A stretch of 64,000 nt of DNA from Actinospica robiniae DSM 44927. Its GTDB lineage: Bacteria > Actinomycetota > Actinomycetes > Streptomycetales > Catenulisporaceae. Where the stretch lies: assembly GCF_000504285.1 (NCBI RefSeq), contig NZ_KI632511.1:6244154-6308153 (forward strand), read 5' to 3'. A program made the translations under genes and the position numbers. The notes beneath the pieces are model-generated. The model was not told the DNA's origin. It made no database searches and worked only from the letters and a program-made list of their open reading frames with translations. Every line of letters begins with the position of its first letter. The first letter of the stretch is position 1. Positions 1 to 64,000 of this stretch are shown piece by piece.

Positions 1-190
1 GGACGACCTGGCGCACGTCTTCGACCGCTTCTACCGTTCCGCCGCGATGCGCGACCGGCCCGGCTCCGGGCTCGGCCTGGCCATCGTGGCCCAGGTCGCC
101 GAGGCGCACGGCGGCACCGTGACCGCGGGCAACGCGGTGCCCGGGCCCGGCGCCGTCTTCACGCTGGCGCTGCCGACGGCGGACCACTGA
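1..190 (+). CDS. Sensor histidine kinase, C-terminal end (partial)
   Basis: This is the last ~62 residues of a histidine kinase whose 5' part lies outside the window; the stop is TGA at 188-190. The visible part belongs to the HATPase_c domain. It has an FDRFYR F-box, then GSGLGLAIV (the G2 box that holds the ATP lid), then an AHGGTV stretch and a terminal FTLALP strand, which is how these kinases normally end. It would be the autophosphorylating half of a two-component system. The response regulator is not visible and is presumably upstream. It converges on the glycosyltransferase at 219-1463. Confidence 0.85.
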
Positions 191-218
191 CGTTCATCGG
201 GCGCTGCGGCCCGGTCCG

Positions 219-1463
219 TCAGCGCTGGACGAGATCGAAGAGCCGGTCCCAGCGCTCGCCGATGACCTCGGGGGAGTACCGGGCCACCGATCCGGGCGCG
301 GCCGCGGCCAGCTTCGCGCGCAGTTCGGCGTCGTCCATCAGCCGGCCGAGCTGGTAGCCGAAGGTCTCGGTGTTTCCGGGTGTGACCAGTACGCCGTTGA
401 CCGTGGTCGTGCCGTCGCCGTCGGGCTCGTCGCCGCGCAGGATCTCACGCACGCCCGGGGCGCAGTCGAAGGCGATGCACGGCAGGCCGCACGAGAGCGC
501 CTCCAGCAGCGTCATCGGGAAGCCCTCCGCGCGTGAGGCGCTCAGGAAGAGCGAGCCGCCGAGCAGGGACTCGCGGACCTGATCGGTCGCGCCTTCGAAG
601 ACCACCGAGTCGGCCACGCCCAGCCGGGCCGCTTGAGCCTCGAGCCCGGCCCGGTCCGGCCCGTCGCCGTACAGCCGCAGCCGCCAGTCCGTCTCCGGCC
701 GGGCGAGCACGGCCTGGGCCCACGCCTCGAGCAGCAGGTCGTAGCCCTTCTCCTGGCTCAGCCGGCCGAGTGCGACGCAGGTGTGCGCAGCGGGGTCGGC
801 GCCGCCGGAAGCGGGCAGCGGCAGTGGATTCGCTATGGTCGTGGCGTTGTTCATCCCGCCCGAGACGGTCCAGTCGATCGCGTCCTGCTCGGTCAGCGCG
901 ACGAACCGGGGCAGGTCTCGGTAGAGGGTCTGCACCCGCTTGCCACGGGTGGAGTTCATCGACGCGGAGTAGGACTCGTGGCTCATCCCGATCACCGGGA
1001 TGCCGCGGGTGTCCGCCAGAGCGACCCACTCCATCGCGAGCACCTGCACGCACACCACCACCGCGTTGCGCGGGTCCAGCGGGGCCAGTATCCCGCTCAG
1101 AGCGGCCGCGCCGCGGTGCTGCAGGGCGCTCCAGCGGGCCCGACGCAGCGACACGGCCGGCTGTACCACCCGCTGGTACGGGGAAGGCGGGGCGACAGCC
1201 CGCAGCGGCCGCGGATGCAGCACGCTGGTCTCGTACGGCAGCGGGCCGTCGTGCTCGGCGGCGTAGTCGTGCGGCTTGGCCACCGCGCCCAGGCCGACCA
1301 GCCGCACCCGGTGGCCGCGCGCGGCGAGGATGTCCCCTATCGACCGGGTCCAGCGCTGGGCGCCGCCCGCCTCGTCGATGTTGTTCGCCACGATCACCAC
1401 GTCGCGCGGGGTGGCGGCCCGGGTGCTCGGGCACAGCCCGGCGGCCTCGTCCACGGTCATCAT
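219..1463 (-). CDS. Glycosyltransferase family 4 (GT-B)
   Basis: A 414-residue GT-B glycosyltransferase. The N-terminal domain begins VVIVANNIDEAGGAQR, a typical acceptor-side Rossmann start. The C-terminal domain has GRLSQEKGYDLLLEAW and, further on, SRAEGFPMTLLEALSCGLPCIAFD, which contains the EX7E-like donor site of GT4 enzymes. The ATG overlaps the stop of the upstream GT2-TagF gene by one base (TGATG), so the two are translationally coupled. It probably adds a sugar to the teichoic-acid-like polymer made by its neighbour; donor and acceptor cannot be read from sequence. The reading frame stays open far upstream of 1463, but that part is an Arg/Ala/Pro-rich shadow of the neighbouring gene. 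Confidence 0.88.
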   Translation of the reverse strand: MMTVDEAAGLCPSTRAATPRDVVIVANNIDEAGGAQRWTRSIGDILAARGHRVRLVGLGAVAKPHDYAAEHDGPLPYETSVLHPRPLRAVAPPSPYQRVVQPAVSLRRARWSALQHRGAAALSGILAPLDPRNAVVVCVQVLAMEWVALADTRGIPVIGMSHESYSASMNSTRGKRVQTLYRDLPRFVALTEQDAIDWTVSGGMNNATTIANPLPLPASGGADPAAHTCVALGRLSQEKGYDLLLEAWAQAVLARPETDWRLRLYGDGPDRAGLEAQAARLGVADSVVFEGATDQVRESLLGGSLFLSASRAEGFPMTLLEALSCGLPCIAFDCAPGVREILRGDEPDGDGTTTVNGVLVTPGNTETFGYQLGRLMDDAELRAKLAAAAPGSVARYSPEVIGERWDRLFDLVQR

Positions 1464-4369
1464 CACTTCCCGCCCTTCGCGAAGAAGCGCCGGTAGACCT
1501 GCTCCGCCGCGTCGCCTTGGTCGTATTCGCCGTAGCGCCGGGCGAAGGCGCGCCGGGTCTCGGCGTGGGAGTCCTCCACCGTCAGGGCCTTGATAGACTT
1601 GAAGAAGGCCTCCGGGTCGGTGGAGTAGGGACCCGGCGCCTCGGCCGCGAGATCGAAGTAGGTGCCCCGGTCCCGGGTGTAGTCCGCCTTGTCCGCCGCG
1701 AAGAAGAGCATCGGGCGGTCCAGCAGCGCGTAGTCGAACATGACCGAGGAGAAGTCCGTGACCAGGGCGTCCGAGGCGAGGAAGAGCTCGCTGACATCCG
1801 GGTGGTGCGAGACGTCCTGGACCGCGCCGCGCGCCGCGGGCGGGACCGCGACCGTGTTGAGGTAGTGCGCGCGCACCAGCAGTACGTGGGTGCGGCCGAA
1901 CTCGCGGGCGAAGTCCTCGAAGGAGAAACCCGGCTCGAACCGGCCGCTGCGCTGCCGGAAGGTCGGCGCGTACAACAGCACCGTGCGATCGGCCGGCAGG
2001 TTGAACCGGGCCCGCAGCGCGGCCGAGCGCTCGGCCACCTCCGGGCCGAGCAGGACGTCGTTGCGCGGGTAGCCGGTGCGCAGCGGCTCGGCCCGCATCT
2101 CGAACGCGTCCACCAGGGTCCTGATGTCGTACTCGGAGCGCACCAGGAAGGCGTCGAACCGGCCCACGCCGTGCACCAGGGCCTCGCGCTGCTCGGTCAG
2201 CATCGCGCGCACCTGCGGGGTGTTGACCCCCATGGTCTTCAGGGCCGTGCCGTGCCAGGTCTGGATGTACGTGGTCTGCTTGCGCTTGCCCATCCACTGC
2301 GGGAAGCCCTGGTTGTCCACCCAGAACTCCGCCCGGGCCAGCGCCCAGACGTATCCCCAGGACATCCGTCGGAGCAGGGCCGCTTCCTTGGGGAAGCCGT
2401 TGCCGTTCTCGGCATACGACCAGTACATCTTGCCCGTGTACTCGTGCCGGCGCAGCGCCTGGTAGAGGTACTTCGGGCTGTCGCTGTAGGACAGGCCGAG
2501 GTGCGACTCGAACACCACCGAGCCGCGCTTGACCGGCAGCCGGGCGAACAGCTGGAACGCGCGCCGCTTGACCCGGGTCTGGTTCGCCTTCTGCGCCAGG
2601 CGCATGCCCCGGCGCACCAGCCGCAGCAGCCGGCCGCCGCCGGTGCCGGTGGCGTTGGTCTCGAAGGACGCGTTGACCCTGCGCGCCACGAAGTTGCGCG
2701 CGGACAGCTGCAGGGTGACCACGCCGCGGTGGTTGATCCGCACCGTCCACCGGTCCCCGACCAGCCTGGTCAGCAGCGGGCGGGCCGGCAGCTCGAGCTG
2801 CGCCGCGCCCGGCGGCAGGTCGATCGCGGTGATCCGGGTGGCCATCGTGCCCAGGTCTCCGGCCTTGAGCCGCAACCGGAGCTCGAACATCGGGTCCACC
2901 ACACCCAGCGGCCGGACCGTGCGGCTGACGTCCACCTCGCCGGACCAGCGGATGCGGCTGCCCTCCTGCCGCACCTCGGTCAGCTTCACCCGGTACTTGC
3001 GCACCGCGCGTTGGCCGGGACCGAACTCGAAGTGCGCGCTCAGCGGAACGTCCGCGGGCACGCGGCCGAGCGAGTTGACCGTCTCGCCGGTCAGCCTGAT
3101 CCGCCCGGTCCGCCGGCCCGAGGCGACGACCTCGAGCCCGGTCAGCCGGCTGGCCAGGTTCGACTCGGCCAGCGAGAGCTGGTGGTAGCCGGCCTCGGTC
3201 ACGTCCAGAGCGATCCGGCCGAGCGCGTCGTCCAGGTGTCCGTCGTCGCACCAGTAGACGCGCCCGTCCCGCTCGACCAGGTCGGTGGTGATCCGGGTGC
3301 GGTCGAGCAGGTTCTCGCTGACGGTGACGAGGTTCGGCCAGTCTTCCCGCACCAGCAGGTACGCGCCGGCCACGGCGACCCGGTGCGCGCACTGCGCGAA
3401 GGCCTGCTCCAGCGGCAGGGTGAGCAGATAGTCCCGGAACAGCGCCCGGCACTCCTCGATGTACTCAGGCGTCTGATACGGAAGCTCGCGCAGATAGAGC
3501 ACCAGGTCGTGCTCGATGAACTTGACCGCCTTGGCCAGCCTGATCTCGGCCCGCCCCGCCTCGTCCGGGAAGCCGTCGAGCACCGCGTCCACCCGGCGGT
3601 GGATGCCGATCCGGTCGCGCACGTTGCCGATGTTCGAGCGCTGGTTGGAGATGGACTTGGCCGCCGCCCGGACCATGACCTCCCAGTAGTACACCGGGTT
3701 GGGGATCAGCACGATCCTGCGCGCATTGAGATACGCGGTCGCGGAGAAGAGCAGGTCCTCCCAGTGGAAGCCCTCGGGAAAGCGGATCGCGTGCTCGTTG
3801 AGGAACTCGCGCCGGTAGCACTTGTTGGTCGAGAGCGTGTCGCGAAGCAGGCCGGGCATGTCGGCGACGGAGTCGAGCACCTGGCGCCGGGTGTAGAGGT
3901 CCGGCCACCACGGCACGTCCTCGACGAGTCCGGAGCGGTTGACGTGCCGTCGGATGCAGAGCCCGGAGACGAGGTCCGCGTCGTTCTCCTCGGCGGCCTG
4001 AAGCATGTTCAGGCACGCGTGCCGGTCGAGCACGTCGTCGGAGTCGAGGAACATCACGTAGCGCCCTCGCGCGTGATCGATGCCCGTGTTGCGCGGCTTG
4101 GAGCAGCCGCCGCTGTTCTCCGGCAGCCGGTGGTAGCTCACCCGCGGATCCTGCGCCGCCAGCCGTTCGGCCACCTTCGGGGTGTCATCGCCGGAGTGGT
4201 CGTCGACGATGACCACTTCGACGTTGTGCAGCGTCTGCTCGAGCACCGAGCGCACCGCCGTCGGAAGCCGGGCCGCGTCGTTGTACCCGATGATGACGAC
4301 GGAGAGGTCCGGCGCCTGTACCTCGTTGTGCTCCGGCAAGACTTCCTCACTTGCGCTGTCGGGCGACAT
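1463..4369 (-). CDS. Bifunctional GT2 glycosyltransferase / CDP-glycerol glycerophosphotransferase (TagF-like)
   Basis: A ~968-residue fusion. The N-terminal third is a GT2 domain, with DLSVVIIGYND near residue 20 and a metal-binding FLDSDD near residue 108. The middle is beta-rich with no recognised family. The last ~370 residues are a TagF/TarF-type glycerophosphotransferase, with IQTWHGTALKTMG near residue 705 (conserved catalytic His), LLYAPTFR, and VTDFSSVMFDY near residue 873. It should transfer glycerol-phosphate from CDP-glycerol to a wall polymer at the inner membrane face. I chose the ATG at 4369 because the GT2 fold starts soon after it; upstream in-frame starts (to 4438) add a basic, unstructured stretch. 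It overlaps the GT4 gene by one base. Such GT2-TagF fusions are known in actinobacteria. Confidence 0.88.
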   Translation of the reverse strand: MSPDSASEEVLPEHNEVQAPDLSVVIIGYNDAARLPTAVRSVLEQTLHNVEVVIVDDHSGDDTPKVAERLAAQDPRVSYHRLPENSGGCSKPRNTGIDHARGRYVMFLDSDDVLDRHACLNMLQAAEENDADLVSGLCIRRHVNRSGLVEDVPWWPDLYTRRQVLDSVADMPGLLRDTLSTNKCYRREFLNEHAIRFPEGFHWEDLLFSATAYLNARRIVLIPNPVYYWEVMVRAAAKSISNQRSNIGNVRDRIGIHRRVDAVLDGFPDEAGRAEIRLAKAVKFIEHDLVLYLRELPYQTPEYIEECRALFRDYLLTLPLEQAFAQCAHRVAVAGAYLLVREDWPNLVTVSENLLDRTRITTDLVERDGRVYWCDDGHLDDALGRIALDVTEAGYHQLSLAESNLASRLTGLEVVASGRRTGRIRLTGETVNSLGRVPADVPLSAHFEFGPGQRAVRKYRVKLTEVRQEGSRIRWSGEVDVSRTVRPLGVVDPMFELRLRLKAGDLGTMATRITAIDLPPGAAQLELPARPLLTRLVGDRWTVRINHRGVVTLQLSARNFVARRVNASFETNATGTGGGRLLRLVRRGMRLAQKANQTRVKRRAFQLFARLPVKRGSVVFESHLGLSYSDSPKYLYQALRRHEYTGKMYWSYAENGNGFPKEAALLRRMSWGYVWALARAEFWVDNQGFPQWMGKRKQTTYIQTWHGTALKTMGVNTPQVRAMLTEQREALVHGVGRFDAFLVRSEYDIRTLVDAFEMRAEPLRTGYPRNDVLLGPEVAERSAALRARFNLPADRTVLLYAPTFRQRSGRFEPGFSFEDFAREFGRTHVLLVRAHYLNTVAVPPAARGAVQDVSHHPDVSELFLASDALVTDFSSVMFDYALLDRPMLFFAADKADYTRDRGTYFDLAAEAPGPYSTDPEAFFKSIKALTVEDSHAETRRAFARRYGEYDQGDAAEQVYRRFFAKGGK

Positions 4370-4530
4370 CGTCTGCCGCCCACCGTGCCCGGCCCCCATC
4401 CGGCCTACGCAGGGATGGTATCCGATCGGCCCGCGCACTACGGTTGCTGGCGATACCCGGGGATCCGAGCGGGCACGCTGGTTGGGTGAACCTTAGTTGA
4501 ACGACGGAACGACGCGCTAGGAGAAGTGCA

Positions 4531-6210
4531 TTGCGCACCGCAGCACCCACGGCCGTGCTCACCGGCCCGCAACCCGTGGACGGCGACGGCGTACTGCGCT
4601 CCGCTCTCGCCCGGCTCGGCATAACCGTGGTCACCGCGGACGGACCGGCCGCCACCGCCCGCGCCGTGGCCAGCGCCTCGGCCGGTGGGCGGGTCGCCCT
4701 GGTGGATCCGCGGCTGGCCGCCCACACGCACGCGCTGCGCCTGGCCCTGCTCGACTCGCGTTGGGAGGCCGCGCACGCGCCCGGGGTGCTCAGCGTGTCC
4801 GGCGAGGCCCGCGAGCGCCTGGCCGCGGAGCTGCGCGGGATGCCGGATCTGACGGGGCATCGGGTCGAGGGCGCCTCCCCGGCCGCCCGGCTCACCGCGC
4901 CCCGGCCGCTGCTGGCCGACGATTTCGCCGAGCGGCTCGGCTCCGGCGGCGTCCAGGTGCACGAGACCGCGCTGCCGGATGGCCTGGTCATGCGCCTGGT
5001 CGACGCGCCGCTCTCGGCGCGCAAGGACGTCTACGCGCAGATCGAGTCGGTGGACGACGAGGCGATCCGGCTGCGTCGCGCGGTCAAGAGCGACGACGGT
5101 CTGTTCACCACGTACTGCGTCTCCCCGTGGACCCGGTACCTGGCCCGCTGGTGCGCCCGGCACGGCTGGAGCCCGAACCTGGTCACCACGCTCTCCCTGC
5201 TGGTCGCGCTGGCCGGCGCGGGCGCGGCGATGACCGGTACCCGGGCCGGGTACATCGGCACCGCGGTCGCGCTCTACCTCTCCTTCGCGCTCGACTGCAC
5301 CGACGGGCAGCTGGCCCGCTACGCTCTGCGCTTCTCCCGGATCGGCTCCTGGCTGGACGCGACCTTCGACCGGGCCAAGGAGTACGCCGTCTACGCCGGC
5401 CTCGCCTTCGGCGCGGCCCGCGGCGGCGACCACGGCATCTGGCTGCTGGCCTCGGCGGCCATGGTGCTCCAGACCCTGCGCCACCACATCGACTTCGCCT
5501 ACCACGAGTCGCTACGCCCGGACCCGGGCATAGCCTCGGCCGACGCCCCGGCCAAGCCGGCCGAGGGGCGCGGCCCCGGGTACTGGGCCCGCAAGGTCGT
5601 GATCCTGCCGATCGGCGAGCGCTGGGCCCTGATCGCGCTGCTGACCGCCTTCACCCGGCCGCGGATCGTCTTCGCCACGCTGCTGATCTGGGGCCTGCTG
5701 GCAGCCCTCTACACCACCTTCGGCAGGGTCCTGCGATCGCAGCGGTCGGACCGGCCGCGCTCCGCGGCGGCGATCGACGCCCTGCGCGCGATGTGCGACC
5801 TGCCGCTGGCGATCCGGGCCACCGCGCGCGAGCCGTTCACCGCCCGGCTGGGCTGGCTGGCCCCGCCGCTGATCCAGCTGGTGTCCTACGTCGTGATGAT
5901 CGGCCTGATCTTCGGCGACCGGAAACTCGGCCCGGCCGCGTTCGCGCTGCTGGCCGCGGTGATCTACCACCACTACGACATCGTCTACCGGCTGCGCGCC
6001 GGGGCCGGCCAGATGCCCCGCTGGGTCGCCGTCGCGCTCGGCGGCAACCTCGGCCGCTCGGTGCTCGTGGTCGTGCTCGGCACCGGGCTGACCCACGGCA
6101 ACCCGCTGAGCCTGGCGATCTGGCTGCTCACCGCCTATCTGGCCGTGGTCGCGGTGGCCGAGTCGGTGCGGTTCTGGACCCGTCCGGCCGCCCCGGTGCT
6201 GCCGGACTGA
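4531..6210 (+). CDS. CDP-alcohol phosphatidyltransferase with N- and C-terminal extensions
   Basis: A 559-residue membrane enzyme. A TTG start is chosen because TAGGAGAA lies 7 bases upstream. Residues ~1-190 form a soluble domain of unknown role. The CAPT core follows: DCTDGQLAR, then eight residues, then GSWLDATFD. This matches the complete D-x2-D-G-x2-A-R-x8-G-x3-D-x3-D motif with all four Asp. Several membrane segments surround it and continue in the C-terminal ~200 residues (I recall this architecture as DUF5941 proteins, not verified). CAPT enzymes join a CDP-activated alcohol to a second alcohol. Position beside TagF-like, G1P-dehydrogenase-like and TagGH-like genes suggests a lipid anchor or linkage step for a glycopolymer. 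It is divergent from the TagF-like gene across ~160 bp. Confidence 0.82.
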   Translation: MRTAAPTAVLTGPQPVDGDGVLRSALARLGITVVTADGPAATARAVASASAGGRVALVDPRLAAHTHALRLALLDSRWEAAHAPGVLSVSGEARERLAAELRGMPDLTGHRVEGASPAARLTAPRPLLADDFAERLGSGGVQVHETALPDGLVMRLVDAPLSARKDVYAQIESVDDEAIRLRRAVKSDDGLFTTYCVSPWTRYLARWCARHGWSPNLVTTLSLLVALAGAGAAMTGTRAGYIGTAVALYLSFALDCTDGQLARYALRFSRIGSWLDATFDRAKEYAVYAGLAFGAARGGDHGIWLLASAAMVLQTLRHHIDFAYHESLRPDPGIASADAPAKPAEGRGPGYWARKVVILPIGERWALIALLTAFTRPRIVFATLLIWGLLAALYTTFGRVLRSQRSDRPRSAAAIDALRAMCDLPLAIRATAREPFTARLGWLAPPLIQLVSYVVMIGLIFGDRKLGPAAFALLAAVIYHHYDIVYRLRAGAGQMPRWVAVALGGNLGRSVLVVVLGTGLTHGNPLSLAIWLLTAYLAVVAVAESVRFWTRPAAPVLPD

Positions 6211-6360
6211 GCCGTCTGCCCCCGAGCCGCTCGTCCGGCCTGCCCGGCCGCCGGCTTCTGTGTAGCAATGGGCGTTCATGTTGATTTTTGTTAGAGTGTG
6301 TAGCGCAAGCGTGACAGCGCGGGCGCGAACGGGCGCCACCTTCCCAGTAAGGTCATCGAC

Positions 6361-7347
6361 ATGACGACATGGCTTGTTACCGGCGGGGCCGGATATATCG
6401 GATCGCACGTGACCCGTGCGCTGCTCGCCGCCGGCGAGGGGGTCGTCGTGGTGGACGACCTGTCCACCGGCGGCAAGGACCGGCTGCCGGACGGGGTGGC
6501 GGCCGAGATCGCGAAGGTGCACGACCGCGCCGCTCTCGAGCAGCTGGTCCAGACCCACCGGGTCGGCGGCGTGATCCACATCGCCGCCAAGAAGCGCGTC
6601 GGCGAGTCGGTCGACCGCCCCACCTGGTACTACGAGGAGAACCTGGAGGGCCTGCGCACCCTGCTCGACGTGGCCGTGGCCGCCGGGATCGACAAGTTCG
6701 TCTTCTCCTCCTCCGCCGCCGTCTACGGCGAGGTGGACGTGGACCTGGTCACCGAGCAGACCCCGTGCACGCCGGCGTCCCCCTACGGTGAGACCAAGCT
6801 CGTCGGCGAGTGGATGATCAAGGGCGTCGCCCGCGCCCAGCAGCTGGCCGGCCGCGACTTCGGCTACGCCAACCTGCGCTACTTCAACGTCGCCGGCGCC
6901 GGTGCCCCCGAGCTCGGCGACCCGGTCGCGCTCAACCTCATCCCGATGGTCTTCGAGAAGCTCGAAGCCGGCCAGGCCCCGCTGATCTTCGGCGACGACT
7001 ACGGCACGCCGGACGGCACCTGCATCCGCGACTACATCCACGTCGCCGACCTGGCCGAGGCGCACGTGGCCGCCGCGCTGCGGCTCGGCCGCGACCCGAA
7101 GACGGCGCTCACGCTCAACCTCGGCACCGGCACCGGCGCCTCGGTCAAGGAGGTCATCACCACCATCCTCGACCACACCGGCATCGACCTGCCCCCGGTC
7201 ATCGTCCCGCGCCGTCCCGGCGACCCGGACCGCCTGGTCGCCTCGGCCGAACGCGCCCGCGAGGAGCTCGGCTGGAGCGCCACCCGCGACCTGGCCGAGA
7301 TGATCTCCTCCGCCTGGACCGGCTGGCGTCACCGGCACGACACCTGA
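6361..7347 (+). CDS. galE: UDP-glucose 4-epimerase
   Basis: A 328-residue extended SDR, the usual GalE length. The N-terminus has the NAD-binding GGAGYIGSH. The catalytic triad region reads SSSAAVYG followed by PYGETK, which carries the YxxxK pair. NLRYFNVAGA and CIRDYIHVADLAEAH are GalE signatures. It interconverts UDP-glucose and UDP-galactose in the cytoplasm. Lying inside the glycopolymer cluster, it probably supplies UDP-galactose for decoration of the polymer. The ~150 bp upstream is locally AT-richer (around 6262-6300) and is the likely promoter region, but I cannot assign firm -35/-10 boxes. Confidence 0.93.
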   Translation: MTTWLVTGGAGYIGSHVTRALLAAGEGVVVVDDLSTGGKDRLPDGVAAEIAKVHDRAALEQLVQTHRVGGVIHIAAKKRVGESVDRPTWYYEENLEGLRTLLDVAVAAGIDKFVFSSSAAVYGEVDVDLVTEQTPCTPASPYGETKLVGEWMIKGVARAQQLAGRDFGYANLRYFNVAGAGAPELGDPVALNLIPMVFEKLEAGQAPLIFGDDYGTPDGTCIRDYIHVADLAEAHVAAALRLGRDPKTALTLNLGTGTGASVKEVITTILDHTGIDLPPVIVPRRPGDPDRLVASAERAREELGWSATRDLAEMISSAWTGWRHRHDT

Positions 7348-7414
7348 GGTAACGAGGGGGGAACGGGGCTCGGCCGTGTATCTACCGGGCGGTTAAGCCG
7401 ATAAGCTGTCGGCC

Positions 7415-8197
7415 ATGATCGGACTGATCCTCGCCGCCGGCGCCGGCCGCCGCCTGCTCCCCTACACCGAAACGCTGCCCAAGGCCCTGGTGCCGGTGGA
7501 TGAGGAGCGCGGCCTGACCGTGCTCGACCTGACCCTGGCGAACTTCGCCGAGGTGGGCCTGACCGAGGCCGCGATCGTGGTCGGCTACCGGGCCGAGGCC
7601 GTGCAGGCCCGCCACGCCGAGCTCGAAGAGCGCTACGGACTGCGGATCGAGCTGGTCTTCAACGACAAGGCCGAGGAGTGGAACAACGCGTACTCGCTGT
7701 GGTGCGCGCGCGACCTGTTCAAGCAGGGCGTGATCCTGGCCAACGGCGACACCGTGCACCCGGTCTCGGTCGAGCGCACCCTGCTCGCCGCCCACGAGCG
7801 CGACCCGCAGGCCCGCGTCCTGCTCGCCCTCGACGACGTCAAGTCGCTGGCGGACGAGGAGATGAAGGTGATCGGCTCGGCCGCCGAGGGCGTTCGGCGT
7901 ATCACGAAGCTGATGGACCCGGCCGCCGCGGCCGGCGAGTACATCGGCGTCACGCTCATCACGCCGGAGGCCGCCGAGCCGCTGGCCGACGCGTTGCGCG
8001 CCACCTTCGAGCGCGACCCGCAGCTCTACTACGAGGACGGCTACCAGGAGCTGGTGGACCGCGGCTTCCGGGTCGACCTCGCCCCCATCGGCAAGATCGA
8101 CTGGGTCGAGGTGGACAACCACGACGACCTGGCCAAGGCGCGCGCCATCCTCGCCGCCCGCGCCGCGGCCGAGGCCGCGTCGGCCCCGGGCGCCTGA
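7415..8197 (+). CDS. Sugar-phosphate/polyol-phosphate nucleotidyltransferase (LicC/IPCT-like)
   Basis: A 260-residue nucleotidyltransferase. The N-terminus GLILAAGAGRRLLPYT and following PKALVPV are the nucleotide-binding signature. WNNAYSLW and the terminal IDWVEVDNHDDLAKAR are typical of LicC-like phosphocholine and inositol-phosphate cytidylyltransferases rather than hexose-1-phosphate enzymes. Its stop overlaps the start of the glycerol-1-phosphate-dehydrogenase-like gene (TGATG), so product and substrate may be linked. Inference: it could activate glycerol-1-phosphate or a related polyol-phosphate to its CDP form for the TagF-like polymerase or the CAPT enzymes. No TagD-type (HxGH) cytidylyltransferase is visible in the window. 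Confidence 0.82.
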   Translation: MIGLILAAGAGRRLLPYTETLPKALVPVDEERGLTVLDLTLANFAEVGLTEAAIVVGYRAEAVQARHAELEERYGLRIELVFNDKAEEWNNAYSLWCARDLFKQGVILANGDTVHPVSVERTLLAAHERDPQARVLLALDDVKSLADEEMKVIGSAAEGVRRITKLMDPAAAAGEYIGVTLITPEAAEPLADALRATFERDPQLYYEDGYQELVDRGFRVDLAPIGKIDWVEVDNHDDLAKARAILAARAAAEAASAPGA

Positions 8198-9267
8198 TGG
8201 CCGTCCTCAGCCGGCTGATCCAGGCTCCGGCTGCGGTGCGGATCGGCTCCGGAGTCGCCTCCGAGCTGCCGACCGTCCTGGCCGATCAGCGCATCTCCGT
8301 CTCCGGCAAGCTCGCCCTGGCGGTCAGCGAGGGCTCCGGGGTGCGGCTGCGCCAGCGGCTGAGCGCCGACCTGCCCGGAGACGTCGGCTGGTTCACCGTC
8401 AGCCGGGCCAGCCTGGACGCCGCGGTCGACCTGGCCGACCAGATCCGCGGAGCCGGGGCCGGGTACGACACGCTCGTCGCCGTCGGCGGCGGCAAGGTCA
8501 TCGACGCCGCCAAGTACGCCGCGGCCCGGCTCGGCCTGCCGCTGGTCGCCGTCGCCACCAACCTCGCCCACGACGGCATCTGCTCCCCGGTCGCGACCCT
8601 GCAGAACGACGCGGGCACCGGCTCCTACGGCGTGCCCAGCCCGATCGGCGTGCTCGTCGACCTCGACCTGGTCCGCGAGGCGCCGGCCCGGTTCGTGCGC
8701 TCCGGCATCGGCGAGGCCCTGTCCAACCTCTCCGCCCTGGCCGACTGGGAGCTGTCCCACCGCGAGACCGGCGAGCAGGTCGACGGCTTGGCCGCGGCGA
8801 TGGCCCGCACCGCCGCCGAGGCCGTGCTGCGCCAGCCCGGCACCATCGCGGACGAGGGCTTCCTGGCCGTGCTCGCGGACGCGCTCGTGCTCTCCGGCCA
8901 GGCCATGACCGTCTGCGGCACCAGCCGGCCCAGCTCCGGCGCCTGCCACGAGATCAGCCACGCGATAGACCAGCTCTACCCGCGGCTGTCCACCCAGCAC
9001 GGCGAGCAGTGCGGCGTCGGCGCGACCTTCGCCACGCACCTGCGCGGCGACGCCGAGCGCGCGGCCGACATGGCCCGGGTACTGACGCACCATGAACTCC
9101 CGGTTACCCCCGGGGATCTAGGACTTGGTATCGATCAGTTCGTCGAAGCGGTAGCCTACGCGCCGCGGACTAGACCAGGTAGGTACACCATTCTGGAGCA
9201 CCTGGATCTCAGCCCGGACGAGATCCACGACGCGGTGAAGGACTATGTCGCTACCTACGCTCGATGA
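8197..9267 (+). CDS. Iron-containing alcohol dehydrogenase family, glycerol-1-phosphate dehydrogenase-like
   Basis: A 356-residue protein of the class that includes archaeal sn-glycerol-1-phosphate dehydrogenase (EgsA) and bacterial AraM. VAVGGGKVIDAAKYAA is the NAD(P)-binding loop, with AHDGICSPVA after it. GACHEISHAID and a later HGEQCGVG supply the metal-binding His residues. The start is set by the TGATG overlap with the upstream nucleotidyltransferase, and its end overlaps the next CAPT gene by 23 bp. The expected reaction is reduction of dihydroxyacetone phosphate to sn-glycerol-1-phosphate, the opposite stereoisomer to normal bacterial glycerol-3-phosphate. Activity and stereochemistry are inferred from family only. 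A few residues near the C-terminus could vary without affecting this call. Confidence 0.85.
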   Translation: MAVLSRLIQAPAAVRIGSGVASELPTVLADQRISVSGKLALAVSEGSGVRLRQRLSADLPGDVGWFTVSRASLDAAVDLADQIRGAGAGYDTLVAVGGGKVIDAAKYAAARLGLPLVAVATNLAHDGICSPVATLQNDAGTGSYGVPSPIGVLVDLDLVREAPARFVRSGIGEALSNLSALADWELSHRETGEQVDGLAAAMARTAAEAVLRQPGTIADEGFLAVLADALVLSGQAMTVCGTSRPSSGACHEISHAIDQLYPRLSTQHGEQCGVGATFATHLRGDAERAADMARVLTHHELPVTPGDLGLGIDQFVEAVAYAPRTRPGRYTILEHLDLSPDEIHDAVKDYVATYAR

Positions 9268-10012
9268 ACTCCGCGCGGTCGTCCAGCCGCAGGAGAAGAT
9301 GCAGCGCCGCAACGGCGAGCACTGGGCCGGCCGGATGTACATGCGCAAGATCTCCCTGCGCACCACCCGCCTGCTGGTCAACTCGCCGATCACCGCGAAC
9401 GGCTACACCTACCTGATGATCGTGGCCGGCGTGCTGGCCGGCCCCGCGCTGCTGATCCCCGGCATCGCCGGCGCCGTGCTCGGCGCCGTGTTCGTCCAGC
9501 TCTACCTGCTGCTCGACTGCGTGGACGGCGAGCTGGCCCGCTGGCGGCAGCAGACCTCGATCGTCGGGGTCTACCTCGACCGGATCGGCGCCTACATGGC
9601 CGAGGCCGCGTTCCTGGTCGGGCTCGGCTTCCGGGCCTCGCACCTGCACGCCGACGTCTGGGCCGTGCTGGGCCTGGCCACCGCGGTGTGCGTGCTGCTG
9701 ATCAAGTCCGAGAGCGACCTGGTCGACGTCGCCCGCGCCCGGGCCGGCCTGACCGCCGCCACCGAGGGCTCGGTCACCCCGCGCGCCGCCGGCGCCGCCA
9801 AGCTGCGCTCGGTCGCCCAGATCTTCAAGGTGCACCGGCTGATCGTCGGCATCGAGTCCTCGCTGCTGGTGCTCCTGGCCGGGATCGCCGACCTGTTCGC
9901 GCACAACCAGCCGTTCACCCGGGCCGCCGTGGTCGTGCTCTTCGTCATCGCAGCCGTCATGGTCGTGCTGCACTTCGTCTCCATCGTGCTTTCGAGCCGG
10001 CTGAAGTCCTAG
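9245..10012 (+). CDS. CDP-alcohol phosphatidyltransferase (fourth motif Asp replaced)
   Basis: A 255-residue integral membrane protein with about six hydrophobic segments. The CAPT motif runs from D91: DCVDGELAR, eight residues, then GVYLDRIGA. Asp91, Asp94 and Asp112 are present, but the residue at the fourth Asp position (116) is Ala. In the family the fourth Asp is the proposed catalytic base, so this protein may be altered in mechanism or inactive. It overlaps the dehydrogenase-like gene by 23 bp and precedes the GT2 gene by 8 bp, so it sits within one operon. Substrate unknown; a CDP-polyol made by the two upstream enzymes is the natural guess. Confidence 0.82.
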   Translation: MSLPTLDELRAVVQPQEKMQRRNGEHWAGRMYMRKISLRTTRLLVNSPITANGYTYLMIVAGVLAGPALLIPGIAGAVLGAVFVQLYLLLDCVDGELARWRQQTSIVGVYLDRIGAYMAEAAFLVGLGFRASHLHADVWAVLGLATAVCVLLIKSESDLVDVARARAGLTAATEGSVTPRAAGAAKLRSVAQIFKVHRLIVGIESSLLVLLAGIADLFAHNQPFTRAAVVVLFVIAAVMVVLHFVSIVLSSRLKS

Positions 10013-10020
10013 GAGCGCGC

Positions 10021-10914
10021 GTGGGCACGATGCGACTGGGCGCGGTCATCCTGACCATGGGAAACCGCCCCGAAGAACTGCAGGACCTGCTCCGGTCGGT
10101 GGCCGAGCAGAAGGGCGACCCGATCGACGTGGTCGTCGTCGGCAACGGCATCAAGGCCTCGCAGCTGCCCGGCCTCGAGCTGGCGCGCACCCTCGACCTG
10201 CCGGAGAACCTCGGCATCCCGGGCGGCCGCAACCGCGGCTTCGACCTGCTGCTCGCGCTCCCGGCCGAACAGCGCCCCGAGGCCGTGCTCGTCCTCGACG
10301 ACGACGGCAAGCTCGACGGCCCCGAAGCCGCCGAGCGCATCCGCGCCGCCTTCGAGGCCGACCCGCACCTGGGCATCGTCTCGTTCCGCATCTGCGACCC
10401 GGTCAGCGGCGAGGTGCAGCGCCGGCACGTGCCGCGGGTGCGCGTCGGCGACCCCAACCGCTCCAGCAAGGTCACCACCTTCCTCGGCGGCGCCAGCGCC
10501 ATCCGCACCGCCGTGATCGACCAGGTCGGCGGCCTGCCGGACGACTGGTTCTACTGCCACGAGGAGACCGACCAGGCCTGGCGGGCGCTGGACGCGGGCT
10601 GGTCCATCGAATACCGCGCCGATCTGACGCTGCTGCACCCCAAGTCCCTGCCGAGCCGCCACGCCACCTACGCGTACAACGTGGCGCGCAACCGAGTGTG
10701 GCTCGCCCGGCGTAATCTTCCAGGGGTGCTCATTCCGGCTTATCTCGGAGTTTGGGCGGCATTGACCCTCGCCCGCACGCGGAACCGGGATATCCTCCGG
10801 GTCTGGCTCCGTGGCTTCGCGGCCGGCTGGCGCACCCCGTGCGGCCCGAGGCGGCCGATGAGCTGGACCACCGTGTGGCGGATGACCCGACTGGGCCGGC
10901 CGCCGGTGATCTAG
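10021..10914 (+). CDS. Glycosyltransferase family 2
   Basis: A 297-residue GT-A enzyme. The start is GTG at 10021, with AGGAG at 10011-10015 overlapping the previous stop; the next ATG (10030) is too far from that site. LGAVILTMGNRPEEL opens the Rossmann-like fold. VLVLDDDGKLD provides the DxD metal site and FLGGASAIR the acceptor loop. WFYCHEETDQAWRALDAGW resembles rhamnosyl/galactofuranosyl-type GT2 enzymes. It probably acts on the lipid-linked precursor before export by the ABC pair encoded immediately downstream. The precise sugar cannot be read. Confidence 0.88.
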   Translation: MGTMRLGAVILTMGNRPEELQDLLRSVAEQKGDPIDVVVVGNGIKASQLPGLELARTLDLPENLGIPGGRNRGFDLLLALPAEQRPEAVLVLDDDGKLDGPEAAERIRAAFEADPHLGIVSFRICDPVSGEVQRRHVPRVRVGDPNRSSKVTTFLGGASAIRTAVIDQVGGLPDDWFYCHEETDQAWRALDAGWSIEYRADLTLLHPKSLPSRHATYAYNVARNRVWLARRNLPGVLIPAYLGVWAALTLARTRNRDILRVWLRGFAAGWRTPCGPRRPMSWTTVWRMTRLGRPPVI

Positions 10915-10975
10915 CCGTCGGAGCCCGCGGAGCCGAGCGGGCCACGACGGATGGATCGAAAGTCAGGCGAAGGCA

Positions 10976-11953
10976 GTGAGCGAGTCCGCCGAGATTGTCA
11001 TCGAGGAGCTCCCGGCTCCTCCGGTCGACGCCGAGTACGCCCAGCTCGGCGGCATCGGAATGGCGGGCAAGTACGGCCTCAGGCAGAGCGGCAAGCGTCC
11101 GCCGCTGTCCCAGTACGGCAGCGTGCTGTGGCAGCGGCGCCACTTCATCACCGGCTACGCCACCGCGAAGAACCGCTCGCTCTACTCGAACGCACGGCTC
11201 GGCCAGCTCTGGCAGCTGCTCACCCCGGTGCTCAACGTCGGGGTCTACTACTTCGTCTTCGGCATCCTGCTGAGCATCAGCCGCGGTGTGCCGGACTTCC
11301 TGCTGTTCCTGGTCATCGGCGTCTTCCTGTTCAACTTCCTCTCGACCGCGATGATCAACGGCTCGCGCTCGATCAGCGACCAGCTCGTGCTGATCCGGGC
11401 GCTGCACTTCCCCCGGGCCAGCCTGCCGATCTCCTCGACCCTGATCCAGCTCCAGCAGCTGGGCTTCTCGATGGTGATCGTCTGCGTGGTCGCGCTGATA
11501 CAGGGCGAGGGCGTGAACTGGCGCTGGCTGCTGATCATCCCGGCGCTGGCGCTGCTGACGCTGTTCTCGGCCGGCATGGCCATGGTCGTGGCGCGGATGG
11601 GCTCGGTGCTCACCGACACCGCGCAGCTGCTGCCGTTCCTCACCCGTACCTGGATGTACCTCTCCGGCGTGATGTACAGCATCTCCTCGGTGGCCAAGGG
11701 CAACGTGCCGCACTGGGTCGAGCTCGTGCTCTACTACAACCCGCCGGCCCTGTTCATCACGGTCGTGCGCAACTGCATGATCCACATTCCCCCGGCCAGC
11801 TCGTACCCGAGCCCGGCGGACTACCACTCCGCGGTCCAGTCCATGCACCAGCCCGGCCACGCCTGGCCGGCCCTGGTGCTGTGGGCGCTGATCGCCGGCG
11901 TCGGCGGGTTCGTGTACTTCTGGAAGGCGGAGGAGCAGTACGGCCGTGGCTGA
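10976..11953 (+). CDS. ABC-2 type polysaccharide/teichoic acid exporter, permease (TagG-like)
   Basis: A 325-residue permease with a ~70-residue N-terminal cytoplasmic tail and about six membrane helices, including YYFVFGILLSI, LLFLVIGVFLFNFL and MVIVCVVALI, and ending in a last helix near VLWALIAGVGGFVYFW. TWMYLSGVMYSI before the large extracytoplasmic loop is typical of ABC-2 polysaccharide exporters. The GTG start follows GAAGG. Its 3' end overlaps the ATPase gene by 8 bp. Together they should flip a lipid-linked wall polymer across the membrane, as TagGH does for teichoic acid. The adjacent TagF-like gene supports a teichoic-acid-type substrate. Confidence 0.9.
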   Translation: MSESAEIVIEELPAPPVDAEYAQLGGIGMAGKYGLRQSGKRPPLSQYGSVLWQRRHFITGYATAKNRSLYSNARLGQLWQLLTPVLNVGVYYFVFGILLSISRGVPDFLLFLVIGVFLFNFLSTAMINGSRSISDQLVLIRALHFPRASLPISSTLIQLQQLGFSMVIVCVVALIQGEGVNWRWLLIIPALALLTLFSAGMAMVVARMGSVLTDTAQLLPFLTRTWMYLSGVMYSISSVAKGNVPHWVELVLYYNPPALFITVVRNCMIHIPPASSYPSPADYHSAVQSMHQPGHAWPALVLWALIAGVGGFVYFWKAEEQYGRG

Positions 11954-12860
11954 GAACCCGAACATCCTGCCCAGCCAGATCCTGCGCGCGATCCAGGGCG
12001 TGGGGACCGAGCACACCCTGTCCGAAGAGGATCTGCAGCGGATGCGCACGCAGATCCTCGAGGAGCGGGCCAAGCGGCGAGCCGAGGCGGCCAACAATCA
12101 GCCGACCGTGATCGTGGACAACCTCAACATCATCTACCGGATCCACGGCGCCGGCACCGGCCGCGGCTCGGCCAGCGGCGCGCTCTCCCGGATCGTCGTG
12201 CGCCGCGCCGCGCCCACGGTCAAGGAGGTGCACGCGGTGCGCGGGATCTCCTTCGTGGCCCGCCGCGGCGAGAGCATCGGCCTGATCGGGCGCAACGGCT
12301 CGGGCAAGTCCACCACCCTGGCCGCGGTGGCCGGCCTGCTGCCGCCCGAGAAGGGCGGCGCCGTCTACACCGACGGCCAGCCCTCGCTGCTCGGCATCAA
12401 CGCCGCGCTGATGCCGGACCTGACCGGCGAGCGCAACGTCATCGTGGGCTGCCTCGCCATGGGCATGTCCAAGGCCGAGGCGAACGCGCGCTACCGCGGG
12501 ATCGTGGACTTCTCCCGGATCGAGGAGACCAACCCGCACGCGATGAGCCTGCCGATGAAGGCCTACTCCTCCGGCATGGCCGCCCGGCTGCGCTTCGCCA
12601 TCGCCGCGTCGCGCGAGCAGGACGTGCTGATGATCGACGAGGCGCTGGCCACCGGCGACGCGAAGTTCCAGAAGCAGAGCGAGCAGCGGATCCGGGAGCT
12701 GCGCGCCAGCGCGGGCACCGTGTTCGTGGTCAGCCACTCCATGAGCGCGATCCGCGACACCTGCGATCGGGCGATCTGGATCGAGGCGGGCAGGGTCCTG
12801 ATGGACGGCGACGTGGACGAGGTCGCGAACGCCTACGAGCAGTGGTCGAAGCAGAGCTGA
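11946..12860 (+). CDS. ABC transporter ATP-binding protein, polysaccharide/teichoic acid exporter (TagH-like)
   Basis: A 304-residue ATPase paired with the permease just upstream (8-bp overlap, GTG start). An N-terminal ~40-residue tail precedes the nucleotide-binding domain. Walker A is GRNGSGKST. The signature lies in YSSGMAARLRFAIA, where SSGM is the form usual in polysaccharide exporters. Walker B is VLMIDEAL, and the H-loop is FVVSHSM. There is no long C-terminal carbohydrate-binding module, so the substrate is not recognised in the way seen for Wzt-type exporters. It powers export of the lipid-linked polymer made by the surrounding enzymes. Confidence 0.92.
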   Translation: MAENPNILPSQILRAIQGVGTEHTLSEEDLQRMRTQILEERAKRRAEAANNQPTVIVDNLNIIYRIHGAGTGRGSASGALSRIVVRRAAPTVKEVHAVRGISFVARRGESIGLIGRNGSGKSTTLAAVAGLLPPEKGGAVYTDGQPSLLGINAALMPDLTGERNVIVGCLAMGMSKAEANARYRGIVDFSRIEETNPHAMSLPMKAYSSGMAARLRFAIAASREQDVLMIDEALATGDAKFQKQSEQRIRELRASAGTVFVVSHSMSAIRDTCDRAIWIEAGRVLMDGDVDEVANAYEQWSKQS

Positions 12861-12946
12861 GATGCGCGAACGCATGACGGGCCGCGCGCGCGGCCCGCTG
12901 GGGAGTGCCCGGAATCCGGGCCGGAGGATAGAGGCGGGTCGCAGGC

Positions 12947-13939
12947 ATGCGGATCGACGGCAAGGCCTTCCTGCTTCTGTTAGGCGTGGGCACGCTCGCC
13001 CTGGCCGCGGCCACGGTGTGGCTCTGGCCGAGGCTGGCCGGCTCCGGCGCCAAGGCGCTGATCGGCCGTAGCAGCCTCCTGCTCGGCACCCAGCTGGCGC
13101 TGGCGGCGACGTTCCTGTTCGCGGTGAACGCCTGGGGCGGGTTCTACACGTCCTGGGGTCAGCTGTTCGGCACGGCGTCGGCGAAGTACAGCGTCACCGA
13201 CAGGGGCGCTGCGGACGCGGGCCAATACGACGCGAAGGCACTCGACGGCGTGGCCAGGTGGCCAAGGGCCTCGCGCGCCGGCCTGTCCGGAGCGCGTCTC
13301 AGTGGCCTGCGCAGCGGCCTGGACGCCGGCCTCCAGATCTATCCGCCCGCCGACTACGCGACCCGGCGCGACGAGCACCGCCGCTTCCCGGTCGAGATCG
13401 TCGACCTGACCGGCGGCGCGGCGGGCCTGAGCGCGGCGACGTATCAGCAGGTCGCGAACACGTACCAGGTCATGGTGGCGGTCGTCACGAGCAGCGTGCA
13501 GGACATCCCGGGCGTGGACGTCCCCGACGGCCGGCAGGGCCGGCTGTTCTGGGCGCAGGACCTGCAGGCCGCCCTGACCGCGCACTACCGCCTCGACCCG
13601 TACGCACCCGACTGGGGCATCGCCGGCGTCGGCCCTGACGGCACGGCCGCGGTGAACCTGGCCGTGCAGGACCCGTCCCACTACGGCCTCGCCGCCGCGG
13701 CAGGGGACTGGACCCACACCGACCCGCAGCAGAGCTGGCCCGGCATCGGGAAGTACCTCGCGTCCGTCCCCACTCCGAACATCAGCCTGCTGTATGACCC
13801 GAGCGCAGGGGCCATCCCGCAGCGGCTGAGGGCGACCAGCGGCGCGCTCAAGGTCACCCGACAACGAGGCCTGACACTTCTCGGCGAACTCGACTGGCTC
13901 GGCCAGACCATCGACGCGAACGCGGACGCCCGCGCATGA
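12947..13939 (+). CDS. Membrane-anchored esterase-like protein lacking the catalytic Ser (pseudo-enzyme)
   Basis: A 330-residue protein with two N-terminal membrane segments (FLLLLGVGTLALAAATVWLW and LLLGTQLALAATFLFAV) and an extracytoplasmic domain. It is a paralogue of the next gene: both share the layout two helices, GFY-S-W-LFG, IYPP/VYLPP, FWAQD, then a WG nucleophile elbow. Where the partner has WGLMGDSTGGD, this protein has WGIAGVGPDGT, so the nucleophile Ser is replaced by Gly. The partner's C-terminal GGHNFATW, likely holding the catalytic His, is also missing. It is therefore probably catalytically inactive and may bind the polymer or the active partner. It ends with an ATGA overlap onto that partner. 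Confidence 0.75.
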   Translation: MRIDGKAFLLLLGVGTLALAAATVWLWPRLAGSGAKALIGRSSLLLGTQLALAATFLFAVNAWGGFYTSWGQLFGTASAKYSVTDRGAADAGQYDAKALDGVARWPRASRAGLSGARLSGLRSGLDAGLQIYPPADYATRRDEHRRFPVEIVDLTGGAAGLSAATYQQVANTYQVMVAVVTSSVQDIPGVDVPDGRQGRLFWAQDLQAALTAHYRLDPYAPDWGIAGVGPDGTAAVNLAVQDPSHYGLAAAAGDWTHTDPQQSWPGIGKYLASVPTPNISLLYDPSAGAIPQRLRATSGALKVTRQRGLTLLGELDWLGQTIDANADARA

Positions 13940-15096
13940 ACCTGACGGGCACCCTGCTCGCGGCGCTCCTGGCCGCCGCGACCGTCGCCGCGTTCGCCGG
14001 CGTGATCCTGCTGTGGCGCAGGCTCGCGAAGCGGAACTGGCGCGCCGTACTCGGCCGCATCGGCGTGTTGGGCGGCGCCCAGCTGATGGTGGTGCTCCTC
14101 GTGGCCGTACTGGCCAACGACTACTTCGGCTTCTACGGCTCCTGGCACGAGCTCTTCGGCATGGCGACGCCCGCCTCCACCGGCGACGCCCGGCCCCTCG
14201 TCGCCCGCGCCTCCCAAGGCCGGCAGCGCCTCCTCACCGTCCAAGCCGTCAACGGCCTGAACGTCCCCGGCGGCAGCGCCCCCGAGGTGACCGGCCAGAC
14301 CCAGGACGTGACGATCCAAGGCAGGATCACCGGCCTGAGCACGCAGGCGATCGTCTACCTCCCGCCCCAGTACTTCCAGCCCGCGTACGCGCGCTACCGC
14401 TTCCCGGTCGCGATCGTCTCCACCGGCTACCCCGGCACCCTCAGCGCGCTGGAGGACCGGCTGAAGTACCCCTACCGCCTGCTGACCGGCATCAAAGGCC
14501 ACACCGACAAGCCGATAGTGCTGGTGATGACGCAGCCCTCGCCCACCAGCGTCGGCGGCACCGACACCGAGTGCACGAACGTCCCCGGCGGCCCGCAAGT
14601 CGACACCTTCTGGGCCCAGGACATCCCCGCCGCCGTCGAGCAGGCCTACCCCCGCGTAGCCGACGGCCCGAGAGCCTGGGGCCTGATGGGCGACAGCACC
14701 GGCGGCGACTGCGCGTTGAAGGTCTCGATGATGAACTCCGATCGCTTCAGCGCCGCCGTGTCCCTGTCCGGCGACTACAACGCTCCTGAGGACATCACCA
14801 CCGGCAACCTGTACCAGACCCGCCAGTTCCGCGACGAGAACGACCCGATGTGGCGCGTGCGCAACCTCCCCAAGCCCCCCATCGCCGTCCTGCTGGCCAC
14901 CAGCCTCAGCGGCGAGAACGACCTGCCCTCAGTCCTCGAGTTCGAACGCCTCACCCGCGGCACCCCCCTGCACACCTCCACGCTGCTGCGCAACGAAGGC
15001 GGCCACAACTTCGCCACCTGGAACGCCGAGATAGCCCCCGCGCTCCAGTGGCTGACCAACACCCTGGCCTCGCCCACTCCGGCGCCGGAGGTGTAG
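13936..15096 (+). CDS. Membrane-anchored alpha/beta-hydrolase (putative esterase, esterase D-like)
   Basis: A 386-residue protein with two N-terminal membrane helices and an extracytoplasmic hydrolase domain of the esterase D/mycolyltransferase-like type. The nucleophile elbow is GLMGDSTGGD (GxSxG-like), an Asp is available downstream, and the terminal GGHNFATW supplies the His. It overlaps its inactive paralogue by four bases (ATGA). Being directly downstream of a teichoic-acid-type export pair, it may add or remove ester substituents on the exported polymer at the outer membrane face; this is inference. A tRNA-Arg gene on the other strand begins ~70 bp downstream. Confidence 0.78.
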   Translation: MNLTGTLLAALLAAATVAAFAGVILLWRRLAKRNWRAVLGRIGVLGGAQLMVVLLVAVLANDYFGFYGSWHELFGMATPASTGDARPLVARASQGRQRLLTVQAVNGLNVPGGSAPEVTGQTQDVTIQGRITGLSTQAIVYLPPQYFQPAYARYRFPVAIVSTGYPGTLSALEDRLKYPYRLLTGIKGHTDKPIVLVMTQPSPTSVGGTDTECTNVPGGPQVDTFWAQDIPAAVEQAYPRVADGPRAWGLMGDSTGGDCALKVSMMNSDRFSAAVSLSGDYNAPEDITTGNLYQTRQFRDENDPMWRVRNLPKPPIAVLLATSLSGENDLPSVLEFERLTRGTPLHTSTLLRNEGGHNFATWNAEIAPALQWLTNTLASPTPAPEV

Positions 15097-15167
15097 GCGT
15101 AGGTGTAGGGGGTGGGTGGTGGCGGGCTCGATGGAGTCGAGACGGACTCCGCCCGCTGGTGAGTGGG

Positions 15168-15240
15168 TGCCCTCGGCGCGATTCGAACGCGCGACCTACC
15201 GCTTAGGAGGCGGTTGCTCTATCCCCTGAGCTACGAGGGC
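15168..15240 (-). tRNA. tRNA-Arg (anticodon CCT)
   Basis: The minus strand folds as a cloverleaf of 73 nt. The acceptor stem GCCCTCG/CGAGGGC is fully paired. The D-arm is GCTC...GAGC, the anticodon stem ACCGC/GCGGT encloses the loop CTCCTAA (anticodon CCT), and the T-arm GCGCG/CGCGC encloses TTCGAAT. The discriminator is A and CCA is not encoded. Confidence 0.95.
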
Positions 15241-15305
15241 GCGGCGATAGCTTACAGGTTGACGCTCTTGCCCTCGAACCAAGTTCTTCACCCGCCCCCG
15301 ATCGC

Positions 15306-17492
15306 TCAGCCGTCGCCGTCCTCTTCGTCCGCCATGATCTGCTCGAGCAGCCGCCGGAGCGAGGCGACCACGCCCGGCTCCAGCCAGGCGCAAGCCAGCG
15401 CGAGCCGGCACAGCGACGCGAGTATCGACACCGGGCGCGTGGCCGCCGCCTCGGTGCCCGCCCGCAGGCGAGCGATCACCCGGGACGCCACCTCGTCCCG
15501 CGCCGGCGGGAACGCCCAGCCCACGGCGACGAGCGCGAACGCGGCCGCCTCGCAGACCCAGTCCTCCGGCCCGTCGAGCAGGTCCAGCAGGACCTCCCGC
15601 CGCACCGAGTCAACCCACGGCTGCGACGGCTGGTGATGGGCAATGCCCAAGCACGCGAGCGCCTGAATCGCTCGTACCCACACGTCCGGAGCCTGTGCGG
15701 CATACCCGTTCTGCCACGGCGCCGTCGAAGGCTCCGGCGGGTGCACGAGAAGTCCGAGTAGATCGGAGAGGGGAAGTTCGCCGAGTGGCAGGGCGCTGTC
15801 GTAGAGCGCGGGCGGATAGGGCCAGCGAGGCGCAGCCAGCTCCCGCGCAAGCGCCAACGCCCGCTCCGACGGCGCGGGTACAGCGGGAAGGGGCGTGGTC
15901 CCCTCGTACCGCCACACCTGCGTGGTGACCACCCGCGTCGCCAAGCGCGGGTCGGGCACCGGCACCTGATCGGCGATGATCGAAAGCCCAGGCGCGGCGA
16001 AGCGCCCTGCCAGCCCGGCACTCGGCGGCTCGATGCCGGAGAGCCGCGTCTCCACCTTCGACGGATAAGCAGGCCCGTAACGCTCGATGAGCTGCCGCAC
16101 GCCGTTGGTCAAGGCCTCGGTAGCCCAGTCCACGTGTCCGAGCCAGGGCCTACCGCCGCAGTGAGACTGAAGCAGGTACTCGGCGAAGTCGTGATCGGGA
16201 TGGCGCTGAAGGTGCTCGTAGAGCGCAAGCAGATGCCGAGCGTCCGGCGAGGCCTGGTAGCGCAGCGCATGGACGGATGGCCCAGCCTTCTCATGGTCGG
16301 GCTCGCGCACCAAGACCTCTTCGAGCACGGCAATACCCTCCTCGACCCGCCCGTGAGCGGCGAGAGTCTCAGCCAGGTCGACGGCGAGGTAGGTCTGCGA
16401 AGGCTCGGCGCGGATAGTCGCGTACCAGAGATCGATGGTCTCCGACGGCCGTCCGGCACGTCGCAGCGCACTGCCGAGCATGACGACGCCGAGCGCAGCG
16501 CCATTGTCGGGCATGCGGAAGGAGAAGGCCGTTTTGGCCCAGGCGATGGCGGCATCGAGGTCATCCAGCCGACGCGCCAAGCTCGAAGCCATGGCCAGAA
16601 GCTGCAGATGCGAAGGATGCCGGGCCGCAACCGCCCGCACGAGCGCGTAATAGGGCTCCACGACAGCCCGAACCGCCGGCGCGGCCGGATCGTCAAGCGC
16701 CTGCGTGACGTGAGCCAGCGACGAAGCGACGGCGTCCGCGGAAACCAGATCGGCCAGCTCCGGCCGGGAAAGCCAAGCCACCGAGGCCCAAGGCTGCGTC
16801 GGAGCGGCCCCCATGACGGCCGCGAGAAGCATGACGGCCTCCGAAGCCGCCCCTGTGGCGGCGAGCAGCGCCGCACGGCAAGCGAGCGAGCCGGTGTAGC
16901 GGAGTGTGGCGGGGAAGTAGGCGAGAGCCTCCGAAGCTCCGCCGGCAAGTGAGGTAAGTGCCGCCAGCGCCTCGTAGGCCTCCGGCAGCCCCGGATCGCT
17001 CCCGACCGCGCCGCCCACGTGGGTAGCGGCGTGCGCCAGATCCCCGGAGTCGAGCAGAAGCCGCGCCATCGCCGCCTCCCCCTCCGCCTCAAGCCGCTCG
17101 CAGCAGCCGGTGTCGCAGGCGGGTGTGTGGCGGTGGCCGGGGTGGTGGGTGTGCTCGTCATGGGGGGCCGGGGCTTGGTCCTGATCCGGGCCTTGGTCTT
17201 CGTCCTGCCCTTGGCTGACGCTACCGACGGTCCACCGGCCCCCGTCGTCGTCCTGGTTGGCAGGGTTGCTGCCGGCCCGCTGGCCTTGGCCTTCTTCCGC
17301 CAGGGCGTCCGCACGCGCGTCTGCCGGGGCGTCCGCGCGCGGCTCGCTTCCATCGCCCCGCTGCGCTCGACGGAACGCGCCGTCGACCTCCCCATCGCGC
17401 CGCCTGTCCCAGCTCTCCTCGCGTTCAAGGCTCCCCGGGCGCTCCCCGTTCTTCGAATGCTCCGGGGTCTCCTCCCTACCGCCGTCGCCCAT
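15306..17492 (-). CDS. Large repeat protein with TPR-like region (hypothetical)
   Basis: A 728-residue protein. Residues ~1-125 are hydrophilic and low-complexity, rich in Asp, Glu, Arg, Gln and His, ending in a His/Cys stretch (HTHHPGHRHTPACDTGCC) that could bind metal. From ~130 onward it is a series of Ala/Leu-rich helical hairpins of TPR type, such as DLAHAATHVGGAVGSDPGLPEAYEALAAL and GRVEEGIAVLEEVLVREPDHEKA. The last ~200 residues look like HEAT-type helices. No signal peptide or membrane segment is seen. The role is unknown; such proteins usually act as scaffolds. The start at 17492 is uncertain, because the hydrophilic head could begin further in. Confidence 0.6.
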   Translation of the reverse strand: MGDGGREETPEHSKNGERPGSLEREESWDRRRDGEVDGAFRRAQRGDGSEPRADAPADARADALAEEGQGQRAGSNPANQDDDGGRWTVGSVSQGQDEDQGPDQDQAPAPHDEHTHHPGHRHTPACDTGCCERLEAEGEAAMARLLLDSGDLAHAATHVGGAVGSDPGLPEAYEALAALTSLAGGASEALAYFPATLRYTGSLACRAALLAATGAASEAVMLLAAVMGAAPTQPWASVAWLSRPELADLVSADAVASSLAHVTQALDDPAAPAVRAVVEPYYALVRAVAARHPSHLQLLAMASSLARRLDDLDAAIAWAKTAFSFRMPDNGAALGVVMLGSALRRAGRPSETIDLWYATIRAEPSQTYLAVDLAETLAAHGRVEEGIAVLEEVLVREPDHEKAGPSVHALRYQASPDARHLLALYEHLQRHPDHDFAEYLLQSHCGGRPWLGHVDWATEALTNGVRQLIERYGPAYPSKVETRLSGIEPPSAGLAGRFAAPGLSIIADQVPVPDPRLATRVVTTQVWRYEGTTPLPAVPAPSERALALARELAAPRWPYPPALYDSALPLGELPLSDLLGLLVHPPEPSTAPWQNGYAAQAPDVWVRAIQALACLGIAHHQPSQPWVDSVRREVLLDLLDGPEDWVCEAAAFALVAVGWAFPPARDEVASRVIARLRAGTEAAATRPVSILASLCRLALACAWLEPGVVASLRRLLEQIMADEEDGDG

Positions 17493-17790
17493 GGTGCCGC
17501 CCCGCCCTTCGTCTGCCGTCCGGTCTCGTCGATGCTTCAGACGCCGTGCAGGCTACCGAGTTCGAGACGTCCGTGGGTCCGCTACTCCGCTTTCGTCAGC
17601 GCCCAATCGACTCCGTTTTCCACGCTCAGACCCTCTCCGCCACTGCGCCTCTTACCGACGCCTACGTCCATCCATGCCCACTCTCACTGGCTCGCCTCCG
17701 CCCGCCTGCGCGTTCGCGTCGACTGTGCCGCCCGTCATCCCTCCGAAAATGGGATGCGGCTCGTCGTCCGAGCCACGTACTGTCCATCTC
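17493..17790. other. Intergenic region between divergent genes
   Basis: About 300 bp separate the divergent repeat-protein gene and the ABC exporter gene. The ABC reading frame stays open through it, but the translation is Pro/Arg/Ser-rich and does not resemble the transporter family, so I treat it as non-coding. It presumably holds both promoters. I do not see a confident -35/-10 pair or operator. Confidence 0.4.
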
Positions 17791-19755
17791 ATGCGCCGCC
17801 TTCCAGTTCCAGAACCCAGGGAACCTGACAGCCGGTCGGCCACCCGGCTGCTGATGTGGATCTGGCGGGATCAGTGGCGGTCACAGCTGCTGGGCATGTT
17901 CTACGGCATCTGCTGGATGCTCTCCCTCGCCCTGATGCCCGCCGTCATCGGCCGTGCCATCGACCGCGGGCTTGTACACCGCTCGGCGAGCGGCCTCTGG
18001 GAGTGGGCATCGATCGCGCTCGGGCTCGCGCTGTTCACCGCGGTCATGGGCGGCATGCGACATCGCAGCGCGATGACGAACTGGCTCTCGGCCGCTTACC
18101 TGTCGATCCAGATCACCTCCCGCCACTCGGTGAAGGTGGGCGCGGACCTTCCGCGGCTCATCGCCAGCGGCGACGTCCTCGCGATCGGCACCACCGACGT
18201 CGAGGCGATCGGCAGCACGTACGACATCTGGGCCAGGCTTACCGGGGGTTGCGTCGCCGTCGTCGCTGTAGCGACGATCCTGCTGACGTCCTCGGTGCCG
18301 CTCGGCCTCGTCGTGCTGATCGGCGTGCCGGTGATGATGATCTGCACGGTGTTGCTGCTGCGCCCGCTGCGTCGCCGCCAGGACGAGTACCGCAATCTGC
18401 AGGGTCGGCTGACGGACCAGACGATCGACATCGCCCAGGGCATCAGGATCCTGCGCGGCATCGGTGGCGAGGAGACGTTCTCCGCGCGGTACGCGGCGAC
18501 CTCCCAACGGCTGCGCGGCCTGGGCGTCGGCGTCGGGCGGATCGAGGCATTGCTCGCCGGGCAGGAGGTGCTGCTGCCGGGGCTGCTGACGGCGTTCGTG
18601 ACGTGGCTCGCCGCGCACTTCGCGCTCAAGGGCGAGATCTCGATCGGCCAGCTCGTGGCGTTCTACGGTTACGCGTCGTTCCTCGTCCTCCCGCTCTCCA
18701 CGTTCGGCGAAGCGGCCGACGCGTTCACCAGAGGCCATGTGGCGGCCGATCACATCATCAAGGTCCTCCGCCTGAAGTCGCCCATCACCGAGCCCGAGCA
18801 CCCGCAGCCGATGCCGGCCGCCGGCGTCGTGCTCGAGGAGCGAGAGTCCGGCCTCCGCGTCGGGTCCGGCAGGTTGCTCGCTGTGGCCTGCGCCGAGCCC
18901 GCCGACGCGACGACGCTCGCCGAGCGACTGGCGAGATACGTGGACTCGGGTGACGCGCGGCTCGCGGACGTGCCGCTGAGAGAACTCAGGGTCGGCGAAG
19001 TACGCGAGCGGATCCTTCTGTCGGACAACGCCGACCGCGTCTTCGCCGGAACGCTCCGGGAAAGCCTGTGCGGCATCGCGACCGGTACGACGGACGAGCA
19101 GCTGCGCGAAGCTCTTTACGCCGCGTCGGCCGAGGACGTGCTCGCGAGCCTCGACGAAGGGCTGGACACGGCGGTCGAGGAAAAGGGCCGGAACTTCTCC
19201 GGCGGCCAGCTCCAGCGCCTCCGCCTCGCCCGAGCCCTGATCGCCGACCCGGAGATTCTGGTCGCGATCGAAGCCACGAGCGCCGTCGACGCCCACACTG
19301 AAGCCCGGATCGCCGAGCGACTCGGCCCCTACCGCCACTCGGCCGGGGACTCGCATTCCTTCTCGGCGTCGGCGTCGGCAGTGGCTGCTCCGACTGTGGC
19401 TCCGGCTCCGGCACCGGGCACCGTCCCTCCTGTCCGGACGACCGTGCTCTTCACCACGAGCCCGCTCGTCCTCGACCGGGCCGACGAGGTCGCCTATGTC
19501 GAGAACGGCCGCGTCGCTGCCATCGGCACCCATGCCGACTTGCTCGCTCGGGACGTTCGCTACCGCAGCCTCGTCACCCGGGCCGAGGCAGACGACCAAG
19601 CGCAGGCTCCTGCTGCAGCCTCCAGCGCTCCCACGCCGCCGGACTCGCAGTCCTCGCCCGACTCGCCGTCGTCGCCGGATGAGCGTCTGGACCCCGATAT
19701 GCCCTCGGCGCAGCAGGAGTCGCTCGCGTACGTGACCGAAGGAGCTCCCTCATGA
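17791..19755 (+). CDS. ABC exporter half-transporter with degenerate nucleotide-binding domain
   Basis: A 654-residue half-exporter: a six-helix ABC membrane domain (residues ~15-310) followed by a nucleotide-binding domain. The NBD keeps the signature NFSGGQLQRLRLARAL. It has lost Walker A (the site reads ACAEPADATTLA, with no GKS/T) and the Walker B Asp (LVAIEATSAVD). The H-loop His is also lost: FTTSPLVLDRADEV stands where IAHRL would be. A Ser/Ala/Pro-rich insert lies between D-loop and H-loop, and the C-terminal tail is Ser/Pro-rich. Its 3' end overlaps the partner by ATGA. It cannot hydrolyse ATP at its own site but can offer its signature to the partner. Start at ATG 17791, just before the first hydrophobic segment. 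Confidence 0.82.
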   Translation: MRRLPVPEPREPDSRSATRLLMWIWRDQWRSQLLGMFYGICWMLSLALMPAVIGRAIDRGLVHRSASGLWEWASIALGLALFTAVMGGMRHRSAMTNWLSAAYLSIQITSRHSVKVGADLPRLIASGDVLAIGTTDVEAIGSTYDIWARLTGGCVAVVAVATILLTSSVPLGLVVLIGVPVMMICTVLLLRPLRRRQDEYRNLQGRLTDQTIDIAQGIRILRGIGGEETFSARYAATSQRLRGLGVGVGRIEALLAGQEVLLPGLLTAFVTWLAAHFALKGEISIGQLVAFYGYASFLVLPLSTFGEAADAFTRGHVAADHIIKVLRLKSPITEPEHPQPMPAAGVVLEERESGLRVGSGRLLAVACAEPADATTLAERLARYVDSGDARLADVPLRELRVGEVRERILLSDNADRVFAGTLRESLCGIATGTTDEQLREALYAASAEDVLASLDEGLDTAVEEKGRNFSGGQLQRLRLARALIADPEILVAIEATSAVDAHTEARIAERLGPYRHSAGDSHSFSASASAVAAPTVAPAPAPGTVPPVRTTVLFTTSPLVLDRADEVAYVENGRVAAIGTHADLLARDVRYRSLVTRAEADDQAQAPAAASSAPTPPDSQSSPDSPSSPDERLDPDMPSAQQESLAYVTEGAPS

Positions 19756-21536
19756 GCAGCACGACCATGTTGCCCGTGGCTGATCGCTCCGCCGTGCGCG
19801 TGTACGCCCGCGAGGTCGGCCGCAGGCATAAGCGGCGGCTGACCCTGCTGATCGCTCTCTCCTCACTCACCACCGTCGCCGGGCTCTTCGCCCCTCGACT
19901 GCTGGGCGACATAGTCCAAGACGTGCAGTCCGGCACGACGTCCGGACACATCGACGTCCTCGCCGGGTTCCTCGTCCTGGCTGTGCTGATTCAGGCCACG
20001 CTGAACCGCTCCGCCTACATGGCCGGCAAGATCTTCGGCGAGACCGTGCTGGCCGAGCTGCGCGAGAGCTTCGTCGACAGCGTGCTCGACCTGCCGTTGT
20101 CGAAGGTCGAGCAGGCCGGCAGCGGCGACCTGATCAACCGGGCGTCGCGCGACGTCAGTGCTCTGCGCCAGGCCGCGCAGCAGGGCATCCCGACCATCCT
20201 GGCCGCCGGTACTGCCAGCGTGCTGACTTTCGGCGCGCTCGCGGTGACGGCGCCTCAGCTCGCCGTCGTCGGTCTCGTCACGCTCCCTCCGCTGGTGCTC
20301 GTCACCCGGTGGTACCTGCGGTACGCGCGTGACGGCTACCTCGCCACCAACGCCACCTACTCCGCGCTGATCGAGAACATGGCGGGCACGATCGAGGGCG
20401 CGCGGGCCGTCGAGTCGCTGCGGCTCGGGCCGGGTCACGTCCGGCAGACCGACGCGGACATCAGCGCGTCGTGGAAGGCCGAGAGGTTCACCCTCGGTCT
20501 GCGCAACGTGCTCTACCCCACCGCCGAGGCCTCTCAGCTGCTGCCCGCCGGGCTGATGCTGCTGTTCGGTGGCTACGGCTATACGCGTGGCTGGGTCAGC
20601 ATCGCCCAGGTCACCGCGGCAACGCTCTACGTGCAACAACTCGCGAATCCGGTAAGCACCCTCCTTGACTGGTTGGACACGATCCAGACCGGCTCGGCCT
20701 CGCTGGCCCGACTGGTCGGCGTTTCGCACATCCCCGCCGACCGCACGGAGACGGGTGTCACCCCGGACCCGAGCGACCCGCGACTCGAAGCGCAGGCCGT
20801 CGGCTACGCGTACGTGCCGGGTCGCGACGTCCTGCGCGACGTCGATCTGACGCTTCGACCTGGCGAGCGACTGGCCATGGTCGGCCCGTCCGGCGCAGGC
20901 AAGTCCACCCTCGGCCGTCTGCTCGCCGGCATCAGCGCGCCCAGCCGCGGCACGGTCGCGGTCGGTGGCGCCCCGCTGGTCGAGCTCCCGCTCGCCCGCC
21001 TGCGCGGCGAGGTGGCCTTGGTCACCCAGGAGCACCACGTGTTCTCGGGCACGCTGCGCGAGAACGTCGTGCTGGCCCGCCCGGACGCTTCGGACGAGGA
21101 CGTCCGGGCCGCACTCGCCGCCGTCGACGCCGACGCCTGGACCGAGACGCTTGAGCACGGCCTCGACACCGCCCTCGGCGCCGGCGGCTTCGAGCTGAGC
21201 GCCCCGCAGGCCCAGCAGCTCGCCCTCGCCCGCCTCGTCCTCGCCGACCCGCGGGTCCTCGTCCTGGACGAAGCGACCGCCCTGCTCGACCCGCGCGCCG
21301 CCCGCCACCTGGAGCGCTCCCTCAACGCCGTCCTCGAGGGCCGCACTGTGATCTCCATCGCACATCGCCTCCACACCGCCCACGACGCCGACCGGGTGGC
21401 CGTGATCGAGGAAGGCCGGATTGCCGAGCTCGGCTCCCATACCGAGCTGATCGCCGCAGGCGGGGCATACGCCCGCCTGTGGGACAGCTGGCACGGCGCG
21501 TCCGACCAGTCTTTGCCGGATGGTCACGCGGCTTAG
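19752..21536 (+). CDS. ABC exporter half-transporter (partner subunit)
   Basis: A 594-residue half-exporter with a six-helix membrane domain and a nucleotide-binding domain. Walker A (VGPSGAGKST), Walker B (VLVLDEATALLD) and the H-loop (ISIAHRL) are intact, but the signature reads LSAPQAQQ instead of LSGGQ. With the upstream subunit it forms a heterodimer in which one composite ATP site is complete (this Walker A/B plus the partner's FSGGQ) and the other is degenerate on both sides. Substrate unknown; exporters of this type move peptides, lipids or drugs outward. Translationally coupled to the upstream gene by ATGA. Confidence 0.88.
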   Translation: MSSTTMLPVADRSAVRVYAREVGRRHKRRLTLLIALSSLTTVAGLFAPRLLGDIVQDVQSGTTSGHIDVLAGFLVLAVLIQATLNRSAYMAGKIFGETVLAELRESFVDSVLDLPLSKVEQAGSGDLINRASRDVSALRQAAQQGIPTILAAGTASVLTFGALAVTAPQLAVVGLVTLPPLVLVTRWYLRYARDGYLATNATYSALIENMAGTIEGARAVESLRLGPGHVRQTDADISASWKAERFTLGLRNVLYPTAEASQLLPAGLMLLFGGYGYTRGWVSIAQVTAATLYVQQLANPVSTLLDWLDTIQTGSASLARLVGVSHIPADRTETGVTPDPSDPRLEAQAVGYAYVPGRDVLRDVDLTLRPGERLAMVGPSGAGKSTLGRLLAGISAPSRGTVAVGGAPLVELPLARLRGEVALVTQEHHVFSGTLRENVVLARPDASDEDVRAALAAVDADAWTETLEHGLDTALGAGGFELSAPQAQQLALARLVLADPRVLVLDEATALLDPRAARHLERSLNAVLEGRTVISIAHRLHTAHDADRVAVIEEGRIAELGSHTELIAAGGAYARLWDSWHGASDQSLPDGHAA

Positions 21537-21552
21537 CTACGATCGGAGTGCT

Positions 21553-21750
21553 ATGAGTTATCTGGATGACGAGTACGACGAGGACTGGGGCCGCGACGAG
21601 CGGGCCCTGGTCGCCCCTTCCGGCTACGAGCAGACACGCGACGACACGGACATCGGCTGGGGCGAGCGCACCTGGTCCGACAGCCCGAGCGGTGCCGACG
21701 AGGACATCGAACGCTTCCTCGCCGAGCGCCCGCCGCACCACGGCGACTGA
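21553..21750 (+). CDS. Small acidic hypothetical protein
   Basis: A 65-residue, strongly acidic protein (many Asp/Glu, several Trp and Tyr), with a start at ATG 21553 preceded by CGGAG. It begins 16 bp after the ABC exporter gene on the same strand, so it may share that transcript. No hydrophobic segment or known domain is seen. The function is unknown. Confidence 0.5.
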   Translation: MSYLDDEYDEDWGRDERALVAPSGYEQTRDDTDIGWGERTWSDSPSGADEDIERFLAERPPHHGD

Positions 21751-22218
21751 CACTGGCGACGGCCACCGCCACCGCCACCGCCTCCCCCTCCATCGTGGGC
21801 AACTCCCGCCGCCCGACCCGACCAAGCAGGTGCCCGGCTGGCCCAGTGTGGTCGGCCTGGCCTGGACCTGCCGGATCCTGCCAGCCCGCGCACTCACCGG
21901 AGCGGCGGGTAGGCCTGCCTGCCGGCCAGAGCTGCCCTTAACCGTCGGGCCGGCCGGACGCCGACGGTTCACGCTAACGGCCACGCCTGCGGCCCACGCC
22001 AACGCGCTGCACAGCGCGCTGCGTCAGTCGAGTGGACGGACCCGCCGGCGTGCCACTCCGCTGAACTGTGCTGGTTTGTCGAGAGCGCCCGGAGAGCAGC
22101 GGCTGTCGTTGTTCGAGATTGCTTGGTGAAAGCAGCGCAGGCTGCAGCGCCAGACTAAAATGAGCGCAGGTCGAGCTCGAGCGAAGCCACTCGCAGCAGA
22201 AAACTCGCGTTCTATGAA
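21751..22218. other. Intergenic region, no recognised feature
   Basis: About 470 bp with no supportable gene. It starts with a short CCACCG triplet-type run near 21757-21785. Open frames across it translate to Arg/Pro/Ala-rich sequence without family features. The left end probably contains the exporter operon's terminator and the right end lies beyond the 3' end of the minus-strand gene at 22219, but I see no clear hairpin. Confidence 0.3.
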
Positions 22219-23433
22219 TCACTCTCCTTTCCGGTGACGGCGGACTCCAGGCATCGCCACATCGCTTTCGAGACGACGGACTTTGGGTGGCGGGCCGGCG
22301 TTTTCTCCGAAGTTTCGGGCGCGAGTATCTGAGAGACCTATTGAGTTCGGCATTCCTCGGACTCGTGCATCAGCTGACGGCAGGGTGGGGCCTCGCGCCA
22401 ACGTGGCGGAGTCCGAGGTCAGCGCCGTCCACGGCCGCAGCGCGGAGACGCCGAACGCGAGCGCGGCTCCCGTGAGCATGGACGCGGCTGTCCGGTGCCG
22501 GCGGCGCCGAAGGCGATGTCGCGTCAGCATGGGGCGCAGGTCAGCGGGATAGAGCTCGAGTTCTGGGAACCTCCTTGATAGAGACGGCGCGCTGACGGCG
22601 AAGGATGGCTGGCACCCGGCTGCTGGGGGTGCGGCGGGCGGGACGCCTCGCTCTGGTGGTGGGGGATCGCCGCCGTCTTGAGACACGAAGTGCTGCGGCG
22701 AGGGGTGGGGCTCTGGGGGCGCCCACGAGCGAGGCGCTGGGTGGAGCTGTTGCGACGCCGAGGGGAATGCGCACGGCGCGGACGAGGCGTAGTGCCGCGG
22801 CGGAGTGTGGTGCGGGGTTGAGGCGCAGAGCTGCGGAGACGCATAGTGCTGGGGCGATGCGGAGAGCTGAAACGACGCGTCTTGCTGAGGCGCGGCAGAA
22901 GCCTGGGTCGATACGACGAGCTGGGGTGACGCATAGATCTCGGGTGAGCTGTGGTGTTGGAGCGGCATGGGGTGTTGAGGCGAGACGTAGGACTGGGGTG
23001 GGGTGTCGTGTCGGGGCACCGCCAACGGTTGGGGCTGGGGTTGGGCTTCGGGCTGTGACGCGGCCGTAGGTCGGGTGGCGGGTCCGGGCGAGATGGGGAG
23101 CGTCGGTGCGTCGTAGTGAGGCGGCGCGGTTTGGGCGGCGGGGGACGGGATGCTGATGCCGTACACGGCGGTGCGAGGCGCTTCCTCGCAGAAGTACTCC
23201 GCATCTGGCGTGAAGTAGCGCTCCGGCTCTGCTTCCTCCGGCGCGCGGCACGTCTCGGCGGCGCTGCCCGGCTGGTGCGCTTGCGACGTCGCGTAGCGCG
23301 TCGGGTAGCCCGATTCGAGCCCGGGGTCGGGCTGCCATTCGCCCACAGCCAGGTAGTCGGCCCCGTACTCGGGCTCATACGGGAGCTGGTCGTATCCGCT
23401 CGTGTGCTGGCTCTCGTACTCCGTCTCGCGCAT
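22219..23433 (-). CDS. Low-complexity Pro/Gln/Ser-rich protein with one membrane segment
   Basis: A 404-residue protein of unknown function. Residues 1-90 are acidic and Tyr-rich (EYESQHTSGYDQLPYEPEY). Residues ~100-270 are dominated by Pro, Gln, Ser and His, with an irregular repeat built on SPQ-x-YASPQ. Near the C-terminus RRRRHRTAASMLTGAALAFGV gives a basic stop-transfer-like stretch and a single hydrophobic segment. This arrangement suggests a cytoplasmic disordered region tethered to the membrane. Start at ATG 23433, which has a GGAAGGGGCGGGAAG ribosome-binding region. The in-frame extension upstream to 23688 looks non-coding. The coding call rests on codon bias and start context only. 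Confidence 0.5.
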   Translation of the reverse strand: MRETEYESQHTSGYDQLPYEPEYGADYLAVGEWQPDPGLESGYPTRYATSQAHQPGSAAETCRAPEEAEPERYFTPDAEYFCEEAPRTAVYGISIPSPAAQTAPPHYDAPTLPISPGPATRPTAASQPEAQPQPQPLAVPRHDTPPQSYVSPQHPMPLQHHSSPEIYASPQLVVSTQASAAPQQDASFQLSASPQHYASPQLCASTPHHTPPRHYASSAPCAFPSASQQLHPAPRSWAPPEPHPSPQHFVSQDGGDPPPPERGVPPAAPPAAGCQPSFAVSAPSLSRRFPELELYPADLRPMLTRHRLRRRRHRTAASMLTGAALAFGVSALRPWTALTSDSATLARGPTLPSADARVRGMPNSIGLSDTRARNFGENAGPPPKVRRLESDVAMPGVRRHRKGE

Positions 23434-23792
23434 GCTTCCCGCCCCTTCCCCGCCGACGGCTCGCCGCCGACTTCTTCCGTCCTGCGTCGTCCTGCGTCGT
23501 CCTGCGTCGGCCAGTGCTGGCCGCTCCCCGCCTGGACTCCTGACCAGCGCTTTTGCTGGTCCCTCTGTCAGCTTGAGGGCATCCGCGCTTCTATGCCACC
23601 CGTTTCGGGACGATTGGTCAGTAGAAGCGCAGATTTCACTAATTGGGAGGAATCGTGCGACAGTCGTACCGGAACTTCCCCATGTCACCCCGACGGTCGC
23701 GGGTGCGAAGTGGGGTGCAGAGTGGACAGCTCGGCGGGCGATGACGCAGAATTGGCACTCGAAGCATCAGAGTGCCAAACGGGAGCGTGAAC
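23434..23792. other. Intergenic region between divergent genes
   Basis: About 360 bp between the minus-strand low-complexity gene and the plus-strand FmdB-like gene. It contains a short tandem repeat (23481-23510) and somewhat AT-richer DNA around 23630-23660. Both promoters are presumably here; none can be assigned with confidence. Confidence 0.3.
23481..23510. repeat. 10-bp tandem repeat, three units
   Basis: Three head-to-tail copies of CCTGCGTCGT; the third ends in G rather than T. It lies upstream of the low-complexity gene's start, so it may be part of its 5' leader. Confidence 0.8.
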
Positions 23793-24149
23793 GTGCCGAC
23801 GTACCAGTACCAGTGCACCGAGTGCGGCGAGGCGCTCGAAGTCGTCCAGAAGTTCACCGACGACGCCCTGACCGTCTGCCCCAACTGCGAAGGCCGCCTG
23901 CGCAAGGTCTACTCGGCGGTCGGCATCGTCTTCAAGGGGTCGGGCTTCTACCGGACCGACAGCCGCGGGTCGAACAGCTCCTCGTCGGCGTCTTCTTCGT
24001 CTTCTTCGTCGGGCAAGAGCTCGGATGGCGGATCTTCCGCCTCCTCGTCTTCCTCGACCACGCCGAGCTCGTCCTCGTCTTCGAGCTCTTCGTCCTCGTC
24101 CTCGTCCTCGTCGAGCTCGGGCAGCAGCACGTCGTCCGCTGCGGCGTAG
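23793..24149 (+). CDS. FmdB-family zinc ribbon protein with poly-serine tail
   Basis: A 118-residue protein. PTYQYQCTECGEALE and a later VCPNCEG give the two CxxC knuckles of the FmdB/CxxC_CxxC regulatory zinc ribbon (residues ~1-50). After GFYRTDSR the remaining ~60 residues are almost all Ser with a few Gly, Ala and Thr, which is a disordered tail. Start at GTG 23793, with GGGAG seven bases upstream; the ATG 21 bp before it lacks a site. The family's role is not firmly known; FmdB was named as a putative regulator of formamidase/amidase genes. Confidence 0.85.
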   Translation: MPTYQYQCTECGEALEVVQKFTDDALTVCPNCEGRLRKVYSAVGIVFKGSGFYRTDSRGSNSSSSASSSSSSSGKSSDGGSSASSSSSTTPSSSSSSSSSSSSSSSSSSGSSTSSAAA

Positions 24150-24218
24150 GTTTCCGCAGCGAATCAAGCCTCCGCGGCGGCGCTCAGTCGGCACACCGAG
24201 GGGCTTGATCCGGCTGTC

Positions 24219-26063
24219 CTAAATCTGGAACCAGACGGCCTTGCCCGAGAGCGTGTCCCGTGCGCCCCAACGGCGTGAGAGCTGGTCGACCAGGAACAGG
24301 CCGCGGCCGCCTTCGTCGTTGGCGGTGGCGTTGCGGACGCGGGGCATGCGGACGTCTTGGTCGTAGACCTCCACCCAGAGCGAGCCGCTGCCTCGGCGAG
24401 CGACGATCTCCACCTCGCGGTCCGCGCGTGCCGCGGTCGCGCCGCCGGGTTCGAGGGCGTTGTCGAGCAGGGCGAGTTCCAGCGAGTCGAGGTCCAGCTC
24501 GTCGACTTTCTCCGGGTCGAAGCGGGGGGCGGGGGCTGGGCCGGCTGCGTGTCTCACCGCGTTCGTGACCAGCTCCGACAGCAGTAGCTCCACCGTCTCG
24601 ACTTGGGCCTGCAGACCCCATCGCTCCAGCACGGGGCGGATGGCCGCTCTGGCCGCGGACGGGGAGGACGGGGTGGCCGGCAGGCTCAGGCGCCACAGCG
24701 GGAGCGGGCCCACGCTCGTGCGCATCGCCAGGACGGCGCGGTCGTCGTCGGCGGGCCCTGTCGCAGACCGCAGGGCGGCGCGGCAGAGGGCGGCCGGGGT
24801 CGCATCCGTGCCGCCGGCGCCGATGCCGTCGAGAACCTCCTCCAGGGCGGCGCACAGGTCGCGCACGCCTTCGTCCACTGACCTGTCGCGCTGCTCCACC
24901 ACGCCGTCGGTGTAGAGGAAGATCGTGTCGCCCGGCGCCACCTTGAACACGTGGTCGGTGAACGTCACGCCGCCTACGCCCAGCGGGACGTCCGGGGGGA
25001 CCTCCATCGGGTGGCAGCCGTGAGCACCGGCGAGCAGGGGCGGCGGATGGCCGGCGTTGGCCAGCACACACTCGCGGGTGAACGGGTCGAACACCGCGTA
25101 CACGCACGTCACCAGCAGTGCCTCGTTCAGGCCCTGCACCAGGTTGTCGAGGTGCCGCAGCACCTCGGCCGGCTCCTCGTCGAGCACCGCGTACGCCCGC
25201 AGCGCCGCCCTGAGCTGGCCCATCACGGCTGCCGCGTGGGCGCCGCGGCCCTGCACGTCTCCGATCACGATGCCGACGCGGCCGGCTGAAAGTTCCATGA
25301 CGTCGTACAGGTCGCCGCCGACGTCCGACTCGTCGCCCGCGCTGTAGCCGACCTGTACCTCGACGCCGTCGATCGTGGGCAGGTGCGCGGGCAGCAGGGA
25401 GTGCTGCAGCGCCAGGGCCAGCGAGCGCATGCTCTCGTAGAGCGAGGCGTTCTCCAGCGCGAATCCGGCGCGCGCCGCGACCTCTTCGACGAGTTCGACG
25501 TCCGCCGAGCTGAACTTCCTGTTCAGGCCGTCCGCGCCGACGGCCAGCACGCCCTTGATACCGCGGGGGCCGAGCAGCGGGACGGCGATCACCATCGCGG
25601 CGTCCGTCATCAGGCTGTGCGCCGCGCGCGAGGGCCCGGCCGGCTCGCCGGCCGCCGGCTCCACCTGGTCGAACTCGGCCAGCACCGGCGATCCGGTGCG
25701 CAGCGCGATGGCGCAGGGGTGCTCCGGCGGGTAGACCACCCGGCGGTCGGCCGGACCGGGCAGCGAGGCCCGACGGGAGCGTTCCGGGTCCATGCGCACC
25801 GTTACGGCGCGGCGCAGGACGCCGGTGTCCTCGAGCAGGTCCACTACGCACTGGTCGGCGAAGGAGGGCACCACCAGCTCCGCGATCGCGGCGAGGGTGC
25901 GGCCGGTGTCGAGGGAGGTGCCGAGCAGGCGACCGGCCCGGGAGAGCAGCGTGGCGCGGGCGGAGCCCGGCTCGGCGTGTTCGGCCCGTCTGCGGCCGGG
26001 GACCACCGTGCCGGTGGCTCCGACCAGGCTTGAGTCCTGGCGACCCGTCAACTGACCTGCCAT
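24219..26063 (-). CDS. SpoIIE-type PP2C phosphatase with GAF and HATPase (anti-sigma kinase-like) domains
   Basis: A ~614-residue multidomain regulator. A GAF-like domain occupies residues ~30-190 (VIAVPLLGPRGIKGVLAVGAD). A SpoIIE PP2C domain follows: LQHSLLPAHLP, then SDVGGDLYDV with its metal-binding Asp, VIGDVQGRGAHAAAVM, FLYTDGVVE and DDDRAVLAMR. The C-terminus is an RsbW/SpoIIAB-like ATPase (LLLSELVTNAVRHA, EGGRGLFLVDQLS). The phosphatase should act on an anti-anti-sigma factor while the kinase-like domain acts on the same or another partner. This architecture is common in Streptomyces. Start at ATG 26063 with AAAGGTGG upstream. No PAS or membrane segment is seen, so it is cytoplasmic. 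Confidence 0.9.
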   Translation of the reverse strand: MAGQLTGRQDSSLVGATGTVVPGRRRAEHAEPGSARATLLSRAGRLLGTSLDTGRTLAAIAELVVPSFADQCVVDLLEDTGVLRRAVTVRMDPERSRRASLPGPADRRVVYPPEHPCAIALRTGSPVLAEFDQVEPAAGEPAGPSRAAHSLMTDAAMVIAVPLLGPRGIKGVLAVGADGLNRKFSSADVELVEEVAARAGFALENASLYESMRSLALALQHSLLPAHLPTIDGVEVQVGYSAGDESDVGGDLYDVMELSAGRVGIVIGDVQGRGAHAAAVMGQLRAALRAYAVLDEEPAEVLRHLDNLVQGLNEALLVTCVYAVFDPFTRECVLANAGHPPPLLAGAHGCHPMEVPPDVPLGVGGVTFTDHVFKVAPGDTIFLYTDGVVEQRDRSVDEGVRDLCAALEEVLDGIGAGGTDATPAALCRAALRSATGPADDDRAVLAMRTSVGPLPLWRLSLPATPSSPSAARAAIRPVLERWGLQAQVETVELLLSELVTNAVRHAAGPAPAPRFDPEKVDELDLDSLELALLDNALEPGGATAARADREVEIVARRGSGSLWVEVYDQDVRMPRVRNATANDEGGRGLFLVDQLSRRWGARDTLSGKAVWFQI

Positions 26064-26362
26064 CAGCCCACCTTTCGTGCGACCGCGCCGGAGGCGACGC
26101 CGGTGCCGCGCGACCCGCCGTCCGGCTGATCCAGTGTGGCACTTCCGGCGCGTCGAAAACAGCAAAGCCGAGGCTTTGCCCGGAGCTTGCGGGAGTGTTG
26201 GAGTGAGCGGACGAGTCGGGTCGCGCCAGAATAACAGTCCGCTGACAGACCGGCCAGAGCCGCCGACCGGCCGCGGGGGGCGCGTACGGCCCTTGCCGTG
26301 CTCCCGGCCGGTCGAGGTGACGATGTGTCAGATCAGCAGCGACGTGGTGTGAGGAGCCGGCG
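26064..26362. other. Intergenic region between divergent genes
   Basis: About 300 bp between the phosphatase gene and the acylase-family gene. It presumably contains both promoters. No hairpin, operator or small gene could be supported. Confidence 0.3.
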
Positions 26363-28813
26363 GTGGCGACGAGCACGGATCCCGGGGCGTCGGCCGGTCC
26401 GGCCGTGCGCCGCCGTCGCCGGTTGCTCTGGCGCGCGCTGGCCGCGGTGGCCGTCCTGCTGGTGCTCGCGCTGCTGGCCGCGGCCGGGGTGGCCGGCTGG
26501 CGGCTGGCGACGGTGCTGCGCGCCTCTTACCCGCAGGTTTCCGGCTCGCTCGACGCGGACGGGCTCGGCGGGTTGGCGGACGTCGAACGCGACGCGGCCG
26601 GCGTGCCGCAGATCTACGCCTCCACCCCGCACGATCTCTTCCTCGCGCAGGGATACGTGCAGGCACAGGACCGGTTCTGGCAGATGGACGTCTCGCGCCG
26701 CTACGCCGACGGGACGCTGGCGGCGGTGCTGGGAGCGAGCTGGGTGGCGCACGACGAGCTCGCGCGCGCTCTTGACTTGCGCTCCGTCGCCCTCCACTCC
26801 TACAGCCTGCTCCAGCCCGAGACGAAGGCCGACCTCCAGGCTTATGCACAGGGTGTGAACGACTACCTCCACGCCCACCCCGGGGCAGGCTCGCTGTCCG
26901 TGGAGTACTCCGTGCTCGGGCTGCCCTACACCGGTACCGCTCAGGGCCCGCGGCCGGCCGCGTGGACGCCGATCGACACGCTGAGCTGGCTCGAGGCCGT
27001 CTCCTGGGACCAGGACAGTGCCGTCGCTCAGGAGGCCACCCGCTCGCTGCTCACCCAGACCCTGACGCGAACTCAGATCGACGCGCTCTATCCCAGTGAC
27101 GGCGCGGGCTCCGCTCTCGACGCGTGGGCGGTGTCCGGCAAGCTGACTTCGACCGGCGCGCCGATGCTTGCGGCTGCGCCGATCGCCCCTCCATCGCTTC
27201 CATCGACGTGGTACCAGATCGGGCTGCACTGCGAGCACCGCGACACGACCTGCCCCTACGACGATTCCGGTTACACCGAGCCGGGCGTGCCCGCGGTGCT
27301 GATCGGGCACAACCAGTCGATCGCGTGGAGCTGGAGCGGCGGCACCGTCCACAACTCCGACCTCTACCTCGAGAAGGTGGACGGCAACCAGTACCTCTAC
27401 AACGGTCACGAATACCCGGTGTCGGAGCGCCGCGAGAAGATCCAGGTGGCGGGTGCGGCTCCCGTCACGGTGACTGTCCGCTCCACTCGCCACGGACCGC
27501 TGCTGTCGGACTTATCCGCGGTCTTCCGCCGCGCAGGGACGACCGCCCCGGCCGCACGCGCGGGAGAGCCGGGTCAAGGAGCTCCGCCTGGCATCGCGTA
27601 CGGCGTGGCCGTCGACTCCACCGCCCTGGCCCCCAACACGACCGCCGACGCCCTGCTCGCGCTGGATCAGGCGACCAGCTGGGACCAGTTCACCTCGGCT
27701 GCCCGCGGCCTGACCGCGCCCGCCGAGAACATGGTCTACGCCGATACCTCAGGGGACATCGGATATCAGGCGGCCGGGGGCGCGCCCGCGCGTGCCGCCG
27801 GGGATGGCGGGACCTGGCCGCTGCCTGGATGGACTTCCGCGCACGACTGGACCGGCGCTCCCGGTTCGGCGCTGCCCGCGCAGCAGTTCGATCCGGAGGA
27901 CGGTTACATCGCCACTTCGCCAGGGGCGACCGGCGGGGTTCGAGCCCAACGCACTGTCGCGGATCTCGTCGGCGGCAGGATCGAGCACGCCAAGCTCGAT
28001 GCGGCGGGGCTTGCCGCTGTTCAGGACGATGCGTACGACCCGGAGGCCGCGGTCCTGGTGCCGTACCTCTTGCGGGTGAACGTCGATGACTTCACCGACT
28101 CGGCGGTAGCCCTACTGCGCACCTGGGACTACACCGAACCGGCCGGATCCAGTGCGGCCGCCTACTACAACGCCGTCTGGGCGGAACTGCTCAGGCTGGT
28201 GATCGGCCGTCAGCTGCCGCAGGACGCCTCGGCCGCGCAGCTCGGCCTTGACGGCTCGGTGAGCTGGGACTCGGTCGTCAATACGCTGCTGACCCAGCCG
28301 AACAATCCCTGGTGGGGAGCACCCGGACCAGACCACCAGAGCGCCCGCGACGCGATGCTCGCGAAGGCGATGGCCAAGGCCCGGCTCGACCTTACGGCCC
28401 TGATGGGCAAGGACGTGACCACCTGGACCTGGGGCCGCGTGCACACGCTGACGCCGGAGAGCCAGACTCTCGGCGTCGGCGCGCGCCCCGCCGTGATCAA
28501 GTGGCTGCTCGACGGTCAGAGCCTGCAACTGTCCGGCGGCGGCTCGGATGTGGCCGCGGCTGACTGGAATGTGGGCTCCGACGCGTTCACCGTGGGCGCC
28601 GCACCCGCGTTACGCATGGTGGTCGATTTGTCAGACCCCGATAACTCCCGCTGGATCGGCCAAACCGGTGAGTCCGGGCACGTGGACGACACTCACTACC
28701 TCGACCAGGCACCGATGTGGGCGGCCGGCGAGACTCGTCCGTGGCCGTTCACTCCTTCAGCCGTACGCGCCTCTACCCTCGACGACCTCGTGTTGCGTCC
28801 TGTGGACGGCTAG
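26363..28813 (+). CDS. Penicillin acylase family protein (N-terminal nucleophile hydrolase, divergent), two TTA codons
   Basis: An 816-residue membrane-anchored protein. RRRRRLLWRALAAVAVLLVL gives a basic N-terminus and one membrane helix. The family signature is clear (VERDAAGVPQIYA, FLAQGYVQAQDRFWQMD, then IGHNQSIAWSWSG). These enzymes normally self-cleave before a Ser in a G-S-N-x-W context. Here Ser250 is followed by ALDAW, two residues longer and without Asn, and the usual LANDPHL is LAAAPIAP. It may be inactive or specialised. Two Leu residues (384 and 750) use TTA at 27512 and 28610, rare in such genomes, so translation may depend on the bldA-type tRNA. GTG start after GAGGAG. The 3' end overlaps the convergent cyclo-ligase gene by 41 bp. 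Confidence 0.85.
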   Translation: MATSTDPGASAGPAVRRRRRLLWRALAAVAVLLVLALLAAAGVAGWRLATVLRASYPQVSGSLDADGLGGLADVERDAAGVPQIYASTPHDLFLAQGYVQAQDRFWQMDVSRRYADGTLAAVLGASWVAHDELARALDLRSVALHSYSLLQPETKADLQAYAQGVNDYLHAHPGAGSLSVEYSVLGLPYTGTAQGPRPAAWTPIDTLSWLEAVSWDQDSAVAQEATRSLLTQTLTRTQIDALYPSDGAGSALDAWAVSGKLTSTGAPMLAAAPIAPPSLPSTWYQIGLHCEHRDTTCPYDDSGYTEPGVPAVLIGHNQSIAWSWSGGTVHNSDLYLEKVDGNQYLYNGHEYPVSERREKIQVAGAAPVTVTVRSTRHGPLLSDLSAVFRRAGTTAPAARAGEPGQGAPPGIAYGVAVDSTALAPNTTADALLALDQATSWDQFTSAARGLTAPAENMVYADTSGDIGYQAAGGAPARAAGDGGTWPLPGWTSAHDWTGAPGSALPAQQFDPEDGYIATSPGATGGVRAQRTVADLVGGRIEHAKLDAAGLAAVQDDAYDPEAAVLVPYLLRVNVDDFTDSAVALLRTWDYTEPAGSSAAAYYNAVWAELLRLVIGRQLPQDASAAQLGLDGSVSWDSVVNTLLTQPNNPWWGAPGPDHQSARDAMLAKAMAKARLDLTALMGKDVTTWTWGRVHTLTPESQTLGVGARPAVIKWLLDGQSLQLSGGGSDVAAADWNVGSDAFTVGAAPALRMVVDLSDPDNSRWIGQTGESGHVDDTHYLDQAPMWAAGETRPWPFTPSAVRASTLDDLVLRPVDG

Positions 28814-29417
28814 CAGGGCCGAACTCGGCCAGATGAGTGGCCGTGCACGCCGCGTCGACGGGCTCGTCGTGCGCCTCCACCGCACTGGGCGGAAGAGTGC
28901 CGAGTTCGTGCTCGTACAGCAGGGCACAGGCCCACGGCTGGACGGTCCGGGCGTGTCCGATCCGCTCCAGTACGCGGTCGTAGCTCCCGCCTCCGCGACC
29001 CAACCGCACGCCCTGGTCCGTCACCGCCAACGCCGGCACGATCAGGACATCGGCCTGGAGCACCGCCGTGACCCCGAGCACCAGACTCGCCGGGTGGCTC
29101 GTGCCGGCGCCACCCGCCACGAATTCCGTGTCGGCGCCCACATAGAGCGCCCAGTCGAGATCTCGGTCGTCGAGCAACACGGGCAGCAACAACCGCGTCC
29201 CACGTGCCAACAGTGCGTCGAGTAAGGGCCGGGTGTCTGGCTCAGTACCCAAGGGCCAGTAGGCCGCGACGGTATCCGCACTGCTCAGGCGCGGTGTATC
29301 GAGCAGCCGCGCGCAGGCCGCGCGAGATTGGCGAGTTCGCTCTGCGTAATCGAGATCTCGCCGATTGTTGACGAAACGTGATCGTGCCGTGGCCTTGTCG
29401 TCAGCCGGATCGGGCAT
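28773..29417 (-). CDS. 5-formyltetrahydrofolate cyclo-ligase
   Basis: A 214-residue protein. The family motif is VPALAVTDQGVRLGRGGGSYDR, in which GRGGGxYDR binds ATP/substrate, and the N-terminus (ADDKATARSRFVNNRRDL) fits the usual helix start. It converts 5-formyl-THF to 5,10-methenyl-THF using ATP. I chose ATG 29417, which has AGGAACC upstream, over the ATG at 29447. The last 41 bp overlap the convergent acylase-family gene, so both stops lie inside the other gene. Confidence 0.9.
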   Translation of the reverse strand: MPDPADDKATARSRFVNNRRDLDYAERTRQSRAACARLLDTPRLSSADTVAAYWPLGTEPDTRPLLDALLARGTRLLLPVLLDDRDLDWALYVGADTEFVAGGAGTSHPASLVLGVTAVLQADVLIVPALAVTDQGVRLGRGGGSYDRVLERIGHARTVQPWACALLYEHELGTLPPSAVEAHDEPVDAACTATHLAEFGPASRPQDATRGRRG

Positions 29418-29527
29418 TCTGGTTCCTGTACGATGCTGGGCCTTCATGGCGCTCTGGGGATGGGGCATCCTGCACGACCAAGCCTTATCTATAGGGCGCG
29501 TGAGAAGGGATCGGCACGGCGACGGCT

Positions 29528-30262
29528 ATGGGCGCAACCGACTGGCTCTCCTCCGGCGGCTGGGCTGTATTGGTGCTCAGTCTGGCAACCGTGTCCTTGG
29601 CCTTCGCCCTGGCCCGGCTCGCCCTCCTGCTCCGCGAGCGCGACCGGCGCAATGACGCGCAGCTCGCCGCCCTGCGCCGCGAACTGACCGGGTTGGAACA
29701 AGGACGCAGCGATCTCGAGCGGCTCAGTGCCACCGACCCGGTTACGGGCGTGTGGAACTACCGCTATCTCCAGCAGGCCCTGGCCAAGGAGCTGGCCTGG
29801 GCGGTGCAGGACGGCCGCCCGTTCGCGCTGCTGCTCTGTGATATCGACGGCTTCGGAGACTACACCGCCGTGCACGGCCATCAGCGGGCCCTCGGCACCC
29901 TCCGCGATCTCGCCCAGCGCCTGAGCGTCGAGATCCGCTCCGGGGACACCTTCGCGCGTTACGGCGGGGACGAGTTCGTCGCTCTGCTGCCCGACGCTCG
30001 CGGAGAGGGTGCCGCGAGCGTGGCCGAGCGGCTGTGTTACGCGGTACGCCGAGGGCTGACGGCGAACGGGCAGTCGTGGGGCGATCCGGGCGGATCGGTC
30101 GAACCGAGACTCACCTTGTCCATCGGCATCGCCTGCTTCCCGGATTCCGGCGAACACGCCGCGTCTCTGGTCGCGGCGGCCGACAAGGCCCTCGCCGAAG
30201 CCAAGTCCGGCGGCGGCGACGGCTGGCGTCTGGCCGAGATCGACGTTGTACTGTCCGATTGA
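29528..30262 (+). CDS. Membrane-anchored diguanylate cyclase (GGDEF)
   Basis: A 244-residue protein. An N-terminal hydrophobic helix (WAVLVLSLATVSLAFALARLALLL) is followed by a short charged coiled-coil linker and a GGDEF domain from ~residue 70. The active loop RYGGDEF is intact. RSGD sits five residues before it, which matches the RxxD inhibitory site that binds c-di-GMP. It should make c-di-GMP from GTP with feedback control. In streptomycetes c-di-GMP holds back sporulation through BldD, so this may link to development. No sensor domain is present, only the membrane anchor. Confidence 0.9.
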   Translation: MGATDWLSSGGWAVLVLSLATVSLAFALARLALLLRERDRRNDAQLAALRRELTGLEQGRSDLERLSATDPVTGVWNYRYLQQALAKELAWAVQDGRPFALLLCDIDGFGDYTAVHGHQRALGTLRDLAQRLSVEIRSGDTFARYGGDEFVALLPDARGEGAASVAERLCYAVRRGLTANGQSWGDPGGSVEPRLTLSIGIACFPDSGEHAASLVAAADKALAEAKSGGGDGWRLAEIDVVLSD

Positions 30263-30359
30263 CTCCTGCCTATTCCCGGGATATCCGGTTGCGGGTTTTT
30301 ATCCGGTCGGATGATCGGGTGACCCGCACGCGCAGGAGCCGACCCGGTATCGTGCCCTC

Positions 30360-31256
30360 ATGCCGATCCGTAAAGCCGTGATTCCCGCCGCAGGTCTGGG
30401 TACGCGGTTTCTGCCCGCCACCAAGGCGACGCCAAAGGAAATGCTGCCGGTCATCGACAAGCCGGCGATCCAGTACGTGGTCGAGGAGGCCGCCGGCGCG
30501 GGCCTCGACGACGTGCTGATGATCACCGGACGCAACAAGCGGCCGGTCGAGGACCACTTCGACCGCGCCTACGAGCTCGAGAGCGCCCTCGAGGCCAAGG
30601 GCGACCAGGCCAGGCTCGACTCCGTGCGCGCGTCGGCCGAGCTGGCCAAGGTCCACTACGTGCGCCAGGGCGACCCGAAGGGCCTCGGCCACGCGATCCT
30701 GTGCGCCGCGCCGCACGTCGGCGGCGAGGCCTTCGCCGTCCTGCTCGGCGACGACCTGATCGACCCGCGTGACCCGCTGCTCACCCGCATGATCGAGGTG
30801 CGCGAGCAGCACGGCGGCTCGGTGGTCGCGCTGATAGCGGTCGATCCGGATCAGATCCACCTCTACGGCTGCGCCGCGGTGACCCCGGTCGAAGGGGAAT
30901 CCGACCTCTTGGTCATCAGCGACCTGGTCGAGAAGCCCGAGACCGCCGCCGCGCCGTCCAACCTGGCCGTGATCGGCCGGTACGTGCTCGACCCCGCCGT
31001 CTTCGACATCCTGCGCGAGACCCCGCCAGGCCGCGGCGGTGAGATCCAGCTCACCGACGCGCTGCGGGTGATGGCCGCCGACCCCGGGATCGGCGGGCCG
31101 GTGCACGGCGTGCTGTTCACCGGCCGCCGCTACGACACCGGCGACCGCTCGGACTACCTGCGCACCATCGTCAAGCTGGCCTGCGAGCGGGACGACCTCG
31201 GCCCCGGCTTCCGGGACTGGCTGGAGGGCTACGTGTCCAAGGGTTTCTCCGATTGA
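30360..31256 (+). CDS. galU: UTP-glucose-1-phosphate uridylyltransferase
   Basis: A 298-residue GalU, the family's usual length. AVIPAAGLGTRFLPATKATPKEML is the nucleotide-binding signature; MITGRNKRPVEDHFD, GLGHAILCA and LLGDDLID follow in order, with EKPE in the sugar site. It makes UDP-glucose, which also feeds GalE at 6361. It lies 28 bp before the MoeA-like gene on the same strand. A strong ribosome-binding site is not visible before ATG 30360. Confidence 0.95.
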   Translation: MPIRKAVIPAAGLGTRFLPATKATPKEMLPVIDKPAIQYVVEEAAGAGLDDVLMITGRNKRPVEDHFDRAYELESALEAKGDQARLDSVRASAELAKVHYVRQGDPKGLGHAILCAAPHVGGEAFAVLLGDDLIDPRDPLLTRMIEVREQHGGSVVALIAVDPDQIHLYGCAAVTPVEGESDLLVISDLVEKPETAAAPSNLAVIGRYVLDPAVFDILRETPPGRGGEIQLTDALRVMAADPGIGGPVHGVLFTGRRYDTGDRSDYLRTIVKLACERDDLGPGFRDWLEGYVSKGFSD

Positions 31257-31284
31257 TCCTGGCCCGCGCGGTTACGCTGCTCCT

Positions 31285-32529
31285 ATGAGGAGCGTCGAAG
31301 AGCATCTGTCCGTGATCCTGGCCCGGCTCAGGCCCCTGCCGCCGTTCGAGCAGCACCTGCTCGACGCGCACGGGCACTTCCTGGCCGAGGACATCACGGC
31401 CGAGCGGGACCTGCCCGCCTTCGACAACTCCGCCATGGACGGCTATGCCGTGCGGCTGGTGGACGTGCTGGGCGCGAGCGAGCAGAACCCGGTGATCCTC
31501 TCGGTCGAGCAGGAACTGCCGGCCGGCATCGCGCCCAGCGAGACCGAAGTCGAGCCCGGCACCTGCGCCCGGATCATGACCGGGGCGCCGGTGCCGCCCG
31601 GCGCCGACGCGATCGTGCCGGTGGAGTGGACCGACGCCGGCGCGGTGGGCGACGGCAGCGTGCGCGTGAGCCGGGCCCCCGGCATCGGCCAGCACATCCG
31701 TACCGTCGGCGAGGACGTGCGGGCGGACCAGGTCGTGCTCACCGCGGGCACGTATCTGGGGTCGCGTCAGATCGGCTTGCTCGCCGCGATCGGCCGCGAC
31801 CTGGTCGCGGTGCGCCCGGCTCCCCGGGTAGTGGTGCTCTCCACCGGAGCCGAACTGGTGGAGCCCGGCGCCGAAGCGGCCCCCGGGCAGATCCACGACT
31901 CCAACAGCTATACCTTGGCCACTGCGGCCAAGGAGACCGGCGCCGAGGTCTACCGCGTCGGCATGGTCCCGGATGACGGCAAGGCTCTGCTCGACGCGAT
32001 CGAGGACCAGCTCATCCGGGCCGACCTCGTGATCACCAGCGGTGGCGTGAGCATGGGCGCCTACGAGGTGGTCAAGGAGACGCTCAGCCGACTCGGCACG
32101 GTCGAGTTCGTCAAGGTGGCCATGCAGCCGGGCATGCCCCAGGGCTTCGGAGTGATCGGCCCGGACGAGACGCCGATCTTCACGCTTCCCGGAAACCCGG
32201 TCTCCGCCTTCGTCTCCTTCGAGATCTTCGTCAAGCCGGCCCTGCGCGCCCTGCAGGGCCTCGGTCCGCACGAGGATGAGACGCAGACGGCGGTGGCCGC
32301 CGAATCCTTCGACTCTCCCGAGGGGCGCCGGCAGTTCCTCCGCGGCCGCCTGGTGCGTTCCACCGACAACGGGGAGCACGCCGTCACCCGCGTCGGGCTC
32401 GCCTCCGGCTCGGGATCGCACCTGATGGGCGGCCTCGCCCACGCCGACTGCCTGATAGTGGTACCCGAGCAGGTCACCCGGGTCGAGCAGGGCGAGCAGA
32501 TCAGCATCCTCAAATTGGAGTCGGTGTGA
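31285..32529 (+). CDS. glp: Gephyrin-like molybdotransferase Glp (MoeA family)
   Basis: A 414-residue MoeA-family protein. FDNSAMDGYAVR is the family signature, followed by MTGAPVPPGADAIVPVEW, VLSTGAEL with GQIHDSNSY, then ITSGGVSMGAYE and LPGNPVSAFVSFE (MPT-binding domain). MoeA inserts molybdate into adenylylated molybdopterin. In actinobacteria the copy sitting in a galU-moeA-moaC-mog-acetyltransferase-GlpR order corresponds to Glp, which binds FtsZ and the membrane receptor GlpR/SepX. That receptor gene is present at 34447. I therefore infer a cell-division role in addition to, or instead of, cofactor synthesis. It overlaps moaC by four bases. Confidence 0.88.
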   Translation: MRSVEEHLSVILARLRPLPPFEQHLLDAHGHFLAEDITAERDLPAFDNSAMDGYAVRLVDVLGASEQNPVILSVEQELPAGIAPSETEVEPGTCARIMTGAPVPPGADAIVPVEWTDAGAVGDGSVRVSRAPGIGQHIRTVGEDVRADQVVLTAGTYLGSRQIGLLAAIGRDLVAVRPAPRVVVLSTGAELVEPGAEAAPGQIHDSNSYTLATAAKETGAEVYRVGMVPDDGKALLDAIEDQLIRADLVITSGGVSMGAYEVVKETLSRLGTVEFVKVAMQPGMPQGFGVIGPDETPIFTLPGNPVSAFVSFEIFVKPALRALQGLGPHEDETQTAVAAESFDSPEGRRQFLRGRLVRSTDNGEHAVTRVGLASGSGSHLMGGLAHADCLIVVPEQVTRVEQGEQISILKLESV

Positions 32530-33002
32530 CCCGTTCGGACCAGTTCACCCACCTCGACGCCCAGGGCTCGGCCCACATGGTGGACGTGGGGGACAAGCCG
32601 GTCACCGCCCGCGCGGCGGAGGCCAGCGGCCGGGTGAAGGTCGACGGACGCGTGATCGAGCTGCTGCGCGGCGGAGCCCTGCCGAAGGGCGACGCGTTGG
32701 CGGTGGCCCGGATCGCCGGCATCCAAGGCGCCAAGCGCACCAGCGAGCTGATTCCGCTGTGCCACCCCATCGGCCTGGCCGGCGTCAGCGTCGAGCTCAC
32801 GGTGGAGGACGAGGCGGTGAGCATCCGGGCCAAGGTGCGCACCACCGACCGCACCGGAGTCGAGATGGAGGCGTTGGCGGCCGTCGCCGTCGCCGGACTC
32901 GCCTTGATCGACATGGTCAAGGCAGTCGATCCGGCCGCCGTGCTCGGCGAGATCCAGGTGGAGTCCAAAACCGGGGGGATGAGCGGAGACTGGCACCGAT
33001 GA
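32526..33002 (+). CDS. moaC: Cyclic pyranopterin monophosphate synthase
   Basis: A 158-residue MoaC, of normal length. FTHLDAQGSAHMVDVG is the conserved N-terminus, KRTSELIPLCHPI carries the substrate-binding His, and later VEMEALAAVAVAGLALIDMVKAVD is the family core. It converts the MoaA product to cyclic pyranopterin monophosphate. GTG start overlaps the previous stop (GTGA), and its own stop overlaps the next gene (ATGA). MoaA is not in the window. Confidence 0.95.
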   Translation: MTRSDQFTHLDAQGSAHMVDVGDKPVTARAAEASGRVKVDGRVIELLRGGALPKGDALAVARIAGIQGAKRTSELIPLCHPIGLAGVSVELTVEDEAVSIRAKVRTTDRTGVEMEALAAVAVAGLALIDMVKAVDPAAVLGEIQVESKTGGMSGDWHR

Positions 33003-33655
33003 ACCCGCAGCACAGCCACGGGGCGTACCACGGCGACGAGGCGAACCACGGCTATGACGCGAAGCAGAGCCACGTCGCGCGGCACGGTCGTGACGCCGAC
33101 GGCGTCGGCGGAGGCATCGAGTACAGCGGCGAGCACGGGCCGGGCCACGGCGTGTCGGCGCACTCCCAGCGAGGTGGAGCCCGCGTCGTCGTCGCGTCGA
33201 ACCGGGCCTCGGCCGGGGTGTATCAGGACACCACCGGGCCGTTGATCCTCGCGGCGCTCAAGGCCCAGGGGTTCGCCGACATCATGGTCAGCGTCGTGGC
33301 GGACGGAGAGCCGGTGGAGCGGGCGTTGCGCGAAGCGGTGCAGGCCGGGAGCTCGCTCGTGATCACCACCGGGGGCACCGGGATCTCCCCGACCGACCGG
33401 ACTCCCGAAGCCACCAGAGCAGTGCTGGACTACGAGGTGCCGGGCATCGCGGAGGCGATCCGGTCCCAGGGCTACCGCAAGGTGCCCACGGCCGTGCTGG
33501 CCCGTGGGGTGAGCGGCGTGGCCGGGAGTACTCTGATTGTCAATCTGCCCGGATCGCCCGGCGGAGTGAAAGACGGACTGGCCGTACTGCTGCCGTTGCT
33601 CGGGCACGCGCTCGAGCAGCTGGCCGGTGGCGACCATCCGCGAGGAGACGATTGA
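32999..33655 (+). CDS. Molybdenum cofactor biosynthesis MoaB/Mog-type protein with His-rich N-terminal extension
   Basis: A 218-residue protein. From residue ~60, ARVVVASNRASAGVYQDTTGP starts the MoCF domain; TTGGTGISPTDRTPEAT and LPGSPGGVKDGLAVLLP complete it. This domain adenylylates molybdopterin. The first ~60 residues are unusual: about ten His in a Gly/Asp/Glu-rich, hydrophilic stretch, which resembles a metal-binding tail. The ATG used here overlaps the moaC stop (ATGA), so this start is well placed. A later GTG just before the domain cannot be excluded, in which case the tail would not exist. Confidence 0.85.
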   Translation: MNPQHSHGAYHGDEANHGYDAKQSHVARHGRDADGVGGGIEYSGEHGPGHGVSAHSQRGGARVVVASNRASAGVYQDTTGPLILAALKAQGFADIMVSVVADGEPVERALREAVQAGSSLVITTGGTGISPTDRTPEATRAVLDYEVPGIAEAIRSQGYRKVPTAVLARGVSGVAGSTLIVNLPGSPGGVKDGLAVLLPLLGHALEQLAGGDHPRGDD

Positions 33656-34311
33656 CGGTGTCTGGTGTGCGCGGCTACCCCCGGGTTCTGACCGAGGGAG
33701 CGGTGAGCCTGCGCCCGCCCCGAGTACGCGACGCCGAGGCCTGGCGGGAGCTGCAGACGCGCAACAGCGGCTGGCTCTCCCGCTGGGATCCCACGGTCCC
33801 GCCCAACACCCCGTACACCCGTCGGTTGAATTACCGTCAGCTGGTGCGCCGGGGACGGCAGGAAGCCGCGCAGGGCCGGATGCTGCCGTTCAACGTCTGG
33901 TATGACGAATCCGCCGACCCGCGATTCGAGGGCGAAGCCCCGGAGCGGATGGTCGGTCAGCTGAACGTGGCCGGAATCGCCTGGGGCTCGCTGTGCTCCG
34001 CGCATATCGGCTACTGGGTGGACGAGCGCGTGGCCGGCCGCGGCGTGATCCCCACGGCGCTGGCGATGGCCATCGATTTCTGCTTCCAAACCGTCGGACT
34101 GCACCGGATCGAGGTGAACATCCGCCCGGAGAACGCCCCGAGCCGGCGGGTGGCGCAGAAACTCGGCCTGCGCGACGAAGGCCTGCGGGTCAGGTACCTG
34201 CACATCGACGGCAACTGGCGGGATCATTGTTCTTACGCGGTGACCCAGGACGAGGTCCCGGAGGGGATGCTGGCGCGGTGGCGCGCCGCGCAGGCCTCCC
34301 CGATCGGGTGA
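33652..34311 (+). CDS. GNAT-family N-acetyltransferase (RimJ/RimL-like)
   Basis: A ~219-residue GNAT protein. LRPPRVRDAEAWRELQ is the usual N-terminus, IGYWVDERVAGRGVIPTALAMAI contains the acetyl-CoA-binding loop, and HRIEVNIRPENAPSRRVAQKLGL is the classical C-terminal signature. It probably acetylates a protein N-terminus or Lys; the target is unknown. The start is TTG 33652 (4 nt after GAGGAG) or GTG 33658 (10 nt after); they differ by two residues. It sits in the glp-glpR operon between mog and the SepX/GlpR gene, where this family is commonly found. Confidence 0.88.
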   Translation: MTVSGVRGYPRVLTEGAVSLRPPRVRDAEAWRELQTRNSGWLSRWDPTVPPNTPYTRRLNYRQLVRRGRQEAAQGRMLPFNVWYDESADPRFEGEAPERMVGQLNVAGIAWGSLCSAHIGYWVDERVAGRGVIPTALAMAIDFCFQTVGLHRIEVNIRPENAPSRRVAQKLGLRDEGLRVRYLHIDGNWRDHCSYAVTQDEVPEGMLARWRAAQASPIG

Positions 34312-34446
34312 CCGGGCGAGTGAGCCCGACCCGGCGGGGTAAAAGAGGATGGGCGCCAATCCGGGTTATCGGATCACTCGAATTTTCCTATCGCGACACG
34401 CGCAAATCTGTCGCCTTAGGACGTCGTACCACTCTACGGTTGTGTT

Positions 34447-35439
34447 ATGAGCAGCAGCGGGCTTATCTATGCCTTCATCGTCGGCGCCTGGGCGGTATAC
34501 CTTGTCCCCATGTGGCTGCGGCGTGAGGATGAGCTGAACGAGGCGAGGCAGACCCGGCGCTATACGACGGCCATCAAGGTATTGTCGCATAAGGATTCTT
34601 TCGAGCGCCGATACGGGCGGACCGGCGAGGGCACGGACGAGGCCCGGCTGCCGGCCGCCGTCGGCCAGGGCGCCGCGCCGGAGGCCGGCCGGGACACGCT
34701 CGAGCGCGTGCGCGCGAAGGAACGCGAGCAGACGCGCCGGACCGCCGGCTCGGCGCGCGACGGGGTCCGAGGCTCGGCGCGGGACGCGTCCGCGGACCGC
34801 CGCGGCGCTCCGGCCGCCGGCGCCGCGAAGCCCGGCCGGAGCCGGAAGCCCGCGTCCGCCGCAGTACCCGCGGCCTCCTCGTCCGTCCGCCGCTCCGTCG
34901 TGCACGCGAGCGTCGCCGGCGTCGTCGCCTCCGGTGGCTCGATGTCCGCCGCGTCCGGCGCCCCGGGTATGCCGATCGGTGCGATGAACGCCACGTCGCC
35001 GATGCTCCGTGCCCGCCGTCGCCGCGTGGTCGGCGTGCTGTTCGCGGTGACGAGCCTGGGCGCGATCGTCTCGATGGACCTCGGCCTGCGCTTCGTCTGG
35101 GCGATGCTGCTCCCGGCCGCCGTGCTCTCCGCGTACATCGTGTGGGTGCGCAAGGACGAGCGCGCCCGCGCCGCCGACCGGGCCCGCCACCGCGCCGCGG
35201 CCGCCCGCGCGGCCCGCGAAGCGCGTGAGGCCCAGCGCCGTGACCGGGAGGAGTTCGTGCGTGCGGAGGAGGAGCGCGAGGCGTTCGAGCGGGAGGAGCA
35301 GGCCCGCCGCGAGACGACCGCCCGCCGCCGTGCCGCCGCCGCCCGCTCCCGCGCCGAGCGCCGCGTCTCCGGCCCCGGCGCCGCCCCCGCCAACCCCGCC
35401 ACCGACCCCCGCGACCTCCCCCGCGCCGCCAACGGCTGA
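34447..35439 (+). CDS. sepX: Divisome membrane protein SepX/GlpR
   Basis: A 330-residue membrane protein. LIYAFIVGAWAVYLVPMWLRR is a single N-terminal helix followed by REDELNEARQTRRYTTAIKVLSHK, a conserved start of this family. A Ser/Ala/Arg-rich linker leads to a pair of helices near residues 200-230 (VVGVLFAVTSLGAIVSM and WAMLLPAAVLSAYIVWV), then a long Arg/Glu/Ala-rich charged coiled-coil tail. SepX is a Streptomyces division protein, and the corynebacterial homologue GlpR binds the MoeA-like Glp. Its neighbours here include that Glp gene. It should act at the cross-wall or pole together with FtsZ. Confidence 0.85.
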   Translation: MSSSGLIYAFIVGAWAVYLVPMWLRREDELNEARQTRRYTTAIKVLSHKDSFERRYGRTGEGTDEARLPAAVGQGAAPEAGRDTLERVRAKEREQTRRTAGSARDGVRGSARDASADRRGAPAAGAAKPGRSRKPASAAVPAASSSVRRSVVHASVAGVVASGGSMSAASGAPGMPIGAMNATSPMLRARRRRVVGVLFAVTSLGAIVSMDLGLRFVWAMLLPAAVLSAYIVWVRKDERARAADRARHRAAAARAAREAREAQRRDREEFVRAEEEREAFEREEQARRETTARRRAAAARSRAERRVSGPGAAPANPATDPRDLPRAANG

Positions 35440-35605
35440 CCGGCGGGCCGGAGTCTGAGACGGGCCGCAGCCGGGGCCTCGCCCGGCCCGGGCTCCGGCC
35501 CGGAACCGCGGCGCGGTCCCGGTGCGGATATCCGTTTCGGCGCACCGGCACGGCTGTGATAATCTCGACCACGTCGCGCGGCTCGCTGTGTGACGCAGTG
35601 GAGAA

Positions 35606-35679
35606 GGGCCTGTAGCGCAGCCCGGTAGCGCACCTCGTTCGCATCGAGGGGGTCAGGGGTTCAAATCCCCTCAGGTCCA
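35606..35679 (+). tRNA. tRNA-Ala (anticodon CGC)
   Basis: A 74-nt cloverleaf. The acceptor stem GGGCCTG/CAGGTCC includes the G3.U70 pair that identifies alanine tRNA. The anticodon stem CCTCG/CGAGG encloses TTCGCAT (anticodon CGC). The T-arm is GGGGTTCAAATCCCC, and the discriminator is A with no encoded CCA. The 3' end is repeated at 38223-38237, so the gene appears to have served as an attachment site. Confidence 0.95.
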
Positions 35680-35680
35680 C
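35666..35680. repeat. Possible attachment repeat, left copy (tRNA-Ala 3' end)
   Basis: The 15 bp TCCCCTCAGGTCCAC at the 3' end of tRNA-Ala recur exactly at 38223-38237, as expected for an att pair of an integrated element. No integrase is visible between the copies, so the element would be a remnant. Confidence 0.55.
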
Positions 35681-35690
35681 AACGCAAAAA

Positions 35691-35727
35691 CGCGGGTCCC
35701 CAGTCCGAATCGGACTGGGGACCCGCG
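35691..35727 (+). terminator. Hairpin terminator after tRNA-Ala
   Basis: A perfect 17-bp stem (arms 35691-35707 and 35711-35727) with a three-base loop lies 11 bp after the tRNA. There is no T-run after it, which is common in GC-rich actinobacteria. Its position supports transcription termination. Confidence 0.75.
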
Positions 35728-35882
35728 TCGCATGTCAGGTGAGTTTGAGACTCTGAAATGGCCCCGTTAGGGCGTCTGTTCTGGCTCCACCTGGTCTGGT
35801 GATCTCTTCGAGATGAGCGTTTGATCTGGCCCCGGGGGTGCTGCTGGTCAGGCTGCCTGGAGCTCACGGTCGAGGTGGCCGG

Positions 35883-36227
35883 CGGGGGTCCATAGGGTGC
35901 GCGGGCTGCGATCCGTTGCTGCCAGGTGGCCTCGTCGATGCGTTCTTTGTGAAGGTCGGCGGTGGCCTCGATCAGGGGCTCGGGCATGTTCGGGCGGTAC
36001 CAGGCGCCCTCGACCTGGATCGCTCCGCCGACTCCCTCTTTGATCCCGAGGTCGTCCTTGGCGCAGTCGAACACCGGCCGGTAGCCCAAGGCTCGGAGCG
36101 GTGGTTGGAAGCCGGCTGGTTCGGAGTTGTCGAACAGCCGGTCTCCCGCGAGCCATCCGGCCAGGTAGCCGCGCCCGGGCGCAGCGGCTGCCGCAGCCGA
36201 CTGACTGGCCGTCAGATTTTTGTTCGC
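35883..36227 (-). pseudogene. Transposase-like remnant
   Basis: The minus strand encodes about 115 residues with real protein character (LAGDRLFDNSEPAGFQPPLRAL, then YRPVFDCAKDDLGIKEG and GAWYRPNMPEPLIEATADL). I recall this segment from actinomycete transposase-like proteins, but could not confirm it. Both ends run into unrelated, low-quality sequence, and there is no convincing start codon, so it looks like an internal fragment of a broken gene. It lies between the two copies of the tRNA-Ala 3' end, as expected for decaying mobile DNA. Confidence 0.4.
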
Positions 36228-36320
36228 TCGCCGGACAACCGGACCCGCGGGCCACGCGTGACTCTCATGACGGCACACCGTACAGGTGCCGAGGCTCTGA
36301 AGCACGTGAGGGGTGGGATT

Positions 36321-36929
36321 GTGGCGGCGGAACTCGAATTCGATGAGTTCTACCAAGCGTCGTTTCGACGCGTGGTCGGCCAGGTGTACGCGATGGTGGG
36401 CAGCCTGTCCGAGGCGGAGGACTCGGTACAGGAGGCGTTCGCCCGCGCCTGGCAGAACTGGGACAGGATCAGCGCATACGGTGACGCGGAGACCTGGGTG
36501 CGCTCGGTCGCGTTCAAGATCTCAGTCTCCTCCTGGCGCAAGACGGTCAACCGGCTGACCGCGCACAAGCGGCATGCGGCCGAGGAGGACGACCTGCCCG
36601 GGATGAGCCCGGACCGCCTCGCCGTGATCACGGCGCTGCGCCGGATAGAGCCGGACCTGCGACAGGTCATCGTGCTGCACCACCTGCTCGACCGCTCGGT
36701 CGAGGAGATCAGCCGGGAGACGGGCGTGCCCACCGGCACGGTCAAGGCCCGACTCGTGCGCGGCCGCAAGGGGCTGGCTCCGCACCTGTCCGAGTTCGCC
36801 GGGGAGGGCCGGGATGACGGGCGAAAGAAGACCGGGCGTGCCCGTGCGGCCCGGCGGACCACGGCGAACAGTACAGAGCGTATCGATTCCGTTGCGACGG
36901 CCCCGAAGGAGGGAACCCACAATGTCTGA
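36321..36929 (+). CDS. SigE-family ECF RNA polymerase sigma factor
   Basis: A ~202-residue ECF sigma factor. Region 2 starts EFDEFYQASFRRVVGQVYAM and continues through AEDSVQEAFARAWQNWDRI. Region 4 is ALRRIEPDLRQVIVLHHLLDRSVEEI, then GVPTGTVKARLVRGRKGL, the helix-turn-helix for the -35 box. GTG 36321 is chosen because GAGGGGTGGG lies just upstream; GTG 36306 and ATG 36267 are in-frame alternatives. The C-terminus is a Lys/Arg-rich extension past region 4. Its stop overlaps the start of the membrane sensor gene by 8 bp, so the two form one operon. It lies within the tRNA-Ala repeat pair. Confidence 0.88.
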   Translation: MAAELEFDEFYQASFRRVVGQVYAMVGSLSEAEDSVQEAFARAWQNWDRISAYGDAETWVRSVAFKISVSSWRKTVNRLTAHKRHAAEEDDLPGMSPDRLAVITALRRIEPDLRQVIVLHHLLDRSVEEISRETGVPTGTVKARLVRGRKGLAPHLSEFAGEGRDDGRKKTGRARAARRTTANSTERIDSVATAPKEGTHNV

Positions 36930-37875
36930 GAACTTCGACGACCTGCTTTCCGGAGTGGTCGAGACCGCGGCCGGCGCGGCCCGCGAGCCCGGCGCCGGCG
37001 CGGCCCGCAAGCGCGGCCACCAGCGCCGCACCCGTCGCCGTGTAGCCGCCTCCACCCTCTCGCTGGTCGTATTCGGCGTGATCGGCGGCGTCGCGGCGAC
37101 CACCCTGCCCGGCAGCACGAACGGCATCCCGACAGCGCACTCGACCAGCACGGCAACCTCGGCCCCGAGTGCGCCGGCCTCGCCGAGCATGTCCGCGTCG
37201 GCCAGCGCATCCGCGTCCGCCAGCACTTCGGCAAGCCGGAAAGTCACCGGGAGCGGTACGCAGTCAGTGCACGCAAGCCCTGGCGCCGGGACGACCGCCG
37301 TGCAAACGGGTGCGGCCTCTCCGTGGCTGCCCACGACGGCCGTTCCGCTTGACAACATCTACCACTGGACCTGGTCCGCCGTGCCCACGGCGCAGTATTT
37401 GGGCTATGTCTGCAGCACCAATGGAACATTCGCTCAGCTCGGCGCCACCGGCGTGCAGGCACGCAGTGCCGAACAGGGAATAGATGCCAGCAACCCGTAC
37501 TACAACACATTCATTGCACGGGAGGAGCTCTATACCTTCCCGAGCGACCAGGATGCCACCCAGGCCCTCCAGACGATCACGAACGGTGCGCGTGCCTGCG
37601 AAACCGGCGGGTCGGCGGACCAGACCTCTCCCGGCGTTCACGTGACTGCCACAGGACCCCAGGCCGTAGCCTTCGCTGTTTACCCCACCCCGGTCACGAG
37701 CAAGACTTTCGAAGGCGACGTGCAGGAGAACCATGAATACATCGCTCAGCACGGATCCGCGATCGCCATTCTCGACGTGACGACCGGCAGTGCCTCCGGC
37801 GCACCCAGCCAGCTCTACCTCAGCGATGTAGATGACCAGTCCGTCCTCGCCAGGCTCGTCGCCGCCGTCGGCTAG
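36922..37875 (+). CDS. Membrane protein with extracytoplasmic domain, partner of ECF sigma factor
   Basis: A 317-residue protein. Residues 1-45 are cytoplasmic, with a basic patch (RKRGHQRRTRRR) directly before the single helix VAASTLSLVVFGVIGGVAA. A Ser/Ala/Thr-rich linker (SASASASASASTSAS) leads to an extracytoplasmic domain of ~190 residues. ATG 36922 has AAGGAGGG upstream and overlaps the sigma gene by 8 bp. Such partners are thought to sense and to restrain the sigma factor; this has no clear zinc anti-sigma motif. Its C-terminus (EYIAQHGSAIAILDVTTG) matches the fragment at 58427-58791. Confidence 0.72.
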   Translation: MSENFDDLLSGVVETAAGAAREPGAGAARKRGHQRRTRRRVAASTLSLVVFGVIGGVAATTLPGSTNGIPTAHSTSTATSAPSAPASPSMSASASASASASTSASRKVTGSGTQSVHASPGAGTTAVQTGAASPWLPTTAVPLDNIYHWTWSAVPTAQYLGYVCSTNGTFAQLGATGVQARSAEQGIDASNPYYNTFIAREELYTFPSDQDATQALQTITNGARACETGGSADQTSPGVHVTATGPQAVAFAVYPTPVTSKTFEGDVQENHEYIAQHGSAIAILDVTTGSASGAPSQLYLSDVDDQSVLARLVAAVG

Positions 37876-38222
37876 CCGTATCTGCTTCACCCGCGCTGTG
37901 CCCGTGGTCATCGCCATCGGCACAGCGCGGTCAACGCCCCGTACACCAAGCTGGTCGGATTCCGCTACCTTCACCATTTCGGGACCGGGGGCGGGAAATG
38001 CCCACCTTGAGCGCGGGAAAATCTGCCAAGGATCATCTGGACGGCACAGCTGAACCAACTTTCGTCGGTGCACCCGGTTGTGAGCCGCCTCGCGGCTTCG
38101 CGACGATTCGTCGCCCGGATCCGAGGCTATCGCGACAAGGGCGCGACAACACGCCAGTGGAGTCTGCCTTCCGGCTGGCGAAAGCGCAGGTCAGTGGAGC
38201 AGCCGACTGGGAACGGGTGAAG
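37876..38222. other. Intergenic region, no recognised feature
   Basis: About 345 bp after the sensor gene. No gene could be supported; the open frames are short and lack start sites. The right end borders a copy of the tRNA-Ala 3' end. Confidence 0.3.
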
Positions 38223-38237
38223 TCCCCTCAGGTCCAC
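38223..38237. repeat. Possible attachment repeat, right copy
   Basis: Exact second copy of the 15 bp at the 3' end of tRNA-Ala (first copy 35666-35680). The bases before it (GGGTGAAG) keep weak similarity to the tRNA T-arm. A terminator-like hairpin follows, as after the intact tRNA. Confidence 0.55.
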
Positions 38238-38253
38238 CGCAGAAATGCAGATG

Positions 38254-38287
38254 GGGCCGGTCCAGGTATGAATACCTGGGCCGGCCC
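38254..38287 (+). terminator. Terminator-like hairpin after the right repeat
   Basis: A 16-bp stem (arms 38254-38269 and 38272-38287, one G.T pair) that would loop out a few bases. It sits 17 bp after the right attachment-like copy, at a distance similar to that of the hairpin after intact tRNA-Ala. It may be the original tRNA terminator, displaced by insertion. Confidence 0.55.
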
Positions 38288-38321
38288 TATCGCTTTGGGT
38301 GACTAACCGGGTGACTATCGC

Positions 38322-39854
38322 GGCTCATCGAGCTTGACCGTGCTTGAGGTGTAGGGCGTTCGGTGGCCCGTAGATCAGGGTCTTGCTGAAGTAGAGGCGC
38401 CCGTGGCGCTCTGTGATCATTCGAGTTGCTGAGACAAGAGTGATCGCGAGGGAGCCACGGGCTTGGTCAACGATACGACATTGCTGTTCGGACTCGACGG
38501 GGTGCAGGTCGTGCGCGTCATGCTCGATGACGACGAGAATCCGATACTGGCACTGGTGACCGCGTCTGAGCAGGCCAGATGCTGTCCCGGCTGCGGGATG
38601 CGTTCACAGCACGCGCATTCGTGGGTGCGCACCCGGCCACGGGATCTGCCGGTGGCAGGGCGCCGGACGGCGCTGACGTGGACCAAGCGGCGTTGGCGCT
38701 GCCGCAACGCCGCCTGTGAGCGGGCGACCTTCACCGAGTCGGTCCCGCAGATCCCGCCGCGTGCCCGGCTGACCGGTCGGCTTCGCGCCTCGATCGGAGC
38801 GGCGGTGGCCGACCGCGGGCGCACCGTGATCCAGGCCGCCCGCGACCACGAGGTGTCCTGGCCGATCGCGCAGACGGCGTTCGCCGCCCACACCCGCCTC
38901 GCGCTACCGGCCGAGACACCGCAGGTCGCACGCCTGGGCATCGACGAGATCCGGCGCGGCAAGGCGCGCTTCCGGCTCGTGCCCGGCGAAGGCGGCGACG
39001 AGAAGTGGGAGGTCGTGGCCGATAAATGGCACGTCGGGATGGTCGATCTCGGCGGCGGCGCCGGACTGCTCGGGCAGGTCGAGGGCCGCACCGCCGAGAC
39101 GCTCTCGGCGTGGATCGAGGCGCAGAGCCCGCAATGGCGAGCCGGAGTCCAGGTCGTGGCGATCGACATGTGCACCGTGTTCAAGGCCGCGATCCGCACC
39201 AGCCTGCCGCACGCGGCGCTGGTGGTCGACCGCTTCCACGTCGCGCAACTGGCGAACACAGCGCTGACCGAGGTACGCCGCCGCGTCACCGTCCAGGCGC
39301 GCGGACGCCGAGGACGCAAGGGCAACCGGGAGTGGGAGCTGAGAAACAGGCTCACCCGCGCCGGCACACGGATGCACGCGAAGCACCTGGACCCGATGAT
39401 CGACGACCTCCGGGCACTGCCCGCGAAGATCGGTATACCGATCCTCAAGGCATGGAACGTCAAGGAAGACCTGATGGACCTGCTCGCACTCCACGGCACA
39501 CACCCGGACCGGGCACAGATCAGCGCTCTGCTGATCAGGTTCTACGAGAACGCCGCCGCCTGCGGCCTGCCGGAGATCACGCGGCTGGCCGGCACCGTCT
39601 CGACCTGGTGGCCGCAGATCCTCGCCGCGATCACCACCGGCGTGACGAACGCGGGCTCCGAGGGCACCAACCGCGTGATCAAAACCGACGCCCGCACCGC
39701 CTACGGCTACCGCAACCCCGCCAACCAGCGCCTACGCGCACGCGCCGCCACCACCCGCCGCGCCCGTGGACACCTCACCACCCACACCAGCGGACCCCAC
39801 GCCCAACCCAGACGCCGCTCAAAAGCCTGACAGCACGGTCAAGCTCGATGAGCC
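38322..39854 (+). mobile_element. ISL3-family insertion sequence, complete, with 8-bp target duplication
   Basis: A 1,533-bp element. The outer ends are perfect 23-bp inverted repeats (38322-38344 and 39832-39854), beginning GGCTCATCGAGC. It is flanked by an identical 8-bp direct repeat ACTATCGC at 38314-38321 and 39855-39862. The single gene is the transposase at 38463. Perfect ends, target duplication and an uninterrupted reading frame mean the insertion is recent. ISL3 elements usually make 8-bp duplications, in agreement. Confidence 0.95.
38463..39830 (+). CDS. ISL3-family transposase
   Basis: A 455-residue transposase. An N-terminal zinc-binding part (CCPGCGMRSQ...CRNAACERATF) and a helix-turn-helix region bind the ends. 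The DDE catalytic domain follows: LGIDEIRRGKARFRL (first Asp), VVAIDMCTVFKAAIR and ALVVDRFHVAQLANTAL (second Asp region), with the last acidic residue near GTNRVIKT. The start is TTG 38463, the first in-frame start after the left end. It occupies almost the whole element and is intact, so it may be active. Confidence 0.92.
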   Translation: MVNDTTLLFGLDGVQVVRVMLDDDENPILALVTASEQARCCPGCGMRSQHAHSWVRTRPRDLPVAGRRTALTWTKRRWRCRNAACERATFTESVPQIPPRARLTGRLRASIGAAVADRGRTVIQAARDHEVSWPIAQTAFAAHTRLALPAETPQVARLGIDEIRRGKARFRLVPGEGGDEKWEVVADKWHVGMVDLGGGAGLLGQVEGRTAETLSAWIEAQSPQWRAGVQVVAIDMCTVFKAAIRTSLPHAALVVDRFHVAQLANTALTEVRRRVTVQARGRRGRKGNREWELRNRLTRAGTRMHAKHLDPMIDDLRALPAKIGIPILKAWNVKEDLMDLLALHGTHPDRAQISALLIRFYENAAACGLPEITRLAGTVSTWWPQILAAITTGVTNAGSEGTNRVIKTDARTAYGYRNPANQRLRARAATTRRARGHLTTHTSGPHAQPRRRSKA

Positions 39855-39890
39855 ACTATCGCTCGGGTTCCCGTGGGAGCAGCCGGTCCA

Positions 39891-40043
39891 TCACGTGTCC
39901 TCGACCAGCACGTCGGCGTCGGAGCGCAACACGTTGTGCGCGTCCAGCTCAGTGCCGTTCAACGTGATGAACACGAGATCGTCCTCCAGCCACGGCACGG
40001 CTTCGGCGGCATCACCATGTCCAGCCGCTGCGAATAAGGAGTA
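39891..40043 (-). pseudogene. Short unidentified coding remnant
   Basis: An open minus-strand stretch of 51 codons between in-frame stops, with protein-like composition (VPWLEDDLVFITLNGTELDA, then HNVLRSDADVLVEDT) but without a convincing start. It may be the 3' end of a gene broken by deletions around the ISL3 insertion. I do not recognise the family. Confidence 0.25.
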
Positions 40044-40126
40044 TCAGAGCACGAAGTTGTCCATTACGCTGCGGGTTGCTCGGGATTTTCCGGACCCGAC
40101 TCGCCGACAGGAGCGTTTCAACACTG

Positions 40127-41467
40127 ATGAACGTCAAGCGCCTTTTGCCCGGGACCGCGTCCGCTGTCGTGGGCACGGCCCTGCTCGCCGGCACCCTGTA
40201 TGTTCCCTCGGCCGAGGCAGCCGCCACGACCGCGTCGGTGGCTCTGCCGCTCGCGCACTACTCGCGTATGCTCATTGACCCGGTCCACCACCATTTGTTC
40301 ATCACTGGAGGCACCGGTTACAGCACCGTCCTGGTCACCGACTTCGCCGGGGCCGTGGTCGCGACCATCGACAATGAGCCAGGTGCCACTGGCTTGGCGA
40401 TGTCTCCGGACGGCGACACCGTCTACGTGGCACTCGCGGACGCCGACGCCGTCTCCGCCATCAGCACGAGCACCTTGACCGAAACGTCTCGCTACGCGAC
40501 CGGGGACGGCACGGGCCCGACGTACGTCGCCTACACGGCCGGCAAGATCTGGTTCAGCTACGAGTCCGACTACCAGGGCATGATCGGATCGATCGACGCC
40601 GCCACCAGCCCGGCCGAGGTCACCTTGGCCGCCAGCCCGGACACCTGGGGGATCGCGCCGATGCTTGCCGCGAATCCCGACGGCGAGTTGGTCGCTGCCG
40701 AGCCGAGCCAGAGCCCGAACGAACTGGCCAGCTACGACGTGTCCAGCGGGGTGCCCGTGGTCCTCGCTCCCCAGTCCTTCGACATGACGGCGGGCAACCT
40801 GGGTGATCTCCAGATCAGCCCTGACGGCTCGGACGTGGTGACGGCGAGCGGCGCGCCTTACTACCACGAGGTTCTCAAAGTCTCCGACCTCAGTCCCGTA
40901 GGCCAGTACGACTCGGCGGCTTATCCCGACTCCGTCGTCATCGCCGCGGACGGGACCGTGATCGCAGGGTCCGATGACTACTACGGCGACTCGATCTATG
41001 TCTTCGCTCCGGGCAATCCGGTTGCGATCACGTCCTACCCCGTGGCCGCCTACACGGATCTGGCACCCGGCGGTCTGGCCGTGACGCCCGACGGAAACCA
41101 GCTGTTCGCCATCACTGCCGACTCCTATGGCAACAATCCGGTCCTGAACATCATCGCCCAGCCCGAGCAGACCGCGTCGACCCTGGTGCTGTCCGGGCCG
41201 ACTCGGGTCCACGAACACCGGCCGATCACCGCGAGTGGCACCCTTGGTGGCGCATCCCCATACACCGCGGGCCAAGTCCTCCACGTCACTCGCATCTCAT
41301 CGCAAGGCAAGACGGTCGCCCTGCCCGATGTCATCACGGCCGCCGACGGCGCGTTCAGCTTCACCGACACGCCCACCGGCGCCCACGACGTCACCTACCA
41401 GGTGTCCTACGTCGGTGACGCGCACTTGACCGCTTCCAGCGCGAGCATCACCATTCAGTTCGATTAG
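40127..41467 (+). CDS. Secreted beta-propeller (YVTN-like) protein with C-terminal Ig-like domain
   Basis: A 446-residue exported protein. MNVKRLLPGTASAVVGTALL with following AGTLYVPSAEA is a signal peptide (cleavage after ~ residue 33). Repeated blades follow, such as GLAMSPDGDTVYVALADADAVS, LQISPDGSDVVTAS and GLAVTPDGNQLFAI, which is the seven-bladed YVTN/WD-type pattern. The last ~95 residues (TLVLSGPTRVHEHRPITASGTL...) resemble a bacterial Ig-like/carboxypeptidase-regulatory fold. ATG 40127 starts the signal peptide; AGGAG at 40109 is rather far, and an earlier start (40076) is possible. The partner is unknown. Confidence 0.75.
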   Translation: MNVKRLLPGTASAVVGTALLAGTLYVPSAEAAATTASVALPLAHYSRMLIDPVHHHLFITGGTGYSTVLVTDFAGAVVATIDNEPGATGLAMSPDGDTVYVALADADAVSAISTSTLTETSRYATGDGTGPTYVAYTAGKIWFSYESDYQGMIGSIDAATSPAEVTLAASPDTWGIAPMLAANPDGELVAAEPSQSPNELASYDVSSGVPVVLAPQSFDMTAGNLGDLQISPDGSDVVTASGAPYYHEVLKVSDLSPVGQYDSAAYPDSVVIAADGTVIAGSDDYYGDSIYVFAPGNPVAITSYPVAAYTDLAPGGLAVTPDGNQLFAITADSYGNNPVLNIIAQPEQTASTLVLSGPTRVHEHRPITASGTLGGASPYTAGQVLHVTRISSQGKTVALPDVITAADGAFSFTDTPTGAHDVTYQVSYVGDAHLTASSASITIQFD

Positions 41468-41528
41468 CACTGGATGCCCGAGGAAACACTGTCAGACCGC
41501 GTCGGGCAAACGCGGCGACGGGGCCGGG

Positions 41529-41559
41529 GGGCCGGTAGCCAGTTGATGGTTACCGGCCC
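41529..41559. terminator. Bidirectional terminator hairpin
   Basis: Arms at 41529-41540 and 41548-41559 (GGGCCGGTAGCC against GGTTACCGGCCC, one G.T pair) with a seven-base loop. It lies between two convergent genes (the beta-propeller gene and the XRE regulator gene) and probably ends both transcripts. Confidence 0.7.
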
Positions 41560-41620
41560 TCGAACATTTGCTACGGCACCGAATGGCAACGTGGCTGCCA
41601 TCGTCACACTGCTCTGCGTG

Positions 41621-43021
41621 TCAGCCGATGTCGCCGTTCTGTCGTGCGCGACCGGCTACGCGGCCGCCCGGGAGGGTGGGTTCTTCGCGCAGGAGCGCCT
41701 CGCGCACCGAGGGCTTGGCGCCGTTGACGATGCGCATGATCCGCATCGGGACCTGGCCTTTCCGGAGGCCGTCGGGCAGTTCCCGCCATACCGCGCCGAG
41801 GAGGGCGGCCGCGTCGGCGACCGCTTCTTCGCGGAGCAGGAGGATGGCGCGGTCGATTTCGAGCAGGGCCCAGCCGGTCAGGTCCTGGCTGGCCTTGGGC
41901 AGTTCCAGGGCACGGTCGCGTGCCGCCTCGGCCAGGTCTCGGCGGCCGAGTGTGCTGAGCGTCTCGGCTTGCTGCCAGCGCAGGCGGTACTCGGAGGTGC
42001 CGATGCCGTCGTCGGCGGTGGCGCTCGAGGGCAGGGCGGCGAACAGCCGGTCGGCTTCGCGCAGCAGGCGCATCGCCTCCACCTGCTGGCCGAGCCGGGC
42101 CTGCAGGTTTGCTTCGGCCAGCAGGCCGAAGACCTTCGCCGAGGTCGGCTTGCCGCCGCTGGCGGCCTGGGCGTAGCGGGCCGCCCCAAGCCCCTGCGAC
42201 AGGCTGACGCGGTGGCAGGCGTGCATGTACGCCGAATGGCCGATGATCCACGCTTCGATCCCCTGGTCCTCCGCCCGGCGTGCCGCTTGGAGCGACATCT
42301 GGTGCCAGCTGACCGTGTGGGTGAAGTCGGAGATGTCGTTGAACGTGAACGCGATGAAGCCGGCGTTCTTGGCTACCACACGGTTCAGGCGACGCCGCAG
42401 TCCGGCCGTCAGTCCGTCGGCCAGCAGAATGCTGTTCGCCTGTTTGAAGTCCTGCATCCGATCGTCGATGAACTCACCCGGCGTCAGCGAGTAGAGGAGG
42501 TAGCCGCCTCGTTCCGTGCTGTCCTCCAGTTCGGCCACTTCCGCCGCGCTCGCCACTGACCGGCCCGGCACGGCGACGGCCGAGCCGATCTCCTTGAAGA
42601 CTTGGAGCACGGGTCGCGCGAGCGCGGGCCGGAGCTGGAATACCGATGGTTCCGCCGTCTTCCCGGTCTCCTCGACCGGCGAGTAGTCGTGGCCGAATCC
42701 GAGCCGGTCGGGCCGCGTGCGGTAGAGACGGCACAGTGCGTCGAGGTATTGGTGCGTGGGCGGATCCGGGCTCATTTCCCAGCGCGAGACACTCTGATGT
42801 GTCGGTCCGCCGCACGACACGCCGTTCTCGCGGAGAATCTCCTTCAGCCGGTCGACCACTTCCGCCAGCGTGAGCCGATGGACGATGCGCTGTGCCCTCA
42901 GCATGGACAGATCGCAGTCCCGGACTATCGCCTCGACCGCGTTCCAGGGTGAGCCGCCGGCCGCCTCGGTCTCGGCGGCGATCTTACGTGCGCGCCTTAT
43001 CTCCTGGTTGTCGTTCGCCAT
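41621..43021 (-). CDS. XRE-type DNA-binding regulator with TPR-like C-terminal region
   Basis: A 466-residue protein. Residues ~45-115 contain a Cro/CI-like helix-turn-helix (LAEVVDRLKEILRENGV...SVSRWEMSPDPPTHQYLDALCRLY). Residues ~200-450 are helical repeats of TPR type (GLLAEANLQARLGQQVEAMRLL, RLRWQQAETLSTLGRRDLAEAA). This architecture is common in actinomycetes and often belongs to regulators controlled by a small peptide or metabolite bound in the TPR region. No adjacent peptide gene could be recognised. ATG 43021 follows GGGAGCAAT. Nearby targets are unknown. Confidence 0.78.
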   Translation of the reverse strand: MANDNQEIRRARKIAAETEAAGGSPWNAVEAIVRDCDLSMLRAQRIVHRLTLAEVVDRLKEILRENGVSCGGPTHQSVSRWEMSPDPPTHQYLDALCRLYRTRPDRLGFGHDYSPVEETGKTAEPSVFQLRPALARPVLQVFKEIGSAVAVPGRSVASAAEVAELEDSTERGGYLLYSLTPGEFIDDRMQDFKQANSILLADGLTAGLRRRLNRVVAKNAGFIAFTFNDISDFTHTVSWHQMSLQAARRAEDQGIEAWIIGHSAYMHACHRVSLSQGLGAARYAQAASGGKPTSAKVFGLLAEANLQARLGQQVEAMRLLREADRLFAALPSSATADDGIGTSEYRLRWQQAETLSTLGRRDLAEAARDRALELPKASQDLTGWALLEIDRAILLLREEAVADAAALLGAVWRELPDGLRKGQVPMRIMRIVNGAKPSVREALLREEPTLPGGRVAGRARQNGDIG

Positions 43022-43234
43022 GGCTATTGCTCCCTCGGGATGGCCTCCGTCCGCCAGGCGAGAAGGGACGGAGAGGAGAGCTTCGTCGGGTTCGATTGGA
43101 TGTTAGGCCCGTCTCGAGGCGAGTGTCGATGCGGTGACCACGCTTTGCACGTGCCGCGTGCAGAGAACTCACGCTGGGCGAGAGTTGCCGGCGGACAGTG
43201 GTCCGCCGCATGGCGACGGCCGCATTCTGGCCCC

Positions 43235-43672
43235 ATGCAGGATCGATATGACCGACCCGAGCCGGGCTCTTCCGGTGACCGCGCCGAGGAGCTGCGGCTT
43301 TCGGCCGCACATCCGCGTCCTGAGAGTCCGACGGAGGGCACGCGCCGGGCCAATGGATATGATCACGTCTCATTCGTGATGCAGATGATTCAGCTGATTC
43401 CGATCATTCTCACGGCGTTCGGCACGCTCATCCGCGGGACGTGGGTCGAGTACGTCGTGCCGGTGCCGGTGCTGGCGGCGTCCTGGCTGTTGGCGGAGTC
43501 GCTCTCGCGCCGGGAGCGGCCGGCCGGACCGCCATCCGGGCCGGTGGGAGTCACGACGGGCGTCCCGGCGGACGCGCTGATGGACGTCCAGCCGAACGCC
43601 CGGGAAGGCGGCGGGCGGTGCGGCGACGACGTAGCCGCACCTGATGGCCGCGTGCACGATCAATGCCAGTGA
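43235..43672 (+). CDS. Hypothetical membrane protein
   Basis: A 145-residue protein: a charged N-terminus (~45 residues), then two hydrophobic stretches (MIQLIPIILTAFGTLI and YVVPVPVLAASWLLAESL), then a Pro/Gly/Ala-rich tail. ATG 43235 is followed by reasonable codon use. It is divergent from the XRE gene, with ~210 bp between. No family is recognised, and a spurious frame cannot be excluded. Confidence 0.4.
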   Translation: MQDRYDRPEPGSSGDRAEELRLSAAHPRPESPTEGTRRANGYDHVSFVMQMIQLIPIILTAFGTLIRGTWVEYVVPVPVLAASWLLAESLSRRERPAGPPSGPVGVTTGVPADALMDVQPNAREGGGRCGDDVAAPDGRVHDQCQ

Positions 43673-43777
43673 TCGACCTTGACTCCGAACACTGAAGTCA
43701 GATCACTCACCTGATGGTACGACGATTTCGTGTCTCGGCGTCGAACACCCGCCGAGCGGACAGACTCGGGTTTTCTC

Positions 43778-44854
43778 ATGAGCCAATTGCACAGCCACTT
43801 CATGGAAACGCTCCGTCCCATGTGGGGCGTGGGTAGGCTGCCTTCTATCGACATCTTTCCGGTTCCCAAGATTCGCTACCGCGCCGAACAGGCGCGGGGC
43901 GTGGCAGTGCTCGTCCTTCTGGCGCTCTCCTTCGCGCTGCTCACCGTGCTCGCCCGGTACCTCGGTACCGGCTTCACGGTCGCGCAGCAGGTGTACCTGC
44001 GCTCGGCGGTCGCCTTCGCCATCGGCGCATGCGCGCTCAGCCGGTCGATCCGCTGGCGGGTCGTGCTGCGGGTCAGTCTGCGCGAGTGGGGCGTCATCGC
44101 CGTGCGCATGGCACTGATGTACATGATCGGCACGGTCCTCTATTCCAAGGCGGCGACGCTCGCTCCGGTCGGCGATGTCTCCTTCATCGCCGCGCTGCCG
44201 TTCGTCTCGGCCTTCGGCCTCATGCTGCGCCGCGTGCGCGTCACCGGCACCCGAATGCTCTATGTGCTGGGTTCGGCCGCGGGGGCCGCGCTCCTCTCGC
44301 TTTCCGGTGGTGGGCTGACCTCGCTCTCTTCGGTCGGGCAGGGTGACCTGCTCGCCCTCATCGCGATGTTCGCCCTCGCGGTCGGCTACATCGGACGGCC
44401 GTGGCACGACGGCACCCTCAACAACGCCGAGATCACGGAGTTGACCGTCGGCGCGGGTGCGGTGTGTGTCGCGCTGCTCTCCCTGGCCCACGGTGAAGGC
44501 CTGCCGCGGCTGGAGACCGACGGCAGCATGCTGCCGTGGATCGCGGTGATCGTGGGCGGCGCGCTCAACGTCCTGAATCTGTTTCTGATCAACTACGCGT
44601 TCGAGCATGTAGACCCGGTTCGCGCGGGCAACCTGCTCACCTTGGAGAGCGTGTGGGGCCTGGTGTTCGGGCTGGCCTTCTTCGGCCAGGTCCCCTCGCT
44701 GTGGGAACTCGCCGGCGGGGCGGTGATCGTCGGCTGTGCGGTCGGGCTCAATTCCGCGCGGGACCCGGACGAGTCCGAGCCTTCGGCGCTTCGTCCGGCG
44801 CGGGCACGGCCACGTCCACATCCGCCGGAGCCGGTCTCCTCCCGCCGAAAATGA
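43778..44854 (+). CDS. EamA/DMT-superfamily transporter
   Basis: A ~358-residue integral membrane protein with about ten helices in two five-helix repeats; the first begins GVAVLVLLALSFALLTVLARY and the second SVGQGDLLALIAMFALAVGYIG. Motifs such as ALPFVSAFGLMLRR at the end of the first half and PVRAGNLLTLESVWGLVFGLAFFG in the second fit drug/metabolite exporters. The substrate is unknown. ATG 43778 is one of several in-frame starts (43730, 43802); none has a good ribosome-binding site. It precedes the DUF4436-like gene by ~90 bp. Confidence 0.82.
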   Translation: MSQLHSHFMETLRPMWGVGRLPSIDIFPVPKIRYRAEQARGVAVLVLLALSFALLTVLARYLGTGFTVAQQVYLRSAVAFAIGACALSRSIRWRVVLRVSLREWGVIAVRMALMYMIGTVLYSKAATLAPVGDVSFIAALPFVSAFGLMLRRVRVTGTRMLYVLGSAAGAALLSLSGGGLTSLSSVGQGDLLALIAMFALAVGYIGRPWHDGTLNNAEITELTVGAGAVCVALLSLAHGEGLPRLETDGSMLPWIAVIVGGALNVLNLFLINYAFEHVDPVRAGNLLTLESVWGLVFGLAFFGQVPSLWELAGGAVIVGCAVGLNSARDPDESEPSALRPARARPRPHPPEPVSSRRK

Positions 44855-44942
44855 AGCCGCGAGGCGATCCGCGGGCGGCCATGCTCGCCCGTTCGTCGCT
44901 GGTCGGGTGCGGCGCGGGCGGGGGCGGGGAGAGACTGGACGG

Positions 44943-45809
44943 GTGCAAGGCGGGTTCGCGCTGGTCAGGCGGGTGGCGGCGGTGCTGGTTGTGCCGGCGC
45001 TGTGTGCTGGCGGGATCTTGCTGTATGTGAACGGGCGGGCGGTGGAGCACCAGGCGGATGTGATCGGCGATGCTTCGGCTCCGAACCGGGTGGAGCTGCT
45101 CGTGACGGCTCAGCAGGTCAGCGCGGTGCAGCGGCGGGTGCAGTTGCGGGTCCAAGTGGTCCCGCTGGGCGATTTGGCTTCGCCGGGCGGCGTCAACGCG
45201 CCTTCGAAGCAGATCACCCTGTACTCGACCTCGCCGACGCAGTCCGAGGTGCAGTTTCCCGCGGGGCGGTCGGCGGCGGCTCAGGACCTGGACATGGGTT
45301 TGTACGACGGGACGATTTCCGACTATCCGTTCGACGGCTACGACACCGAGATCGCCTTCGCCGCGGTGGTCGACGGTGAGCAGGTGCCGATCGCGATGAC
45401 GTTCAGCGACATCGACCCCTTCTTTCATTTCGCCACGGTCAGTTCGCGCACGAGCAATCACATCGTCGACCAGGTCCAGCATGTCTCTCGGGCGCAGGGG
45501 ACCAAGATCATGGCGATCTTCATGATGATCGTGATGTGGGCGCTGGGGCTCTCGGTCGTGGCCGGCGCCTGGATCCTGGTGTCGCGGCGGCGGGGGCTGG
45601 TGTGGCCGGCGCTGGGGTGGATGGCGGCGACGCTCTTCGCCCTCGCGGCGTTGCGCAATGTGGCTCCTGGGACGCCGCCCATCGGCTGCCTGCTGGACTA
45701 CGCCGCGTTCTTCTGGGCCGAGCTGCTGACCGCCGTCGGAGTCGTCTCGGCCGTGTTCTTCGGTGTGCTGGCCGAGCGGAAGCGCGATCCGCTGCACGGG
45801 GAGAAGTAG
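44943..45809 (+). CDS. DUF4436-family membrane protein
   Basis: A 288-residue protein. One N-terminal helix (VRRVAAVLVVPALCAGGILLYV) anchors an extracytoplasmic beta-rich domain (residues ~30-180), in which DYPFDGYDTEIAF is the family-typical motif. Three further helices follow after ~residue 185 (KIMAIFMMIVMWALGLSVVAGAWI, LVWPALGWMAATLFALAALRN and FFWAELLTAVGVVSAVFFGVL). I assign DUF4436 from recall. Function unknown. GTG 44943 is the start that gives a normal N-terminus; the frame is open further upstream without family features. Confidence 0.7.
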   Translation: MQGGFALVRRVAAVLVVPALCAGGILLYVNGRAVEHQADVIGDASAPNRVELLVTAQQVSAVQRRVQLRVQVVPLGDLASPGGVNAPSKQITLYSTSPTQSEVQFPAGRSAAAQDLDMGLYDGTISDYPFDGYDTEIAFAAVVDGEQVPIAMTFSDIDPFFHFATVSSRTSNHIVDQVQHVSRAQGTKIMAIFMMIVMWALGLSVVAGAWILVSRRRGLVWPALGWMAATLFALAALRNVAPGTPPIGCLLDYAAFFWAELLTAVGVVSAVFFGVLAERKRDPLHGEK

Positions 45810-45838
45810 CGACGGCAGTGCATCTCTAGACTGGCGCG

Positions 45839-46201
45839 GTGGAGATCTGGATCAACCCCCGTTGCTCGAAGTGCCGCACCGCGATCGAGTTCTTGGACGA
45901 GGCCGGCGCCGAATACACCGTGCGCCGCTACCTGGAGGAGCCGCCGACGGCCGAGGAACTGCGGGAGGTGCTGGAGCGGCTCGGGCTCGAGCCCTGGGAC
46001 ATCACGCGGACCGGGGAGGCGGTGGCCAAGGAGCTCGGGATCAGCGGCTGGGGGAAGACCGGGGCGGACCGGGAGCGCTGGATCGAGGCGCTGGCTGGGC
46101 ATCCGACGCTGATTCAGCGGCCCATCATCACGGCCGACGACGGGCACGCCGTCGTCGGCCGCAGCGATGAGGCTCTGCGTTCCGTGGTCGAGCCTCGCTG
46201 A
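45839..46201 (+). CDS. ArsC/Spx-family protein (arsenate reductase-like)
   Basis: A 120-residue thioredoxin-fold protein. WINPRCSKCRTAIEFLDE contains the CxxC with the active Cys (residue 9), and RPIITADDGHAVVGR carries the conserved Arg. The length fits glutaredoxin-dependent ArsC or YffB-like proteins. Either arsenate reduction or a redox role is possible; there are no arsenic-transport genes next to it. GTG start at 45839. Its stop touches that of the convergent protease gene at 46202, with no spacer. Confidence 0.85.
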   Translation: MEIWINPRCSKCRTAIEFLDEAGAEYTVRRYLEEPPTAEELREVLERLGLEPWDITRTGEAVAKELGISGWGKTGADRERWIEALAGHPTLIQRPIITADDGHAVVGRSDEALRSVVEPR

Positions 46202-47014
46202 TCAGCTGCCGAAGGCGGTCGCGAGGTAGAACTTCAGCATGCTCGGGCCGAACAGCGCCGAGTAGGACCAGTCCGGCGTGTCGCCGCCCTGCTCGTAGCC
46301 GCCGATCACGCCCATGACCAGGTTCGTGCCGCCCACGATCCACGGGCCGCCGCTGCTGCCGTCCTGGAAGTTGGGGCAGTTGAATCGGGCGTAGGGCTCG
46401 CTGTCGTCGGTCTCTTCGAAGGCCAGAGCGCGACATTCGATCGCCTCGTTGCCCTGGGCGTCCCACTCCAGGTTGTTGTAGCCGACGACCTGGACCGGCT
46501 CGGGCAGCGTGGCGATGGTCGGCAGCAGAGCGCCGGTGTAGCGCTGGATCTCGTGGCCGTTCTGCGGGGCGATGACGAGGATCGCGTAGTCGCTTTCGGT
46601 GTCGCCGTCGGCGAGATAGCCGGGGGAGACGTCGATCCGCTCGACGTTCCACACTCCGCCGAGGTCCGCGCGCGGGGCCTCGTCGTAACCGGGGGCGAAG
46701 GTGATGGCGGCGTGTGTGTACGTCTTCTTCGACGCGTTGTACACGCAGTGCGCCGCGGTGAGGACGAGATCGCCGCGCGGGCTGGCGATGACGCTGGCGG
46801 TACAGAAGTGGGCGGCGTCGGGGCCGGTGTAGTCGGGAGCGTCGAAGAGGGCACCGACCTCGGGGCGGCCGGGGAAGTGCACGGTGGTGCCGGCGGGGAC
46901 GGCGGAGTCTGCGGTGGCTGCTTGGGCTGTGGGTATGGCGGCGAACGCGGTGAGCACGCCTGCCGCCACGACACCGGCGAGCCGGGCCGGACGGGGCGAT
47001 ATTCGTGTTCTCAT
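46202..47014 (-). CDS. Secreted trypsin-like serine protease
   Basis: A 270-residue exported protein. RPARLAGVVAAGVLTAFAA with following IPTAQA is a signal peptide. The catalytic triad is readable: His in LTAAHCVY, Asp in ESDYAILVI, and Ser in DGSSGGPWIVG. Two Cys pairs could form disulfides. It resembles V8/Streptomyces-type S1 peptidases. Its target is unknown; extracellular protein degradation or processing is likely. Confidence 0.9.
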   Translation of the reverse strand: MRTRISPRPARLAGVVAAGVLTAFAAIPTAQAATADSAVPAGTTVHFPGRPEVGALFDAPDYTGPDAAHFCTASVIASPRGDLVLTAAHCVYNASKKTYTHAAITFAPGYDEAPRADLGGVWNVERIDVSPGYLADGDTESDYAILVIAPQNGHEIQRYTGALLPTIATLPEPVQVVGYNNLEWDAQGNEAIECRALAFEETDDSEPYARFNCPNFQDGSSGGPWIVGGTNLVMGVIGGYEQGGDTPDWSYSALFGPSMLKFYLATAFGS

Positions 47015-47204
47015 GCCCAGAGTGTTGGCTCAGACGGGGTGGGTCACAAGACCTTCGCGGCGTTTCGCCCTCCGGGGCGTGCCGTACCAGACCGCCGGCC
47101 TGCCATCTGATCGCCATCTCTTGTCGGAAATTTTGCCTCTTTCCTCAGCTTGGCGTCAGCCAGGAGGGGAATCGTGGGAGGTGGACGAGAAAAGGGAGCC
47201 GAAG

Positions 47205-47393
47205 GTGAGCGAGTTCGAAACGGAGCTGCGCCAGCAGGTGGCCGACGCGTACCGAGCCCTGCAGGAGGCCCAGGCCGAGGACGAGCCGGGCGCGATCAAG
47301 GCCTATAGCCAGCGGATGCGCTATCTCGTCGAGATCGCCGAGGAACACGGCGTCGACCTGGCTGAGCTGGAGTTGAGTAGCAACGTTCAGTAG
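47205..47393 (+). CDS. Small coiled-coil hypothetical protein
   Basis: A 62-residue protein, almost wholly helical and charged (ELRQQVADAYRALQEAQAED, later QRMRYLVEIAEEHGVDLAEL). GTG 47205 has AAAGGGAG eight bases upstream; earlier in-frame GTGs at 47171 and 47181 are possible. It resembles small conserved actinobacterial proteins of unknown function. Confidence 0.65.
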   Translation: MSEFETELRQQVADAYRALQEAQAEDEPGAIKAYSQRMRYLVEIAEEHGVDLAELELSSNVQ

Positions 47394-47531
47394 CCGGGCG
47401 GACGACGGGCCGGCGCAGCCGGTGGTCGGGAATTTTCCGGGAATCGCAAGCAGGCTTCGGCCTTCGCCTTAGTGCGGCGTAGCTGCTCCGTTGCCCGTCA
47501 CTCGCCCGCATGATCCGCTGCCGCGGCCGGC

Positions 47532-48284
47532 TCAGCCGATCTTGCCGTGCATCTCCCAGGCGAGGATCTCGGCTCCGCTTGGGCCCGCGGTCACGCGCTG
47601 GCCGGCCGAGTCCTCGATCCTGGCCGCGTCGCCCTCGCCCAGAGTGCCCGCGCCCTCGAGCTCGACGGTGCCGCTGGGCACGAAAAGGTGCACGTAGGGG
47701 GCGTTCGGCAGGGTGACGGTGCGGCCCGGCTCCATCCGTGCGACGTGCAGCGTGGCGTCCTTCTGGCGGATCCGGATGGCCGCCTCGTCGGCGTGCTCGG
47801 GACGGCCAGAGGCCACCGGGACCAGGCCGCCGCGCAGCAGCTCGTCGGCGATCTCCAGCTGCTCGTAACCGGGCGAGCTCCCGGCCTCGTCGGGAATTAC
47901 CCACATCTGTACGAAATGTACCGGCTCGGCGTGCTCGGGACCGCCGGTCAGCCGCCAGGAGTCGTTCTTCTCCGAGTGCATGATGCCGCGGCCGGCGCTC
48001 ATCCGCTGGGCCAGGCCCGGGTAGATCACGCCGCTGTGGCCTTCGGAGTCCTGGTGCACGAGCTGGCCGCGCATGACCCAGGTCACGATCTCCATGTCGC
48101 GGTGCGGGTGGGTCTCGAAACCGGTGCCCGGCGTGACGATGTCGTCGTTGTTCACCAGCAGCAGGCCGAAGTGGGTGTTGTCCACGTCGTAGTGCCGGCC
48201 GAAGGAGAACGAGTGCTTCGAGTCGAGCCAGCCCGTCTTCGTCTTGAATCGGTCTTCGGCACGCTGAATGCTGGTAGTCGTCAC
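47532..48284 (-). CDS. Pirin family protein
   Basis: A 250-residue bicupin. THPHRDMEIVTWV, HQDSEGHSG and SAGRGIMHSE supply the His/Glu metal-binding set of the N-terminal cupin. The C-terminal half (ADELLRGGLVPVASGRPEHAD onward) matches the YhhW-type pirins. These proteins bind iron; some act as quercetinases or redox sensors. The GTG start at 48284 follows GGAGAG. Monocistronic by its spacing. Confidence 0.92.
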   Translation of the reverse strand: MTTTSIQRAEDRFKTKTGWLDSKHSFSFGRHYDVDNTHFGLLLVNNDDIVTPGTGFETHPHRDMEIVTWVMRGQLVHQDSEGHSGVIYPGLAQRMSAGRGIMHSEKNDSWRLTGGPEHAEPVHFVQMWVIPDEAGSSPGYEQLEIADELLRGGLVPVASGRPEHADEAAIRIRQKDATLHVARMEPGRTVTLPNAPYVHLFVPSGTVELEGAGTLGEGDAARIEDSAGQRVTAGPSGAEILAWEMHGKIG

Positions 48285-48325
48285 CTCTCCAGGCTCGCAC
48301 GCGTGCGCCCTCCACGCGAGACCGG

Positions 48326-49858
48326 CTACGACAATTCAGCGTCGAGGGCGCCCGGTTCGTCGGGATATCCGCGCCGCAAAGGGCGGATGTCGGTTCCTCG
48401 GGCCGTGGTGGACCAACGCGTCCGGGCCACGACGAGCACGATGATCGCCAGTGCCGGCGCGTAATCGAAGCTGTGCACCGTGATCGGGGCGACCTGCGGC
48501 GCGAGCAGTGCCGCGGAGACGAGCAGCGTCCACGCGACTGCGATCCAGCCGACGAGGGGCGACCAGCGGCCGAGATGCCAAGGCCCGCGCGGGAAATCCC
48601 GCCGCCGCAACCGCAGGTAGACCGGGACGATGACGGCCAGGCCGGAGGCGAACGCTGCGAACGCGGCCAGTGCGGCGAAAGCGTCCGCGTCCCAGAGCGC
48701 GGGAACCGCCGACAGCGCCGCGGCTCCTGCCGTCAGCCAGACGGCGTTCGTGGGCGTCCTGGTGCGCCGGTTCACTCGATACCAGAATCCTGATCCGGGC
48801 AGCATCCGCTCCCGGGAGACCGCGAACAGCACCCGGGCGCTCGATTCGGTACAAGCCAGGCCGCACAGCAGCTGGGCGATGAGGACGGCGACGAGCACCG
48901 TCGCGGCGGCGGTCCGTCCGGCTGCGTCCAGAAGGATCTGCGCGGCCGGCGCACTTGAGCCGGACTCCCGCGGATAGTCCTGTATCGCGAACGTCAGCGC
49001 CGTCAGCACGGCGAAGCCGACCAGCCAGGATGCCGCGATCGACGCGACGATGCCACGAGGCGCCGACCGGCTGGCTCCTTGTGTCTCCTCCGAAACGCGG
49101 GCCGAGGCGTCGAATCCGGAGAGCGAGAAGGCGACGACGAGCAGGCCGACCAGGCATACATATATTCGAGCACTGCCGGACCAGCCGGCTCCGAAGCCGG
49201 TCTGATTCGCGAAGTGGCTGAAGACGAAGCCGGGCGACTGCAAGCGGGCGGGCTTGATCGCGAGCACTGCCACGAGAACCGCGGCGGCGAGAAGCTGCCA
49301 GCCGGCGGAGAACCTGGCCAGGGCCGCGATCGACTCGCGTCCGCCGAAGACGACGAGCAGCGCGTGGCCGACGAGCACGGCCGCGAAGACGAGGAACAAC
49401 GCGCCTCGGGATATCGAGAATCCCCATTCCAGCGCGGCGAAGGCGCCGATGAACATCGCCGCGCCGAGGTCGACGACCGCCGTCAGCGCGATCTGGCCGC
49501 AGGCGTTGAGCCAGCCGACGCACCACGCGGCGGCGCGCGGATGGCGCCGTGCCAGTTTGCCGGCGTACACGTGCAGCGAGCCCGCGTCGGGCAGCGCCGA
49601 GCACACCTCGGCCAGGGCCAGGCCGACCAGCAGGGTGAGCCCGCCGCCGAGCATCCAGGCCCAGACGATCAGGGCCGGGCCGCCCGCGGCCATGCCGTAC
49701 CCGTAGAGGGTCAGTGTGCCGCCGAGCACGCCGACGCAGGTGAATCCGGTGCAGAGATTGGCCGATGCGCTCAGCCGCCGCTCGTGCCGTCGGCGGATGC
49801 CGAGGCGGTGCAGCGCGCTGTCGTCTTCTTCGAGGGGGGTGGTCTCGGTGGGTGTCAT
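48326..49858 (-). CDS. APC-superfamily amino acid permease
   Basis: A 510-residue protein with about twelve membrane helices. After a cytoplasmic N-terminus, SANLCTGFTCVGVLGGTLTLYGYGM is the first helix pair. VGLALAEVCSALPDAGSLHVYAGKL is the conserved loop of APC transporters, and SGFDASARVSEETQGASRSAPRGI is the typical later signature. It takes up amino acids, amines or related compounds; the substrate is unresolved. ATG 49858 lacks a clear ribosome-binding site. The reading frame stays open upstream, but that part is a shadow of the next gene. It lies 43 bp downstream of the TPR-like gene at 49902. Confidence 0.88.
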   Translation of the reverse strand: MTPTETTPLEEDDSALHRLGIRRRHERRLSASANLCTGFTCVGVLGGTLTLYGYGMAAGGPALIVWAWMLGGGLTLLVGLALAEVCSALPDAGSLHVYAGKLARRHPRAAAWCVGWLNACGQIALTAVVDLGAAMFIGAFAALEWGFSISRGALFLVFAAVLVGHALLVVFGGRESIAALARFSAGWQLLAAAVLVAVLAIKPARLQSPGFVFSHFANQTGFGAGWSGSARIYVCLVGLLVVAFSLSGFDASARVSEETQGASRSAPRGIVASIAASWLVGFAVLTALTFAIQDYPRESGSSAPAAQILLDAAGRTAAATVLVAVLIAQLLCGLACTESSARVLFAVSRERMLPGSGFWYRVNRRTRTPTNAVWLTAGAAALSAVPALWDADAFAALAAFAAFASGLAVIVPVYLRLRRRDFPRGPWHLGRWSPLVGWIAVAWTLLVSAALLAPQVAPITVHSFDYAPALAIIVLVVARTRWSTTARGTDIRPLRRGYPDEPGALDAELS

Positions 49859-49901
49859 GGGTGGGGGTTTCCGTTTTCTGCAGTCGTGCGCGGTGCGCGG
49901 T

Positions 49902-50858
49902 TCAGGGTGGCCGGACGCGGCTGCGCGCGTAGGCGGCGCGCAGGGCCTTGGTGGGATCGCCGTCCAGGGACCACGGGAACGCCGTGGCGTAGGGCCGCAT
50001 GACGGCCAGGACCTCGCCGGCCTCGGTGTGCAGGCCGCCGCGGTCGAGCGCGTGGGCCAGCAGGGAGAGATCCGCGACGGGCGGGAAGCGCAGTTGGCTG
50101 ATGCCGGGGAACCAGTCCGCGTAGACGGTGGCGGCGACGTACGCGGCGTACTGTTCGGTCGGTTCGGAGCCGGTCGTGCCGGTGGGGGCCCGGGCCAGCT
50201 CCGCGCGGGCGGCCAGCGGCAGCAGCTGCGGGTCGGCGTCGGCCGGGCTCGCGTCCGCGGCCCACGAGACCACCTGCCACAGCGTGTCCGCACGGACTCC
50301 GTGGCGGGGGAGGAAATACGCGAGCAGGCGCAGGAACGCCTCGCGGTGCCAGGGCCGTCTGGCCTGGGCTTCGGCCAGCAGGTCCCACGGGCCCTCGACG
50401 TCGAGGCCCGGGGGTGCGGCGGTGGAACTCGGATCACGCTCGTCCGGCGGCTGCGTCGGACGATGTCGGGCCACCGCGAGCAGGGTGGCCCACGGCGTCG
50501 GATCGGCCGGCGCGTACCGGCTCGCCGTCCGGGCCGCCTGCCAGGCCAAGGCGCCGAGCGCGCCCTCCCGCGGATCTCCGGCCCGGGCCGCGCGCAACGT
50601 GCGCACCATCGCCACCCGGGCGTAGAGCAGCCGGGCATCCGGGTCCTGCGGATCCTCGCTCACCCAGGTCTCGGCCTGGTCGGTGCCGGCCACCACGGAA
50701 CCGAGCAACAGCGAGCGCTGCGACCGCACCGCCGCGTCACCGCGGCACTGCGCCAGCGAGTCCCGGGCCAGTCCCCGTCGTCCGGCCCGCAGTTCCGTCC
50801 TGGCCTGAGCCAGCGTGTGGTCGGCTCCCGCCGGATCCCACACGAACCCCCCGCGCAT
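49902..50858 (-). CDS. Hypothetical protein with TPR-like helices
   Basis: A 318-residue, mostly helical, Ala-rich protein (TLAQARTELRAGRRGLARDSLAQ, LLYARVAMVRTLRAARAGD). It has the look of TPR-like solenoids found in many actinomycetes. ATG 50858 has an AAGGAGGTGG site and is clearly the start; the frame continues upstream without coding character. No catalytic motif is seen. It may be cotranscribed with the permease gene downstream; the pairing suggests but does not prove a joint role. Confidence 0.65.
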   Translation of the reverse strand: MRGGFVWDPAGADHTLAQARTELRAGRRGLARDSLAQCRGDAAVRSQRSLLLGSVVAGTDQAETWVSEDPQDPDARLLYARVAMVRTLRAARAGDPREGALGALAWQAARTASRYAPADPTPWATLLAVARHRPTQPPDERDPSSTAAPPGLDVEGPWDLLAEAQARRPWHREAFLRLLAYFLPRHGVRADTLWQVVSWAADASPADADPQLLPLAARAELARAPTGTTGSEPTEQYAAYVAATVYADWFPGISQLRFPPVADLSLLAHALDRGGLHTEAGEVLAVMRPYATAFPWSLDGDPTKALRAAYARSRVRPP

Positions 50859-51023
50859 GCCGACGCCACCTCCTTCATCCTGTGCTGATATCGACGACCC
50901 CCGCCGCTGATCACATGGAGTAGTTATTCTTGCGCACAGGGCGAGTACAGGCAATGGGCCGACGGGATTAAATTCTCGTACCGGTGACTTAGGTGATCTT
51001 TGGCTCATCCCTCGTTTGGATCA

Positions 51024-51037
51024 GTGAACTGGTTCAC
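51024..51037. promoter_or_regulatory. Inverted repeat upstream of carboxypeptidase gene
   Basis: GTGAACTGGTTCAC: two perfect 6-bp arms around TG, 30 bp before the start of the D,D-carboxypeptidase gene and followed by a -10-like GATAAT at 51043-51048. Its place just upstream of a possible promoter suggests an operator; the regulator is unknown. Confidence 0.4.
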
Positions 51038-51066
51038 ATACGGATAATCAGGGCAAGGTCGCCTTC

Positions 51067-52278
51067 GTGGCCGACACCGAACTCGAAGAAGCCTCCCCAC
51101 CGCAGTGGAGCCAGCCGGACACGGGCACGAAGCGCTCGCGCCGGATGCTCGTCACCGTGACCGTGCTCCTGCTCGCCTTCGCGGTCGGCGGCGTGCTCTG
51201 GGCCAAGGGCGCGTACTGGGCCCCGGTCCGGCTCAACCAGGTCATCGGCGCCGAATACACCGTGGCCGGCCGCGCCCCCGCGCTGCCCTGGCCCGCGCGG
51301 GGTGAGGCCTACCTCGACGTCGTCGGCATGGGCCCGATCGGTTCGTCCGGCCCGGCCGAGACCCAGGTGCCCATCGCCAGCGTGACCAAGACCATGACGG
51401 CGTTCCAGGTCCTCAAGGACCATCCGCTCGCCGCCGGGCAGGACGGGCCGACCATCGAGGTCTCCCCGGCGTTGTTCGCGGCCGCGCGCAGCGCCGACGC
51501 CAGCGAATCCGGGATCGCGATCCAGTCCGGCGAGGAGCTGACCGAGCGTCAGGCGCTCGAGGGCATGCTGCTGCCGTCGGCGGGGAACATGGCCCGGATG
51601 CTGGCCGCCTGGGACGCCGGCTCGGTGCCCGCGTTCGTCGACCGGATGAACGCCGAGGCTCACGCGCTCGGGATGAGCCACACCACATATGCGGACCCGG
51701 CCGGGATCGACTCGAACAGCCGCAGCACCGCGCACGACCAGGTCATGCTCGGCGAGCAGGTGCTCAACGACCCGACCTTCGCGGGCATCGTCGCGCTCAA
51801 GTCGGCGCAGGTGCCGGTGGCCGGCCTCGTCAGCAACACCAACCACCTGCTCGGCATCGACGGCGACATCGGCATCAAGACGGGTTCGACCTCGGAAGCG
51901 GGTGGCTGCCTGCTGTTCGCCACCAAGAGCGTCGTCAACGGTGTGCCGGTGACGATGGTCGGCGCGGTGCTCGGCCAGCCCGGCCCGCTGTGGTCGATCA
52001 TGGACCGGGCGCAGACGGTGGCCCGCGGTCTGATCGAGGCGGCGCAGCGCTCCCTGGTGACGACGACAGTGGCGCACTCGGGCAAGACGATCGCGGTGTT
52101 CCATCAGCGCGGCCATGCCGACATCCCGCTGGTGGCCGGCTCCGACGTGACCGTGGTCGGCTGGCCGTCGCTGCGCTACACGCTGGACATCTCTCAGGAC
52201 GGTTCGCTGCAGATCTCCAGCGCCCGCGCCCCGGACACCGTCATGGCGTCGGAGAAGCTGGCGCGGGAGAACCTCTGA
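51067..52278 (+). CDS. D-alanyl-D-alanine carboxypeptidase (peptidase S11)
   Basis: A 403-residue low-molecular-weight penicillin-binding protein. Residues ~30-50 form a membrane anchor (MLVTVTVLLLAFAVGGVLW). The three active-site motifs are in order: SVTK (with the catalytic Ser, near residue 108), SAGN near 178, and KTGS near 277. It trims the terminal D-Ala from peptidoglycan stem peptides at the outer membrane face. The C-terminal ~80 residues may be the beta-domain of S11 enzymes. GTG start preceded by CAAGG. Confidence 0.92.
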   Translation: MADTELEEASPPQWSQPDTGTKRSRRMLVTVTVLLLAFAVGGVLWAKGAYWAPVRLNQVIGAEYTVAGRAPALPWPARGEAYLDVVGMGPIGSSGPAETQVPIASVTKTMTAFQVLKDHPLAAGQDGPTIEVSPALFAAARSADASESGIAIQSGEELTERQALEGMLLPSAGNMARMLAAWDAGSVPAFVDRMNAEAHALGMSHTTYADPAGIDSNSRSTAHDQVMLGEQVLNDPTFAGIVALKSAQVPVAGLVSNTNHLLGIDGDIGIKTGSTSEAGGCLLFATKSVVNGVPVTMVGAVLGQPGPLWSIMDRAQTVARGLIEAAQRSLVTTTVAHSGKTIAVFHQRGHADIPLVAGSDVTVVGWPSLRYTLDISQDGSLQISSARAPDTVMASEKLARENL

Positions 52279-52294
52279 GAGGCGCGGCGGCGCA

Positions 52295-52951
52295 CTACAT
52301 ACTCCGCGCGTCCCCGGGCCCGTGCTCATCGGCGGCGGCCCGCCGCGCGACCAGTCCGGCCAGCACGGTCTCGAGCCCGAGTTCGAACGCGCCTTTGTCG
52401 ATGTCGCGCGAGCGCGCCTGGAGCAGGTGAGCTCGGCTCAGATGCGGGTAGTCGGTGCCGTACGTCGCCGGGTCGGGTGAGAAGCCGCCGGCGAAGGAGC
52501 TCATCGCGGCGCCGGCGACGAGGAAGCGCATCAGCGCGCCGATCTCAGTGGCCTCACGCGGCGGCCAGCCGGCGTCGACGAGCGCGCCGTAGACCTCGTC
52601 GGCCAGCCGGAGCGCGGCGGGCCGGCGGCCGGGACCGTGCACGATCACCGGCACCAGGTTCGGATGCTCGGCGAGTACCTCGCGGTACGAGCGGGCCCAC
52701 TCCGGCAGCGCCTGCGCCCAGGGCAGATCGCGCAGCGCGGACAGGTCTACTTTCGCGGTGACCTGGTCGGCCACCGCGTCGAGCAGGTCGTCCATGGTGG
52801 CGAAGTGGTTGTAGAGCGACGGGCCGCTCACGCCGAGGCGCGCGGCGAGTCTGCGGGTGCTCAGCGCGCCGAGGCCTTCCTCGTCGATCAGCGCGAGCGC
52901 CGCCTCGACGATCTTCTCCCGGCTCAGCAGCGGAGAACGCGGACGTGCCAT
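52295..52951 (-). CDS. TetR-family transcriptional regulator
   Basis: A 218-residue TetR protein. The N-terminal helix-turn-helix is clear: LSREKIVEAALALIDEEGLGALSTRRLAARLGVSGPSLYNHF. The C-terminal ligand domain (VYGALVDAGWPPREATEIGALMRFLVAGAA) resembles TetR_C-type repressors. It is divergent from the acyl-CoA dehydrogenase gene, with 128 bp between, and a 21-bp near-palindrome lies in that gap. By analogy it represses the fatty-acid operon until an acyl-CoA binds; this is inference. The 3' end is 16 bp from the carboxypeptidase gene's stop (convergent). Confidence 0.9.
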   Translation of the reverse strand: MARPRSPLLSREKIVEAALALIDEEGLGALSTRRLAARLGVSGPSLYNHFATMDDLLDAVADQVTAKVDLSALRDLPWAQALPEWARSYREVLAEHPNLVPVIVHGPGRRPAALRLADEVYGALVDAGWPPREATEIGALMRFLVAGAAMSSFAGGFSPDPATYGTDYPHLSRAHLLQARSRDIDKGAFELGLETVLAGLVARRAAADEHGPGDARSM

Positions 52952-53004
52952 GACGTGCCGAGCCCTCCTTCCTTCCCTCGCCGCCCCTTCGGGGGTTAGA
53001 GTCT

Positions 53005-53025
53005 AAAACTAGCACTGCAAGTTTT
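53005..53025. promoter_or_regulatory. Near-perfect palindrome, probable TetR operator
   Basis: A 21-bp sequence with arms AAAACT and AGTTTT and internal GCA/TGC; eight of ten base pairs match around the centre. It sits 53 bp after the tetR start and 54 bp before the acyl-CoA dehydrogenase start, midway between the divergent genes and in the AT-richest part of the gap. It is placed to control both promoters. Confidence 0.7.
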
Positions 53026-53079
53026 GTGGCGCCGGAGAACGCGGAGACGTTTTCGGGACGTTCGAGGGACGAAGGATCG

Positions 53080-54234
53080 ATGGATCTCACGCTCAGCGAA
53101 GAGCACGAGGCGCTGCGACGGCTCGCGGCCGAGTTCACCGATCGGGAGATCGCCCCGCACGCCACCGCCTGGGATCGGGCCGAGCTGGTCGACCGGAAGA
53201 TCGTGAACGAACTCGGCGACCTCGGCTTCCTCGGTCTGACGATCCCGGAGGAGTACGGCGGCTCCGGTGGCGACCACTTCGGCTACGTCCTCGTGCTCGA
53301 GGAACTGGGCCGTGGCGACTCCTCCGTACGCGGCATCGTCTCGGTCTCCCTCGGCCTGGTCGGCAAGTCCATCCACAAATGGGGCAGTGAGGAGCAGAAA
53401 CAGCACTGGCTGCCGAAGCTGTGCTCCGGACGCTCGCTCGCCTGCTTCGCCCTGACCGAGCCGGACAACGGCTCCGACGCCGCGAACCTGCGCACCAAGG
53501 CCGTGCGCGACGGCGACGACTGGGTGATCTCGGGCTCGAAGATGTTCATCACCAATGGCACCTGGGCCGAGGTCGCGCTGGTCTTCGCCCGCACCGGCGA
53601 GCCGGGCCACCGCGGCATCAGCGCCTTCCTGGTGCCGACCGACGCGGCCGGCTTCACCCGCACCGAGATCCACGGCAAGCTCGGCCTGCGCGGCCAGGCC
53701 ACCGCCGAACTGTCCTTCGACCAGGTCCGGGTGCCCGCCTCGGCCATGCTCGGGCCGGCGGGCAAGGGCTTCTCGGTGGCCATGTCCGCCCTGGCCAAGG
53801 GCCGGGTCTCGGTCGCGGCCGGCTGCGTCGGGATAGCCGAGGCCGCCCTGCGCGCCGCGGTCGCCCACTCCACCACCCGGGTCCAGTTCGACGGCAAGGT
53901 GATCGCGCACCGGCAGCTGGTGGCCGAGCTGATCGCCGGCATCGCCACCGACGTCGACGCCGCCCGGCTGCTCACCTGGCGCGCGGCCGACCTGATCGAC
54001 CGGGGCGAGGAGTTCGCCCGCGAGTCGTCCATGGCCAAGTACTTCGCCTCCGAGGCAGCCGTGCGCGCCGCCAACAACGCGCTCCAGGTCTTCGGCGGCT
54101 ACGGGTACATCGACGAATACCCGGTGGGCAAGCTCGTGCGCGACGCCCGGGTGATGACCCTCTACGAGGGCACGAGCGAGCTGCAGAAGCTGCTGATCGC
54201 CCGCGCCCACACCGGTATCAACGCCATCGCCTGA
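53080..54234 (+). CDS. Acyl-CoA dehydrogenase
   Basis: A 384-residue flavoenzyme of normal length. CFALTEPDNGSDAANL and WVISGSKMFITNGTWA form the FAD/substrate signatures. The C-terminus contains NALQVFGGYGYIDEYPVGKLVRDARV, and the likely catalytic Glu lies in TLYEGTSELQK. It introduces the alpha,beta double bond in an acyl-CoA. ATG 53080 has AAGG upstream and starts the normal MDLTLSEEHEAL N-terminus. It is the first gene of a five-gene run that ends with an acyl-CoA ligase. Confidence 0.93.
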   Translation: MDLTLSEEHEALRRLAAEFTDREIAPHATAWDRAELVDRKIVNELGDLGFLGLTIPEEYGGSGGDHFGYVLVLEELGRGDSSVRGIVSVSLGLVGKSIHKWGSEEQKQHWLPKLCSGRSLACFALTEPDNGSDAANLRTKAVRDGDDWVISGSKMFITNGTWAEVALVFARTGEPGHRGISAFLVPTDAAGFTRTEIHGKLGLRGQATAELSFDQVRVPASAMLGPAGKGFSVAMSALAKGRVSVAAGCVGIAEAALRAAVAHSTTRVQFDGKVIAHRQLVAELIAGIATDVDAARLLTWRAADLIDRGEEFARESSMAKYFASEAAVRAANNALQVFGGYGYIDEYPVGKLVRDARVMTLYEGTSELQKLLIARAHTGINAIA

Positions 54235-54321
54235 GCGCCGGCGTCGGCACCGCCATCGGCGCGAGTCTTCGAGCACGAGCCCCGAGTACGGAACCCGAGT
54301 ACGGAAAGAGCCCTGATCCGC

Positions 54322-55509
<1,188 letters not shown>

Positions 55510-55512
55510 CCC

Positions 55513-56277
55513 ATGGGACACCGGTTCGAGGGCAAGGTGGCCATCGTCACCGGCGCCGCGCAGGGCATCGGCGCCGCGATCGCCCGCCGCCTGGCCTCGG
55601 AGGGCGCGGCCGTGGCCGTGGCCGACCTGACCGCCGAGCGCGGCGCGGAGACGGTCGAGGCGATCGTCAAGGACGGCGGCCGGGCCGTGGCCTTCGGCGC
55701 CGACGTCTCGCAGACCCCTGAGGTCCAGGGCCTGGTCGCGGCCGTGGTCGCCGAGTTCGGCCGGGTCGACGTGCTGGTCAACAACGCCGGCATCACCAAG
55801 GACAACCTGCTGTTCAAGATGACCGACGAGGACTGGGACGCGGTCATCAACGTCAACCTGCGCAGCGCGTTCCTGATGAGCCGCGAGTGCCAGAAGCACT
55901 TCGTGAAGCAGAAGTACGGCAAGATCGTCTCGCTCTCCTCCCGTTCCGCGCTGGGCAACCGCGGCCAGGCCAACTACGCCGCGTCCAAGGCCGGTGTCAT
56001 GGGCCTGACCGCGACGCTGGCGATCGAGCTCGGCCCCTACGGCGTCAACGTCAACGCGGTCGCCCCCGGCTACATCGCCACGGCCATGACCGACGCCACC
56101 GCGCGCCGCGTCGGCCTGGACCCGGAGGAGCTCAAGAAGCTGGCCGCGGATCAGACCCCGGTGCGCCGCGTCGGCGAGCCCGAGGACATCGCCGCCACCG
56201 TCGCGTTCCTCGCCGCGGACGAGTCCTCGTTCATCTCGGGCCAGACGATCCAGGTGAACGGGGGCGCGAACCGATGA
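55513..56277 (+). CDS. SDR-family oxidoreductase (3-oxoacyl reductase/hydroxyacyl-CoA dehydrogenase-like, FabG type)
   Basis: A 254-residue classical SDR. VAIVTGAAQGIGAAIA is the cofactor loop, VLVNNAG the central motif, and YAASKAGVMGL carries the YxxxK pair, with Ser in IVSLSSRSAL. The C-terminus GQTIQVNGGA is FabG-like. In this operon it probably acts as a 3-hydroxyacyl-CoA dehydrogenase. ATG 55513 follows the thiolase stop by three bases, and it overlaps the MaoC gene by four bases (ATGA). Confidence 0.92.
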   Translation: MGHRFEGKVAIVTGAAQGIGAAIARRLASEGAAVAVADLTAERGAETVEAIVKDGGRAVAFGADVSQTPEVQGLVAAVVAEFGRVDVLVNNAGITKDNLLFKMTDEDWDAVINVNLRSAFLMSRECQKHFVKQKYGKIVSLSSRSALGNRGQANYAASKAGVMGLTATLAIELGPYGVNVNAVAPGYIATAMTDATARRVGLDPEELKKLAADQTPVRRVGEPEDIAATVAFLAADESSFISGQTIQVNGGANR

Positions 56278-56732
56278 GTCCTGTTGCACTGCAGGCGACT
56301 TCGCTCAAGGGCATGGTCGGCGAGCAGATCGGCACCAGCGAGTGGGTGACCATCGAGCAGGATCGGATCGACAAGTTCGCCGAGGCCACCGGCGACCACC
56401 AGTGGATCCACGTCGACCCCGCGCGCGCCGCGGACGGCCCGTTCGGTTCCACCATCGCGCACGGATTCCTCACCCTGTCGCTGATCCCGGCGCTGGCCTG
56501 GGAGGTCTACACGATCGAGGGCGCACGCCTGTCGATCAACTACGGCCTGAACAAGCTGCGCTTCATCAGCCCGGTCAAGGTCGGCTCGCGGGTCCGTGCG
56601 CACCTCGCCCTCACCGGCGTCGAGGACGTGCCCGGCGACGCGCTGCAGGTGGCCACGACGGTGACCATAGAGCTCGAGGGCGCGGAAAAGCCCGCGGCAG
56701 TAGCCGAAACGCTCTCGCGGATTTATCTTTAG
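56274..56732 (+). CDS. MaoC-like enoyl-CoA hydratase
   Basis: A 152-residue single hot-dog domain. GDHQWIHVDPARAADGPFG and following STIAHGFLTLSL is the MaoC hydratase motif with its Asp and His. It hydrates 2-enoyl-CoA to 3-hydroxyacyl-CoA, completing the set (dehydrogenase, hydratase, reductase, thiolase) of a beta-oxidation cycle. It overlaps the SDR gene by ATGA. Confidence 0.92.
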   Translation: MSPVALQATSLKGMVGEQIGTSEWVTIEQDRIDKFAEATGDHQWIHVDPARAADGPFGSTIAHGFLTLSLIPALAWEVYTIEGARLSINYGLNKLRFISPVKVGSRVRAHLALTGVEDVPGDALQVATTVTIELEGAEKPAAVAETLSRIYL

Positions 56733-56785
56733 CGCCGTTCACGGCAATTCGTAGAAGGACCTGAAGGACGGAGTAGGACGGGGCA

Positions 56786-58327
56786 ATGACGCTCTCCCTC
56801 GCCGCGGTGCTCGCGGAACCGGCTTGGCGGACGCCGGACAAGACCGCCGTGATCCAGGGGGCCGAGGCCCTGTCCTACGCCGAGCTGTGGGAGCAAGCCC
56901 GCGCCCAGGCCGCCGCGCTGATCGGACTCGGCGTGCAGCCGGGCGACCGGGTGGCGCTGATGGCGCCGAACGTGCTCGATTTCCCGCGCACGTACTACGC
57001 GGTGCTGGCCGCGGGCGGCGTCGTGGTGCCGGTGCACATGCTGCTGACGCCGGAGGAGATCTCTTACATACTCCGCGACAGCGGCGCGAAGGTCCTGATC
57101 GCACACGCGATCCGGGCCGAGGACGCGATCAAGGCAGCCGCGCTGGCCGAGATCCCGGTGCGCATCGTGGGCCCCGTCCCGGCCGAGGCACCGGTGCCGA
57201 AGCTGGCCGACGACGTCGCCGGTGTGAAGCCGCTGCAGACCTACATCTCGCGGATGCCCGAGGACCCGTGCGTGGTCATCTACACCTCGGGCACCACCGG
57301 CAAGCCCAAGGGCGCGGTCCTCACCAACCTCAACATGGTGATGAACGCGACGATCAACGGCTTCGACTGCCTCAACACCCTGAAGTCGGACATCTCGCTC
57401 GGCTGCCTGCCGTTGTTCCACATCTTCGGCCAGACCGTCTCCATGAACACGATCTTCCGCGTCGGCGCGACGGTGGTCTTCCAGCCCCGCTTCGAGCCCG
57501 ACGAGGCGATAGAGCTCATGCTCGAGCACGGCGTGAACACCTTCCACGGCGTGCCGCAGATGTATCTGGCCCTGGTCCAGGCGGCGAAGCAGCGCAAGGC
57601 GGCCGGCCGGGAGCGGCTGCCGCAGCTGAAGATCGCGGTCTCCGGCGGCGCTTCGCTGCCGGCCGCGGTACTGGAGGCTTTCAACGAGATCTTCGACGCC
57701 GACGTCCTGGAGGGCTACGGCCTGTCCGAGACCTCGCCGACGGCCACCGTCAACCAGCCCGCGCTCGGCACGCGGGCCGGCACGGTCGGCCACGCGGTCT
57801 GGGGCGTGGAGGTGGAGATCGCCAAGGCCGAGGTCGAAGGCCGGATCGAGCTGGTCGAGCGCGGCGAGCTCGGCGAGGTGGTGATCCGCGGCCACAACGT
57901 GTTCGCGGGCTACCTGGGCAACGACGAGGCGACCGCCGCCGCCATATGTGACGGTTGGTTCCGCACCGGCGACCTCGGCACCAAGTCCGCCGACGGCTTC
58001 GTGAGCATCGTGGACCGCAAGAAGGACATGGTGCTGCGCGGCGGCTTCAACGTCTATCCGCGCGAGGTGGAGGAGACGTTGCTGCGCCACCCCGCCGTCA
58101 GGGACGTAGCCGTGATCGGCCTGGCCGACGAGGTACACGGCGAGGAGATCTGCGCCTGCGTCATCCTGCAGGACGGGCACGAGCTGACCGCCGAGGAACT
58201 GATCAGCTGGTCCAAGGAGTACCTCGCCAAATACAAGTACCCGCGTCGGGTCGAGTTCCTGACGGAGTTCCCGTTGGGCCCGTCGATGAAAGTGCTCAAG
58301 CGGGAACTGCGCGACCGATTCAGCTGA
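56786..58327 (+). CDS. Fatty-acid-CoA ligase (AMP-binding enzyme)
   Basis: A 513-residue ANL-family ligase. The P-loop is YTSGTTGKPKGAVLTN. YGLSETSPTATVNQP follows, then GWFRTGDLG and KKDMVLRGGFNVYPREVEE in the hinge, and the C-terminal catalytic Lys lies in PSMKVLKREL. It makes acyl-CoA from a carboxylic acid with ATP. It ends the operon and is followed by a strong hairpin at 58359-58384. With the other four genes it would let the cell take up and degrade a medium- or long-chain acid. Confidence 0.93.
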   Translation: MTLSLAAVLAEPAWRTPDKTAVIQGAEALSYAELWEQARAQAAALIGLGVQPGDRVALMAPNVLDFPRTYYAVLAAGGVVVPVHMLLTPEEISYILRDSGAKVLIAHAIRAEDAIKAAALAEIPVRIVGPVPAEAPVPKLADDVAGVKPLQTYISRMPEDPCVVIYTSGTTGKPKGAVLTNLNMVMNATINGFDCLNTLKSDISLGCLPLFHIFGQTVSMNTIFRVGATVVFQPRFEPDEAIELMLEHGVNTFHGVPQMYLALVQAAKQRKAAGRERLPQLKIAVSGGASLPAAVLEAFNEIFDADVLEGYGLSETSPTATVNQPALGTRAGTVGHAVWGVEVEIAKAEVEGRIELVERGELGEVVIRGHNVFAGYLGNDEATAAAICDGWFRTGDLGTKSADGFVSIVDRKKDMVLRGGFNVYPREVEETLLRHPAVRDVAVIGLADEVHGEEICACVILQDGHELTAEELISWSKEYLAKYKYPRRVEFLTEFPLGPSMKVLKRELRDRFS

Positions 58328-58358
58328 ACACGCTCGGTTTTCAGGCCGCCGCGTCGCG

Positions 58359-58384
58359 AGGCCCGGGCCGAATGGCCCGGGCCT
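58359..58384 (+). terminator. Terminator hairpin after acyl-CoA ligase gene
   Basis: A perfect 11-bp stem (58359-58369 and 58374-58384, AGGCCCGGGCC and its complement) with loop GAAT, followed by a T-rich stretch. It ends the fatty-acid operon. Confidence 0.85.
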
Positions 58385-58426
58385 GCATCTTCTTATCCTG
58401 TGGTTCTTCCTGCGGGGCTCGTCAGG

Positions 58427-58791
58427 TCAGCTGCAGGCGCCACCGTAGACGCACAGGTGCGAGGCGATCGTGGAGAGCTGGCCGGCATCGTCGTATGTCG
58501 TCGAGAGCTTGGTCCCATTCTGGATTTCGACGTAGGCGATGGTGCTGCCCCGCAGGACGAGGTACTCGCGGTTGTAGGCCGCGATATCCACGTAGTGGGG
58601 GCTGTCCGGCACAGTCAGCCAGGAAGCGCTGGTCGTCCCGTCACCGGCGGTCTTGGTGACCGTCGCCCCGGGACGGCAGGAGGAGCTGTACTGGCTCTGC
58701 AACCAGGTGAACGTCTGCTGGGCGGACGCGGCGTCGGCGAAGAAGAAGATCCACTGGTGCGCAGTGTGGCCGCTGGTGAGGCCGCCGGCTG
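58427..58791 (-). pseudogene. C-terminal fragment of an ECF-associated membrane sensor
   Basis: The last ~121 codons of a secreted/membrane sensor gene, ending at TGA (58427-58429). The 5' part is missing: the frame runs up to the end of the IS3-family element at 58792. It matches the C-terminal domain of the sensor at 36922-37875: compare FFADAASAQQTFTWLQSQYSSSC with FPSDQDATQALQTITNGARAC, and EYLVLRGSTIAYVEI with EYIAQHGSAIAILDV. It has two possible disulfide Cys near the end. The start codon lies outside the surviving part, so no intact product is made. Its missing half was lost together with the sigma gene remnant at 60105-60179. Confidence 0.75.
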
Positions 58792-58818
58792 TGAACCGCT
58801 CCGGGATCGGTCCAGACT

Positions 58819-59760
58819 CTATGGCTGGGGTTCCAACTGCGGTTTTGACTGTGTGAGGTAGAACTCTGTCTCGTACTCTACGGGTGGGACGTGACCTATC
58901 TCACCGTGCAGCCGGGTGTTGTTGTACCAGTCGATCCACTCGGCGGTGCCCAGTTCGACGTCGGTCAGGGTGCGCCAGGGGCCGCGCCGGTTGATCAGCT
59001 CGGTCTTGTACAGGCCGATGGTCGACTCCATCAGGGCGTTGTCGAGGGCGTCGCCCACCGTGCCGATCGAGGCGGCGATGTTCTCGCCGGCCAGATGGGC
59101 CGCGAGACGGAAACTCGTATATTGAGAACCCGCGTCGCTGTGATGGATCAAACCTTCCCGGTCCTGGCCGGCGCGGTCGCGCTGCCACAGCCCCATCTCC
59201 AGGGCGCCGAGCACGAGCGGTGTCGCCTTCGAGGTCGCGGCGGACCACCCGACGATGCGGCGGGAGAAGGTGTCGACGACGAAGGCGACGTAGACGGTCC
59301 CACCGTAGGCTTGTACATACGTGAAGTCGGCTACCCAGCAGCGGTTCGGCGCGGGGGCGACGAAGTTGCGCTGGACCAGGTCCGGGGCTCGCTCGGCGGA
59401 CGGGTCGGGCACGGTGGTGCGCACCTTCTTCCCGCGCACCGCGCCAGACAGGCCCAGCTCGCGCATGAGGCGCTCGACGGTGCACCGGGCCACCTCCTGG
59501 CCGCGGCGGTTGATCTCCCGCCAGACCTTGCGGGCGCCGTAGACGCCGAAGTTCTCGCTGTGGACGCGGGCGATCAGCGCCTTGAGCTCGCCGTCGCGCA
59601 CGGCGCGCGCCGAGGCCGGGCGCTTCTTGAAGTGGTAGTACGTGCTGGGATCGATACTGCAGCCGTGCGCGGTCAGCGCGGTGCAGATCGGCTCGACTCC
59701 GCCGAAGCGGTCCCGGTGCTCGTCGATGAACGCTACGAGCGTGTGTGTGGCCGGTCGAGC
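58819..59760 (-). CDS. IS3-family transposase, orfB (rve-type DDE integrase domain)
   Basis: The catalytic transposase part. The DDE residues are visible as Asp in CWVADFTYVQ, Asp in IHHSDAGSQYTS and Glu in DNALMESTIG. The N-terminus (AFIDEHRDRFGG, then TYYHFKKRP) extends past the first usable start at 59601, with no good start codon upstream. It is therefore likely expressed by a -1 ribosomal frameshift from orfA, which it overlaps. The 5' limit at 59760 is approximate. Confidence 0.85.
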   Translation of the reverse strand, partial: ARPATHTLVAFIDEHRDRFGGVEPICTALTAHGCSIDPSTYYHFKKRPASARAVRDGELKALIARVHSENFGVYGARKVWREINRRGQEVARCTVERLMRELGLSGAVRGKKVRTTVPDPSAERAPDLVQRNFVAPAPNRCWVADFTYVQAYGGTVYVAFVVDTFSRRIVGWSAATSKATPLVLGALEMGLWQRDRAGQDREGLIHHSDAGSQYTSFRLAAHLAGENIAASIGTVGDALDNALMESTIGLYKTELINRRGPWRTLTDVELGTAEWIDWYNNTRLHGEIGHVPPVEYETEFYLTQSKPQLEPQP

Positions 59761-60053
59761 TCGGCCGCGAAGAAACTCGCCGCCGCCTTGAGGATCTCGT
59801 TTGCTCGCTTGAGCTCCGCGTTCTCCCGCTTGAGCCGCTTGATCTCCTCGGCCTCCGCCGTCGTGACGCCCGGGCGGGCACCGGCGTCGACCTCGGCCCG
59901 GCGCACCCAGTTCGTCAGCGTCTGGGCGGTGCCGATCCCGAGCTTCGCCGCGATCGACTTGATCGCCGCGTGCTCGGAGGGGTACTGGTCCTTCGTCTCC
60001 AGCACCAGGCGCACGGCCCGGTCACGGAGATCTTGTGGGTATGGCTTGCTCAT
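59733..60053 (-). CDS. IS3-family transposase, orfA (HTH)
   Basis: A 106-residue helix-turn-helix protein. YPQDLRDRAVRLVLETKDQYP starts the typical InsE/OrfA domain, TAQTLTNWVRRAEVDAGARPG holds the recognition helix, and EEIKRLKRENAELKRANEIL is a leucine-zipper-like coiled coil. Its 3' end overlaps orfB in a -1 frame, the usual IS3 arrangement for making the fused transposase. Confidence 0.92.
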   Translation of the reverse strand: MSKPYPQDLRDRAVRLVLETKDQYPSEHAAIKSIAAKLGIGTAQTLTNWVRRAEVDAGARPGVTTAEAEEIKRLKRENAELKRANEILKAAASFFAAELDRPHTRS

Positions 60054-60104
60054 GACGGACTTGATCCTTCCAAAAGATCAAGCCTGGATCAACTCCGGTA
60101 CGGT

Positions 60105-60179
60105 TCAGACGTGCATGATCAGATTTCGGCGTGCCGAACCATAGAACGCGTCGAAATCCTGCTCGTTCGCGACCGTCAT
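60105..60179 (-). pseudogene. N-terminal remnant of a SigE-family ECF sigma factor
   Basis: The first 24 codons of an ECF sigma gene, ATG at 60179, with a strong GAGAGGGGGAGG ribosome-binding site. The protein (EQDFDAFYGSARRNLIMHV) aligns with EFDEFYQASFRRVVGQV of the sigma at 36321. The reading frame stops at TGA supplied by the first bases of the IS3-family element. All of regions 2.2-4 are missing, so no sigma factor is made. Confidence 0.75.
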
Positions 60180-60282
60180 GCCTCCCCCTCTCCGGTACGG
60201 TGCCGCGCTTCCTCGCGACTTCGGAAAGAACACGCAGCCCAAGCCAACGCGGTTACATCACAGATTGGTTTCGATGCTCGCG

Positions 60283-60463
60283 CGCCAGGCACACGCCCCG
60301 GGATGCGCTCGCCGTCGAGGTCACCTCGTCGGGCAGCGGGTCGCACGATGACGACAAGACCGAGGGATACGCGCACGCCGGAGTGCCGATCCGCCTCACC
60401 GCCGATCCATCTCATCGTCGATCGCTGACGACGCCGGAGGTGATCGAGACCACAGAGTTCTGA
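60283..60463 (+). pseudogene. Uma2-family endonuclease remnant
   Basis: About 60 codons with similarity to the C-terminal half of Uma2/DUF820 proteins: DALAVEVTSSGSGSHDDDK then YAHAGVPIRL. The D...EVxS part is the PD-(D/E)XK nuclease core. No acceptable start with a full N-terminal domain exists upstream, and the sequence there is non-coding, so it looks like a truncated gene. Confidence 0.45.
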
Positions 60464-60528
60464 GCCGAGGGAGACCGACCCCGAGCGGGCCGGCCGCGGG
60501 GCGGGGAGTTCGAGACCGCGCCGCCGAC

Positions 60529-61491
60529 TCAGCGCACGTTGACGACGTTGGCCCCGGGCACCGGCCCGCGGGCCCGGCGGACGGCGCGGCAACGGCCCGA
60601 GGCACGCAGTTCCGCCTCTACGCTCGCCGCGGCCAGCGGGCTGTCCACCAGGAACACCGTCGTCGGCCCCGAGCCCGAGACCAGGCTGCCGCAGGCCCCT
60701 GCCGCCATGCCCAGCGCGAGCAGCTGGCCGATCTCCGGCAGCACCTCGATCGCGGCCGACTGCAGGTCGTTGTAGAGGGAGCCGCCGATGGCACCGATGT
60801 CGCGCGAGCGCAGTGCCGCCATCAGGTCGGGATGCACGCCGGGCGCCGGCGCCTGCACGCCGGCCCGGCGCCGCTGAAGGTCGCAGGCTTCGAAGATCTT
60901 CGGCGTGGAAAGGCCCGCGTCCAGCACTGCGATCACCCATTCGAGGCCGGTCGAGGCCAGCACCGGCGAGATGTGCTCGCCGCGGCCGGTGCCGATCGCC
61001 GTACCGCCGTGCAGCGCGAACGGCACGTCGCTGCCGAGCTGCGCGGCGAGGTCGTGCAGTTCGTCCCGGCGCAGGCCGGTGCCCCAGAGCGCGTCGCAGG
61101 CCACGAGCGTGGCCGCGGCGTCCGCGCTGCCGCCGGCCATGCCGCCGGCCACCGGGATGTCCTTGCGGATGGTCAGGCGCACGTTCGGCTCCAGGCCGCA
61201 GCGCTCGGCCAGCAGCGCCGCGGCCTGCCAGGCCAGGTTGCGCTCGTCGGCCGGCACCGCGTCCACGTCCGAGTCCCGCCGCAGCGGCTCCACGCTCAGC
61301 GAGATGCCGCGGGCCGAGCGCGCCACGACCTCGTCGTAGAGCGAGACGGCGTGGAAGACGGTGACCAGCTCGTGGTAGCCGTCCGGGCGCAGCGGCCCGA
61401 CCGAGAGCGAGAGGTTGATCTTCGCCGGGACCCTGACCGTGATCGCCTCCGGCTGAAAGGGGCCCTCGTCCCAGTCCTCTACCGCGGTCAC
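60529..61491 (-). CDS. ispE: 4-diphosphocytidyl-2-C-methyl-D-erythritol kinase
   Basis: A 320-residue GHMP kinase. [24 protein letters not shown] is the family start, and [18 protein letters not shown] is the ATP-binding loop with conserved Gly/Ser. A third motif ([16 protein letters not shown]) closes the site. It phosphorylates CDP-methylerythritol in the MEP isoprenoid pathway. GTG start at 61491 overlaps the ksgA stop by GTGA, so they are coupled. The order rpfB-ksgA-ispE is conserved in actinobacteria. Confidence 0.95.
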
Positions 61492-62405
61492 GAGCCTGAC
61501 TCCTTCGATTCCTCGGCAGCGCGCGCCGCCGCGATCGCCGCATACTCTGCCACGCCCAGGGACTCCCCGCGCGCGCCCGGGTCGACCCCGGCGCGGCGCA
61601 GCAGCTCCTCCGCCCGCGCCGGCGAACCGGCCCAGCCGGCCAGCGCGGCCCGCAGCGTCTTGCGCCGCTGCGCGAACGCCGCGTCCACCACCGCGAACAC
61701 CGCGCGGCGGTCGACGCCCGTGCTCGGCGGCTCCCGGCGCTCCAGCGCCACCAGGCCGGATTCTACGTGCGGCGCCGGCCAGAACACGTTGCGGCCCACG
61801 GCTCCAGCGCGCCGCACCTCGGCGTACCAGCGGGCCTTGACGCTCGGCACCCCGTAGACCCGGCTGCCCGGGTCGGCCGCCAGGCGGTCGGCCACCTCCG
61901 CCTGGACCATGATCAGAGCGCTGCGCAGGCTGGGGAACCGCTCGAGCATGTGCAGCAGGACCGGCACGGCGACGTTGTACGGCAGGTTCGCCACCAGCGC
62001 GGTCGGCGCGGGTCCGGGCAGCTCCTTGATGCGCATGGCGTCGGCGTGCACGAGCTCGAAGGCCGCGGCCCGCTCCGGCGCCCGGGCCGCGATGGTGGCC
62101 GGAAGCGCCGCGGCCAGCACCGGATCCACCTCCACCGCCACCACCCGGCTCGCCACGTCGAGCAGGCCGAGGGTGAGCGAGCCGAGGCCCGGCCCGACCT
62201 CCACCACCACGTCCTCGGGCCGCAGCCGCGCTGTCGCGACGATGCGGCGGATCGTGTTGGGGTCGATCACGAAGTTCTGGCCCAGCGCCTTGGTGGGGCG
62301 TACCCCCAGCTCCGTCGCGAGGTGACGGACATCGGCGGGACCGAGCAGGCTCACTCGCCCACTCGATCCCGCCGCGTTCTCCAGCTGTGAAGGTTCCGAG
62401 CGCAT
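61488..62405 (-). CDS. ksgA: 16S rRNA dimethyladenosine transferase
   Basis: A 305-residue KsgA/Rsm[18 protein letters not shown] is the N-terminal signature, [14 protein letters not shown] the SAM loop, and [11 protein letters not shown] the NLPY catalytic motif. It dimethylates two adjacent adenines near the 3' end of 16S rRNA during 30S maturation. The stop overlaps the ispE start (GTGA). It lies ~30 bp after the rpfB stop on the same strand. Confidence 0.96.
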
Positions 62406-62436
62406 ACCGGCAATTCTAAGGCGGGGACCGGTCTGC

Positions 62437-64000
62437 CTACGTGAACAGCAAGTGCCCGCACACCGGCCACTGACCTGAGCCGCTGCGCTCGTAGAGGAGC
62501 TCGGCCAGATCGGTCTGCTCGGCCGCGCTCGCCTGGTAGGGGTAGCCGGTGCCGCCCAGCGAGAGCCAGGTGCCCTCCGAGAACTGGTACATGCCGTAGA
62601 AGCCGTTGCCGGTGTTCTCGGCCGGGTTGCCGCCCGACTCGCATTTGGCCACTGCCGCCCAGTTCAGGTCGGCCGCGTCGGTCGGGAGCGCCTTGGTGCC
62701 CACCGCGAGGACCTCGTCGACCGGCTCCTTGGTGACGACCTTCTTGATCGCCTTCGGCGCCTGCGACTTGCCGTTGACGATCAGGAGGGCGTAGGTGACC
62801 GTCTCCTCGCCGTCCACGCCCGCGGTCTTCACCGTGCTGGTGCCCGCGTAGGCGCTCGCGTTGGAGACCTTGCTGACGTTGTAGGGGATCGAGACCTGCT
62901 TGGTCTCGGTCGTCCCCTGTATCCGGTTGACCGAGATCGTCTGGCCGTCCTGCGGCACCGACCCGGCCGGCACCGAGGGCGCGTCCTGGTTGTGCAGCGC
63001 GATCCCGGCCTGGCTGATGGCCGCGCTCACGGTGGCGGCGGTCGTGTTCAGCGGCACGGTCTTGCCGTCCACCAGGAACGTCACGTGCCGCATGGTGTAG
63101 ACCGACAGGCCGCTCAGGCCGCTGCGCGGGATCTGCATGGTCAGCGCGTCGTTGCTGCGCGCGCCGTCGGTGCGCACACCGAGCTCGCCCAGCGCCGCGC
63201 CGACGGTGGGGTAGTGCACCCACGTCGTGTGCTGCACGCCGTTGACGCTCAGCGACAGCTGTCGCCCGTAGCGCACCGTGATGGTCGCGCCGTCGGATGC
63301 GGAGGTGCCCACGGCCGGGGTGACGATGTCGCGGCTGCCGGTGCTGATGCCGTCCGCGGTGAGCACCGCGCCGACAGTGCCGGCGAAGGTGTGCACGGTC
63401 TGCGTCTGGCCGTCGACGGTCAGGGTGATCGACTTGTCGAGGGCCACGTAGGTGATCGCGCCGGCGACCAGGGCCGCGAGCACGGTGCCCTGCACGATCC
63501 GGCCCAGCGGGCCGGTGCGGGGCCGGGTGCGCAGCACGGGGGGCTTGCGGCCGGAACCCGCGGGCGCGGTCTCGGGGTCGCGGGCTCTGCCGCGGCGCGC
63601 GGGCGAGGAGGTCGGGTCGAACTCGTCGGGCGACGGGTCGAGCCCGGGCATCCCGGGCCGCCGCGAGGGTGCCTCGGCCGGCGCGGTGAGCAGATCGGTG
63701 GCGGTGGCCGTCGCGGTGCCCGCCCGGGTGAAGGACGCGGCCGCGCCGAACATCGGCGCGCCCAGGCCGCCGTGGCCGTAGCCGTCGCCGGACTCGGCGG
63801 GGTAGCCGCCCGGGTGGCCGTCGAAGCGCCCGGGGGCCTCGGGAGCGCCGTAGGGGCTCTCCGGGCCGTACTCGGGCGGGTAATCCGGCGCGTAGCCGGT
63901 CTCGGGGTAGACCCCCGGCTCGAAGGACGTCGCCTCGTAGGACGCGGCGGGGTAGTCCGGCTGGTAGCCGGGACCGGCCCCATAGGGCGCCTGTTCGAAG
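62437..64000 (-). CDS. rpfB: Resuscitation-promoting factor, RpfB-type (partial, 5' end beyond window)
   Basis: About 521 C-terminal residues of a gene that continues past the right edge. The visible N-terminal part is Pro/Gly/Tyr-rich and disordered ([20 protein letters not shown]). A single helix ([20 protein letters not shown]) anchors it. Three DUF348 repeats follow ([59 protein letters not shown]), then a G5 domain, then a lysozyme-like Rpf domain with catalytic Glu in [23 protein letters not shown]. RpfB is a peptidoglycan-cleaving enzyme that promotes growth resumption. The long Tyr-rich tail is larger than usual in RpfB. Confidence 0.92.

Follow-up and report, generated by a model that had tools for sequence, protein, structure and literature searches.

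In Bacillus subtilis 168, wall teichoic acid (WTA) is made through the TagD-TagF-TagGH pathway. For actinomycetes such as Streptomyces, LtaS has been reported missing, and the source of glycerol phosphate was an open point in a study of the LTA of S. hygroscopicus (PMC3196553). A published survey lists bacterial glycerol-1-phosphate dehydrogenase (G1PDH) genes of the kind described below as possible archaeal-lipid genes (PMC6431249). Here we analyse a window of 64,000 nucleotides from the soil actinomycete Actinospica robiniae DSM 44927 (the whole stretch studied), in which a LicC/IPCT-type nucleotidyltransferase (NTP) is coupled to a G1PDH. Sequence comparison suggests that this pair is probably a supply module of CDP-(sn-glycerol-1-phosphate) for envelope polymers. 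For actinomycetes where we detect no strong TagD, the pair is a candidate supplier of activated glycerol phosphate, and it could explain where many Streptomyces-type bacteria without the usual enzyme get the glycerol phosphate of their teichoic-acid-like polymers.

Organisation of the locus

Profile searches confirmed the gene content and coordinates given for 4531-12860 in a preliminary description of this DNA (Table 1). The TGATG coupling that it noted is present (CCTGATGG), the NTP stop codon being overlapped by the first codon of G1PDH, and a CDP-alcohol phosphotransferase-like gene (CDPAP2) follows. The same description counted a TagF-like polymerase within the cluster; a TagF-type gene does exist, but it adjoins this interval from outside, on the minus strand, and is transcribed divergently from the operon. 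The DUF5941 protein, missing from that description, is the second CDP-alcohol phosphotransferase of the cluster, so that one stands on each side of the pair.

Table 1. Genes of the locus, in window coordinates
Feature	Position	Strand	Basis
GT4 glycosyltransferase	219..1460	-	PF13692/PF00534; same place in Actinospica L089
TagF-type polyol-phosphate polymerase	1463..4438	-	N-terminal GT2 (PF00535, E 1e-32) fused to C-terminal PF04464 (E 2e-95)
CDP-alcohol phosphotransferase with DUF5941 C-terminal part	4531..6210	+	PF01066, PF19365
UDP-glucose 4-epimerase GalE	6361..7347	+	TIGR01179, 317 bits, above cut-off
LicC/IPCT-type nucleotidyltransferase (NTP), proposed CTP:sn-glycerol-1-phosphate cytidylyltransferase	7415..8197	+	PF00483
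EgsA/AraM-type glycerol-1-phosphate dehydrogenase (G1PDH)	8197..9267	+	NF002022, 237 bits; solved G1PDHs 4rgq, 5fb3
CDPAP2, CDP-alcohol phosphotransferase-like membrane protein	9245..10012	+	PF01066; Ala at fourth motif Asp
GT2 glycosyltransferase, weakly GlfT1-like	10021..10914	+	PF00535; NF050113, E 2e-5, under cut-off
ABC-2 type permease, TagG/Wzm-like	10976..11953	+	PF01061
ABC ATPase, TagH-like	11946..12860	+	PF00005

The two exporter genes overlap by 8 bases. The best NCBIfam matches of the TagH-like ATPase are the teichoic acid exporters PRK13545/13546, under their cut-offs, with the galactan exporter Wzt scoring close behind. A GT2 gene comes after CDPAP2 in most loci. In Actinospica acidithermotolerans (L089), all 12 window genes searched (219-15096) occur in identical order. 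Since this order is kept there and NTP adjoins G1PDH in 79 of 80 named loci (overlapping in 78), the arrangement is not due to chance.

The nucleotidyltransferase and the dehydrogenase

G1PDH matches the NAD(P)-dependent G1PDH model NF002022 (E 2e-70) by far best, at 237 bits against an equivalog cut-off of 413, while the glycerol dehydrogenase model gives 72 bits on the same protein. Chains named glycerol-1-phosphate dehydrogenase (4rgq, 5fb3) are among its top solved relatives. We take an Asp and two His residues to be the metal ligands. Both histidines (H251, H268) are invariant across 57/57 aligned sequences; the presumed ligand Asp is Glu173 in the window, Asp in 55/57 and Glu in one other, and Glu recurs there in 5/77 G1PDH motif matches of the named loci.

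The best solved relative of NTP (PF00483, E 2e-11) by sequence is LicC (1jyk, E 3e-13); IPCT also matches (4jd0, E 4e-10), and the predicted fold of NTP matches PntC, sugar nucleotidyltransferases, IPCT (Z 24.2) and LicC. Residues R13, K23 and D112, invariant in 17/17 and in 32/32 sequences, fall on Arg, Lys and Asp in the alignment to IPCT 4jd0; a catalytic Arg, Lys and Asp have been named for IPCT/CpgD (PMC12275187). The resemblance to IPCT in sequence and fold would also suit a route in which the product of NTP is CDP-inositol (or a different CDP-alcohol) and glycerol-1-phosphate serves as acceptor, the CDP-alcohol phosphotransferases yielding a glycerophospho-inositol type compound on the pattern of the IPCT/DIPPS and glycerophosphoinositol pathways. 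A bifunctional inositol-phosphate cytidylyltransferase/DIPP synthase model, which NTP, CDPAP2 and the DUF5941 protein all match weakly and far under its cut-off, points the same way. Against this, the pair recurs at the Streptomyces rplU site with neither phosphotransferase beside it (see below), and we consider the inositol route improbable.

Distribution of the pair and of other supply enzymes

Among 296 genomes sampled across the class, G1PDH was found in 73, NTP in 72 and both in 71, genomes within a family not being independent in this or the following counts. Two of the three genomes with one partner end at a contig edge (G084, G097), and the third has a distant match (G113). CDPAP2 accompanies the pair in 25/35 sampled and 73/80 named loci, and because six of the 80 keep the pair without it, the partner of NTP is G1PDH rather than CDPAP2. 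A TagF-family gene is present in 68/71 pair genomes versus 49/225 others, and TagD above 100 bits, a cut picked after the table was seen, in 0/71 versus 22/225. Weaker TagD-family matches occur in 46 of the 71. TagF lies within ~10 kb of the pair in 5/36 loci, where 0.28 are expected; with the window locus excluded, it does so in 4/35 (p 2e-4). Since 34 of the 117 TagF-family genomes carry no pair, no TagD above 100 bits and no second PF01128 gene, the case for the pair as a necessary CDP-polyol source is not one of strict elimination.

The genome of A. robiniae itself (single contig, 9.92 Mb, 98% complete) has no TIGR01518 (TagD) match at E<=1e-3, even among weak ones, while this model matched 12 of 14 control genomes, above its cut-off in 2. 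The earlier observation that no TagD is visible thus holds genome-wide for this model, which returned no TagD gene elsewhere; such a gene is what the preliminary description had named as refuting its proposal. Searching the same genome with PF01128 gave one strong match, an IspDF fusion, and one weak match of 36 bits, and no TarI beyond IspDF. The fusion adjoins a CarD-like gene (both identified by visual inspection of the sequence). Two TagF-family genes (PF04464) are present, that at 1463-4438 and a second elsewhere.

Family membership of G1PDH would fit a part in archaeal-type ether lipid synthesis, as for AraM-PcrB in Bacillus, with NTP an unrelated neighbour, and according to the survey cited above the full set of three archaeal lipid genes, with GGGPS among them, occurs in some Streptomyces (PMC6431249). 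PcrB/GGGPS (PF01884, a model matching 7 of 14 control genomes) was found in 0/60 genomes of the order, A. robiniae included, and the coupling of NTP to G1PDH is near invariant. This role is largely refuted for the order, and we hold it to be very improbable here.

Candidate consumers of CDP-glycerol

We took the CDP-alcohol phosphotransferase motif to be D1xxD2GxxAR...GxxxD3xxxD4. The DUF5941 protein of the window carries it in full, and its nearest NCBIfam model is archaetidylinositol phosphate synthase, under cut-off; for this kind of protein some group f18 loci (e.g. L051) give no motif match. In CDPAP2 the fourth Asp is Ala; across 100 motif matches of this class the position is Ala in 59, His in 40 and Asp in 1, whereas D4 is kept in all 85 matches outside the class, the window DUF5941 protein among them. 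Use of CDP-glycerol by CDPAP2 is doubtful because of this missing Asp. Two loci (L054, L062) have an intact-motif CDP-alcohol phosphotransferase directly behind G1PDH (family shown for L054).

These observations bear on a lipid-directed reading, in which the DUF5941 protein and CDPAP2 mainly use CDP-1-glycerol (or a related CDP-alcohol) to transfer phosphoglycerol to a lipid of the membrane or to a lipid-linked glycan, completion and export of the product fall to GT2 and TagGH, and TagF is a neighbour with no substrate link. The frequency of CDPAP2 beside the pair, the intact D4 outside the CDPAP2 class, the DUF5941 protein included, the arrangement in L054 and L062 and the few loci with TagF nearby all favour it. 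The loss of D4 from CDPAP2 argues against it, as do the rplU-site copies, which have no CDPAP2 alongside and are not found together with TarI. We regard it as a serious possibility, if not the likeliest; it has the CDP-glycerol-1-phosphate supply step in common with the module proposed here and differs in the consumer alone.

A second copy at the Streptomyces rplU locus

Nine Streptomyces genomes have, immediately upstream of rplU, a second copy of G1PDH, accompanied by NTP in eight, with no CDPAP2 or DUF5941 protein beside it. A second IspD-type gene, which we take to be TarI and a source of CDP-ribitol, occurs in 0/9 of these genomes versus 19/31 one-copy genomes (p 0.0014); inside the 27-genome sample alone the figures are 0/3 versus 15/24 (p 0.075). 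The four genomes inspected have TarI (PF01128) in an open frame of 533-561 aa; TarIJ stands behind obg in 13 of 15 sampled genomes having the second IspD-type gene. The rplU site is the published WTA locus of Streptomyces. Umbrella toxins use the wall polymers of Streptomyces as receptors (PMC13274773), which gives a switch of polyol supply at this locus ecological interest.

S. hygroscopicus (L120), one of the nine, carries the additional pair and lacks TarI; both WTA and LTA of this species are reported to be poly(GroP) (PMC3196553). S. griseus (L096) has the reverse pattern, TarIJ and no extra pair; its WTA is ribitol-P and also bears terminal glycerol-P (PMC13274773). For both species the strains of known wall chemistry differ from those sequenced here. 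The DUF5941-locus copy is present in at least 23/27 sampled Streptomyces, TarIJ-bearing genomes included, so any CDP-glycerol-1-phosphate made there must serve something other than the WTA main chain.

Proposed function

In our preferred reading, G1PDH would convert dihydroxyacetone phosphate to sn-glycerol-1-phosphate, which NTP would join to CTP, and the resulting CDP-1-glycerol would be the phosphoglycerol donor for envelope glycopolymers. In place of TagD there would be an enzyme unrelated to it, and the glycerol unit would be the opposite enantiomer. Likely users in A. robiniae would be the adjacent TagF-type polymerase, the second TagF-type protein elsewhere and/or the DUF5941-type phosphotransferase, with export by the TagGH-like transporter. 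From the enzyme families, the gene coupling, the absence of detectable TagD, TarI and PcrB, and the patterns of co-occurrence and exclusion we infer the two reactions and their stereochemistry, as well as acceptor and polymer. That CDP-activated glycerol-1-phosphate feeds an envelope polymer, as the preliminary description had it, gains strong comparative support. Support for that interpretation is still partial because CDPAP2 lacks D4, G1PDH has Glu173, and TagF lies outside the interval and near the pair in few loci.

A bolder and rather unlikely extension is that the pair makes the CDP-sn-glycerol-1-phosphate from which actinomycetes build both their glycerol-phosphate LTA and WTA in the cytoplasm, this WTA being the mirror image of that of Bacillus. 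The DUF5941-NTP-G1PDH-CDPAP2-GT2-TagGH operon would then be a general Streptomyces assembly unit for LTA or a lipid anchor, and most 'archaeal' G1PDH genes of actinomycetes would serve the wall instead of being relics of archaeal-type membranes. If true, this would explain both the poly(glycerol phosphate) LTA of Streptomyces without LtaS and the single structure common to LTA and WTA in S. hygroscopicus. The preferred reading by itself already predicts a wall polymer of opposite handedness to that of Bacillus, and the non-membrane role that it offers for actinomycete G1PDHs bears on the 'lipid divide' debate.

Comparison with known systems

The window G1PDH belongs, judging from solved G1PDH chains, to the dehydrogenase family of B. 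subtilis AraM and archaeal EgsA; unlike these, it has no PcrB/GGGPS partner that we could find and is tied to a nucleotidyltransferase. Glycerol-phosphate cytidylyltransferases of glycerophosphoinositol synthesis were reportedly described by Rodrigues et al. in 2017, with discussion of which enantiomer a CDP-glycerol-forming enzyme chooses; that pathway differs from the envelope-polymer supply proposed here.

The nearest precedent is Caulobacter CpgD, a CTP:phosphoglycerate cytidylyltransferase of COG1213 that is unrelated to TagD and makes CDP-glycerate, likewise a three-carbon CDP compound, its Arg/Lys/Asp being matched in NTP via the IPCT 4jd0 alignment; its authors compare it with CDP-glycerol in WTA synthesis (PMC12275187). 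CpgD differs in its substrate and in its ceramide lipid product, and glycerol-1-phosphate was tried and not used (PMC12275187), which speaks against our assignment. TarIJ of the Streptomyces WTA locus is likewise a supply unit of cytidylyltransferase and reductase, set beside rplU-rpmA-obg and TagF genes (PMC13274773); unlike NTP, TarI is IspD-type. Like the B. subtilis 168 WTA pathway, the locus has a polymerase of the TagF family and a TagGH-like ABC exporter next to what is proposed to be a supply of CDP-glycerol. It differs in that TagD was not found and the proposed cytidylyltransferase is of the LicC/IPCT family, and in having its own G1PDH, a glycerol unit of proposed opposite handedness and extra CDP-alcohol phosphotransferases.

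Organization of the cluster

The genome carrying the window is a single contig of 9.92 Mb. The preliminary description of a teichoic-acid-type cluster, built around a LicC/IPCT-type nucleotidyltransferase (NTP) and an EgsA/AraM-type glycerol-1-phosphate dehydrogenase (G1PDH), names the gene content correctly; the TagF-type gene lies just outside the interval assigned to the cluster, and the first gene inside it encodes a further CDP-alcohol phosphotransferase, with DUF5941 (the DUF5941 protein). NTP and G1PDH overlap in a TGATG, and a 23-base overlap joins G1PDH to CDPAP2, a CDP-alcohol phosphotransferase-like protein. The cluster is real and conserved, as all 12 of the 12 window genes searched (219-15096) keep the same order in Actinospica acidithermotolerans, the nearest named relative by this locus (NTP 83%).

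The two overlapping genes after tagH resemble membrane-anchored esterases by eye and are kept in Actinospica locus L089. On Streptomyces fungicidicus plasmid p1, hopanoid genes directly follow the operon. The genome of the window holds two TagF-family genes, the second of which lies ~2 kb from another TagG/TagH pair; the organism probably has a further wall-polymer locus there.

Features of the window locus, in gene order, and of related loci
Feature	Coordinates	Strand	Remark
GT4		minus	left end of cluster
GT2-TagF fusion	1463-4438	minus	left end of cluster
DUF5941-type CDP-alcohol phosphotransferase	4531-6210	divergent from GT4/GT2-TagF
GalE		divergent from GT4/GT2-TagF
NTP	7415-8197	divergent from GT4/GT2-TagF
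G1PDH	8197-9267	divergent from GT4/GT2-TagF
CDPAP2	9245-10012	divergent from GT4/GT2-TagF
GT2		divergent from GT4/GT2-TagF
TagG/TagH-like ABC pair		divergent from GT4/GT2-TagF
Two esterase-like genes	12947-15096
ORF	15163-15636		starts MGALGAIRTRDLPLRRRLLYPLSYEGA; overlaps tRNA-Arg gene; probably spurious
tRNA-Arg	15166-15240
Hopanoid genes, plasmid p1	L085:16862-25044		hpnC, hpnD, hpnE, shc, hpnH
Second TagF locus, same genome	L195:5180-16062 (C1:5398001-5418000)		GT2-TagF protein of 1235 aa, AftA-like arabinofuranosyltransferase, GT2
DUF5941-type gene, motif seemingly lost	L051:11282-12987
TarS-linker glycosyltransferase, beside G1PDH	L058:10815-12476
rne-rplU gap, Streptomyces	L179:4563-9500		NTP-transferase, nucleotide-sugar dehydratase, RmlD-type gene, TarS-like glycosyltransferase

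The nucleotidyltransferase travels with the dehydrogenase

In a class sample of 296 genomes, with presence set at E<=1e-20 for G1PDH and E<=1e-40 for NTP, G1PDH occurs in 73 genomes, NTP in 72 and both in 71; two of the three genomes with an unpaired gene have it at a contig edge and the third holds a distant homologue. NTP adjoins G1PDH in 32 of 35 loci chosen from this sample by hand for diversity (L037-L071, in which G133, G163 and G269 are represented twice). The exceptions are L057, a distant G1PDH homologue that the neighbourhood counts treat as lacking the pair, L058, where NTP lies ~10 kb away on the same contig, and L069, with no NTP at the locus. Among the best 80 named loci from one scan of genome contigs, all from actinomycetes, the pair is found in 79, and its genes overlap in 78. 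CDPAP2 is present at 25 of the 35 chosen and 73 of the best 80 named loci, so NTP goes with G1PDH more than with CDPAP2. The dehydrogenase presumably yields sn-glycerol-1-phosphate (sn-G1P), like its family, which would make G1P the obvious NTP substrate.

On Cytobacillus and Nitratidesulfovibrio plasmids (two records), NTP is not among the annotated neighbours of G1PDH relatives, and on a Pseudomonas plasmid (one record) an NTP relative adjoins a CDP-alcohol protein without G1PDH. A TarS-linker glycosyltransferase adjoins the G1PDH copy of L058, in divergent orientation, and hints at another tie between G1PDH and teichoic acid decoration.

Active sites of the cluster enzymes

The predicted NTP structure is confident (pLDDT 94), and its R13, K23 and D112, invariant among the aligned sequences, align with the catalytic Arg, Lys and Asp of IPCT 4jd0, residues named for IPCT and CpgD in excerpts of PMC12275187. 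The fold matches PntC (Z 27.2), sugar nucleotidyltransferases (~25), IPCT (24.2) and LicC (23.4), and these matches do not single out a substrate. CpgD is a family member that supplies a three-carbon CDP compound and, according to the same excerpts, does not use glycerol-1-phosphate (PMC12275187).

Both presumed metal-ligand His residues of G1PDH are invariant. The presumed ligand Asp is Glu in the window (Glu173), Actinospica and a few others (2 of 57 aligned sequences; 5 of 77 matches in the best 80 named loci). Since 3-dehydroquinate synthases have Glu at the corresponding metal-ligand position, metal binding by the window G1PDH may be preserved.

In CDPAP2 the last of the four Asp residues that define the CDP-alcohol phosphotransferase motif (D4, residue 116) is replaced by Ala or His in 99 of 100 motif matches, and an Asp or Glu (residue 120) lies four residues beyond this position in 47 of 47 aligned sequences. 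A whole subfamily, the window protein and 46 aligned homologues, has lost D4 while an acidic side chain one helical turn further along is conserved. Because D4 is missing, we do not accept CDPAP2 as an ordinary phosphatidyltransferase. The DUF5941 protein of the window has the full motif, and D4 occurs in every one of the 85 matches that fall outside the CDPAP2 class. This difference makes the DUF5941 protein the better candidate user of CDP-glycerol among the operon's CDP-alcohol phosphotransferases in this genome, if the operon uses it so. Its structure model is poor (pLDDT 56), with an N-terminal 150 residues that resemble alternating helix and strand. In some group f18 loci, such as L051, the phosphotransferase motif gave no match and seems to be lost, although the protein retains its DUF5941 part and NTP, G1PDH and CDPAP2 still lie next to it. 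No complementarity was seen by eye between the CDPAP2 D4 residue and the DUF5941 motif state.

Sources of CDP-polyol across genomes

A TagD gene elsewhere in the genome was the finding that the preliminary description set against its own model; none was found in a genome-wide search. TarI, the IspD-type (PF01128) source of CDP-ribitol, was likewise not found; the sole strong IspD-family match in the genome is an IspDF fusion that neighbours a CarD-like gene. None of the 60 genomes searched from the order yielded PcrB/GGGPS, the known bacterial consumer of G1P, and an archaeal-type ether lipid route is rejected for this order on that ground.

Counted without regard to relatedness, and with 27 of the 71 pair genomes from one genus (group f2 g2, Streptomyces), TagF-family genes occur in 68 of 71 pair genomes versus 49 of the 225 others in the class sample. 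TagD matches >100 bits, a cut set after the table was seen, occur in 0 of 71 versus 22 of 225; weaker TagD-family matches of unclear meaning appear in 46 of the 71. At 5 of 36 loci (4 of 35 without counting the window) the pair has TagF no more than ~10 kb away, where gene numbers and genome sizes predict 0.28. Fourteen genomes, that of the window included, combine the pair and TagF with no TagD-family match whatever and no second IspD-type gene.

A strict elimination argument, in which the pair is the necessary CDP-polyol source wherever TagF occurs, is rejected: at the thresholds used, 34 of 117 TagF-family genomes lack the pair, TagD >100 bits and a second IspD-type gene alike. Either CDP-polyol must have further sources, or certain TagF-family proteins draw on different donors.

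Apparent exchange with TarIJ at the rplU site

The pair occupies two sites, the DUF5941 locus, as in the window, and the published Streptomyces wall teichoic acid (WTA) locus, where a 2025 Cell paper, in excerpt, places the L21 and L27 genes as anchors with TarIJ and TagF close by (PMC13274773). Of the 27 sampled Streptomyces, three (G133, G163, G269) carry a second G1PDH copy immediately upstream of rplU, and so do, among the best 80 named loci listed, at least six named Streptomyces (S. hygroscopicus subsp. hygroscopicus NBRC 3401, S. griseoluteus, S. olivaceoviridis, S. murinus, Streptomyces sp. Ru62 and SID9727). NTP accompanies 8 of these 9 copies, the count including the G133 copy, a G1PDH without NTP; rne lies upstream in 8 of 9, the ninth locus being incomplete.

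A second IspD-type gene is found in 0 of 9 two-copy genomes. Among the sampled Streptomyces with a single copy, 15 of 24 have such a gene, and adding seven named single-copy genomes, Actinospica among these, brings the count to 19 of 31 (Fisher p 0.0014 for either comparison with the nine); inside the 27-genome sample only, 0 of 3 stand against 15 of 24 (p 0.075). G335, with NTP alone at the rplU site, was excluded; as it has no PF01128 match at all, this genome is perhaps incomplete. In 13 of the 15 sampled genomes with a second IspD-type gene, TarIJ lies <=~9 kb behind obg. The rplU-site pair and TarIJ thus appear to be exchanged as cassettes. The rne-rplU gap holds other genes in some Streptomyces (L179) and accepts several envelope-sugar cassettes.

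S. hygroscopicus NRRL 2387T makes a poly(glycerol phosphate) lipoteichoic acid (LTA) that closely resembles its WTA (excerpt of PMC3196553), and S. hygroscopicus NBRC 3401 carries the additional pair but lacks TarI. S. griseus has ribitol-phosphate WTA with terminal glycerol phosphate (excerpt of PMC13274773), and S. griseus BIG105 carries TarI and a single G1PDH. These two matchable species, in strains other than those sequenced, hint that wall chemistry agrees with gene content. At least 23 of the 27 sampled Streptomyces have a DUF5941-type gene beside the pair, and TarIJ genomes (G018, G112, S. griseus) also have one, so the DUF5941-locus copy is probably devoted to a product that is lipid-linked or of LTA type, and the copy at the rplU site to WTA.

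Proposed pathway and comparison with known systems

Judged from family and context, G1PDH would convert DHAP to sn-G1P and NTP would convert sn-G1P to CDP-1-glycerol, from which TagF-family and/or DUF5941-type enzymes may transfer phosphoglycerol; the product would then be glycosylated and exported by TagGH. As sn-G1P is an uncommon metabolite in bacteria, the pair would be needed as a unit, which would explain why NTP has its own dehydrogenase, unlike TagD, which needs no dedicated one. The proposal of CDP-activated G1P made in the preliminary description stands as the best model, backed at the level of gene content by gene coupling, co-occurrence and the apparent TarIJ exchange.

Among polymerases of the TagF kind, Cps7D accepts CDP-1-glycerol in vitro and Cps3D does not (excerpt of PMC8262930). 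We found no report of the pair as a source of CDP-G1P in the open-access literature searched. One study, in excerpt, describes a syntenic region that holds araM, tagG, tagH, a CDP-alcohol protein and a sugar-phosphate nucleotidyltransferase and relates it to teichoic acid biosynthesis and secondary metabolism, with no pathway given (PMC13118837). The parts are known, and their combination is new.
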